The notes: generated from the sequence alone by a model not told the origin. 36,911 nt of DNA from a virus (IMGVR_UViG_3300000227_000016:1-36911), one strand, 5' to 3'. Counted from the stretch's first letter, positions 1 through 36,911 are shown. Numbers and translations are program-made.

Positions 1-137
1 GGGTCTAACCGCAAAAAACCCCAAGACTCAAGGCTAATAGGGGATGAATATAACCTCTCAGCCAGAGTAGTCATCACCCTACCTCTATTATTTATCCCTT
101 CTGCGAGTATTCTCAGGTGATAGTCTGACATTTTCAT
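1..137 (-). CDS. 5' part of winged-helix regulator, in-frame deletion variant
   Basis: This is the first part of the same gene that is complete at 36546-36905, cut by the window edge at base 1. It starts at ATG 137 in an ATGA overlap with the stop of the gene at 134-418. Relative to the full copy it lacks seven codons (ETARDAL, residues 34-40), which lie in the predicted recognition helix. The reading frame is kept. It could be a real variant in the population or an assembly chimera; it should not be counted as a second gene. Confidence 0.75.
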   Translation of the reverse strand, partial: MKMSDYHLRILAEGINNRGRVMTTLAERLYSSPISLESWGFLRLD

Positions 138-143
138 TTGAGT
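1..143. repeat. Left copy of terminal direct repeat (circular join), 21-base deletion
   Basis: This segment repeats the right end of the window (36748-36911) exactly, except that 21 bases present at the right end are missing here after the eighth base of 'AGGCTAATA'. The operon continues across the join: the gene ending at 134 overlaps the start of the gene whose full copy lies at 36546-36905. The simplest reading is a circular or circularly permuted genome with redundant contig ends. The indel means the two ends came from different molecules or from an assembly error. Confidence 0.9.
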
Positions 144-418
144 TCTCCTATTATTTTATTTGCTTCTTCTTCATCTTTGGTTGTATCATATTTCTCATTG
201 AAAGCCCGTAAAACCCAGACATTCGGCGCTGAGTCATGCAGAACAATCAATCCTAATTTACGCATTGCATTTATTTTTGATTTGATAATATAATCAGAAT
301 AACCCCATCTCAGGATTATTTCTTTTTCAAAATCATTAAAATGTATTCCACCCATATTCCTGAGCCTAATTTCGTTTACGAACTTAATCAACTCTAAAAC
401 TTTATGATTTATTTCCAT
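134..418 (-). CDS. Small winged-helix-like protein, first gene of the early operon
   Basis: A 94-residue protein with a predicted helix-turn-helix/winged-helix pattern: a helical N-terminus, 'NDFEKEIILRWGYSDYIIKSKINAMRKLGLI' as helix-turn-helix plus wing approach (shown only in part: residues about 28-59), then a short beta wing and an acidic tail. This arrangement is typical of small viral or archaeal transcription regulators, but no named family is recognised. It has a good Shine-Dalgarno site (GGAGG, 7 bases before ATG) and is the first gene after the long intergenic region, so it is probably an early regulator. Its stop TGA overlaps the next start as ATGA. Confidence 0.65.
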   Translation of the reverse strand: MEINHKVLELIKFVNEIRLRNMGGIHFNDFEKEIILRWGYSDYIIKSKINAMRKLGLIVLHDSAPNVWVLRAFNEKYDTTKDEEEANKIIGELK

Positions 419-432
419 AGCAATCCCTCCCC

Positions 433-459
433 AAATATTTTTTTTTATTTTTTTTTTTA
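433..459 (+). repeat. 27-nt inverted repeat arm, T-rich (left)
   Basis: The plus strand reads AAATA, nine T, A, eleven T, A. Exactly the same 27 bases occur on the minus strand at 912-938. The two arms bracket the intergenic region. As RNA each gives U-tracts for transcripts entering the region from outside, so the arms could act as terminators on both sides, or they could be easily melted DNA. Confidence 0.8.
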
Positions 460-482
460 TAATGGTTTCAAAGATTTAAATA
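455..482 (-). promoter_or_regulatory. Candidate archaeal TATA promoter(s) for the early operon
   Basis: Read on the minus strand, two AT boxes precede the gene starting at 418: ATTTAAAT at about 474-482 and TTATAAAA at 455-462. The nearer box would place transcription start about 15 bases before the ATG, leaving a short leader that includes the GGAGG site. The region is very AT-rich, so chance matches are possible. Confidence 0.4.
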
Positions 483-556
483 AATTTCTTTATTTTTGCT
501 ATTTTACTCCAGTTATACAATTAATAGTTATAACATATAAGATGCTCTAAAAATCC

Positions 557-719
557 TCAAAAAACACAGCAAAAATGAAAGAAAAATCATCGTTTTTGAC
601 GGAAATTTGCTTATTCAGAGCAGAAATTGTTGAATTTTGTTCAAAAACACGGCAAAAATTAAAACCAAGAAAAATCACTCAAAAACCCCCAAAAAATGCT
701 CCGAAAACCAGAAAAATCA
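557..719 (+). repeat. Short direct repeats in A-rich stretch
   Basis: The decamer AGAAAAATCA occurs at 580-589, 668-677 and 710-719. A longer near-repeat, TCAAAAA(A)CAC(A/G)GCAAAAAT, occurs at 557-576 and 641-659. The plus strand here is A-rich and G-poor. The copies could be iteron-like protein-binding sites. An open frame on the plus strand across this stretch looks compositionally like an A-rich artefact rather than a gene. Confidence 0.5.
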
Positions 720-776
720 ATCAATTTCTGCCAAAAATGGCTCAAATTTGCTCTTTTTTTGATTTTTGTCTTTATA

Positions 777-790
777 ATTAATTGTTATAA
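777..790 (+). repeat. 14-base direct repeat, copy 1
   Basis: ATTAATTGTTATAA occurs here and again at 848-861, 71 bases later. A related form (TTAATTGTATAAC) occurs on the minus strand at 512-524, next to a GTTATAAC palindrome. They may be operator or origin boxes. The AT-rich context lowers certainty. Confidence 0.5.
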
Positions 791-847
791 ATATAATATA
801 TTAATAGATTTATCTATTAATTAATTAATTTATATATATATTATTAT

Positions 848-861
848 ATTAATTGTTATAA
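848..861 (+). repeat. 14-base direct repeat, copy 2, overlapping a GTTATAAC palindrome
   Basis: Second exact copy of ATTAATTGTTATAA; with the following C it completes the 8-base palindrome GTTATAAC (855-862). Confidence 0.5.
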
Positions 862-875
862 CTTGTGAAAGCTTT

Positions 876-895
876 CATTTCATTTCATTTCATTT
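876..895 (+). repeat. Tandem pentanucleotide run (CATTT)4
   Basis: Four tandem copies of CATTT (AAATG on the other strand). A short microsatellite in the control region; it may be part of an origin or simply slippage-prone sequence. Confidence 0.7.
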
Positions 896-911
896 CAACA
901 ATTAGAACCGT

Positions 912-938
912 TAAAAAAAAAAATAAAAAAAAATATTT
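912..938 (-). repeat. 27-nt inverted repeat arm, T-rich (right); likely late terminator
   Basis: The minus strand reads AAATA, nine T, A, eleven T, A, identical to the plus strand at 433-459. It lies about 90 bases after the stop of the last late gene. Archaeal RNA polymerase terminates at U-rich tracts, so this is the likely end of the late transcript. Confidence 0.7.
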
Positions 939-1024
939 TCTATTAGTTAGAAATATACACTCGTCCGACTTTTGTCATATCCTTTTTAAAGCTTAGAATC
1001 TAAATTTATAATTACAATCATTTT

Positions 1025-1282
1025 TCATTGTTTAACTATTTTTGTTACTTCATTACGATACCACAGATTCATCCTGTTCATTTGTATTTTTTTTATTTTG
1101 TTTTCCTTCTCTAACTCTGTCAATAGCCTTCCGATTGTGTAGTAATGTATGTTATGATATATCGGGATTTTATTAAGCTCTTTGGTTATACTATTCCTTG
1201 TTATCGGCTTGTCGGTTATAAGACTCAAAACAAGAGCTTTTACTTCATCGCCATATTCATAACAGCCTGTTGTTCTTGCCAT
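1025..1282 (-). CDS. Winged-helix DNA-binding protein, last gene of the late region
   Basis: An 85-residue protein with a winged-helix pattern: residues about 10-30 form the first helices, 'ITRNSITKELNK' the helix-turn-helix entry, 'YTIGRLLTELEKENKIKKI' the recognition helix and wing, ending in a basic strand. It resembles small archaeal winged-helix regulators. ATG 1282 has a strong GGAGG site 7-8 bases upstream, although the start lies inside the end of the preceding gene. It is the last gene before the late terminator and control region and may act on the adjacent repeats. That role is inference. Confidence 0.7.
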   Translation of the reverse strand: MARTTGCYEYGDEVKALVLSLITDKPITRNSITKELNKIPIYHNIHYYTIGRLLTELEKENKIKKIQMNRMNLWYRNEVTKIVKQ

Positions 1283-1626
1283 GTTTTTTCCTCCTTCATT
1301 TTAGTTTTCGGCAAAACTATTTGTTTGCCATAACCTTCATATTCAACTATTTCCCCATTTAGCCAGTCATCTATCTTGCTGAAATACATTATAAGCCCAT
1401 TAGAGCCCGTATAATAAATTATTATGTCTTCAATGGTAGTATGGGTCAAAATGAAATTATATAGCTTTAAATCAATCCCAAAGCCGTTAAATTTAATAAA
1501 AAAGTGTTTTTCGTTCCGCCAGAGTATGGCTACTTCTTTTCCTTTATATTCACATATAACTCCGACGGAAACATCTTTATTGTCTATATAGAGCCTTTTT
1601 TTTATTTTATAATCTATTTTTATCAT
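1240..1626 (-). CDS. Unknown 128-residue protein with apparently leaderless start
   Basis: No family is recognised. The protein is beta-rich in its first two thirds ('VICEYKGKEVAILWR', 'IIIYYTGSNGLIMYF'), with a charged, Gln/Met-rich tail that overlaps the next gene. There is no Shine-Dalgarno site; instead a TATA-like box sits about 25 bases upstream of ATG 1626, so the mRNA may begin at the start codon. It lies between the holin-like gene and a regulator, which would fit a lysis or late-control role, but this is only position. Confidence 0.6.
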   Translation of the reverse strand: MIKIDYKIKKRLYIDNKDVSVGVICEYKGKEVAILWRNEKHFFIKFNGFGIDLKLYNFILTHTTIEDIIIYYTGSNGLIMYFSKIDDWLNGEIVEYEGYGKQIVLPKTKMKEEKTWQEQQAVMNMAMK

Positions 1627-1647
1627 GTTTAATAATTTATTGTTAAG

Positions 1648-1655
1648 TTTTAAAT
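1648..1655 (-). promoter_or_regulatory. TATA-like box for a leaderless transcript
   Basis: On the minus strand ATTTAAAA is centred about 26 bases before the ATG at 1626, the usual archaeal distance from TATA box to transcription start. The gene has no ribosome-binding site. The box lies just inside the AT-rich spacer after the holin-like gene. Confidence 0.45.
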
Positions 1656-1693
1656 TGGTTAACCCTTTTTCTGATTACGAATGTATTTATTCG

Positions 1694-1939
1694 TCAAAAA
1701 AATTTCCTTTTTATCGCTTTAATGATGTTTTCTATCAAGGCCACAGCTCCGATGTTAATAGCTATCGTCTCAACTTCGGCAAAAGGCAGATTATAGAGCA
1801 TACCGCCAACACCGATTACTGCACCGAGAATAACTGTATAGCTAAATTTCTCTAAATCAAATTTTTCGCCTTTTTGTTTTGCGAATCCTGTGAGGCTATA
1901 CATTATTCCAGCCGCTACTCCTGTTAAGATTTGGTACAT
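1694..1939 (-). CDS. Small membrane protein, holin-like
   Basis: An 81-residue protein with about two to three hydrophobic segments: residues 3-20 (around 'ILTGVAAGIMYSLTGF'), 34-50 ('YTVILGAVIGVGGMLY') and a weaker one near 57-72, ending in basic residues (KAIKRKFF). Size, charged tail and position directly after the baseplate gene match phage holins. GGTGATG precedes ATG 1939 at proper distance. No endolysin is recognised, so the holin role is inferred from position and topology. Confidence 0.55.
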   Translation of the reverse strand: MYQILTGVAAGIMYSLTGFAKQKGEKFDLEKFSYTVILGAVIGVGGMLYNLPFAEVETIAINIGAVALIENIIKAIKRKFF

Positions 1940-1981
1940 TTACATCACCTACTTTTTACTTTTTTTCTCTTTTTAAAAGCT

Positions 1982-4900
1982 TTACTTTCGTAATTTCAGC
2001 TCAATTCCTTGTAATTTTGGGTTGATTAAGGCCGTTCCTTTCATGTAAATAATGCTCATCGGGTATGTATTCAGGAACGGTTTACTCACGCCATAAACTT
2101 TCGTTCCGCTCGTCGTATATCTGACTATTTGGTATTCGCTCCATTTACCCGAACTATAATTAGAACCTATCGCCCAAATGTTTCCGTCTCTGTCAAAAGT
2201 CAGGTCTGTAAAACCGCTAAAATCCGTATCCTGAAACCTGCTTATCTCATTCCCGCTTGCATTAGTACATGAACCATCAGAAAGAGCCTGAGTCTGGTTA
2301 ATCTTGGCTATATAGTTAGAATATGTATACCAGATATTGGTGCCATCATAAGCTAATCCATATGGGCTGTCTTCCGTTGTTATGTCTCCGCCTTGTTGAA
2401 CTCCTGCCGTGCTATATTTCCTCATTATAGGGTTAATAGAAATATCAAGACCAGCAACCCAAAGGTAAGTCCCGTCATAAACCACTCCTTCAAGATATAA
2501 ATCATTAACATCAAACTTGCTTATTTCTTTATACGTCTTCGGGTCTATCTGCCTTACTACCGAATCTGTCGCTGTCCCTTCAGTAATCCAAAGAACATCC
2601 CTCTCAGTATCGTAACAGCCTTTAAGATAAGGCGTATTGAGTACATAACTCCTTATGTAAGTTTTTTGTTCAATCTGCGGGAAAATATACCTATCAAACC
2701 ATCTTTTAGAGTAATAAGCATCCCCAGTATCACTTTTCCATGTAAGTAGCATCATAATATCGTTATATATACTTACTCTTACCTTTATGTCATCATTGCT
2801 CGCTGTGAAGGGTTCAGGTCTTCCAATTATTGCCTCATCATAAGTAGAACCTCCATCATTGCTTATTTCTATTTTAGATGAGCCTAAGTCTTTACCGATT
2901 AAATTGCAGAGCCCATAAGTTACATTGAATCCAAGAGCTTTAGTTTCCGTTATAGCTGTCGCTGTCTCGTTCACATCGGAAATTGTTATCCCATCATCTT
3001 CCTGAACGCAGTTAGTTAAGGTTAAGGTATTCCCTCTTTCGGCTGACCACAGATAGCTTCCGTCTTTGAATTTATATGGATTGTCAAGGCTTACAGCCCC
3101 ACTTGCCCGACCCTGAATGTTTGAAATTGAATCTGAAATAAATCTCGGCTTTTCATTTATTACAACCTGTGTTTTGTATTTTTTTCTGCCTGCCCCGTAA
3201 AGATGAGTAATTCCGACCACATCATACCTGCAATCAAGCCAGCGTAAATCGTCTAATCTAATTGTAACAGCGTCTCCACTTGTGTAAGTGAATATGAACC
3301 TCACTACTCCTATATTTGTCAAGTCTGGAGTCCCATAAGAAGAATCATAGTTTTTCAGGTCAACTTCTGCGTAATTCCAGCCTGATTTTATCCGATAGAT
3401 ATAACACTCAATATAGTTGTTAACATCATTACCTATTAAGAGCGTTATCTTGCTTACTCTTTTAGAAGTGCCTACATAAAACCAGAAACTGGCTTTCTTA
3501 TAGTTACTGATATTTGTCGTTGTTATATTTGTGTTCGTTATTGCAGCGTATGTCTGGCTTGCGGCAAGACTGAACTGAAGTGAATAATCCCCCTGTTTCG
3601 AATCGGAATTATCTGTATGACCGCTTGTGTTTGTCACATTAGTCCAACCATCAGTAGCCTGCGCATCGAATTTCATGAAAGTATCCTGAACATAAGTAGC
3701 TCCGTTAGATATATTCGTCTGTATTTTCTTGTTCATTTCTACTCCAGATTCCCCGTTTATTTCTATCTTGCCTTTTACTATTCCATCTTTCTGTAACTCT
3801 ATCATAGCTTTTGCCATATCGTATGCTTCCTCGTAATTATAAATATTTTCAGACCGAATTTCTTTCTCTATCGTTCCGTATTTGGCTATTGAGGTGTCGT
3901 CCTGATAGCTCGCCATTATCTGAGAATTGCCCATTTTTCTTCCGTAAACAGTTACCTTGTTTACTACCTCTATTTTGCTTATGTCCCAACTCAGAACATT
4001 ATTTTCCGCATTATCCTGAGTTCCGTTGTAAGCTTCTATATTCCCAAGACTATCAGAAGCGGTCGCACAAACTACATTCTGGCCTTCATCTACATAATAA
4101 TTCATCCCAAGAGCCTGAGCGACACTCTTTAACGCCCCGAAACCTGTCTCCCCTCTGCTTGTATAACTTACTTTATTATTTGTTATCTCTATTCCTGTGC
4201 TTTTGATGTTCATCCTGTTTATAATGTTGAATTTCGCATAAAGCCCACTATTGTTCATCTCTACTATGTATTCATTATGTTCATCCCAATAATAATTTAT
4301 TCCTATTGCATTGTTTCCATAATTCGGCGTGAAATCACCTACTTTAGTCAGGATTTTTGTGTAAGGGTCCACATGACCTTTTAATAGGTCATAATAAGCT
4401 ACTTTCCTTGAACCATCGGCTCCACCCAACACATAAAAATACCTTCCATCAAAAGTGAACCCACGTACAGTATTATCCCTCATGTTCACACTATCGAGCC
4501 TGTAATAATCATCATAAACTAAATAACTTCCACTCGCTCCTTCTTTGTGGCATTTTACTATTGCCCATTCACCATCAAATGGTGTAGCTTTGTTCAGTTG
4601 GCTAAGTATGTAATAATATCTCCCGACTGCGACGACATAAGCATAACTTGAAGTCCCATCTATTATCTCAGGGAATAAATAATTCTCCGTTGATGTCGCA
4701 GGTGTCGAGGTGAGTCTGAAATCTAATCTATTGTTTACGATGTTTGTCGTAATCAGATAATTCCCGTCAAAAAATATATGGTCTATACTCTGGGCAGGAC
4801 TGTAAGAACTAACTGTCTCGAAAGTGTAATGAGATACTTTGTATATTGTGCCACTCGATGCTCCCCAAATATTTGACTTATCAAAACTAAAAGCTTTAAA

Positions 4901-5830
4901 CGGTATAATTCCTATCTCTGTATTCGCATCAAGAGTTATTGAGCTTATATCGCTTGTTTCATGGATTATATTCTTTAATGCCCAATGACCGAGCCAGTTG
5001 TCAAAATTCAAGATTAAATTTTTGTCATTAAGTCTATACCCGTGAGACACAGTTGGAATCGTTATAACACCCGAAGGAATGTTACTTCCTGCGTTCTTGG
5101 GGTTATTATTAGAATTGTCAAAAGTCCCGGCAAATACACATTTATGTTCGCCTAAATGAATTTTAAAGGCAAAACATCTGTCCTCAATAACTGTCCAAGA
5201 ACTCCCGGCATCTCCTGAGCTAACATACCAGCCACCTATCCAGCCTCTCCTGTTTTCAACTTTACTGTATTCAACACTGTTATCATTTGCGCTTGGATGT
5301 GTCTCACCAGTATAGAATACTATTGCATATTCAGTCCCGGAAGTTAAGAGGTATTCCGTCGTAAAATCTATTTTATTGAATGTCGCTGTACTTGTGAACC
5401 CGACACTTGCCGACCCAGTAGCCAGAACTGAACCAGTGGGTTTATGGTTGGTATCTACTGCATAGAGTTTGATATAAACTGTCTGGGTATCTGTACTCGT
5501 CCCTTTAACCCTGAGTGAAACAGACTTGAGATATTCAGGCTTCTTGGCGTAGAATGTCTGACAACCATAATAAGTATCAGAGATTTGTAAATCATCTGAC
5601 CTTGTCCCTGTGTTCTCATATATTAATTTACTATCATCATCATTAGTCGCCAGGTATATCTTGAACTCGTCTCCCCTTTTAAGGGCGCTGAACATTCTTT
5701 TATCGTAATCTACCAAGTCAATAAAACTGTGGCTCAACATATCCTGACAATGGTTATTTACGGTTATTTTTTTTATTCGGGTGCTTATGTCTTCATTCGT
5801 CCCGCCCGAGCTTGTAAGCAATACTTTCAT
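1982..5830 (-). CDS. Baseplate hub / tail tip protein with inserted propeller and sugar-binding-like domains
   Basis: About 1282 residues from ATG 5830, which has GGTAA upstream; an earlier in-frame start at 5851 would overlap the preceding gene. The N-terminus (about 1-75) and the part around 'GFGALKSVAQALGMNYYVD' look like a phage tail hub (Tal/gp27-like). Inserted in it are a jelly-roll-like domain (about 80-240), a first beta-propeller-like domain (about 315-540), a carbohydrate-binding-like beta-sandwich (about 715-870) and a C-terminal propeller with 'YDGTYLWVAG' and 'YDGTNIWYT' blades. It is the last tail gene, where receptor-binding tips normally sit. No peptidase motif is evident. 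Confidence 0.75.
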   Translation of the reverse strand: MKVLLTSSGGTNEDISTRIKKITVNNHCQDMLSHSFIDLVDYDKRMFSALKRGDEFKIYLATNDDDSKLIYENTGTRSDDLQISDTYYGCQTFYAKKPEYLKSVSLRVKGTSTDTQTVYIKLYAVDTNHKPTGSVLATGSASVGFTSTATFNKIDFTTEYLLTSGTEYAIVFYTGETHPSANDNSVEYSKVENRRGWIGGWYVSSGDAGSSWTVIEDRCFAFKIHLGEHKCVFAGTFDNSNNNPKNAGSNIPSGVITIPTVSHGYRLNDKNLILNFDNWLGHWALKNIIHETSDISSITLDANTEIGIIPFKAFSFDKSNIWGASSGTIYKVSHYTFETVSSYSPAQSIDHIFFDGNYLITTNIVNNRLDFRLTSTPATSTENYLFPEIIDGTSSYAYVVAVGRYYYILSQLNKATPFDGEWAIVKCHKEGASGSYLVYDDYYRLDSVNMRDNTVRGFTFDGRYFYVLGGADGSRKVAYYDLLKGHVDPYTKILTKVGDFTPNYGNNAIGINYYWDEHNEYIVEMNNSGLYAKFNIINRMNIKSTGIEITNNKVSYTSRGETGFGALKSVAQALGMNYYVDEGQNVVCATASDSLGNIEAYNGTQDNAENNVLSWDISKIEVVNKVTVYGRKMGNSQIMASYQDDTSIAKYGTIEKEIRSENIYNYEEAYDMAKAMIELQKDGIVKGKIEINGESGVEMNKKIQTNISNGATYVQDTFMKFDAQATDGWTNVTNTSGHTDNSDSKQGDYSLQFSLAASQTYAAITNTNITTTNISNYKKASFWFYVGTSKRVSKITLLIGNDVNNYIECYIYRIKSGWNYAEVDLKNYDSSYGTPDLTNIGVVRFIFTYTSGDAVTIRLDDLRWLDCRYDVVGITHLYGAGRKKYKTQVVINEKPRFISDSISNIQGRASGAVSLDNPYKFKDGSYLWSAERGNTLTLTNCVQEDDGITISDVNETATAITETKALGFNVTYGLCNLIGKDLGSSKIEISNDGGSTYDEAIIGRPEPFTASNDDIKVRVSIYNDIMMLLTWKSDTGDAYYSKRWFDRYIFPQIEQKTYIRSYVLNTPYLKGCYDTERDVLWITEGTATDSVVRQIDPKTYKEISKFDVNDLYLEGVVYDGTYLWVAGLDISINPIMRKYSTAGVQQGGDITTEDSPYGLAYDGTNIWYTYSNYIAKINQTQALSDGSCTNASGNEISRFQDTDFSGFTDLTFDRDGNIWAIGSNYSSGKWSEYQIVRYTTSGTKVYGVSKPFLNTYPMSIIYMKGTALINPKLQGIELKLRK

Positions 5831-5831
5831 T

Positions 5832-6254
5832 TTACCACGGCTCGCCCTCAATCAAAGTAAAAGTAGCCTCCCAGAGAGCATTATTGCCCGTTTTATGCGG
5901 TATTTTGAGATTAGTCATCCAGACCCTTAACCAGCTTGCACTCGGATAATCGGGGTCGCAGATAAACTTTAACCCGTAATCATGATGCCCAGTACCGCTT
6001 CCAAGAGTCCCTTTTGACAGCAAAATGAGATTATTTTTCTCGGATAATGATTTAATCAGTGTCTTGCATACTATTGTATGACCTGTGCTGACGAAATCTG
6101 TTATTAGCATTTTCTCTTCATAAGGCATATCGTCAATTTCGATACCCGAACGGTTAAACTCCTCATCTACAATCTCGAAACTGTTGCTGAAAGTGTACGT
6201 AGAGTTTGTTATTACATTATCAGTTGAATCCAGCATCGCTAAACTTATCGTCAT
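5832..6254 (-). CDS. Distal tail protein-like
   Basis: A 140-residue beta-rich protein between the tape measure and the hub, the place of the distal tail protein (Dit) in siphoviruses. The pattern of an N-terminal strand-rich ring domain with a conserved-looking end ('NNALWEATFTLIEGEPW') fits a Dit or gp17-like ring. Its ATG overlaps the tape measure stop (TAATG), indicating coupled translation, with GGTGG upstream. Family assignment is by context and fold impression. Confidence 0.55.
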   Translation of the reverse strand: MTISLAMLDSTDNVITNSTYTFSNSFEIVDEEFNRSGIEIDDMPYEEKMLITDFVSTGHTIVCKTLIKSLSEKNNLILLSKGTLGSGTGHHDYGLKFICDPDYPSASWLRVWMTNLKIPHKTGNNALWEATFTLIEGEPW

Positions 6255-7234
6255 TATGTACCACCAAACAAATTTCCTAAATAATAATTAATCGGGTCTT
6301 GAATTGGTATTAATGTTTGTTGTCCCCTCTGGGTTAAACCGTTCGGAATTTCTAATTTTGATAACGATGAATTTACATTTGAGACCATATTTTGTATTGT
6401 GTTTGAAACACTATCTCCCATGTTTGCAATCGGATAAACAACATTCTCATAACTAAAAACCTTTCCTATTGCAGTTTTCATGTCTGTCTGCCACGATTTT
6501 ATATTATTCAGGCTTCCCTCTTTCATTGAGATTATTCCGTTTATAATTCCCTCTTTAAGCCCGATAAGTTCGTTACCCACCTGACCGAAAGTAAGAGTTT
6601 TAAGAATCATTCCCATAGCTTCCAGAGGCGAGAGTAATCCATTTGTTATTACAATTCCGACATCAAAGAAGGCGCCTGTTATGGTTGAGGCAAGACCGCC
6701 GACTATATCAACAACTCCAGTAGCCAAATTCTTTATACCATTTACAATAGGAGCTGAGATTAGGTCTATTAATGGCTTAAACAACATACCGAAAGCAGAA
6801 CCGTAAGCTCCCATAGCACCCATTGTGTCTCCAGCTCTAAGTAACTGACCGCCTGCTCTTAACTGTGCGTTTATTTGTCTCTGCATCGGTCTCCAAAGAG
6901 CAAGAACGACCTTACCGACAACCCTCATGACATCGGCAATCGGTCTCAGGAACATCGCAAGAATGTCTCCAATAGGTCGGATGACCATAAAGACCGACTT
7001 CATTAGTTGGCTTATGGTTTTCTGTAGCGAGACACTTGAGGTGAGTATAGCTCCGATGGCAACAAGAGGGGCAACCATCTTTCCTATAATGCCACCTAAA
7101 GCATCTCCTATTCCACCTAAAGCTCCGCCTTTCGGTAGACCACCACCCAACATACTTCTTCCAGCCTTGTTTATTTCTGCCTTAAATCCCGACATATTAG
7201 ACGGGATTAAGTTCACTTTTAAGTCCAGTTCCAT
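6254..7234 (-). CDS. Short tail tape measure protein
   Basis: A 326-residue protein with a Gly-rich N-terminus (GGGLPKGGALGGIGDALGG) followed by long hydrophobic and amphipathic helices, typical of tape measure proteins that fill the tail tube. It directly follows the tail chaperone frames, as in siphoviruses, and starts in a TAATG overlap with the frameshifted chaperone. It is short: at the usual 1.5 angstrom per residue it would set a tail of only about 50 nm. No lytic domain is seen. Confidence 0.8.
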   Translation of the reverse strand: MELDLKVNLIPSNMSGFKAEINKAGRSMLGGGLPKGGALGGIGDALGGIIGKMVAPLVAIGAILTSSVSLQKTISQLMKSVFMVIRPIGDILAMFLRPIADVMRVVGKVVLALWRPMQRQINAQLRAGGQLLRAGDTMGAMGAYGSAFGMLFKPLIDLISAPIVNGIKNLATGVVDIVGGLASTITGAFFDVGIVITNGLLSPLEAMGMILKTLTFGQVGNELIGLKEGIINGIISMKEGSLNNIKSWQTDMKTAIGKVFSYENVVYPIANMGDSVSNTIQNMVSNVNSSLSKLEIPNGLTQRGQQTLIPIQDPINYYLGNLFGGT

Positions 7235-7715
7235 TATATTCCACCTATTGCGAGGTATGCGAGCTTGTCTTTCATTTTCATTCCTCTTATGTAATCAGGC
7301 GTGAAATGATACGCTTTGCTCATACTCTCCGCAAGTATGTACCATCTTTGGTCTTCGTCAAGCTCTTTGTATATTGCCCTTTTGGTCGCCTCATTATGGG
7401 CTGAAGCATAACTCCTCAGCCCTTCGTAAAACGGCTCAACGGGTTCAATACCTCAAATATTATGTCCGCTATTCTTTCCTTTTCAACCAGAGGTATTAAC
7501 TTTATCTCATTCATGTTCAGGTCGGTTGTAACCTCTATCATCCTGTCTCTTAGCTTCGGCAAATCCAAATATGCCTCTTTAAGCTCTTTCGGGTTTTCGA
7601 CATTAAGCTTCATCGCAAGCTCCATATACTCTCTTTGGTGTTCGTCTGTCAATCTGTCTTCATAAACCTTTAAGATTGTTTTTTGACCTTTAAGGGTCAC
7701 TTCTATTTCTTTCAT
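7234..7715 (-). CDS. Tail assembly chaperone, long form by -1 frameshift (GT-like)
   Basis: The frame opened by the 99-residue upstream gene ends at 7416, but an overlapping -1 frame, open from 7452 to a TAA at 7234, encodes a strongly protein-like stretch (VEPFYEGLRSYASAHNEA..., ending LAYLAIGGI) with no ATG, GTG or TTG near its beginning. This is the layout of lambda G/GT tail chaperones upstream of the tape measure gene. Possible slip points are CCC-G at 7440-7443 or T-TTT at 7428-7431; neither is a full canonical X-XXY-YYZ heptamer. The TAA overlaps the tape measure ATG. Confidence 0.7.
7416..7715 (-). CDS. Tail assembly chaperone, short form (G-like)
   Basis: A 99-residue, mostly helical charged protein (beginning MKEIEVTLKGQ) just before the tape measure, the position and size of the lambda gpG-type chaperone. 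Strong GGAGG site 6-7 bases before ATG 7715. The last ten codons overlap the -1 frame that continues as the long form. Confidence 0.75.
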   Translation of the reverse strand: MKEIEVTLKGQKTILKVYEDRLTDEHQREYMELAMKLNVENPKELKEAYLDLPKLRDRMIEVTTDLNMNEIKLIPLVEKERIADIIFEVLNPLSRFTKG

Positions 7716-7747
7716 TCTTTCCCTCCATTACCTATTTTTAGACTATT

Positions 7748-8710
7748 TTAGAAATTCGCTTCTGCGATATTGTCTATCACATAACAATTATTTATGCTTC
7801 TGAATGTCCCGCTAAATGTTGAGATTATCTTTTCACCGACTCTTTTCGGCGTGTCAACTTCTGTGTATTGTGCGTCTATTGACTTGAGATAGAACTCTCT
7901 TCTTCCGCTTCCTAATGTAGTTCCATTGCATGAAGTAAAGATTATACTGAAATCACTCGGCACGTCTGTTGCACCAAGAGCCCCCGAGCTAATCCCCAAG
8001 AACCTATGATATTCATTCTGATTTTCAAACCTTTTCGTGAAAGTAAATGTATATTTAGCCTCAAGCTCATCAAGGTCTGTTAATAGTCTTGTACCCAGGC
8101 TTTCGCCTTTATTTAGTGTGTTTTCTATTGTAATCTCCCAGCTTTCCGTTTTCCCGAGACTTGCTTCAGACCCCGAACTCCCGACTTTTATGTCGCAGTA
8201 ATGATGTGGATGGCTAACAAGAGTAGATATTACAGCAGTCTCCGCACTCGTTACGAGCTTGACTGTTTTCGCTATGATATTTACGCTCACTTCCAATGGC
8301 TTCCCGACTTCAGCCCTGATTGTTGCCGAGTTAACTTTACAACCGAGATACCTATTGACATAATCCGAATCGGAGTTAATTCCGTCATCTAAAGTAAAGC
8401 TCGGCAAAGTCCCGACTGAGAAAGTATGCGTGGTATCTGATGATGTTGTATCATGAGACACACTGCCTATTATATATTCAAAAATCCTTCCATGCTTGAA
8501 CCGAATGTCAATATCTCCTTCAGCTACAAAGTTCGCTACGGTAGTGTCCTGAGCCACCCTTGAGCTGAGAGAATAATGATTTTCCGTCGTGTTGCTGTTT
8601 TTTATGTCAATGTTCGTTACCACCCCTAAATCTTTTGCAGGGGTTACTTCAGTTCCCCATGTAGTTTCCTTGCTAATCAGGACATACGCTTTATGATACA
8701 TTTCAGCCAT
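7748..8710 (-). CDS. Major tail tube protein
   Basis: About 320 residues from ATG 8710, which follows a GGTGG site; an in-frame GTG three codons earlier lies inside that site. The beta-rich sequence with 'AYVLISKETTWGTEVTPA' at the N-terminus and 'GDIDIRFKHGRIFEYIIGS' is characteristic of tail tube proteins of archaeal and bacterial siphoviruses. It sits between the tail terminator-like gene and the chaperones. The C-terminal half may be an added outer domain, as it exceeds a minimal tube subunit. Confidence 0.8.
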   Translation of the reverse strand: MAEMYHKAYVLISKETTWGTEVTPAKDLGVVTNIDIKNSNTTENHYSLSSRVAQDTTVANFVAEGDIDIRFKHGRIFEYIIGSVSHDTTSSDTTHTFSVGTLPSFTLDDGINSDSDYVNRYLGCKVNSATIRAEVGKPLEVSVNIIAKTVKLVTSAETAVISTLVSHPHHYCDIKVGSSGSEASLGKTESWEITIENTLNKGESLGTRLLTDLDELEAKYTFTFTKRFENQNEYHRFLGISSGALGATDVPSDFSIIFTSCNGTTLGSGRREFYLKSIDAQYTEVDTPKRVGEKIISTFSGTFRSINNCYVIDNIAEANF

Positions 8711-8873
8711 TTTTACCACCCTTTACTTTCTTCTCTACCTTAAAGAAGTCAGGATTTCTAAGTATTATCTTTGCATGTTCTTCCTTGACTTCTACTGGTT
8801 GTCCCTTGAACTCATATTCAAATCTCGGGTTCATCATCTTGACCTTGACGGTCTGATTTGTATTTATTAACAT
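8703..8873 (-). CDS. Small 56-residue protein before the tail tube
   Basis: Begins MLINTNQTVKVKM and ends KKVKGGKNG; a short beta-rich N-terminus with a basic tail. It has a strong GAGGTGA site 5 bases before ATG 8873, formed by the end of the previous gene, and its stop overlaps the start of the tail tube gene by 8 bases. The strand pattern ('KGQPVEVKEEHAKIILRNPDFF') resembles small phage proteins encoded beside capsid or tail genes. Function unknown. Confidence 0.7.
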   Translation of the reverse strand: MLINTNQTVKVKMMNPRFEYEFKGQPVEVKEEHAKIILRNPDFFKVEKKVKGGKNG

Positions 8874-8876
8874 ATT

Positions 8877-9344
8877 TCACCTCGTTGAGTTAATAGAGAC
8901 CATCCTGATATTCAGGACACATCTTAACATATATCTTGACCTATCATTAAACATGGTCTCGTCTTCTATCTCCATATAGGAGTATCCGTTTCCGACAGTT
9001 ATTATTTTGGCGTCAACTATCCGTTTGAACTCATTAACTACTTTCGTGAAATGCGAGTCTATTGTTGTTAAGTCTTTGCCACCGATTCTTATGTCAGCAT
9101 GAACAATAAAATTCTCATCTAAAGGTGTTGTGCCTATTCCAGCTGGAGTGAATCTCCCGTTTACTTCAGCGAGAAAAATAAAATCCCCAAACTGGACATC
9201 TACCCTGTCTGGCTGGTTTGAGAATAAATCAATCGTAGGCGTAATGCTGTCGGTATTGTCCGCCGTCCAATTATCCGATAATAATGTCTTTAAGACCTTT
9301 TCTGGCCTTTCTGTAACCCTTGCCATAAACTCACAAACAAACAC
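8877..9344 (-). CDS. Tail terminator / tail completion-like protein
   Basis: A protein of up to 155 residues, alpha-beta in pattern, between the HK97 gp10-like gene and the tail tube gene, where the tail terminator normally lies. The longest frame starts at GTG 9344; ATG 9326 (MARVTERPEK) is equally possible and is preceded by GTGAG. No catalytic motif is seen. Function is from gene order. Confidence 0.55.
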   Translation of the reverse strand: MFVCEFMARVTERPEKVLKTLLSDNWTADNTDSITPTIDLFSNQPDRVDVQFGDFIFLAEVNGRFTPAGIGTTPLDENFIVHADIRIGGKDLTTIDSHFTKVVNEFKRIVDAKIITVGNGYSYMEIEDETMFNDRSRYMLRCVLNIRMVSINSTR

Positions 9345-9410
9345 TCTGGGAAGGAGGGAAAGATATGAAATATCCCCCTGAAAAATAGCTAATTTGCCTA
9401 TATTTAAGCT

Positions 9411-9818
9411 TTAACGGATTTTTAAGTCTTGGGTCTGTTCTATTGCCTTTCGCATGAACGGTCTTGGATAAACGCCTTCTGTCTTGATTTTATTAATTAT
9501 TGCCCACGCTATCTTTTTTGCTTCATTCTCATTTTTTACTCCGAGACGCCTTTTAACCCATTTGTAAATAGGCTCAAATGGCGGATAACTCCCCGGATTT
9601 CGTCCATACTCCACAGGAACTGCATAAGGAGCTTGATAATGGATAAACTTTCCGACAGGCTTTTCTGTAAAATTGGGTGTCCCGCTTTTCATTAAATTTC
9701 CTGTATCTATCGCCTTCATGTCATATAAGTTTTCTTGGCTATGAGTGAATATCTCGTCAAGAACTTCATTTAAAGCATCACTTATTACTCTTTCTATTTC
9801 TTTGTCGTTTTCTTTCAC
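9411..9818 (-). CDS. HK97 gp10-like neck/tail protein
   Basis: A 135-residue protein with the signature features of the HK97-gp10 family: N-terminal helix, 'AIDTGNLMKS', 'YQAPYAVPVEYGRNPGSYPP', 'WVKRRLGV' and a C-terminal 'PRPFMRKAIE'. These proteins join the head-tail interface to the tube. It starts at GTG 9818, overlapping the stop of a tiny membrane gene (GTGA). Confidence 0.85.
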   Translation of the reverse strand: MKENDKEIERVISDALNEVLDEIFTHSQENLYDMKAIDTGNLMKSGTPNFTEKPVGKFIHYQAPYAVPVEYGRNPGSYPPFEPIYKWVKRRLGVKNENEAKKIAWAIINKIKTEGVYPRPFMRKAIEQTQDLKIR

Positions 9819-9919
9819 AACACCACACTTAAAAATATGATAAAGATAAATAAAAATAAAGTGAAAATTATAAGACCGCTTGTAATGAGTATCCTGATTA
9901 ATTCTTCTGTTTCGGTCAT
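9815..9919 (-). CDS. 34-residue single-span membrane protein
   Basis: MTETEELIR followed by one hydrophobic helix (ILITSGLIIFTLFLFIFIIF) and a short tail. It is joined to both neighbours by 3-4 base overlaps (ATGA with the connector, GTGA with the gp10-like gene), which strongly suggests it is translated. Role unknown; a membrane mini-protein inside the neck cluster is unusual. Confidence 0.7.
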   Translation of the reverse strand: MTETEELIRILITSGLIIFTLFLFIFIIFLSVVL

Positions 9920-10812
9920 AGTATATTCATCGGGAGCTTTATTTCTGTAATCATGCTTAATTTTTCATCAATGTCCCTTTTCCAAAATTCCATTTTACTT
10001 GTAAGGTTTACTTGGTCTGTCCCCGCTGGAAGTAATGTCGTCCTGTCAAGAACGCTGATTAAGTCAATAGCTACCATTTTCGTGCAGATGTCCTCAATCA
10101 TCTTGTTTACATGAGTTTCTCCGTACCTGTATTTAATCCTTATGCTTGCTGGTCTGTTTCCACCCCACATCCATTTAATAAAAAGTATTCCCCGCCTATA
10201 ATCAAGCCAGTAATCATCAGCCCTGCCTTCAGTTTTTGTAGTAAGCCAGTTTTCCCATTCGCCACCATTCCAGAAATCAAATGCATCTCCATAATCTGAA
10301 TCAAGCTGTTTTATTGCCCTATGGCCAAGATAAACGGGTCGCCCAGATAAATATTCATAACTCATGTGTAAATCGTGCATCTCATAATCTGGGTCGGTAT
10401 CTTGTCCTGTTTGAGTCTCTGAGTATCTTTCTCTCCATGCATGGCCTGTGCGATGGTCTATTTCATCTTCATGCCTGCTTATTAATTCCTGAATATCCTG
10501 AGTCGTTACGCTCGTTGAGTCCGAGATGGTCGGTAAATTGAGAAATGAGACCACTTTAGCTACGGTGGTATAAGTGTTGGACATTCCTTTTAACGGGACA
10601 GAATAGGCGGATTCCTCGCTTGTAGATGAATTGTAATAACTTGTCTTGTACCAACTCGTTGAACTTCCATCCTCATCATAATAAGTCAGGTCTGTTAAAG
10701 CCTGAGTAGTAATAAGGCTGAATGTCCCCGTCCGGCTTGTTGACCTGTATAATTTCCATTGATTGAACCCACTACTTGTCGGAGCATCCTGAATTGTTAT
10801 AAATATTCCCAT
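9916..10812 (-). CDS. Head-tail connector protein with N-terminal FN3-like domain
   Basis: 298 residues. Residues about 1-75 look like a fibronectin type III or Ig-like domain ('WKLYRSTSRTGTFSLI', 'SWYKTSYYNSSTSEES'). The remainder is like gp6/gp15-type head-tail connectors: 'VSFLNLP' followed by 'QDIQELISRHEDEIDHRTGHAWR' region, central beta part, and C-terminal helices ('MIEDICTKMVAIDLI'). GGTGGG lies 6 bases before ATG. The FN3-like domain probably projects from the neck. Confidence 0.65.
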   Translation of the reverse strand: MGIFITIQDAPTSSGFNQWKLYRSTSRTGTFSLITTQALTDLTYYDEDGSSTSWYKTSYYNSSTSEESAYSVPLKGMSNTYTTVAKVVSFLNLPTISDSTSVTTQDIQELISRHEDEIDHRTGHAWRERYSETQTGQDTDPDYEMHDLHMSYEYLSGRPVYLGHRAIKQLDSDYGDAFDFWNGGEWENWLTTKTEGRADDYWLDYRRGILFIKWMWGGNRPASIRIKYRYGETHVNKMIEDICTKMVAIDLISVLDRTTLLPAGTDQVNLTSKMEFWKRDIDEKLSMITEIKLPMNIL

Positions 10813-10842
10813 TATCCCACCTTTAATTTTTAACCTGCCTGT

Positions 10843-11034
10843 TTATATCTCTTGCAGAATTATTTCTCTTGGTTTTATTTCCTGTAATATTTTTTTTGGA
10901 GTTATTTCCTCTACGACCATCCTGTCTGGGATTGCTTTAAGCGAGACTGACCCTATCGTTTCTGTGAATTCCATGCTTTCGTTTATTTCAATCAGAAACA
11001 ATGTAGAGATATTTGTTCCTCTGCTCGCCATCAT
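10843..11034 (-). CDS. 63-residue unknown protein
   Basis: Begins MMASRGTNISTLFLIEINE and ends with a quasi-repeat, 'KKILQEI' and 'EIILQEI'. It starts in an ATGA overlap with the preceding exported protein, so the frame is probably real. No family recognised and no signal peptide. Confidence 0.55.
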   Translation of the reverse strand: MMASRGTNISTLFLIEINESMEFTETIGSVSLKAIPDRMVVEEITPKKILQEIKPREIILQEI

Positions 11035-11588
11035 ACCACCGAATATACTTCATAAGCTCCCAAGCCTTGTGTTACATTAAGACAGGTCGCTACAAACCAT
11101 ACATAAAAACATTGACCGACCTGAAGCGAAGAATATATTAATTGGGGTGTTGTCGTTAAATTTATCAGGTTCTCTGTTATTGATATGTTTGAGGCGTATA
11201 GATACCAGCCAGTATTTAATGTTTCAGATAACTTTACATAAACATCGCCTTTTTTGGTCCCATTATTGCAGATTAGGTCTATGCCATAGGTCTCAGTCTG
11301 ATTTTCGGGGACGGCACTATAATTCTGGATACTCGCTCCGCAAGTCCCTATCCTGAATATAGTCGTATCTGGCGGTCCGAATGATAAATTAATATCGGGA
11401 AAAATTGTTACAGTAACATTATTACTGAAGAAGTTGCCTGTTTCTATATTGGCTACATCAAAAAGTCCAGAAGTTTGATTGTTTCCAATTAGATATGTAT
11501 TCGTAAGCTCCAAGTCCGAAGCAGAGACATTGCTAATAAGAGCAATTAAAACCAAAATACAAGATAATACCCTTTTCATAATCATCAA
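11031..11588 (-). CDS. Exported glycoprotein-like protein with signal peptide
   Basis: About 180 residues with a clear Sec signal: basic MKR, hydrophobic core (VLSCILVLIALI) and an A-x-A-like end (NVSAS). The mature part is beta-rich with many N-x-S/T sequons, as in archaeal surface proteins. Starts at 11585 or 11579 are more likely than the TTG at 11588. It follows the propeller gene with overlapping stop and start. A secreted protein inside the virion structural cluster suggests a surface-exposed or membrane-processed adhesin. Confidence 0.7.
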   Translation of the reverse strand: MMIMKRVLSCILVLIALISNVSASDLELTNTYLIGNNQTSGLFDVANIETGNFFSNNVTVTIFPDINLSFGPPDTTIFRIGTCGASIQNYSAVPENQTETYGIDLICNNGTKKGDVYVKLSETLNTGWYLYASNISITENLINLTTTPQLIYSSLQVGQCFYVWFVATCLNVTQGLGAYEVYSVV

Positions 11589-13552
11589 CTTATAATTAAA
11601 AGCCTGCTTCTTAAACTTGGCGCACTCGTTATAGTGAAGCAGTATTCCTCACTTACATTAAGATTATCTGCGGTGTCATTCGCATAAACTTTCCAACAGA
11701 CCTCTGTTCCATTTATATCATTTAGATAAAATGTCCCGTTTGAATATCCACTTGTAGTTGCGGAGAAGTCCGTCCATGACTGATTAACATAAGGTGCTTC
11801 CTCACCGGCTATCGTATAATTAATCCATAAATACGGTTTATTTGCTTCTGTCCTGTCCTGAAAATGTTTTTTATTAGTACCAGTACTTCCAATTCTCCAA
11901 TCTATATATGTTCCTTTGCTTGTTCCCGTTGCTTCTGTTGTAAGTCCAAGCTCTATACTGAATTGTAAGTCTCCGTCATTGAGCATCCTTTTTACAATAT
12001 TTGTTATGTTGGCATAATCCCACCCAGTTGTCCCCGTCCATGCCGAAGCCCTATATGATTGATTTGCCCTTGTACTTCCAGACCACGTACTCCATGAACT
12101 GCAAGTCGTGCTTTCATTCCATGTGCTTGCATTGTCAACAAACCATGCATATACAGTATTCGGTGGAGTCCCCGTAACATAATCCCTATAAGCGTAAAGC
12201 CTTGCTTCAACAATATTAGCACTTGAATTTCCGTTTAAGTCTGATAAGTCAAAATAAGCAAATTCCCTGTAAGGTTTGAAACAGTATATGTCATAGATAG
12301 CTGTCTGGCCTTGTTCACTTCCATTCCATACATTATAAGTTGCCCCCGTTCCACTTTCATTCTTTATGCTGAACATATAATCATCTAAATCATTGTCATC
12401 ACTCCAAAGAAGGCTTAACAATGTCCAGCCTCCGAGAGTTGTGTTCTGGCTTGCAGTAGAATTAGCGTATTGAGGAGCTTCCACACCTGTGTTATTATTG
12501 AATGTGAAATGTGTAATAGAGCTGTGCCATATATCAAGATTATCCTGAACCCATACCGTATAGTTATTGCTTCCATTTATTAATGAAGGTGTGGGAATAG
12601 TATAATTTACCCTTAAATCTCCGAATGCGTATGTGAGCCAATCATCCACTGCTATATAATATTGACCGTTGCCAATAGCTCCAGTTGAATAAACCGTTCC
12701 AAATTCGTTAGTTGTATCCCATAAAGATTTACCAGACTTAAAGCTCCAAGCTAAAGAACAATTCTCTTCATAGAGAGCAAAAATCCATGAATCCGCCGCT
12801 ATGAATGCACTTGCGGAAGCTAAATAAACAAGTCCATTGCTTGATATGGCTGGGACTGTTTCCATATGCGGAAATGATGTTTCCACTGGTAAAGTGGGAT
12901 AATAATCAAAAAAACACGATGTGCTTCCACTTGTTATATTAACTTTATGCACATCTCCTCCGTCCCCTATACCCAAACCTTCTTCAATCCATGCATAACC
13001 ATCGTTATATACAGCAGTAAGCAATACATCCTCTATGTCTGACCTCCATATTAAAGTTCCATTATCCTTCCATAATGCGTAAAAATCAAGACCTGTTGAA
13101 TTATCTATCGTGTATTGTCCTACAAATAATCTTTCACCTATTATTAACGGTGTGGCTTTCCATGCACCCTCACCACCATTTCCAGTATCCGTATAATTCC
13201 ATTTCTGGGTTCCATTAATTTTCCATAAAGCATATACGGAAGCTAATGAATCATTATTAACATGACATGTAAAATATATACAATCATCATCGCTGTTCAC
13301 AGATTCGGTTACAATATCATCTTCGGGAACAAAACAATCTACATTATGTGTTCTCCATTTTTCTGTGCCGTTAGACCATAAAGCAAATGTATATGTTCCA
13401 TTGTTAAAATAAAGAACATCATTAACAGTATCATAATCTCCTAATCCACCGGAAGCACCCATTACATCAGTGAAATTCCATGCCTGTGTACAATTATCCT
13501 TCCAATATGCATATAAACCCTTCTCATTAGCGGAATCAGAACTGGAAGACAT
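11585..13552 (-). CDS. Beta-propeller / DNRLRE surface protein (second half of a split adhesin?)
   Basis: About 655 residues from ATG 13552 (GGTGA 8 bases upstream). Residues 1-270 are PQQ-like propeller blades ('LYAYWKDNCTQAWNFT', 'YALWKINGTQKWNYT', 'FYALWKDNGTLIWRS'). Then a linker, a DNRLRE-type domain (about 380-570, ending 'EANKPYLWINYT') and a C-terminal Ig-like module. The first blades lie in the preceding ORF, whose last strands match the pattern just before this start. The two may be one protein split by a two-base shift at a TA tract, or two coupled genes. Confidence 0.7.
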   Translation of the reverse strand: MSSSSDSANEKGLYAYWKDNCTQAWNFTDVMGASGGLGDYDTVNDVLYFNNGTYTFALWSNGTEKWRTHNVDCFVPEDDIVTESVNSDDDCIYFTCHVNNDSLASVYALWKINGTQKWNYTDTGNGGEGAWKATPLIIGERLFVGQYTIDNSTGLDFYALWKDNGTLIWRSDIEDVLLTAVYNDGYAWIEEGLGIGDGGDVHKVNITSGSTSCFFDYYPTLPVETSFPHMETVPAISSNGLVYLASASAFIAADSWIFALYEENCSLAWSFKSGKSLWDTTNEFGTVYSTGAIGNGQYYIAVDDWLTYAFGDLRVNYTIPTPSLINGSNNYTVWVQDNLDIWHSSITHFTFNNNTGVEAPQYANSTASQNTTLGGWTLLSLLWSDDNDLDDYMFSIKNESGTGATYNVWNGSEQGQTAIYDIYCFKPYREFAYFDLSDLNGNSSANIVEARLYAYRDYVTGTPPNTVYAWFVDNASTWNESTTCSSWSTWSGSTRANQSYRASAWTGTTGWDYANITNIVKRMLNDGDLQFSIELGLTTEATGTSKGTYIDWRIGSTGTNKKHFQDRTEANKPYLWINYTIAGEEAPYVNQSWTDFSATTSGYSNGTFYLNDINGTEVCWKVYANDTADNLNVSEEYCFTITSAPSLRSRLLIIS

Positions 13553-15581
13553 ATATATAATCACCATGAATTAACATGGGGTAAAAGCCCTTATTATCTA
13601 TTGTGCATGCTATTGTTCCATTCTGTCTATAAAGCTTATATGTTGTATTTGTTCTATTATCACGCCAATCACCATTATAAGTATGTAATCCCCAACTTCT
13701 TACCCATAAAAATTCTCCATCAAGAAGTATATCGGTATTATCATCAAATTGCCCAGTGCTATTTCTTACCCAAGCGGTTCTATTCGTTAATGGTGCTTCA
13801 TAATCAAAATATCTATTATTATCCATGAACCAACTTAATTCGTCCCATATTGCTGTCATTGTCTGATTCTCTCCACCATTGAAACTTATAACTACATTTT
13901 GCACATTGTTTTCTTCTATCAGAACAACGGTATTTGTGCTTAAATTTGATGAGTCATAACTTGTATTAAGAATGGTTTTAGTAATAAACGAAGGGTTTGT
14001 AGTGTCTATGCAGAAATGTCTTCCAGTTACTACGCTTTCGTTTCCTTCATCATTTCCTGCCATTATTGTCCAGAAGAAACAACCATCTCCATAATTTTGT
14101 GAATAGTAATTATTTGTTGTTGAGAAATTGATTTTAGAGTTTATATAACCGTAATAAGTTATATTCCCATCTACATCTCCGTTCCATGTAAGGTTCATTG
14201 TACCTGATGATTGTAAAGTATTTTCTGTTGGGGTGTTAAGAGATATTATAAGATTCTGAATGTTTATAGTTCTATTCGTGCTGTTTCCTGTATCTGTCCC
14301 ATCATTACATGATATATACCATTCACGAGTTCCGTTTAGCATCGTGCTTGCTGTTATTGTCGTTGCAGTGCCGTTGTTCGTTGTGGCGTTATAACCTCTT
14401 AATACAGAGTCTGCATATAATGAACAGTTTGCAGTTGTATCTTCAAGGTCGGTAAAACTAAATATGAAGCTTGGCGTGGTGTCGGATGTATTGTAGTTAT
14501 CTACCGGTGCATTTAGTGTAACTGCTGGAGCTGTATTTGTTCCAGATGATTCTTCCGTCCCATTGAAAAGCAAGAAAGATTCAGAAATAGTTGATGACTT
14601 CGTTGTACTTGTATATTTTGTCGTATTAAATGAATTGTCTTGAAAGTCATCTCCTATCAAAGAAGCTAATGCTATGTCAGACGCATCTGTTGCCGCCATG
14701 TTTGTATAATACATCCAAATCGTAATGTTTACATCTTTAGTGACATTACCCAATTTTACAAGAACATCTGCTGTGTGACCAGTGGCATTCCATTTCGCTG
14801 GATAAACATAATACGGGATAGATGTATTAGTGTTATCAGTAAATCTTAAGTCTTTCCCATTATTAGACCAGTTGAAACTTGGGCCAACATTAGAGTCTGA
14901 GAGGTGCATCATATATGACTTCTCTGTATAATTCTTCACTGTATTCTGAATTATGAAACTTTCCCTATTTGACCAAGAGGCATTCCACCATGTCCATTTA
15001 TCCTGCTTTAAAGTTATGTCTTTCACCGCACCCGAATATTCTTTTAAAAGAGTCATTTTTGGTATCCAGTCTACAAATCTCTTTCCTAATTTTGCTTTCC
15101 ATGTAGCTTTCATAACAATTATATATTCAGTGTTCGGTTTATACTTAAACCCGTTTGCTGATGTGAGAACTTCTCTTATTTCTTCTTTTGTTCCATTTTC
15201 TTTTTTAATCCAGTAAGAACAATCATAAGTTGAATCGTTTTCGGGTTGGTCCCAAACACCTGTTATAGATTGACCCATTATTATCGGCTTGTAATCATCA
15301 ATTCTGAATACCTCACTTCCTGTTGCGTTTGTTCCATCATCATAAGTAGCGGAATAAACAGCAACGTAAGCCCTCTTCTGTAATTGAGGATAAGTCCAAT
15401 CATAACGATACAAAGTTCCACTAACCTGTATCATATTATCATTATTAACATCTGTTACAATCGCAGAACCATCATAATGATAAATTTTTATAGTAGGAGT
15501 TCCTACTACTGTTGCTTCTTCTCCTGCTATTGTCAAAAAATGAGCATATAATGAAGCCGAAATTCCCGTATTATATAACAT
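13536..15581 (-). CDS. Tail fibre/adhesin with DUF2341 and Ig-like domains (first half of a split gene?)
   Basis: 681 residues. N-terminus (1-100) is a beta-rich attachment-like domain; residues about 195-310 are a DUF2341 domain ('WWNASWSNRESFII', 'DLRFTDNTNTSIPYYV', 'WMYYTN'); then archaeal Ig-like domains with 'ANCSLYADSVLRG' and 'GTREWYISCNDG'; the C-terminus begins a beta-propeller ('DGEFLWVRSWG', 'YKLYRQNGTIACTI', 'YPMLIHGDYIY') and stops abruptly after a TA-rich tract. Very rich in N-x-S/T sequons. GGAGGGGG precedes ATG 15581. The following ORF continues the propeller in another frame. Confidence 0.75.
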   Translation of the reverse strand: MLYNTGISASLYAHFLTIAGEEATVVGTPTIKIYHYDGSAIVTDVNNDNMIQVSGTLYRYDWTYPQLQKRAYVAVYSATYDDGTNATGSEVFRIDDYKPIIMGQSITGVWDQPENDSTYDCSYWIKKENGTKEEIREVLTSANGFKYKPNTEYIIVMKATWKAKLGKRFVDWIPKMTLLKEYSGAVKDITLKQDKWTWWNASWSNRESFIIQNTVKNYTEKSYMMHLSDSNVGPSFNWSNNGKDLRFTDNTNTSIPYYVYPAKWNATGHTADVLVKLGNVTKDVNITIWMYYTNMAATDASDIALASLIGDDFQDNSFNTTKYTSTTKSSTISESFLLFNGTEESSGTNTAPAVTLNAPVDNYNTSDTTPSFIFSFTDLEDTTANCSLYADSVLRGYNATTNNGTATTITASTMLNGTREWYISCNDGTDTGNSTNRTINIQNLIISLNTPTENTLQSSGTMNLTWNGDVDGNITYYGYINSKINFSTTNNYYSQNYGDGCFFWTIMAGNDEGNESVVTGRHFCIDTTNPSFITKTILNTSYDSSNLSTNTVVLIEENNVQNVVISFNGGENQTMTAIWDELSWFMDNNRYFDYEAPLTNRTAWVRNSTGQFDDNTDILLDGEFLWVRSWGLHTYNGDWRDNRTNTTYKLYRQNGTIACTIDNKGFYPMLIHGDYIYVFQF
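13550..13560 (-). repeat. TA dinucleotide tract at the join of two adhesin frames
   Basis: The minus strand reads TTATATATATG. One more TA unit here would put the 13536-15581 frame in phase with the 11585-13552 frame, giving a 1332-residue protein. The tract is short, so a role in slippage is possible but not shown. Confidence 0.5.
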
Positions 15582-15582
15582 A

Positions 15583-16165
15583 TTAATATCCCCCTCCTAA
15601 ACCTAAATCAACATAAGTATCGCAATCTATATAGACATCTTCGGAAATAACTTTAGCGGTAAATATCCATTTACCATTTCCTCCTGTTACTCGGAACTTA
15701 TTAGAGCCCAAATTACAATCCTCACTTATAGTGCAATTATCGGAACATATTCCTATCCAATCACCCGATGTGGGGCATGAACACGTATCCGTTACTTCCG
15801 TAGTTACAAGATTATTGATGTCTGTGGAGTTCCAATTACCTGCATTATTCTTCGCATACCATCTATACCCTATGGACTTCCCAACTGTGGAATTGAGAAC
15901 CTTACTTACATTCGCATATTGCGGTGTGGCAGTGAAATTAACTGCTGAATCATTAACCCAGGAACCTGTGTTGTTCGTGCTGAATATGTATTGACCTGCT
16001 GGGTGCAGTGCTGTGTCATCATTCCATTTCACGGAAAATTTGACACTTGCACCAGCAGATGTGGTATTATGTGATACCTCGGAGTATGTTGGCGGTATTG
16101 TATCAGGCAAAGTATATGTTACATAAAGTATGGGCCTATTTGCTGTGTCATGTTCCTTGGTGGCA
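15583..16165 (-). pseudogene. 3' part of frameshifted DNRLRE/Ig-like surface protein
   Basis: This frame has no good start of its own; the first in-frame start-like codon is a TTG at 16110. Read from about 16165 it gives 'KEHDTANRPILYVTYT', the typical last strands of a DNRLRE domain, whose earlier part is in the other frame of the upstream gene. It continues with an Ig-like module of a common archaeal type ('YIFSTNNTGSWVND', 'NSTVGKSIGYRWYAKNNAGNW') and a Cys-rich end. Adding one T to 'AAATTGCC' near 16165 restores a single gene of about 617 residues. Confidence 0.75.
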
Positions 16166-17435
16166 ATTTAAAATGGTCTGAATATGATGGTGAACCACTT
16201 GCTATTGTTGCTATCATCCATATGCTTACTTTTTTACTTCCACTATTTAATTCTCTTGTGACCATCTGTGTTACTGTCCAATTTTTAAATCCTGTTGTAC
16301 CAGACGTTATCGTCTGTGAGCCCTCACCTGTAGTATTATAATATGTGCTTGATGATGGTCTTGTGTTCCAGCATAATTCATTCCCAGTACATCCTGAATC
16401 GTTATACGAATCACCTTCTGTCCACTCGCTACCACTTATCGTATAAATAGATGAATTGTATATATGATGCGATTTAACAGTCAATGACTCTCCTGCATCA
16501 AGATAGTTTGAGCCAATACGAACTGATAAAATAGCAGACTCAATAGTAACCCCATCGGGAATATCTGATAGATTCCATTTAGAGATATATTCCCTCTTTT
16601 TAGCATTACTTGAATAAGATAACTCTTTAGCGAGACCTATCGCTCCTCTATCTGCTGTGCCATAGTATGTTTCTATATATGTATCATCAAGATTTCCTGT
16701 GTTTGGTGTGGTTATTACTATAGTTGTTGAATTCCCCCCAAAAGAATATTCATTACCATAAATATAATCCACAAAAATATCAGTTGTCTTCCTACCACTA
16801 CCAACTTCTTTATAATTACATTTTTCTTTCATACACCACTTTATCTTTGCATTTTCATCTTTAGTAAATGTTTCAAACCTCAACCATGTAAGATTTCCAG
16901 TTATATTTAATATCTCATACTCTGGGTCTTGCCCAATATAAGTGAAAGGAATATCAAATTCTTTTGCATCAGAAACCTTTTTCCAGAGACCTTCTTTATC
17001 TTTAACATTTGCTTCTCCGCCTATAATAACATTGTGTTTTCCATTACCTAAATCATAATCAACGGAATTTTCACTTATCTTATATTTACCTTTTTCGCTG
17101 TCCATATATTCCGTATAAGAATCAGTAATTTTCATAGGAACCTCAATCATCATATAACACCGAGTGTTGGTTGTTCGAGAGCAATACATCTCCTTATTTT
17201 CTATATCACATCTATATTTACCAACAGCCGAATGTTCTTTATCCACATTTATAATTTCACTCACATTATACCAAATTCCATAATCTTTCCCGACCTGACA
17301 AATATCATATGGAGGTTCTTCTGTCGTATCTTGCAATGCAACCCATACTCCCCCTATAAGTATAATTAATGTCATTACTCCACCCACCAATTCCCAATAC
17401 CACCTTGTTTTCTTTGATTCTGCTTCCTCTTCCAT
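16119..17435 (-). CDS. Membrane-anchored DNRLRE surface protein, 5' part of a frameshifted gene
   Basis: 438 residues as read. Charged N-terminus (MEEEAESKKTR), then one membrane helix (about 15-33, 'LVGGVMTLIILIGGVWVAL'), a Cys-containing beta domain (about 45-230) and a DNRLRE domain (about 235-425). The final residues 'LPPRNMTQQIGPYFM' do not fit the family; the correct ending is in the -1 frame, implying loss of one base near 16165. N-in topology would place the bulk outside the cell. It starts directly after the stop of the long fibre gene. Confidence 0.7.
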   Translation of the reverse strand: MEEEAESKKTRWYWELVGGVMTLIILIGGVWVALQDTTEEPPYDICQVGKDYGIWYNVSEIINVDKEHSAVGKYRCDIENKEMYCSRTTNTRCYMMIEVPMKITDSYTEYMDSEKGKYKISENSVDYDLGNGKHNVIIGGEANVKDKEGLWKKVSDAKEFDIPFTYIGQDPEYEILNITGNLTWLRFETFTKDENAKIKWCMKEKCNYKEVGSGRKTTDIFVDYIYGNEYSFGGNSTTIVITTPNTGNLDDTYIETYYGTADRGAIGLAKELSYSSNAKKREYISKWNLSDIPDGVTIESAILSVRIGSNYLDAGESLTVKSHHIYNSSIYTISGSEWTEGDSYNDSGCTGNELCWNTRPSSSTYYNTTGEGSQTITSGTTGFKNWTVTQMVTRELNSGSKKVSIWMIATIASGSPSYSDHFKLPPRNMTQQIGPYFM

Positions 17436-20249
17436 TTAACACCACGCATGAATACTCCCTGCGACTGACATAATCATACAAGTTCCGTTGAAATACATTG
17501 AAGCATCAACTCCTGGACTGTTACCCATCCATAATCTTTCATTGTCATTGAGAAGGAACCCATTTGCAGTTATATTATAAGGTCCAGCATCCCAATTAGC
17601 TGTTAAAACTTGACTTCCATCTGCTTTCAAGAATGTTGAATTATCAACCACTGCCCAAACTTGTGCTGTCGTATTCCATAACTCATTTCCTGTCTGAAAT
17701 GCAGAACAAGTCAGTGTATCCCCCATCTGTGTAACTGCTTGACCAGGAGAACATCCAGAGGGATAATCATTGATGTCCAAAGCCCAGTTATCTATCTGTG
17801 TTATTGCCCCTGAAACACAATTAGTTATTTCCGAACATTCATCATGCGAGGAATCAGTTTCTGGATAGCCCCATGATTTTGTCAAATTCAACTCTGTTCC
17901 ATTAACTGCCGTTATCATTTGAGATGTTGTATTGTAAGTATCCTTATCAACTTCACAGGCCAAATCATTCCCCGATATATATAAATGATTACCAGCCGCA
18001 CAACTTGTATCAAAGTCCAATTTAGATTCAGGTATTCCATCACTTGAAATGTCTCCCGACTCGTTCCAATAACCATTATCATTAATCACTGCCAATATTT
18101 GAGTGGATGTATTCCATGTGTCTGTGTCAGTTACTGTTTCTGTGGCTGTGGTTATACTCGTTATATGACCAAATGTATCAAGAATAATGTCCTGTATATA
18201 AGTCCTTCCAGAGTTATCTGAACTTGTTTGAGAACTTGTATCAGAATGGTTGAATTGTGTCCCCGTTAATGTTAGACCACTTCCATTAATATATTGCGTA
18301 TTTGTATCTGTATCCAGAATGAAATCTGCAATCGAATAACAATTTGAGCTATTACACCAAATATCTGAACTTGAACCAAATATACTTGCATTCATATATC
18401 CTGTTGTATTAATATTTAATTGCCCACCGGATGTTGTGTTAGGATACATCCAACTTCCTGAAGTACCCCAATAATTTGCACCTGAACCACTTCCAGAAAC
18501 ATCACTACCACACAACCAGTTTGTTCCCGACATTTTGAGTATTTGACCGTTTGAACATTTTGTAAGATTATTATAACCTATCAAATAAGAACTATTCCAG
18601 TAAAAGTTATCCGTCATAAAAGAATGAAAATCACTTGTTGTATTGTATGTATTTGTGTCCATATCCGTACAGAAGTCACTATCAGGACTTCCTATTATAT
18701 CAGAACATGAGACCGTCTTATTCATCGTAGAATTTGTAATTGCATTTTCAACACAACCTGTTATTTCCGAACATTCATCATGCGAGGAATCAGTTTCTGG
18801 ATAGCCCCATGATTTTGTCAAATTCAACTCTGTTCCATTAACTGCCGTTATCATTTGAGATGTTGTATTGTAAGTATCCTTATCAACTTCACAGGCCAAA
18901 TCATTCCCCGATATATATAAATGATTACCAGCCGCACAACTTGTATCAAAGTCCAATTTAGATTCAGGTATTCCATCACTTGAAATGTCTCCCGACTCGT
19001 TCCAATAACCATTATCATTAATCACTGCCAATATTTGAGTGGATGTATTCCATGTATCCGTATCCGTACAGAAGTCACTATCAGGACTTCCTATTATATC
19101 AGAACATGAGACCGTCTTATTCATCGTAGAATTTGTAATTGCATTTTCAACACAACCTGTTATTTCCGAACATGCATCCTGAGCATCGAGTGCAATATCA
19201 ACCTGAGAACTATTATAATAATTACCTTTATCTGCCGTCCAATTTCCTATGCTATTAACCACTGCTGAAAGTGTCGTATAGCCAAGTCCAATTACCCAAT
19301 CATATATCTGGTCGGCTGTTGAGAGATGTGTCGTGTCTCCATTAGAGGGTGTTGCTGTAGGTATATCTGAAACAGAGTTATACCAGTCGTCAGCCACTAT
19401 AAGGTTTCCATATTCATCACAGGACAAGTGGTCGCTTGCACCATCAGTCACTCCTGAGCAATTAAGCTCTGCGGTAAGGTAATTTCCATCAAAATTAAGG
19501 TTGATAGAATCCGTGTTATTTATATCCGTGTTGTTTATGAAGGTGTTGTCAGCATCTGTTATCGTATAATAGTTAGACGAGCCATTCCATTCTCCATTAA
19601 AATAAGGTGCAGAAACATTTCCAGTGAAATTCGCTCCACTTAATCTTGCGAAAAGTGTATCTACCTGAGTGCTTGTATAATAGCTCGTTTTATCAGCTAA
19701 CCAATTTCCGTAGGTATCAACAAGATATGTCTCATTGAACATGAGATAAATCCCACTCTGATAGAACCATGTTAAATTGAATGAACTCATAGAACCCCAA
19801 TAAGTTGAACTGTTTGTGTCAAGATTCTCAGGGTCTGTTATCTGTCCCGAACTTATGCTTACATTCGTCCAATCGCTTGCGCTAACCTTGTTTGCTGTTA
19901 TATTCAAAGCGTAAACATTCCTGAGAACTGAATCGGGCTGTGTATGGTTCGCTCTGCTTGTCCCGTTTCTGTATTCGCACATATATTTTGGCATATAATT
20001 TAAACTACTTAGGTCAATTTCTATGAACCCTATCCCTCTATCGTCTGTTGTGACCGTCTTTTCAGCCGAAAGGATTACATTCGTGCAGTCCGCACTGTTA
20101 GTAAAATTGAAAACATACTCAAAATAAGTATTTTCATAACTTGAGCCATTTTCATCTTTCGGATTGACATAAGTGTTAAGAGTTTTGCTTGCCGAGACTG
20201 TCCCGATTAAAACCATGAAAATAAGCCCGAATAAAATTATCTTCTTCAT
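17436..20249 (-). CDS. Long repeat-containing fibre with Sec signal peptide
   Basis: 937 residues. N-terminal signal peptide (MKKIILFGLIFMVLIGTVSA), then many N-x-S/T sequons and repeated modules such as 'SEITGCVENAITNSTMNKT' and 'TWNTSTQILAVINDNGYW'. The C-terminal part has a phage-fibre motif, 'DGSQVLTANWDAGPYNITAN'. So it combines an exported-protein start with a virion-fibre end. Two perfect 296-bp repeats and a 113-bp repeat lie inside it. GGGGGAG precedes the ATG. It probably forms an elongated adhesin; whether it is in the virion or on the host surface cannot be told. Confidence 0.75.
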   Translation of the reverse strand: MKKIILFGLIFMVLIGTVSASKTLNTYVNPKDENGSSYENTYFEYVFNFTNSADCTNVILSAEKTVTTDDRGIGFIEIDLSSLNYMPKYMCEYRNGTSRANHTQPDSVLRNVYALNITANKVSASDWTNVSISSGQITDPENLDTNSSTYWGSMSSFNLTWFYQSGIYLMFNETYLVDTYGNWLADKTSYYTSTQVDTLFARLSGANFTGNVSAPYFNGEWNGSSNYYTITDADNTFINNTDINNTDSINLNFDGNYLTAELNCSGVTDGASDHLSCDEYGNLIVADDWYNSVSDIPTATPSNGDTTHLSTADQIYDWVIGLGYTTLSAVVNSIGNWTADKGNYYNSSQVDIALDAQDACSEITGCVENAITNSTMNKTVSCSDIIGSPDSDFCTDTDTWNTSTQILAVINDNGYWNESGDISSDGIPESKLDFDTSCAAGNHLYISGNDLACEVDKDTYNTTSQMITAVNGTELNLTKSWGYPETDSSHDECSEITGCVENAITNSTMNKTVSCSDIIGSPDSDFCTDMDTNTYNTTSDFHSFMTDNFYWNSSYLIGYNNLTKCSNGQILKMSGTNWLCGSDVSGSGSGANYWGTSGSWMYPNTTSGGQLNINTTGYMNASIFGSSSDIWCNSSNCYSIADFILDTDTNTQYINGSGLTLTGTQFNHSDTSSQTSSDNSGRTYIQDIILDTFGHITSITTATETVTDTDTWNTSTQILAVINDNGYWNESGDISSDGIPESKLDFDTSCAAGNHLYISGNDLACEVDKDTYNTTSQMITAVNGTELNLTKSWGYPETDSSHDECSEITNCVSGAITQIDNWALDINDYPSGCSPGQAVTQMGDTLTCSAFQTGNELWNTTAQVWAVVDNSTFLKADGSQVLTANWDAGPYNITANGFLLNDNERLWMGNSPGVDASMYFNGTCMIMSVAGSIHAWC
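17824..18119 (-). repeat. 296-bp perfect direct repeat in the fibre gene, copy 1
   Basis: Base-for-base the same as 18760-19055 as far as can be read. It encodes about 98 residues including 'DKDTYNTTSQMITAVNGTEL'. Perfect identity points to a recent duplication or ongoing gene conversion. Confidence 0.9.
18662..18774 (-). repeat. 113-bp direct repeat in the fibre gene, copy 1
   Basis: Identical to 19061-19173 (offset 399 bases, in frame), encoding the 'SEITGCVENAITNSTMNKT' module. It overlaps the edge of the 296-bp repeat at 18760. Confidence 0.85.
18760..19055 (-). repeat. 296-bp perfect direct repeat in the fibre gene, copy 2
   Basis: Second copy of 17824-18119, in the same frame, 936 bp apart. 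The repeat unit keeps the reading frame, so copy-number change would lengthen or shorten the fibre. Confidence 0.9.
19061..19173 (-). repeat. 113-bp direct repeat in the fibre gene, copy 2
   Basis: Second copy of 18662-18774. Confidence 0.85.
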
Positions 20250-20771
20250 TTAGCTCTCCCCCACTGTCATAGTAAATCTTAATTCTATCTGGTCGTATGT
20301 TTTCAATGTATAAACAGCGTCAAGAAGGAACTCATTTACCATTGTCCCACCGCTTTCTGCTGTGAATATTGCACCTTTCTGTATTGAGCTTTGGTCTCCT
20401 GTCGCCGTCCAGCGTTTAGTCAATGTTATTACTTTCGTTCCAGTCGTATGTGCTGAGACCATTATTGCCCTTGAAAAGCCATTAGAACTCAACTCACCCG
20501 TAAGTTCTGTATCAGTCGCATCAGGCCCGGTCGAATCTGTGCTTAATGCTCCATAAACAGCTCCCACACTTCCTAGACCACTTATGCCATACATCTGATT
20601 CAGAAGAAAATCAAAACCAGTATTTGTTATAAGGTTTTTTGTGGGCTTCCCTTCAACCCAGTCAGTATATCTGCCCCTGACGCCGTTTATTTCTTCGTCC
20701 CCGTTTTCGTCCTGAATAAATCTTCTCGTTCTGACTTGGACATTTTCATTAAAGTTAATTTTGGCATTCAT
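20250..20771 (-). CDS. Virion-associated protein of tail-fibre type
   Basis: 173 residues. Contains 'NLITNTGFDFLLNQMYG' and 'VYGALSTDSTGPDATDTELTGE', patterns common in small phage virion proteins that precede fibres ('value given, then assigned to +/- A and B' beta folds). No signal peptide. It directly precedes the exported fibre gene with no gap and probably belongs to the same appendage. Confidence 0.6.
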   Translation of the reverse strand: MNAKINFNENVQVRTRRFIQDENGDEEINGVRGRYTDWVEGKPTKNLITNTGFDFLLNQMYGISGLGSVGAVYGALSTDSTGPDATDTELTGELSSNGFSRAIMVSAHTTGTKVITLTKRWTATGDQSSIQKGAIFTAESGGTMVNEFLLDAVYTLKTYDQIELRFTMTVGES

Positions 20772-20781
20772 ACCTACCAGT

Positions 20782-21333
20782 CTATTTTATAACAGTAGTC
20801 ACTATCAGAGTTTGTGCTTCCCTTTCTATTACCCAAGCCCCGCCTCCGAATCCGTTGTTTCCTGCAAAATATGCAAAGCTTGAGTTTGCTGGCGTTTCAA
20901 TATGTGCAAGAAGCTCTCCGTCTGAGACCGAATAAACCTTGCAATATGCAACCGTCCCTGCCGTGTTTCCTGTAAGGATTGTCTTAACCCTGACGCTCGT
21001 GAACTCGCCATAATGAGGTATAGGGTTTAAATATAATGTCTGGGACTTACTCGTTCCACTAACCGTATATCTTGCACAATCATGACTGTCTCCATATTTA
21101 GTGTGTGCATACGCTATGATTAGTATTTCATCACCCGTTTCGTATTCAATGGTTTGTCCACTTCCTATTGGAAGGTCGGCCAAATCAATAACTACTACAC
21201 CGCTTGGGTTAGTTGTCCCTACAGCTGAGCTCGTTTTTTTAGTTGTATTCCTGACATAGGCTTTCGCTCCGGATTTTAAAGTTGAATTATCCACGTCGTA
21301 TACTGTAATCGTAATTGGATGTGAATCTGTCAT
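20782..21333 (-). CDS. Beta-sandwich virion or appendage protein
   Basis: 183 residues. The first 100 residues look like a carboxypeptidase-regulatory or Ig-like sandwich ('ITITVYDVDNSTLKSGAKAYVRN', given here only as residues 7-29 in part; 'TNPSGVVVIDLADLP'). The end has the strand-rich 'RVKTILTGNTAGTVAYCKVYS'. Family not named. Its position between capsid-associated paralogues and fibres suggests a head or appendage protein. Confidence 0.6.
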   Translation of the reverse strand: MTDSHPITITVYDVDNSTLKSGAKAYVRNTTKKTSSAVGTTNPSGVVVIDLADLPIGSGQTIEYETGDEILIIAYAHTKYGDSHDCARYTVSGTSKSQTLYLNPIPHYGEFTSVRVKTILTGNTAGTVAYCKVYSVSDGELLAHIETPANSSFAYFAGNNGFGGGAWVIEREAQTLIVTTVIK

Positions 21334-21397
21334 ATTTTCACCTTATACTATTTATTTGCCTCTCCTATGCTCATTATATTCTCCATATCTGTCCATT

Positions 21398-21661
21398 CTA
21401 TTTGCCGATTGCGAGCCAATATAATGTTGCGTCATTAGATTCTGAGACGACTGTCACATCTCCACCTGAAAGCGGTAAGGTTTCATTTACTGAGGCGTTC
21501 TTCTGCGTTCCGCCGTAAGTTGATACTGCGAAGAACTCTACAAGCCTGAGACCGGTTGCGACATCCCCCGTATTTGTGCCTCCCGATAAAACGGACTGTC
21601 CATATATATATTTCTTGTCGCCCCATGTGCCCTTATCAATTACCGTATTTGTTATCGCCAT
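21398..21661 (-). CDS. 87-residue capsid-associated protein, paralogue B
   Basis: Ungapped alignment with its upstream neighbour (21662-21925) gives about 51 of 87 identical residues, including 'DVATGL', 'SVNETLPL' and 'GGDVT'. All-beta composition, no cysteine. Small tandem proteins soon after the capsid gene are often decoration or cement proteins; that role is inferred. It starts directly after the stop of its paralogue. Confidence 0.7.
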   Translation of the reverse strand: MAITNTVIDKGTWGDKKYIYGQSVLSGGTNTGDVATGLRLVEFFAVSTYGGTQKNASVNETLPLSGGDVTVVSESNDATLYWLAIGK

Positions 21662-21925
21662 TTAGACACCTATCGCCATCCAGTAGATTGTCCCGTCTGC
21701 GGTTTCGATAACGGTTGTAACATCCCCGCCTGCCAACGGCAATGTCTCATTAACTGAGAACCCTTTTTGTGTTGAACCACTTGTAACGGGTATGAACATC
21801 TCGACACGGTTAAGGCCAGTCGCTACATCTTCTGATGTAGAACCACCGGCATAGACAGACTTGCCATAGACAATCCTTTTGTCCCCGAATATTGCCCTAT
21901 CTATTATCGTTGTAGTTATACTCAT
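21662..21925 (-). CDS. 87-residue capsid-associated protein, paralogue A
   Basis: Tandem paralogue of 21398-21661, of exactly the same length. The shared core ('DVATGL', 'TQK', 'SVNETLPL', 'GGDVT', 'YW.AIG') suggests a common fold; differences cluster in the middle, as expected for subunits of a mixed oligomer or for diverged decoration proteins. Confidence 0.7.
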   Translation of the reverse strand: MSITTTIIDRAIFGDKRIVYGKSVYAGGSTSEDVATGLNRVEMFIPVTSGSTQKGFSVNETLPLAGGDVTTVIETADGTIYWMAIGV

Positions 21926-21927
21926 AT

Positions 21928-22305
21928 TTATTCCTCCTGAAGTCTAAGCAAAAGTTCAACCCTCTCCTTTTCAAATTTCGGTATCGGTGTTTCAGGCGAG
22001 AGTTTTTTAATCATATCAATCTGCTCGGATTTCTTCATTGCTAAAAACTCTTCTTTGGTCATTTTCTTTTTGGTCTCGATTACTTCTTTGACCTTCTCGG
22101 TTACCTTCTCTACTATGTTTTTGGTTTTCTCTTTTATGTCGAGCTTTACGAATCCGCCATTGCCGAACTTAATAAAGAACTCTTCATCTTCTTTGTCGGG
22201 GACATCTGTCGGGCTACCTTTCATAAACATATACTTGTTCCCTTTCGGTGTGACATAAGTGTTTGAATCCAGAACTCCAAGCGTATTGCATATAATTTTA
22301 GCCAT
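21928..22305 (-). CDS. Capsid-associated protein following the major capsid gene
   Basis: 125 residues. The N-terminal half is beta-rich ('NKYMFMKGSPTDVPDKEDEEFF'-like, residues about 23-45), a pattern seen in small phage proteins encoded after the capsid gene; the C-terminal half is charged, helical, and ends in a short helix-extended-helix-like segment. A TATA box and GAGGTAA site precede ATG 22305. Function unknown; a head completion or decoration role is possible. Confidence 0.6.
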   Translation of the reverse strand: MAKIICNTLGVLDSNTYVTPKGNKYMFMKGSPTDVPDKEDEEFFIKFGNGGFVKLDIKEKTKNIVEKVTEKVKEVIETKKKMTKEEFLAMKKSEQIDMIKKLSPETPIPKFEKERVELLLRLQEE

Positions 22306-22337
22306 AATTTTACCTCTGAATTTTTCATAACGACTTT

Positions 22338-22347
22338 ATTTATAAAC
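22338..22347 (-). promoter_or_regulatory. TATA box of the post-capsid promoter
   Basis: On the minus strand TTTATAAATA, centred about 37 bases before ATG 22305. Transcription start about 25 bases downstream would leave a leader of roughly 11 bases containing GAGGT. It follows a T-rich terminator, so it looks like a new transcription unit for the appendage and tail genes. Confidence 0.6.
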
Positions 22348-22370
22348 TTTAAGCTATCTTTCCTTCCCCG

Positions 22371-22395
22371 AAAATAAAATAAAAAAAATAAAAAA
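22371..22395 (-). terminator. U-rich archaeal terminator after the capsid gene
   Basis: The minus strand reads T6-A-T8-A-T4-A-T4 just after the capsid stop, the type of tract at which archaeal polymerase terminates. It is flanked by a short inverted repeat (ATCTTTCC / GGAAAGAT). It may limit read-through so that capsid mRNA is in excess. Confidence 0.6.
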
Positions 22396-22405
22396 GAGGG
22401 AAAGA

Positions 22406-23602
22406 TTAAGCCTTCAGGTCCCTTAACTTGCCCTGAACTGCAAAGAATGTGCAAATAAGTTCTCCCATTGTCCTGTACATTCCTTCAGTCCCGAACTTAT
22501 TAACTGCAAACGGTGTATCCGTGTTCATGCCCGCCTCAAAGTATTGTGTCGGTTTGGCTATTTTCAGTCCGAGTCTCGGGAAGTCCTTTCCTTCAGGATT
22601 GCTTATATCAAGCAAATAAAGTCTTGATATTCCGCCCGTTTCCTGAACTGTGTCTTTTGATTGTATCACAGGTCTTCCGAGTATGCTCGCTACTGACATG
22701 GCTACATCGTTTCCTTTTTGAGAGCTTATACCATTTACACCGACACTTATTTTCGTCTCTCCAAGTATGTTATACCTAACCTGTGTTTCATAGAGCTGGT
22801 TTATCGCTGCCCAAGTGTCGTACCCTGTCTGGAAGAATTGACCTGCTGGATTTGCCCCGTAAAGCAGTGTATTCTGAACAAGCGACTGAATCAGAGTGTC
22901 CGTCAGGCTTCTGTCTGTGCCTGAGTTATGGCCAACATAAGCGTCTGTCCACCCTGCGGCTCCGTCCCTGTCCTGAGAGTAGATGTCAACATCGCCTGTG
23001 GTGTATGCTCCGTTTGCCGCTTGTGTGCAATTTGTTATTTCAGAGTATGAGCTAACTACCCTGTCTATTGACTCAAAGTTGTAACCTGCGAGTGTTCCGT
23101 TTTCTGTGTTAAGCTGTTTATTAAGGTCTTCTTTGTGTTCGACAGCAAAGTAATCCCTCAGGTCTGCCATTGCACCTATTGCGTCATCTCCGCTTTTGGC
23201 AAGGAACTCCTGAACTTCGGAGTTATCAAATGTCACAGCCGAGATTTTCGGTTTGGTGCTGACTTCCGCCCATGTAGGCTTTATTGTGTCCGGGAGTGCT
23301 CCTGACTCTGCCTGACCTCCATAAGGAAGTGTCGTGCTTCTTGCAGTTATTACTCTCCAGCCTGACCTTGTCCAAGGTAACTTAGGCAAAACACCGAAAG
23401 TATTTGCTTCCTGATTAAGCTGAACCCATGCCTGACTTCCATACACGGCATTGTAGACTCCGGTAGTTGTTGAAAGTACAGGTGCATCTGCTTTTGTAAG
23501 AAACGGTGCTACAATATCGCTCTGGGCAAGGAAGTTCATTCCGTTTTGGGAATAGTACAGCTTCTCAAGGTCTTCTATTGTAGTTATAAGATTGCTTGTC
23601 AT
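22406..23602 (-). CDS. Major capsid protein (HK97 fold)
   Basis: About 398 residues from ATG 23602, which follows GAGGTGA by 5 bases; the longer frame to 23623 overlaps the protease. Signatures typical of HK97-like capsids: long N-terminal helix, 'WVQLNQEANTFGVLPKLPW' region, E-loop-like 'TTLPYGGQAESGALPDTIKPT', 'KISAVTFDNSEVQEFLAKSG' spine helix, and C-terminal 'RLGLKIAKPTQYFEAG'. It follows the protease-scaffold gene and precedes the terminator, as expected for the most abundant virion protein. Confidence 0.85.
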   Translation of the reverse strand: MTSNLITTIEDLEKLYYSQNGMNFLAQSDIVAPFLTKADAPVLSTTTGVYNAVYGSQAWVQLNQEANTFGVLPKLPWTRSGWRVITARSTTLPYGGQAESGALPDTIKPTWAEVSTKPKISAVTFDNSEVQEFLAKSGDDAIGAMADLRDYFAVEHKEDLNKQLNTENGTLAGYNFESIDRVVSSYSEITNCTQAANGAYTTGDVDIYSQDRDGAAGWTDAYVGHNSGTDRSLTDTLIQSLVQNTLLYGANPAGQFFQTGYDTWAAINQLYETQVRYNILGETKISVGVNGISSQKGNDVAMSVASILGRPVIQSKDTVQETGGISRLYLLDISNPEGKDFPRLGLKIAKPTQYFEAGMNTDTPFAVNKFGTEGMYRTMGELICTFFAVQGKLRDLKA

Positions 23603-23612
23603 ATTTTTCACC

Positions 23613-25088
23613 TCATTTCCCAAGAACCTTTCTTAACCCATCTTCGTATTGGGCACGGAATAGGTTTCTTGCCTCTCTGTTTCTGTCGGCGAGGGTCTTC
23701 TTTCCCTCCCTGACTTCTTTCATAGACTTCATCACGAAGTCCTCTTTCTCAACACCCTGAGTTTGGTTGTCTATTACCTTCATTTCAGGTCTGGGAGTTT
23801 CAGCCTTCATTATTTCTTTGGTTCCTTTCTTTTCAAGAAGCCCTTTAAGGCTTTTCATGAGCTCGTTATTTTCTTTCAGAGCCTTTTCAACAAGATGAAT
23901 CTTGTCGTCTTCGGGCTTGTTTGTCATTTCGGCATCCGCCTTTGGAACGACCTCCTTCGCTTTCTCTCCAGCCATCATGTCATACAGTTTTGACAGCTTT
24001 TCTTCAAGGGCATTGAGTCTTTCCTCTATTGAGACTGTTGGCTCTTGAACATCTACTTCCGCAGGTTTCTTTTCTTCCTCCGGAAGCTTTGGCTCAATTG
24101 CTGGTGTCTCTTCTTTTTTTATTGTCATAGACTCTCCTCCATTTTCTTTATTTGAATTTTCGTTGCTCTGTTTATAAGCTTTGTTCGTGTTTTCTGTTTC
24201 AGCGTCATCTTTTTTTGTCTCACCTTCAACTTTTCTCATTATTACTGCACAATACGCCTCTGGGTCTTCTTTGTCTTTATTTTGTCTCACACAGTCTGCA
24301 AAGTCCTTATATCCGGCAAATGGTTTCTGTATTTCATGTCTTTCACTTCTTTCTTCGTCTGTTCTTGGCGTGCCTGTCTGTTGTGGGTCTGCATTTCCGT
24401 TCAGTCTCCCCGTTCCCCTCGGCGGTAATTCCTTGTTGTAATAATTCCCGTCTTCTTTCAGGTGGCCAATTACAATCACCGTTATTTTATTCATGTCAAA
24501 ATCAACAGACCCCAAATGCTCAAGCTCATTTCTTATCCCTTCGGCTATCTGTTCTGGTGTGAATCCTTCAGTTCCGGATTTTGCCAAGAAATTAACATAA
24601 GTGTTCTTTGCGTAAGGGTTGCTCGGGTTCGGCACGCTGGCTACTTCATAAGCCTCAATCCCTGAGAGCTTCCTGACTATCTTATCTCCTTCCTTAATTA
24701 ACTTAGGCTTTCCTGTCGCCCTTCCGCCAAAACTAAGCCCTGTCCTCACGCCTGACTTTATCTCGTTCCAAACATCGTCATCTATTGAATACTTATCATA
24801 AATCTGATAATCAACAAGTATCCCTTCTTTGTTTGCTTCTTCATTGGTTGCGGTCTTCCAGTTAAGGACTTTACCTATTACTCTGTTTGTATGATTGTCA
24901 GTTACTACTCCGCCTCTGCTCATAAAAGTATTCATGACTTTTTTTAGCTCATCTAACGGTATTATCTCATCCTGCGAATCACCTGTCTCAACAGTGAGCC
25001 ATCCTTGTGCTATCCTGTCGTTTTCATCTTTTATTTCGTCCATCGGGTACTGTTTAGCCCCGCTTGAATTTACTGTATAACTTCCCAT
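23613..25088 (-). CDS. Prohead protease fused to scaffold, with an inserted small domain
   Basis: 491 residues. N-terminus resembles XkdF/phage serine protease: 'GGVVTDNHTNRVIGKV' (candidate catalytic His66) and 'VRTGLSFGGRA' (candidate Ser119). Residues about 205-290 hold an extra domain with 'ELPPRGTGRLNGN' and 'CVRQNKDKEDPEAYCAVIM'. Residues about 330-440 are a coiled-coil, charged scaffold, ending in a basic tail. Placement between portal and capsid genes supports the role. AGGTGG precedes the ATG. Confidence 0.75.
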   Translation of the reverse strand: MGSYTVNSSGAKQYPMDEIKDENDRIAQGWLTVETGDSQDEIIPLDELKKVMNTFMSRGGVVTDNHTNRVIGKVLNWKTATNEEANKEGILVDYQIYDKYSIDDDVWNEIKSGVRTGLSFGGRATGKPKLIKEGDKIVRKLSGIEAYEVASVPNPSNPYAKNTYVNFLAKSGTEGFTPEQIAEGIRNELEHLGSVDFDMNKITVIVIGHLKEDGNYYNKELPPRGTGRLNGNADPQQTGTPRTDEERSERHEIQKPFAGYKDFADCVRQNKDKEDPEAYCAVIMRKVEGETKKDDAETENTNKAYKQSNENSNKENGGESMTIKKEETPAIEPKLPEEEKKPAEVDVQEPTVSIEERLNALEEKLSKLYDMMAGEKAKEVVPKADAEMTNKPEDDKIHLVEKALKENNELMKSLKGLLEKKGTKEIMKAETPRPEMKVIDNQTQGVEKEDFVMKSMKEVREGKKTLADRNREARNLFRAQYEDGLRKVLGK

Positions 25089-25355
25089 TTAACCACCTAA
25101 AACCCCTATCATATTTAAAATCTGAATAACTGCGTAGAATACTGTCAAAGCGGTCATTCCCGCATATATTTTCAGTTCATTATTCCGTATTCTCCTGTCA
25201 TGGTATTTAAACTGTTTTTCTGTTGCATTGAACTTCTTTTCCGAAGCATCAACATGATTAATTATGTCTTCTTTGAGGTCGTCAATTTTGGTTTCTATCC
25301 TGCTTAATCTCCCCTCAACTTTCATAAAAAGATTATTATATTCCCCGTTAGCCAT
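25089..25355 (-). CDS. XhlA-like coiled-coil membrane protein
   Basis: 88 residues: a helical coiled coil ('RLSRIETKIDDLKEDIINHV', about 16-50) and a C-terminal membrane helix ('IYAGMTALTVFYAVIQILNMIG'-type, about 63-84). This resembles haemolysin XhlA proteins of phage lysis cassettes, although here it is between portal and protease. GGTGAGG precedes ATG 25355, which overlaps the portal stop. A role in lysis or in anchoring head assembly is open. Confidence 0.6.
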   Translation of the reverse strand: MANGEYNNLFMKVEGRLSRIETKIDDLKEDIINHVDASEKKFNATEKQFKYHDRRIRNNELKIYAGMTALTVFYAVIQILNMIGVLGG

Positions 25356-28300
25356 TATTCCTCACCCGTATGAATGTATGCCTGCAACCTATATGCGGGC
25401 TATATGGTCTGTGTTCCTGATAAGTCTTTGGGTCGCCTTCCTGTTTTATTGTCTTTCTTAATTCACTTAATGTTACCCCATCTTTAGTCATGGATTTTAT
25501 CCGAGTGCATATTTTTGTAGTTCTATCGTCATCGGGCCCGAACCATCTATATTTTAATTTATCTTCTGGGTCTATTCTTTTATAATTATATTCCCTCATG
25601 GCGTTCTGGATTGCCTGGCTTTCTGTTCTCGCTATCATTTCAGCTTGGTTTGAGTCGGCTTTGCTGACTGACATGATATACTCTATCATCTTGTTTATAT
25701 CATGTTTTTTAGCCATAGAGCCTATTATGAAGTTTTTTATCATGTCACTTTGTTTGGTTGTCATACCTGAGAAATTGTCCCTAAAAATGAACTTAGTGAG
25801 GTAATCAAGTAATTTGTCATCATCTGCCTTGTTTATTTCAATGTTTATGTTTTCCTCTTTGTGTATCTCGTCTGTTATATCTGTGAGTATTTTCTGCAAA
25901 TCGTGTCTCGGGTTATACACGCCGTTTGTGTCTGAAGTTACCATATCTGATTTAAGCAATTTGCCTTCAGAGTTTAACCTTTTTTTATCTTCTTCAAGGA
26001 TTTTTATGTATTCAATAGCTGAATTTTTACTATAAATATTGCCCTCAAAATCCATCGCTGAAACGATTTTTTTGAGTGTCTCTATGTCATAATTAGAAAC
26101 TTCATCCCTTGCTGATGTTTGCGGTGGTATTACTGTTTCCGGTTTTAATTTTTTGTCAAATTCTTTTCCAAAGAAAATCTTCATATCAGAGAATTTTTTA
26201 TTATATTCATTTTCATATAATTTATATTCTTTAAACATTTTTTTAATTTCCGCCTGCATTTTGTTTTGTGGTAATTTTATCTCTTCTAAATCGGCATAAC
26301 CTTCTCTTTTACTGTGATTGACAACAATTATAAGCGATGTTTCGTTTTCATTCATTTTTATACTGTATATTGGAGTCCCGTTATACAAATCATTATAGAA
26401 TTTTTTCACATTATCAAACATTTGGTATTGTTTGATTACTGCCGGTATATATCCTCTTTTTCTCATTTCAATATTTGCTTCCTGGTCTATCCATTCATGC
26501 CTTCTGAATGGAGCGGAATGAAAAGAATCGTCCCCGAGTTGATAAACATTGGCAAACAACGGAAGATAGTTGTTTTCTGTTATCTTATGTATCTCTTCCT
26601 TTTTGATACCATAACTTTGTAGCATTTTATATTTTAATTCATATATTTTATCTGAGTATGAACCATGAACACCTTTTGCTAATTTATTCAGTTTATAGAG
26701 AATTTTTCCTATTTTCTTAGCTTCTTCAGTTTTCTGAAATTCTTCCTTATTTTCTTTTTGTGGAGGCCGGAAATTCAAAGTTGATACAGCTTCTTCCGGT
26801 TTTCTTCCTGTTTGCGTTCCTGTGCTTTCATAATATTTTCCACCTCTCAGCCCGACCTGGACACTAACGCCTTCGGGCGGTGGTTCATTTGGATTCAAAT
26901 AAACCTTTTCTTTTTTTAACTCTTTGCTGAAGTTAGCCATCTCGGGAAGCATACCACTTGGCTGGGACGGTTCTACTGGTTCGCCGACTGGCGCAAACTC
27001 AAAGTTATTGTCGTTATTCATTGTAACCTTGAATCCCATGCTCTGCATTAACCTTGCATTGTTTATTTTCGCTTCCTGAATCCTGAGGTCAGCTAACTCA
27101 TCGCTTTTCTCTACGGGCTTAAGAGTAAGTGTATAGTCTGTTATCATTAATTGTTTTGTCAGCCATTTGTAAAATCCTTTATTGAATACTTCCTGACCTT
27201 TCTCTATTGCACGGTTGGTAACAGTTATTTGTCTGCTTTCGTTATTGAGACCTCCGCTACTTTGGACATCTCCCTGAAATATTGGCATGACACCATAAGC
27301 AGAGCCTATAATCCTTCTGAATTCTTCCCTTAATGGTATGAACTGCATCTCTTCGGGCGACTTCATTAAGTCAATGAACTCAACGAATTTGGACCCTGAG
27401 CTTGGGGAGTCAATCCCCATCGGCGGTACCATGTGTGGATTTTTCTTGAACATATCCATAGCCCAGAGCCATGACTTTTCAAGTGTTTGAGTATTACTCG
27501 TTCTGAAAAATAAAAACCCTTTAGGCGGTCTTTGTTTTGCGTAATATTTAAGTAAATAATCGTCCTGTGCTAAAAGTGTGCTGACCTTCATCCAGACAGA
27601 AAACAAAACTGAATATCCGTAACTGAAGCTTGGAGAGTATTTGCTCGTATGGAACACTTCGCCCTCTATATAATAATAATATTTATTATCTGCTGTTTCG
27701 CCTCTGTAATAAGCTGGATAAAGCCTTGTTCCACAAATTGGGCAATGTGTCTCATTGTAGAATACTCGGTCTCTATGCTTTATGCAGGTTTTTATTTCCT
27801 TGCCGTCCGGTGTTCTTGCAGGGACTCCCGTCCTGTCCGCTACGACTCTTATATAAATAGGGTCTCCCCTGACTATCTCCTTACAGACCGTCTTATCCGG
27901 AATTATCTCCCCGTTTTCGTCTATACTATATTCTTTAATCATAATCGCATACATATCGTCTATGGTTTCGAGGTCATCGTTAAGCCAACTGCTTAACTGG
28001 ATTAAGTCCTGATTATTGAGATTTACAGTTTCAAGGAAGTTTTCTAATCTTAATTTCTGACTTTCATCAGGTTTCCGTAAAAAATTGCTTCCGCATTTTT
28101 TACATTCGTCTACTTGATTATCATAATCAATTCCGCAGACCTCACATTTAACAGCGAACTTCTGTTCAATTTTATATCCGTTTTTGAATATTTCACGCTT
28201 TATTGCATCGTGTATCGTTCGGACTATATCAGAAGTCTTGGCGACCTCAAACAATGTAGCCATTGGCAACGGATAATATGGAATGAGAACATTATCGCTT

Positions 28301-28431
28301 CCAGCCATCTTGAACGGGTCTACTTTTATCCTGTTTCCATAAGCTATATCGTCCATTTTCTTTTCAATCTCATCCATTTTCTTGTCAACATTTTTTCCGA
28401 GATTGATTTCAATGCCTAAAAATCTCGCCAT
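25348..28431 (-). CDS. Portal protein fused to MuF-type head morphogenesis protein, with two zinc ribbons
   Basis: 1027 residues, far longer than a portal alone. Residues 1-480: portal ('GDPIYIRV', 'LLAQDDYLLKYYAKQRPPKG', 'IPLREEFRRIIGSAYGVMP'). Inserted are two zinc-ribbon-like sites: C96-C99-C110-C113 and C216-H219-C230-C233. About 520-555 has the 'PPPEGVSVQVGLRGGKYYE' motif often linked to MuF proteins. The C-terminus has 'AEMIARTESQAIQNAMREYN', 'RWFGPDDDRTTKIC' and 'HIGCRHTFI', the MuF/SPP1 gp7 pattern. The middle (600-900) is unassigned. No Shine-Dalgarno; a TATA box suggests leaderless mRNA. Confidence 0.85.
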   Translation of the reverse strand: MARFLGIEINLGKNVDKKMDEIEKKMDDIAYGNRIKVDPFKMAGSDNVLIPYYPLPMATLFEVAKTSDIVRTIHDAIKREIFKNGYKIEQKFAVKCEVCGIDYDNQVDECKKCGSNFLRKPDESQKLRLENFLETVNLNNQDLIQLSSWLNDDLETIDDMYAIMIKEYSIDENGEIIPDKTVCKEIVRGDPIYIRVVADRTGVPARTPDGKEIKTCIKHRDRVFYNETHCPICGTRLYPAYYRGETADNKYYYYIEGEVFHTSKYSPSFSYGYSVLFSVWMKVSTLLAQDDYLLKYYAKQRPPKGFLFFRTSNTQTLEKSWLWAMDMFKKNPHMVPPMGIDSPSSGSKFVEFIDLMKSPEEMQFIPLREEFRRIIGSAYGVMPIFQGDVQSSGGLNNESRQITVTNRAIEKGQEVFNKGFYKWLTKQLMITDYTLTLKPVEKSDELADLRIQEAKINNARLMQSMGFKVTMNNDNNFEFAPVGEPVEPSQPSGMLPEMANFSKELKKEKVYLNPNEPPPEGVSVQVGLRGGKYYESTGTQTGRKPEEAVSTLNFRPPQKENKEEFQKTEEAKKIGKILYKLNKLAKGVHGSYSDKIYELKYKMLQSYGIKKEEIHKITENNYLPLFANVYQLGDDSFHSAPFRRHEWIDQEANIEMRKRGYIPAVIKQYQMFDNVKKFYNDLYNGTPIYSIKMNENETSLIIVVNHSKREGYADLEEIKLPQNKMQAEIKKMFKEYKLYENEYNKKFSDMKIFFGKEFDKKLKPETVIPPQTSARDEVSNYDIETLKKIVSAMDFEGNIYSKNSAIEYIKILEEDKKRLNSEGKLLKSDMVTSDTNGVYNPRHDLQKILTDITDEIHKEENINIEINKADDDKLLDYLTKFIFRDNFSGMTTKQSDMIKNFIIGSMAKKHDINKMIEYIMSVSKADSNQAEMIARTESQAIQNAMREYNYKRIDPEDKLKYRWFGPDDDRTTKICTRIKSMTKDGVTLSELRKTIKQEGDPKTYQEHRPYSPHIGCRHTFIRVRNNG

Positions 28432-28449
28432 GCTTAAAAAGTAATCTGC

Positions 28450-28459
28450 CTATTTATAT
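28450..28459 (-). promoter_or_regulatory. TATA box for the leaderless portal transcript
   Basis: On the minus strand ATATAAATAG is centred about 24-26 bases before ATG 28431, so the predicted transcription start is at or next to the start codon. The gene has no Shine-Dalgarno site, in contrast with most genes here. This is a strong archaeal sign. Confidence 0.65.
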
Positions 28460-28606
28460 GTTTTAATTAATCTTCCCGGTGTCTAATTTCTCGTCTTTGG
28501 GTCTCCCTAAATGTAAAATAAATCTATATCGTCAATATTTTAGCCCGTATTAGTTAATATATTTGCCATTAAAATTAATAAACTTATCAATTTGAATTTA
28601 AATTAA

Positions 28607-28633
28607 GTTAACAAAAAAGGGCTTTTTGTTAAC
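28607..28633. terminator. Perfect 11-bp hairpin after the terminase gene
   Basis: Arms GTTAACAAAAA and TTTTTGTTAAC surround a 5-base loop, in the 209-base gap between terminase large subunit and portal. It may end the early/packaging transcript or be a recognition or packaging element. The AT content of the stem makes a simple intrinsic terminator only one option. Confidence 0.5.
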
Positions 28634-28640
28634 TTGGCTA

Positions 28641-29999
28641 TTATCCTAACCCAAATATGTTCTCTTTGTCTTGAAGAATTATGAACCCACCACCTGCCAT
28701 ACAACACATAAGAGCCAGACTGTCAGCAAAATCAGGGCTTTTCTCTGGGTCTATTATCTTTATCTTCCCGCCCGAATCTATCTCATAACGCATCAAATTA
28801 AGCTGTTTAATGAGTTCTGGATGTTCGGGGATAGATATATTACCATCTTCAAAAAGAGCCCTTAAACGCCAATAAATCTCAGCTTTGAGATTAATGAACC
28901 TATCTCGTTCATGTTCGGCACTACGACCTACCTTAATGCCTACTGATGTGTAACCTAATTCATTAAGCCTGTCTTGAACCCCTTTCCCGACACCAGTCGC
29001 ATCTATATTAATTAATTCAGTTTTTTGTTGTATTCGTCCCTTTGTCAGGCTTACGGTTTGCATTGTGTCCCGTTTCCCCCATGAGTTAATTTCAGTTACC
29101 CTATATTTGTTGCCGTCTCTCAGTCCTGAAGTTAACACAGTGAGGTCATTTCCCATTTCGGCTACATCAAGGCCATGAACTACCTCAGGGGCGTCCATGA
29201 TTATTTCCTTATTCAGTGCTTTCTGTATCCATTCGTATTTAATCAATGTGTCTTCCGTGTCTTCGGGGAACTCAGACTCATATAATACTCTGAACTCCAT
29301 CGGACTAAGTAACCTCTTCTGTTCATCAATGAAAGTCTGGCTTATCCTTCCTTCTTTTAGGCCGGTTTTATAGTCAATGTGTATTTTCTTGACTGTTGGG
29401 TCTGTCCAGAATATATACATCTGGTTGGCTTTATGCCAAGGGTTGCCTATCAGAACCATTATACTGTCTGGGCTGTCACCTAACATTCTGCTTATTTTTT
29501 TCCTGTAAGTTTCAAAAGAAATTAAACATGATTCGTCTACTACTATAAGGTCTCCGCCCCATCCGAGTAATCGGTCTGCGGCACCCTCCGCTGAGAGCAT
29601 CATTATGTCACAACCGTTTTTAAACGTTATTCTTTTCTTATTGACTTCGGCCTTGAGCCTTTCTATGCCAGAAACAACTATATCTACTATGCTTATCAGT
29701 AATGGGCTTTTAATTATAAACTCACTAATGTAGTTCCTGAATACACTTGCCTGAGTATCGGTCGCCGAGATTATTTTAATTGACTTGTTTTCATGTATCA
29801 GGACATAAAGCAAAATTCCTATGCTCACGCAGTAGGTCTTACCATATCTTGTATAACAGCTAATAACCACTCTGTTGTTGTCTGGATATGCTATGCTATT
29901 AACTATTTCTATTTCCTTCTGAGTCAGTGTTACTCTGAAAATCAGTTTTATAAGAGCGAATGTATTTTCAGGAGTTAGAAGATTGCTGTCTATTTTCAT
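28641..29999 (-). CDS. terL: Terminase large subunit
   Basis: 452 residues from ATG 29999, which has GAGGAG 7 bases upstream; the frame is open 14 codons further. Counting from that longer frame, Walker A is 'CYTRYGKT' (62-69), Walker B 'LIVVDE' (165-170), and the nuclease has D292 ('HGLDVAEMGND'), D347 ('NIDATGVGKG') and D440 ('SPDFADSLAL'). It packages DNA into the prohead. The small subunit overlaps its start. The packaging type (cos or headful) cannot be fixed; circularly permuted ends would suit headful. Confidence 0.92.
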   Translation of the reverse strand: MKIDSNLLTPENTFALIKLIFRVTLTQKEIEIVNSIAYPDNNRVVISCYTRYGKTYCVSIGILLYVLIHENKSIKIISATDTQASVFRNYISEFIIKSPLLISIVDIVVSGIERLKAEVNKKRITFKNGCDIMMLSAEGAADRLLGWGGDLIVVDESCLISFETYRKKISRMLGDSPDSIMVLIGNPWHKANQMYIFWTDPTVKKIHIDYKTGLKEGRISQTFIDEQKRLLSPMEFRVLYESEFPEDTEDTLIKYEWIQKALNKEIIMDAPEVVHGLDVAEMGNDLTVLTSGLRDGNKYRVTEINSWGKRDTMQTVSLTKGRIQQKTELINIDATGVGKGVQDRLNELGYTSVGIKVGRSAEHERDRFINLKAEIYWRLRALFEDGNISIPEHPELIKQLNLMRYEIDSGGKIKIIDPEKSPDFADSLALMCCMAGGGFIILQDKENIFGLG

Positions 30000-30480
30000 C
30001 TTCGGTCTCCTCTTCGGTCTCCCATTGTTTTTTAATCTCATTCTGTTCTTTCAATGCATTCTGTATGTCTTCATAAGTTATTGTGTTCAGTTCAATCTTC
30101 TGTGGCGCTTCCCTTATTATCCCAAGCGATTGCAGTATTTTTATTTTCTCTGACATGACCTTTATGATTGAGTTCTGAGCGCCTAATTTCACATTATCGT
30201 TTTCTGTCCGATAATATAATGACCATAATTCACTTAGAGATGTGTCTGTTGTGAGAATGAGTTCCATTAATATTTTCTCTATCGGTTCAGTTCTGAGGGA
30301 TGCATTTATCTCTTCTCTAATTTCTTTCAGGTCATTGTAAAATGTTGGCTGTGCAACCTTAAGAGTCTCTATTATTTTTGCGTTCGGTATTCCCCTTACA
30401 ATCATTTTCTTTATTTTTTCCCTTCTTAATACCACTTTCGCTGGTGGCTGGTCGGATTCCCTTTTCGGCATTTGTATCAC
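29968..30480 (-). CDS. terS: Terminase small subunit
   Basis: 170 residues: an N-terminal helix-turn-helix ('MIVRGIPNAKIIETLKVAQPTFYNDLKEI'-type, about 27-55), a helical oligomerisation part, and a charged tail. Directly before and overlapping terL. GTG 30480 overlaps the stop of a tiny upstream ORF (TAGTG); ATG 30471 is the alternative start. Identification rests on gene order and the HTH. Confidence 0.75.
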   Translation of the reverse strand: MIQMPKRESDQPPAKVVLRREKIKKMIVRGIPNAKIIETLKVAQPTFYNDLKEIREEINASLRTEPIEKILMELILTTDTSLSELWSLYYRTENDNVKLGAQNSIIKVMSEKIKILQSLGIIREAPQKIELNTITYEDIQNALKEQNEIKKQWETEEETEDENRQQSSNS

Positions 30481-30542
30481 TATCCCACATGCTTCTTATG
30501 TTTTTTACAATAATATCGCACATTTATAAATATTAAATGCAT
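30480..30542 (-). CDS. Possible 20-residue micro-protein
   Basis: MHLIFINVRYYCKKHKKHVG, with GGAG 6-7 bases before ATG 30542 and a stop overlapping the terminase small subunit GTG (TAGTG). The C-x2-H-x2-H cluster is suggestive of metal binding but too short to be sure. It may simply be a translated leader that couples translation. Confidence 0.4.
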   Translation of the reverse strand: MHLIFINVRYYCKKHKKHVG

Positions 30543-30543
30543 T

Positions 30544-30597
30544 TTATTTTCTCCTTTGTTCAGGCTCTCTTAATTTTTTAACAATTTTCATATTCAT
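30544..30597 (-). CDS. Possible 17-residue basic micro-protein
   Basis: MNMKIVKKLREPEQRRK, starting in an ATGA overlap with the zinc-ribbon gene and ending one base before the next start. Its AGGAG-like end serves as the ribosome site for the following ORF. Could be a coupling leader. Confidence 0.35.
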   Translation of the reverse strand: MNMKIVKKLREPEQRRK

Positions 30598-31007
30598 CTT
30601 ATCCATATTTTCCATTCCTTGTTATACATATGGGTCTTCCCTATTTTTCTTGCGCATTTCTGGCAGATTTTTGGATTGATTGTAAATGCGGTGAATGATT
30701 TATTAAGGCACATATCGCAATAAAAATCTCTTACAAGCGGTTCAGTCTTTAATATATTTACTCCGCCAGATTTTTGTATTATGTATTTTACACATTGTTT
30801 ACATACTCGCATTGTAACAGGGACTAAAATATCGTCATGATTCCCACAGATTGAACACACCCCAGATTTTAATGGGGTTGTCCGTTTTATTCCTTCGGCT
30901 ATCTGCCTATAAATCCTACCTTCTGCATGCTTGGGTATAGGGTCTTCATTCTGACGCATATTGTGCCTTACCCATTTTTCTATCTGGCTTACGCTGTCAG
31001 TCGTCAT
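30594..31007 (-). CDS. Double zinc-ribbon protein
   Basis: 137 residues. Two four-cysteine sites: C51/C54 with C69/C72, and C97/C100 with C115/C118. N-terminal half is helical and charged. Probably a nucleic-acid or protein-binding adaptor close to the terminase genes; no named family. It overlaps the tiny membrane gene upstream by 11 bases. Confidence 0.65.
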   Translation of the reverse strand: MTTDSVSQIEKWVRHNMRQNEDPIPKHAEGRIYRQIAEGIKRTTPLKSGVCSICGNHDDILVPVTMRVCKQCVKYIIQKSGGVNILKTEPLVRDFYCDMCLNKSFTAFTINPKICQKCARKIGKTHMYNKEWKIWIR

Positions 31008-31149
31008 AGAATGTCCCGTCTGGCGATTTTATTGTATATGTTTCATGCTTCTTCGTTCGTACCCCAACAATTATATAAACTATAATTGTCAGGATTAATA
31101 AAAACAATAAAATCGCTATTTCATAATAAATTATTGTCAGTATGTTCAT
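30997..31149 (-). CDS. 50-residue single-span membrane protein
   Basis: MNILTIIYY then a hydrophobic helix of about 22 residues, then a basic, polar tail ending TFYDD. Starts in an ATGA overlap with the YkgJ-like gene. Function unknown. Confidence 0.65.
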   Translation of the reverse strand: MNILTIIYYEIAILLFLLILTIIVYIIVGVRTKKHETYTIKSPDGTFYDD

Positions 31150-31622
31150 CTTACACCTCTTATGATTTTCTTTAAATGCCGTTTTTTTATGCTTTTCGTT
31201 GCATTCTCTATCATATTATTCATTGATGGTAATAATAATCTTGTTATTAATTCGTTCTGTTTTATTCGGAATTGATAAATTTTATCAATTTCTAAATCGG
31301 TCTGTGTTAAATTATAGATTCCTTTACATTTAGTTAGGTCTCCGCATGGATAATATTCACAAGAAACCGGCCTGTCATCGTATATAAGGCACTTTCGGCT
31401 GTAAAAGATACACTGGTCATCTTGGGTCTTTAAGCCCTTAAATATGCTGAATTTGCGTGTTTTGAGTATATTCTGTTTCGGGATTATTATTTTATCGTTT
31501 TCAATCTTTAAACATGCTATTATATCTAACCGTTTTCTCATGAGCCATTTCTTAATATCGATGCTGGTAACTATTACTTCCCGTTTACAACATTCACCGC
31601 ATCTTTGACATTTAAAATTAAT
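31146..31622 (-). CDS. YkgJ-like cysteine-cluster protein with apparent AUU start
   Basis: 158 residues if read from ATT 31622, which is directly after the HNH stop (TAA-ATT) and has GGTGA 5 bases before it. This adds 'CQRCGECCK' to the later 'CIFYSRKCLIYDDRPVSCEYYPC', completing the YkgJ/zinc-iron-chelating pattern (cysteines 5, 8, 11, 12, 71, 78, 88, 93). Starting at the first ATG (31541) would remove the key N-terminal cysteines. The region is in the same frame as the HNH gene, so stop read-through is the alternative. Family function: metal-binding, sometimes linked to oxidoreductases; role here unknown. Confidence 0.7.
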   Translation of the reverse strand: MNFKCQRCGECCKREVIVTSIDIKKWLMRKRLDIIACLKIENDKIIIPKQNILKTRKFSIFKGLKTQDDQCIFYSRKCLIYDDRPVSCEYYPCGDLTKCKGIYNLTQTDLEIDKIYQFRIKQNELITRLLLPSMNNMIENATKSIKKRHLKKIIRGVR

Positions 31623-31991
31623 TTATCTCACCAACCTTGTTTGTTTTTTTGTTTTCTGTAATAAATAATTATCTGTGTTTTTGTAAATCGGAGCATTTTT
31701 ATGACAGTCTCCATATGTGCTTGAACAGACGGTCATCAGGTAATCCGGATGGCAGAATAATCTTTCTATAAACTGACCGAAATCTTTCAGTTCTTTGACT
31801 TCACCGCATGGTATTAAGTGATGAACGATTACTTTATGCTCTTTGCCTTTAGCATTACTTTGTTTTTTACCACAAATTTGGCAGGTGTATTTATCCCGTT
31901 TTAAAGCCATTGCTCTTTCTGGACTATGTAACCACACTTGTCTTAATGCACGAATTATATGCGTTAAGTTAGTTTTAGTTCTCTTCTTCAT
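31623..31991 (-). CDS. HNH endonuclease
   Basis: 122 residues. C37-x2-C40, 'VIVHHLIPCGE' (H57-H58), and 'CSSTYGDCHKNAP' (C89, C96, H97) make a zinc-stabilised HNH motif. HNH proteins beside terminase genes often act in packaging; a homing role is the alternative. Starts in an ATGA overlap with the membrane-protein gene before it. Confidence 0.8.
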   Translation of the reverse strand: MKKRTKTNLTHIIRALRQVWLHSPERAMALKRDKYTCQICGKKQSNAKGKEHKVIVHHLIPCGEVKELKDFGQFIERLFCHPDYLMTVCSSTYGDCHKNAPIYKNTDNYLLQKTKKQTRLVR

Positions 31992-32185
31992 TCAGTTCCC
32001 TCTCCAGTCTTTTTTTTAATTTTTTTTAACTTTTTTAATTTTAATTCATAATATTGTTCCTGCTTTGATTTCAATACTAATCCAATACAAAACACACATA
32101 TACCGGCAAGTACAGCTATAGGACCGATTATAGCTCCTCCCAAAAATACTAAAACCAAACCGAGTATTACAAGATACCATTGCAT
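31988..32185 (-). CDS. Small two-span membrane protein
   Basis: 65 residues with two hydrophobic helices (about 4-22 and 25-42), then a Lys-rich tail. AGTGATT-type site before ATG 32185. Function unknown; overlaps the HNH gene by four bases. Confidence 0.6.
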   Translation of the reverse strand: MQWYLVILGLVLVFLGGAIIGPIAVLAGICVFCIGLVLKSKQEQYYELKLKKLKKIKKKTGEGTE

Positions 32186-32200
32186 TTTTAATCACTTCCT

Positions 32201-32386
32201 TTATTTTTTATTTTTTATTTCTCCTTTATTCATTTGTTCATAATGTAAATGCAATAACTTTTCTTCTGTTTGATATTTTTCTCCTCTTTTAAGGGCATTA
32301 TGTAACTGTTGAATGTAGTAATCATCCTGTGATAACCCAAATAATTTTGCAAGTGTATATGGCTGTGGATATTTATTTCTTTTCAT
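32201..32386 (-). CDS. 61-residue unknown protein
   Basis: Helical and charged; 'LAKLFGLSQDDYYIQQLHNALKRG' looks like a short helix-turn-helix or oligomerisation segment. Starts as TAA-ATG at the end of the previous ORF. No family recognised. Confidence 0.5.
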   Translation of the reverse strand: MKRNKYPQPYTLAKLFGLSQDDYYIQQLHNALKRGEKYQTEEKLLHLHYEQMNKGEIKNKK

Positions 32387-32557
32387 TTACATATCCCTCT
32401 TTGTTGGGTGATTGTCAATATCTATAAAATCTAAGTATGTATTAATATAACATGACCTACCTTTTATCCTTCTAAATGTGTCTTCGGCAGGAATGTATCT
32501 ACCATATACCGGACATCTCACTGACAAATACTCAAATACTATATTATTATAATTCAT
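32387..32557 (-). CDS. 56-residue unknown protein
   Basis: MNYNNIVFEYLSVRCPVYGRY..., ending NHPTKRDM. Very strong AGGAGG site 6 bases before ATG 32557, and close packing with the next gene, support translation. Two cysteines. Function unknown. Confidence 0.6.
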   Translation of the reverse strand: MNYNNIVFEYLSVRCPVYGRYIPAEDTFRRIKGRSCYINTYLDFIDIDNHPTKRDM

Positions 32558-32605
32558 AATATTCCTCCTTTATTCTTTATTCATGAATCTGCCCATTACC
32601 ATCTA

Positions 32606-32788
32606 TTATAGTAATCTTATCTTGTTTCTGTTTCTCTCTGTTATCATAAACTCATTACCTTTAAAATCGGTCATGACAACCGTCTTGCTCTTATGATAGA
32701 GCTGGATAACCCCTCTAATAATACCCATATATGTCGTCACTTCTGCCTGTTTTCCAGCTTTATCACAGAAATCCTCGTAAACAGTCAT
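32606..32788 (-). CDS. 60-residue unknown protein, possible small beta-barrel
   Basis: 'GIIRGVIQLYHKSKTVVMTDFKGNEFMI' (about 22-49) has the look of a short SH3- or Sm-like strand set, followed by a basic tail. GTGATG lies upstream of ATG 32788. Function unknown. Confidence 0.5.
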   Translation of the reverse strand: MTVYEDFCDKAGKQAEVTTYMGIIRGVIQLYHKSKTVVMTDFKGNEFMITERNRNKIRLL

Positions 32789-32802
32789 GTCATCACTTTA
32801 TA

Positions 32803-32910
32803 TCATTCCACCTCATTTTCCACCATATCTGCCTTTCGCAGGCGGTCTCTTAGAACTTCCTCCTCTTCAATTTCCATTCTTTCCCTGAATGTTAATTTAT
32901 ATATCCTCAT
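32803..32910 (-). CDS. 35-residue charged micro-protein
   Basis: MRIYKLTFRERMEIEEEEVL..., a helical acidic-basic peptide. GGTGAG precedes ATG 32910 by 4 bases; the start overlaps the end of the preceding micro-gene. Function unknown. Confidence 0.5.
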   Translation of the reverse strand: MRIYKLTFRERMEIEEEEVLRDRLRKADMVENEVE

Positions 32911-33034
32911 TATTCTCACCTTCCTCACCTAAAAAAATCAATATTTCTTTTGCCTCCTCGTTTATGTCTTCTATATCGTGGAGGATGCCTATGAGATTTC
33001 CATAGGCATACTCAGGTAAACTTAATGTACGCAT
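32897..33034 (-). CDS. 45-residue acidic micro-protein
   Basis: MRTLSLPEYAYGNLIGILHD..., one amphipathic helix and an acidic tail. Starts in a TAATG overlap with the preceding gene. Function unknown. Confidence 0.5.
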   Translation of the reverse strand: MRTLSLPEYAYGNLIGILHDIEDINEEAKEILIFLGEEGENNEDI

Positions 33035-33198
33035 TAGTATCTCCCCACAAATCTTATTCCCAATTCATCACTAAGCCATTTAATCTCAGCTATTTTGTTG
33101 TCCTCTTTAGCTATCTCATCATAGCCCGATTTGTCCATCCATCCTGTTTCTTCAGCTATTCTCATTATTGGTTTTCGCTTATTAATCCTTACATCCAT
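33034..33198 (-). CDS. 54-residue unknown protein
   Basis: MDVRINKRKPIMRIAEETGWMD..., charged, helical, ending WLSDELGIRFVGRY. Strong AGGAGG 6-7 bases before ATG 33198. First of a string of coupled micro-genes. Function unknown. Confidence 0.6.
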   Translation of the reverse strand: MDVRINKRKPIMRIAEETGWMDKSGYDEIAKEDNKIAEIKWLSDELGIRFVGRY

Positions 33199-33218
33199 CT
33201 TTATCCCTCCTTAAATAA

Positions 33219-33725
33219 TTAATTCACCTGTATTGTTTTCGCTCCTTTTTTTATTATATTAGTCGTCTCAAATTCATAGATTATATCATCCGTAAGGTCA
33301 ATCAAGTCATAACGCCTGCCATTTTTGGAACTTAATGCTTCACAAATAAAATCATGTTTTAATTTCAGTAATTCTTCACATTTGGCGAATTTAGCCCGCC
33401 TGTGTTTGTCACTTTCAGCATTGAAGAATATGAACTTATTAACATTCTTTCTTTGGCTTATGTCAATATTATATTTCCTGAATATTTTATTAACCTGATT
33501 ATAGTCCACGTTTATCACCATTAACCTTTTTTCTATCAGGGTTTCCCTGAATAATCTTATATGTCGACAATAGCCTCTCACCAGATAACTCATACATTCA
33601 CAAGTGAAGGTATTTTTTGTTCTGTCATAGTCGAGCTTTTTGCTCATCTTACCTTCAGTCCTGCATATTGAGTATATCCGTCTCGGATATATTTCAATGT
33701 CGGTTATCCTGTCAATATCTCCCAT
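33219..33725 (-). CDS. SWIM zinc finger protein with nuclease-like C-terminus
   Basis: 168 residues. Residues 42-55 'CECMSYLVRGYCRH' match SWIM zinc fingers (C-x-C-xn-C-x-H). The C-terminal half, 'DKHRRAKFAKCEELLKLKHDF', then 'NGRRYDLIDLTDDIIYEFET', has the strand layout of a PD-(D/E)XK-type fold with candidate H108, D140, E151 and E153 (ExE instead of ExK). I infer a DNA-binding nuclease or nuclease-derived protein. It lies between ASCH-like and micro-genes; GGTGATT precedes the ATG. Confidence 0.6.
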   Translation of the reverse strand: MGDIDRITDIEIYPRRIYSICRTEGKMSKKLDYDRTKNTFTCECMSYLVRGYCRHIRLFRETLIEKRLMVINVDYNQVNKIFRKYNIDISQRKNVNKFIFFNAESDKHRRAKFAKCEELLKLKHDFICEALSSKNGRRYDLIDLTDDIIYEFETTNIIKKGAKTIQVN

Positions 33726-34090
33726 GTAATCACCATAAACCGGCGGTCAAGGGCATACTTCATGTTCAGATATGCAAGCATTTCGTCTGTGTCCATGAAG
33801 CCTGCACTATTTGCTATCATTGATATTATGTCGGCATTTTTTTTGTATTTTCTGCCTTTGAATCTGAATGATTCATCAATATTATATTGCAATATCCCTA
33901 TACTTTTGATTCTGATTTTTCCGATTATCTCTGTATTGATTTCACCTTTAAGCCTCTCAGCATAAACGACATCATGTATGTCACTTACTCTGATTTCTCC
34001 ATAGTCGTATTCGTCTTCAGGGACTATATAATGCCGTAATTTCCCTCTAATAAACTGGCTGAAAAGGAAATAATCGGTTATGTATATCAT
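33704..34090 (-). CDS. ASCH/PUA-like domain protein
   Basis: 128 residues with the layout of ASCH domains: charged N-terminal strands, 'GEIRVSDI', 'IGKIRIKSIGILQYNID', and the ending 'GFMDTDEMLAYLNMKYALDRRFMVITWEIL', quoted here as two motifs: GFMDTDEM and FMVITWEI. ASCH proteins bind RNA or modified nucleotides. It overlaps both neighbours (ATGA with the annealing protein). Assignment is by pattern only. Confidence 0.55.
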   Translation of the reverse strand: MIYITDYFLFSQFIRGKLRHYIVPEDEYDYGEIRVSDIHDVVYAERLKGEINTEIIGKIRIKSIGILQYNIDESFRFKGRKYKKNADIISMIANSAGFMDTDEMLAYLNMKYALDRRFMVITWEILTG

Positions 34091-34635
34091 ACACTTCCAC
34101 CACTCAGCTCTTCTTTTGCTGTCATGCCTATCCCAATAGCCATTCTACACGCTCTGGCTATCGCTCTGGTTTCTGCGAACCTTATCATTGCATCCTTAGT
34201 CGTGTTTGTGGTATTTGTATTGTCGGCGTCTCCGTGTCCAGTGAAGATGCTCTTGCCTATGGTTATTGTTGCCTTGAATACATATCCGTTAGTTAATAAA
34301 CTCTTTCCTTCGTTATCTCTTAACATTTCAGTCTGGATTGAGATGTCTTTGTGTTTATGAACCTCAGATAATAGCGCCTCGAATCCTATATAATCGTCCA
34401 TTTCTTTCTTGAATGTGTTTGTTTTTTCAGCTTTTTTTATAATTTTAATTCCCCTATAGAATCCGTCAGGCCCTATATCTAATTCGACTACTGAACCTCT
34501 TGTAAGTTCGTTCATTGTTTTTTCGATTAATGTCCTGCTCGCTGGGTCGAGTAGGTCTTCCATGTTATACCAGTTCTCATTCTCGTCCATTATTCCCTTT
34601 GTTTTTGTTGAGAATGTCTTCACTTTTATCTCCAT
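34087..34635 (-). CDS. Single-strand annealing-like protein with N-terminal OB-like domain
   Basis: 182 residues. Residues 1-70 form a small beta domain like OB-folds ('VELDIGPDGFYRGIKII'). Residues 75-182 resemble a phage ERF/Rad52-like annealing family: 'YVFKATITIGKSIFTGHGDA' and 'RFAETRAIARACRMAIGIGM'. I infer a role in recombination or replication together with the nearby Cas4-like nuclease. GGAGG precedes ATG 34635. Confidence 0.55.
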   Translation of the reverse strand: MEIKVKTFSTKTKGIMDENENWYNMEDLLDPASRTLIEKTMNELTRGSVVELDIGPDGFYRGIKIIKKAEKTNTFKKEMDDYIGFEALLSEVHKHKDISIQTEMLRDNEGKSLLTNGYVFKATITIGKSIFTGHGDADNTNTTNTTKDAMIRFAETRAIARACRMAIGIGMTAKEELSGGSV

Positions 34636-34657
34636 ATTTCCTCCCTCCTTTCTTTCT

Positions 34658-34933
34658 TCATGTTTTTTTAGCTTTTGTTATTATATTTGTCTCCTCCATT
34701 GATACTTCGGGCAGGATATAAAACGAAATCCCTTTATAATTTCCAAGTAATGCCCCCGGGCTGTTGCACTCATAGTCAGAAGACGGAAAAATCTTTATTC
34801 CGTTTTCTAATATAAGAACAATAGGTGGGTCATCAAATTTATTCCAGCCCTCATCTTCCATTTCTTTTTTTGTCATATATCTTACTTCTGTGATTTTCTT
34901 TCCTAAGACAATTTTCGTTTTAATCACCTCCAA
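34658..34933 (-). CDS. Small conserved-looking unknown protein
   Basis: Up to 91 residues; the core 'ITEVRYMTKKEMEDEGW', 'PIVLILENGIKIFPSSD' and 'NSPGALLG' is a compact beta-rich pattern also seen in uncharacterised prokaryotic proteins (from memory). The start is uncertain: TTG 34933, GTG 34927 or an ATT at 34912, the last having GGAGGTGA at a suitable distance. Overlaps the preceding gene. Confidence 0.55.
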   Translation of the reverse strand: MEVIKTKIVLGKKITEVRYMTKKEMEDEGWNKFDDPPIVLILENGIKIFPSSDYECNSPGALLGNYKGISFYILPEVSMEETNIITKAKKT

Positions 34934-35402
34934 ATTTTCTTATTTTTAAGCCTTCTTTGCAGATTATATAATCTTTCTGCTCAATAAGAAAGCCTAAAGC
35001 ATCAAGACCTTCCAAGAAACCCGATACCCAGTTCTGGGCTTCTATGATGTCAATGTCTCTACCTGTTTTCTCTTTATAATTTTCTGCGTGCCGGGCTAAT
35101 CTCATCTGCATAAGGTCGTCCATGTCTTTCTTGAAGTCTTGTTCCGTTTCTTTCATAATTATCACATCAGTTATTGCTTCATCTATTGTATCTGCTACCC
35201 CGAAAGCGACGCCAGAAATTAACTGCGAAATTAGTAGTTCTGCTGAATCTTCCATATTATTCTGTTTACCTATTTTTTTAATTTTTTCTGTGAAATCTAC
35301 CGTTTCAGAAATACAATCAGCCATTACAATAGATAAATTTTCATATTTATTTGTGTTGTTTGTGTTTTCTTTTTCCATCCATTTTATTATTTGTTCATCC
35401 AT
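34920..35402 (-). CDS. Helical protein of unknown function
   Basis: 160 residues, mostly helical and acidic, with no motif recognised. 'AELLISQLISGVAFGVADTIDEAI' is a mildly hydrophobic helix pair. GGAGGTG precedes ATG 35402, overlapping the end of the zinc-ribbon gene. Its own end carries the GGAGGTGATTAA that serves the next gene. Confidence 0.55.
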   Translation of the reverse strand: MDEQIIKWMEKENTNNTNKYENLSIVMADCISETVDFTEKIKKIGKQNNMEDSAELLISQLISGVAFGVADTIDEAITDVIIMKETEQDFKKDMDDLMQMRLARHAENYKEKTGRDIDIIEAQNWVSGFLEGLDALGFLIEQKDYIICKEGLKIRKFGGD

Positions 35403-35585
35403 TTATTCACCTCCTGTTATTATCAATACACCTAATCCCCACGCTTTTGAAGAATAAGGGATTGTCTTTTTTCCGAATGTCCAGCCGCATATATTACACG
35501 AACCCTTTGTTTCGCTTCCGCTAACTGTAAAAGTTTGCGGACATTGACAACTCGGGCAATATTTGATTAACTGATGCTCTGACAT
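35403..35585 (-). CDS. Zinc-ribbon protein
   Basis: About 60 residues from ATG 35585, which is 7 bases after GGAGG (an ATG at 35591 is too close to it). C-x2-C (CPSC) and C-x2-C (CNIC) separated by 16 residues form a zinc ribbon, with an extra cysteine. First gene after the tandem promoter region, so a regulatory or DNA-binding role is possible. Confidence 0.65.
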   Translation of the reverse strand: MSEHQLIKYCPSCQCPQTFTVSGSETKGSCNICGWTFGKKTIPYSSKAWGLGVLIITGGE

Positions 35586-35601
35586 ATACATCCCTCCTTT
35601 T

Positions 35602-35620
35602 CCCCTGCTTCATTGCGGGA
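35602..35620. promoter_or_regulatory. GC-rich imperfect palindrome, copy 1
   Basis: CCCCTGCTTCATTGCGGGA; closely related to the sequence at 35724-35740. GC-rich elements stand out in this AT-rich genome. Candidate operator or RNA hairpin. Confidence 0.4.
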
Positions 35621-35642
35621 GTTTTTATTATTCTTTTTTAAT

Positions 35643-35659
35643 TACAATAATTTATTGTA
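35643..35659. promoter_or_regulatory. 17-bp perfect palindrome, candidate operator
   Basis: TACAATAATTTATTGTA is an exact inverted repeat (8+1+8). It coincides with the transcription start predicted from the TATA box at 35666-35673, the usual place for an archaeal repressor operator. Early winged-helix proteins encoded nearby are candidate ligands. Confidence 0.55.
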
Positions 35660-35665
35660 TAGAAG

Positions 35666-35698
35666 ATTTAAATACTTATCGGTCAGGTTATATATAAA
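35666..35698 (-). promoter_or_regulatory. Two tandem TATA boxes
   Basis: On the minus strand TTTATATATAA (35688-35698) and ATTTAAAT (35666-35673), each preceded by the same element ACCGATA(A)GT (35699-35707 and 35674-35683). The layout is of duplicated promoters for the genes starting with the zinc ribbon. Confidence 0.5.
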
Positions 35699-35723
35699 AC
35701 TATCGGTTTTTGAGGGTTTTTTA

Positions 35724-35740
35724 CCCGCTTACCTGCGGGG
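35724..35740. promoter_or_regulatory. GC-rich imperfect palindrome, copy 2
   Basis: CCCGCTTACCTGCGGGG, with a CCCGC/GCGGG stem; related to 35602-35620 (shared CCC.GCTT...TGCGGG). It is located just after the Cas4-like stop codon and could be a terminator hairpin or an operator. Confidence 0.4.
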
Positions 35741-35755
35741 TATAATCAATATTTT

Positions 35756-36604
35756 CTATTCGATTAAACCCTGTTTTTTAAGATTTTTGTATTGTTCGCA
35801 GAACGGTCGGACATTACAATATTCACATCTTTTTACTTTGCCTAATCGTTCTTCTATCCTGCCATTGAGCTTCTTTTTGAGTGTTTCGGCTTCTTCTTGT
35901 GTATCACATATTTTTGTTGCTGTTGTGTTTGTTCCTTTATATACTGCAAAAGTAGTGTCGGATTGCCAGAGTTCTTCTTTAGAACATTCGGGTAATTCAT
36001 TATTGTTCTTGTAATAATCAATTAATTTTAATCTTGCACTTATCCAGATTTTTGTTTCAGAATTTTTCCATAATTGAATTGGCTGGATTAATATCCGTGT
36101 AGACGGATAATTTTTGTCTTTTGATTTGCTCTTGCTCCAATCCGTAAACAAGAACATAATTTCTGCAGAGTTTATTTTTATTCCGTTCATTTCAGCAAGT
36201 AATTTGTAAACACTTAACTGTTTCCTGTAATCTTCCAGCTTGCTGGCATATATATATGTCCAAACACTTGTAGATTTCAAATCAACAAGTTTATCGCCTA
36301 TTATCATGTCAACTTTGCCAGTAATTATTTTGTCATCTATTATTGTCCTAAATCTTTGTTCCTGTATTGAGCCCTTTATACCTACTTTCTCAAAACTGTC
36401 GTGGAGTGCCGTCCCCCATCGTGAAGCAATAACATCAGATAAGTCTATTTCTATTTCGTCTTTATGTCTTTCTTCCAGAAGTAGCATACGTATCGGTCTC
36501 AATAAGCCTGTTGCTGTTATTGTGTTTTCTTCTCTGTCATAGCTGTCAAATTCCAGCCATTGCCTGACATAAACAGGAAACTCCATTTTGTTCGTGAATT
36601 TCAT
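35756..36604 (-). CDS. Cas4/RecB-like PD-(D/E)XK nuclease
   Basis: 282 residues. Nuclease motifs: 'GTALHDSFEK' (H68), 'GKVDMIIGDKLVDLKST' (D99, D108, K110) and 'RKQLSVY' (Q129, Y133). C-terminal C260-x2-C263-x5-C269 resembles the iron-sulphur clasp of Cas4/AddB-type nucleases, but the usual N-terminal cysteine is absent. Phage members process DNA ends for recombination or replication. GGAGG precedes ATG 36604, which overlaps the regulator gene. No other CRISPR gene is present. Confidence 0.8.
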   Translation of the reverse strand: MKFTNKMEFPVYVRQWLEFDSYDREENTITATGLLRPIRMLLLEERHKDEIEIDLSDVIASRWGTALHDSFEKVGIKGSIQEQRFRTIIDDKIITGKVDMIIGDKLVDLKSTSVWTYIYASKLEDYRKQLSVYKLLAEMNGIKINSAEIMFLFTDWSKSKSKDKNYPSTRILIQPIQLWKNSETKIWISARLKLIDYYKNNNELPECSKEELWQSDTTFAVYKGTNTTATKICDTQEEAETLKKKLNGRIEERLGKVKRCEYCNVRPFCEQYKNLKKQGLIE

Positions 36605-36905
36605 TCTCTCCCTCCTCTTTTTCTCCCTCTTCTATATCTATTTTATTTATGTTTTCATCGGTTTTTTGTTTTGCTTCTTTGAGCCTTTCTGCCATCTCAA
36701 ATGCTTCAGGCGGGGCTTTAATCACTATGAACATTCCACAGGTATTCGGGTCTAACCGCAAAAAACCCCAAGACTCAAGGCTAATAAGAGCATCTCTTGC
36801 AGTCTCAGGGGATGAATATAACCTCTCAGCCAGAGTAGTCATCACCCTACCTCTATTATTTATCCCTTCTGCGAGTATTCTCAGGTGATAGTCTGACATT
36901 TTCAT
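36546..36905 (-). CDS. Winged-helix regulator (full-length copy)
   Basis: 119 residues. N-terminal HTH: 'RVMTTLAERL' then 'SPETARDALISLESWG' as recognition helix, wing 'FLRLDPNTCGMFIV', followed by a charged helix and an acidic tail; the last residues (GVSCLCQAMAGI) overlap the nuclease gene. Resembles MarR/IclR-like winged helices. Second gene of the early operon (ATGA overlap with the gene at 134-418 across the join). The left end of the window carries a variant without residues 34-40. Confidence 0.7.
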   Translation of the reverse strand: MKMSDYHLRILAEGINNRGRVMTTLAERLYSSPETARDALISLESWGFLRLDPNTCGMFIVIKAPPEAFEMAERLKEAKQKTDENINKIDIEEGEKEEGENEIHEQNGVSCLCQAMAGI

Positions 36906-36911
36906 TTGAGT
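36748..36911. repeat. Right copy of terminal direct repeat (circular join), full length
   Basis: 164 bases, matching 1-143 apart from a 21-base segment at 36786-36806 that is absent at the left end. Supports joining base 36911 to base 144. Confidence 0.9.

Follow-up and report, generated by a model that had tools for sequence, protein, structure and literature searches.

Tailed viruses are held to be built entirely in the cytoplasm, without glycoprotein spikes. What, then, are proteins with export signals and many N-x-S/T sequons doing among the structural genes of such a virus? Are they fibres of the virion, finished on the outer side of the host membrane, or do they only coat the infected cell? 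Or do the apparent signals mean something else altogether?

The DNA that raises these questions, here called the window, is an entire IMG/VR contig of 36,911 nucleotides, in which genes for the terminase, portal-MuF protein, protease, major capsid protein (MCP), connector, neck, tail tube and tape measure were identified; tRNA genes were looked for across the window and none was found. The MCP shares ~35% identity with its counterparts in the haloarchaeal viruses HVTV-1 and HCTV-1. The window is the genome of a tailed archaeal virus, and its homologous MCP, together with a tailed-virus portal and terminase, places it among Druskaviridae-related Caudoviricetes, membership in the family itself not being claimed. 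The proteins singled out in an earlier note on this DNA are all encoded on the minus strand, bracketed by the MCP and connector genes, and the sequon-rich module makes up 25% of the window. The region reads as follows:

22406-23623, minus strand: major capsid protein, bounding the fibre slot on the left (phrog_24667, E 6.9e-53)
21398-21661 and 21662-21925, minus strand: two conserved 87-aa paralogues adjoining the capsid gene
20782-21333, minus strand: p183, which has no signal and is paralogous to the ectodomain of membrane protein B in related viruses
20250-20771, minus strand: p173, a soluble fibre-related protein with weak Gp80/tail fibre profile matches, kept ahead of the fibre slot in relatives
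17436-20249, minus strand: 937-aa protein with a Sec signal peptide (residues 1-20), fibre-like repeats, 44 sequons and 26 Cys
16119-17435, minus strand: 438-aa protein with an N-terminal membrane anchor (probably N-in), 10 sequons against 4.9 expected (phrog_12204, weak)
15583-16110, minus strand: 175-aa ORF that has no clear start itself and is probably the other-frame continuation of 16119-17435
13536-15581, minus strand: 681-aa fibre-like protein with a DUF2341 domain (PF10102, E 3.6e-12) and 31 sequons
11585-13567, minus strand: 660-aa ORF with 30 sequons, probably the C-terminal part of the 13536-15581 gene
11031-11588, minus strand: 185-aa protein with a Sec signal peptide and one domain
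10843-11034, minus strand: 63-aa ORF that, by eye only, resembles a shortened version of the 221- and 371-aa proteins encoded ahead of the connector in the relatives L003 and L005
9916-10812, minus strand: connector-type protein, bounding the fibre slot on the right (phrog_17057, E 3.7e-34; synteny)

Two junctions in this list, 16119-17435/15583-16110 and 13536-15581/11585-13567, resemble frameshifts within single genes. Across the first, an alternate frame reads ...ATKEHDTANRPILYVTYTLPDTIPPTYS (also given as ...TANRPILYVTYTLPDTIPPTYS), and at the second the repeat pattern spans a TA-rich overlap of 32 nt. With two such boundaries, the module would encode some four proteins. The one spanning 13536-15581 and 11585-13567 is rich in sequons and has no export signal. 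The 937-aa protein contains internal direct repeats of 300 nt and 129 nt, 97% identical, and its residues 21-140 form an N-terminal domain also present in the relative L015. The domain of the 185-aa protein recurs in L005 as the C-terminal domain of a membrane-anchored protein of 790 aa; the AlphaFold model of the 185-aa protein (pLDDT 42) is below usable quality. Pfam and PHROGs gave no convincing fibre-family match for the module proteins of the window, nor did they bear out the phage-fibre motif that the earlier note had placed at the C-terminus of the longest one. The 937-aa protein had no match by short peptides in IMG/VR or by tblastn in INPHARED, and a search of INPHARED with the DUF2341 protein also returned none.

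How clear are the export signals? The 937-aa protein begins with MKKIILFGLIFMVLIGTVSA, followed by a predicted cleavage and then SK, and the 185-aa protein with (LMI)MKRVLSCILVLIALISNVSA, followed by a predicted cleavage and then SD. Both signal peptides have a basic start, a hydrophobic core and an A-x-A-like cleavage site, and neither protein has a further membrane segment. The 438-aa protein has a single membrane segment at about residues 16-33, with no clear cleavage site, and its topology is probably N-in/C-out. These calls come from a simple rule of our own, not from SignalP, and the rule gives 3.5% positives among shuffled proteins. The two Sec signal peptides and the anchor described in the earlier note are confirmed, with ORFs, coordinates and strand all as given; 13536-15581, which starts behind a good Shine-Dalgarno site, has no signal peptide.

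The second feature is the sequons themselves, whose numbers were compared with composition-preserving shuffles. The 937-aa protein has 44 against 22.6 (z 5.4), the 185-aa protein 10 against 3.3 (z 4.2), 13536-15581 has 31 against 14.5 (z 5.0) and 11585-13567 has 30 against 10.9 (z 6.7); 16119-17435 and 15583-16110 reach z 2.6 each. Duplication is not the source of the count in the 937-aa protein, because z is still 4.9 when the internal duplication is masked. The remaining structural proteins stay at z 1.2 or lower, the exception being the 63-aa ORF (2 sites, z 3.3). Over the module's six large ORFs, the reversed control [ST]-x-N occurs 75 times against 133 for N-x-[ST], and elsewhere the two are roughly equal. 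The richness in N-x-S/T sites reported earlier is therefore a strong over-representation relative to shuffles, with almost none in the other structural genes. Chance was considered as an explanation and rejected on the strength of the shuffles.

Does this excess go together with export? MCP searches yielded 16 loci at first and then 75, and the survey that followed took in 800 ORFs, each 150 aa or longer, of the window and these related loci. The ratio of observed to expected sequons was 2.21 for proteins with a signal peptide, 1.61 for those with an anchor and 1.04 for the remaining ORFs. A strong excess (z>3) was found in 21 of 54 exported proteins vs 7 of 746 others (Fisher p ~3e-21, to be taken as a guide only because the loci contain related sequences and are not independent). 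Two of those seven are the window's own 13536-15581 and 11585-13567, and a third is truncated at the 5' end where its contig stops. The first of these is evidence against an explanation built on export, since it makes plain that a sequon excess is possible without it.

The relatives add a second line of evidence. Thirteen related contigs, whose MCPs are 43-70% identical, repeat the layout of the window. In several relatives without an exported module, large signal-less proteins occupy the head slot. Fifteen other viruses carry a pair of adjacent genes, A and B, sited in 13 of them between the capsid-side 87-aa genes and p183; the remaining two, L098 and L099, have different head genes. Protein A (~420-720 aa) has a signal peptide, Ig repeats, many sequons (423 vs 177 expected over the 13 A matches counted, one of which is a cellular protein) and no anchor of its own; in L031 and L099 it was assigned by position and features, not by profile. 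Protein B, encoded directly after it, has a signal peptide, an ectodomain homologous to the window's signal-less p183, in most cases a Cys-rich linker, one membrane segment and a cytoplasmic tail, and it is sequon-poor (6 vs 18 expected). The tail carries the motif HxHx5YHx5H in 15 of 15 B proteins, and the other six-frame matches to this motif in the loci are short spurious frames. The full B alignment was too divergent to serve as a profile query; an alignment of the tail alone worked. Basic starts and hydrophobic cores are retained in all 15 B and in all A proteins, though the sequence there diverges. In the relatives, A is probably tethered by B once it has been secreted.

The model of one protein A shows tandem Ig domains. 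Its mean pLDDT is 67, highest over the Ig part, and the C-terminal third is poorly modelled; the best structural match was the SiiE-type adhesin 2yn5 (Z 12.2, rmsd 5.9 over 260 residues). Neither A nor B had a match in INPHARED or PHROGs, and a PDB sequence search found no relative of A. A role of the pair in lysis was considered and rejected, A being a large Ig-repeat protein with no lytic domain match. The window lacks the A-B pair and is nested among its carriers in the MCP tree (support 100/90), so the pair was probably lost there.

Might the window's module then be a recent capture, or a mis-assembly, of cellular surface genes, with the frameshifts as signs of decay? The two frameshift-like junctions and the near-identical 300-nt duplication are what one would cite in favour. 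Against this stand the 13 related contigs with the same layout, the presence of A-B in two viruses whose head genes differ, and the 937-aa protein, for which a search of 87 archaeal genomes found nothing except a single weak 34-aa match. Synteny has largely refuted this explanation, and we consider it very improbable.

A related question is whether a host could glycosylate these proteins. The small-genome archaeon G008 carries a related provirus on a 155-kb contig. This provirus has no exported module and is flanked by what we read from the sequences as genes for an aminoacyl-tRNA synthetase, ribosomal L35Ae and RNase HII. An STT3/AglB-type oligosaccharyltransferase is encoded by G008 and G001 and, across the phylum to which both belong, by 71 of 87 genomes. 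Other host links made through the MCP are to the archaeal MAG contig L021 and to a contig assigned, probably through mis-binning, to a TA06 bacterium, and CRISPR spacers of the 87 genomes gave only short AT-rich or partial matches to the window and no host link. The viral exported proteins exceed the usual sequon level of G008, whose cellular secreted proteins have an observed-to-expected ratio of 1.24 vs 2.21.

Sec export puts domains outside the cell, where AglB acts, and cytoplasmic proteins are not its substrates. Sec export and N-glycosylation of the module proteins are likely, on the grounds that the sequon excess is tied to export signals, that the pair is conserved and that the provirus-bearing archaeon has STT3. 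The export and glycosylation suggested in the earlier note thus find strong comparative support, with signal peptides kept across diverging relatives as a further part of it.

The same evidence bears on a more sceptical reading, according to which the hydrophobic N-termini serve in assembly, or translation starts internally and bypasses them, and the sequons came with captured host surface modules. DUF2341 and Ig repeats are indeed domains frequent in surface proteins, 13536-15581 is sequon-rich and signal-less, and cytoplasmic assembly is known for tailed-virus virions. It is hard to see, on this reading, why basic starts and hydrophobic cores would be maintained in every A and B despite divergence, why the sequon excess would be so far above that of G008's secreted proteins, or why B would retain signal, ectodomain, membrane segment and cytoplasmic tail, yet few sequons. 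We regard it as unlikely.

If the proteins are exported, where do they go? The positions of their genes offer a first indication. The tail module was read in three A-B carriers, L003, L098 and L099. In L003, the tape measure and a small protein are followed by a 976-aa protein with a signal peptide or anchor (42 sequons, z 6.9) and next by a 491-aa signal-less protein. In L098, the same tail position is taken by an anchored protein of 1856 aa (91 sequons, z 10.4); in L099, two proteins are found there, an anchored one of 322 aa and another of 2293 aa (140 sequons, z 14.5). In both viruses a homologue of the 491-aa protein comes next. Near the head genes of L098, a 911-aa protein with a signal peptide has a weak match to a tail fibre family (phrog_9942, E 7.7e-4). 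By synteny, exported proteins occupy both the head-fibre and the tail-fibre positions of the late operon; the window's corresponding tail gene (1982-5851) encodes a large protein in tail-tip position with no signal. Sequon-rich proteins with export signals are encoded by at least 15 other viruses, which suggests that the fibres mature outside the infected cell and not in the cytoplasm.

The sequence of events that we infer would be the following. The fibre or adhesin proteins would cross the membrane through the Sec translocon of the host and be N-glycosylated by its AglB/STT3 on the outer face. They would then reside on the infected cell surface, either free or S-layer-bound after cleavage of the signal peptide, or anchored by their N-termini; in the relatives, membrane protein B would retain secreted protein A. 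The virion would gain its fibres at the membrane: free fibres might bind released particles, or anchored fibres might be bound inside through their cytoplasmic ends. Unprocessed N-termini in virions would be compatible with export of anchored proteins, because an anchor is retained. Anchored fibres would need to exit the membrane or carry lipid.

Virion fibres are favoured by the gene positions and by the conserved part of B, which would face the cytoplasm, where the virion is. That the module consists of exported, AglB/STT3-glycosylated fibres or adhesins, mainly virion fibres finished outside and joined at membrane passage, is an explanation to which we give an even chance. A bolder version is that a class of archaeal tailed viruses builds part of the virion outside, fitting Sec-translocated, N-glycosylated fibres to a cytoplasm-made particle at exit, with anchored N-termini and the His-rich tail of the A-B pair offered to docking particles; this we put forward tentatively, as possible though not probable.

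The earlier note had argued that virion proteins are assembled in the cytoplasm and that export would therefore mean surface display. The premise cuts both ways, because the exported genes occupy head- and tail-fibre positions. Cell-surface display alone is nevertheless a serious rival. Here the proteins would be exported and glycosylated without ever entering virions: they would coat the cell, block re-adsorption or superinfection, alter the S-layer, or mediate cell-cell adhesion. An anchorless A encoded immediately ahead of a membrane protein B is what one would expect of a cell-surface complex, the Ig-type fold of A is that of an adhesin, and the window's signal-less tail-tip protein could serve as receptor binder. 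Superinfection-exclusion proteins are mostly small and expressed early, and a module taking up a quarter of the window does not resemble them; nor do its fibre positions, in a slot that non-exported large proteins fill in several relatives, speak for display alone. A PADLOC search gave no match. For display there is a precedent in PblA and PblB, phage tail proteins also found on the host wall (PMC7600539). We judge this rival possible, on balance improbable.

Virion fibres finished outside, the preferred reading, would matter beyond this locus. If it holds for at least 16 archaeal viruses, tailed virions can bear host-glycosylated fibres; under the rival, infected cells are re-coated with viral adhesins. 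Either outcome is relevant to host recognition, glycan mimicry and inter-virus competition in uncultured archaea, and can be tested by proteomics.

How does all this compare with known systems? No earlier description of exported sequon-rich fibres was found in the open-access literature and the archaeal tailed-virus surveys and structures searched. The earlier note spoke of a new viral surface system, and on comparative evidence it is reasonable to see the module as a new variety of virus-encoded exported surface proteins. Among the nearest systems, the Druskaviridae and HVTV-1-like haloarchaeal tailed viruses (PMC8651126) arrange their protease, MCP, connector and tail genes in a similar way, and HVTV-1, unlike the window, has no exported sequon-rich module between MCP and connector; a text search of that survey found no mention of glycosylation or signal peptides. 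In HRTV-DL1, an archaeal tailed virus, some sequon-bearing structural proteins appear to stain as glycoproteins, a putative attachment protein has nine sequons, and loss of AglB left the infection cycle unchanged (PMC10384203, in whose text a search found no mention of a signal peptide). HFTV1, also an archaeal tailed virus (PMC12494034; text search, no mention of signal peptides or virion glycosylation), has turrets and tail fibres, proposed glycan-binding decorations of its head and tail. PblA and PblB of Streptococcus phage SM1 are likewise phage tail proteins that serve as host-surface adhesins, but they are reported to depend on the phage holin and lysin for release (PMC7600539), whereas several proteins of the module come with Sec signals or anchors of their own and abound in sequons, so that the likeness is at most functional. 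The SiiE-type tandem-Ig adhesins have their fold in common with the model of protein A, for which no sequence homologue was found in the PDB. Finally, the spikes of pleolipoviruses, e.g., HFPV-1 (PMC10384203), are virus-encoded glycosylated surface proteins in archaea, as proposed here; those viruses are enveloped and tailless, whereas the window is the genome of a tailed virus.

The gene for the 937-residue fibre protein (window 17436-20249, minus strand) contains a 300-nt direct repeat, its two copies (17799-18098 and 18735-19034) being 97% identical, and this repeat is a recent internal duplication. As for the B proteins, the membrane proteins encoded directly after a sequon-rich signal-peptide protein, the cytoplasmic tails of those from 15 loci (e.g., L003:11388-12272) all carry HxHx5YHx5H, an invariant motif that may bind metal.

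In related viruses, the fibre module also contains genes in which a glycosyltransferase-2 and a methyltransferase are fused; the window's own fibre module showed no such gene.

Glycosyltransferase-2/methyltransferase fusions within the fibre module of related viruses
L003, 13425-14780
L004, 16060-17439
L006, 8369-10417

A related, complete-looking provirus occupies ∼104-131 kb of contig C4 (loci L087 and L088) in the small-genome archaeon G008, and it is devoid of the exported module. Two of the related viruses carry a thermosome-type (Cpn60/TCP-1) chaperonin gene adjoining the connector gene.

Chaperonin genes
L006, 11156-12739, PF00118, E = 2e-167
L137, 3575-5173, assigned by eye

Two further genes of the window deserve mention, the first of which encodes a protein that returned no match in a Pfam search.

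Other window genes
33219-33725, protein with a CxC...CxH pattern resembling a SWIM zinc finger
35756-36604, PD-(D/E)XK nuclease, with weak matches to Cas4 profiles
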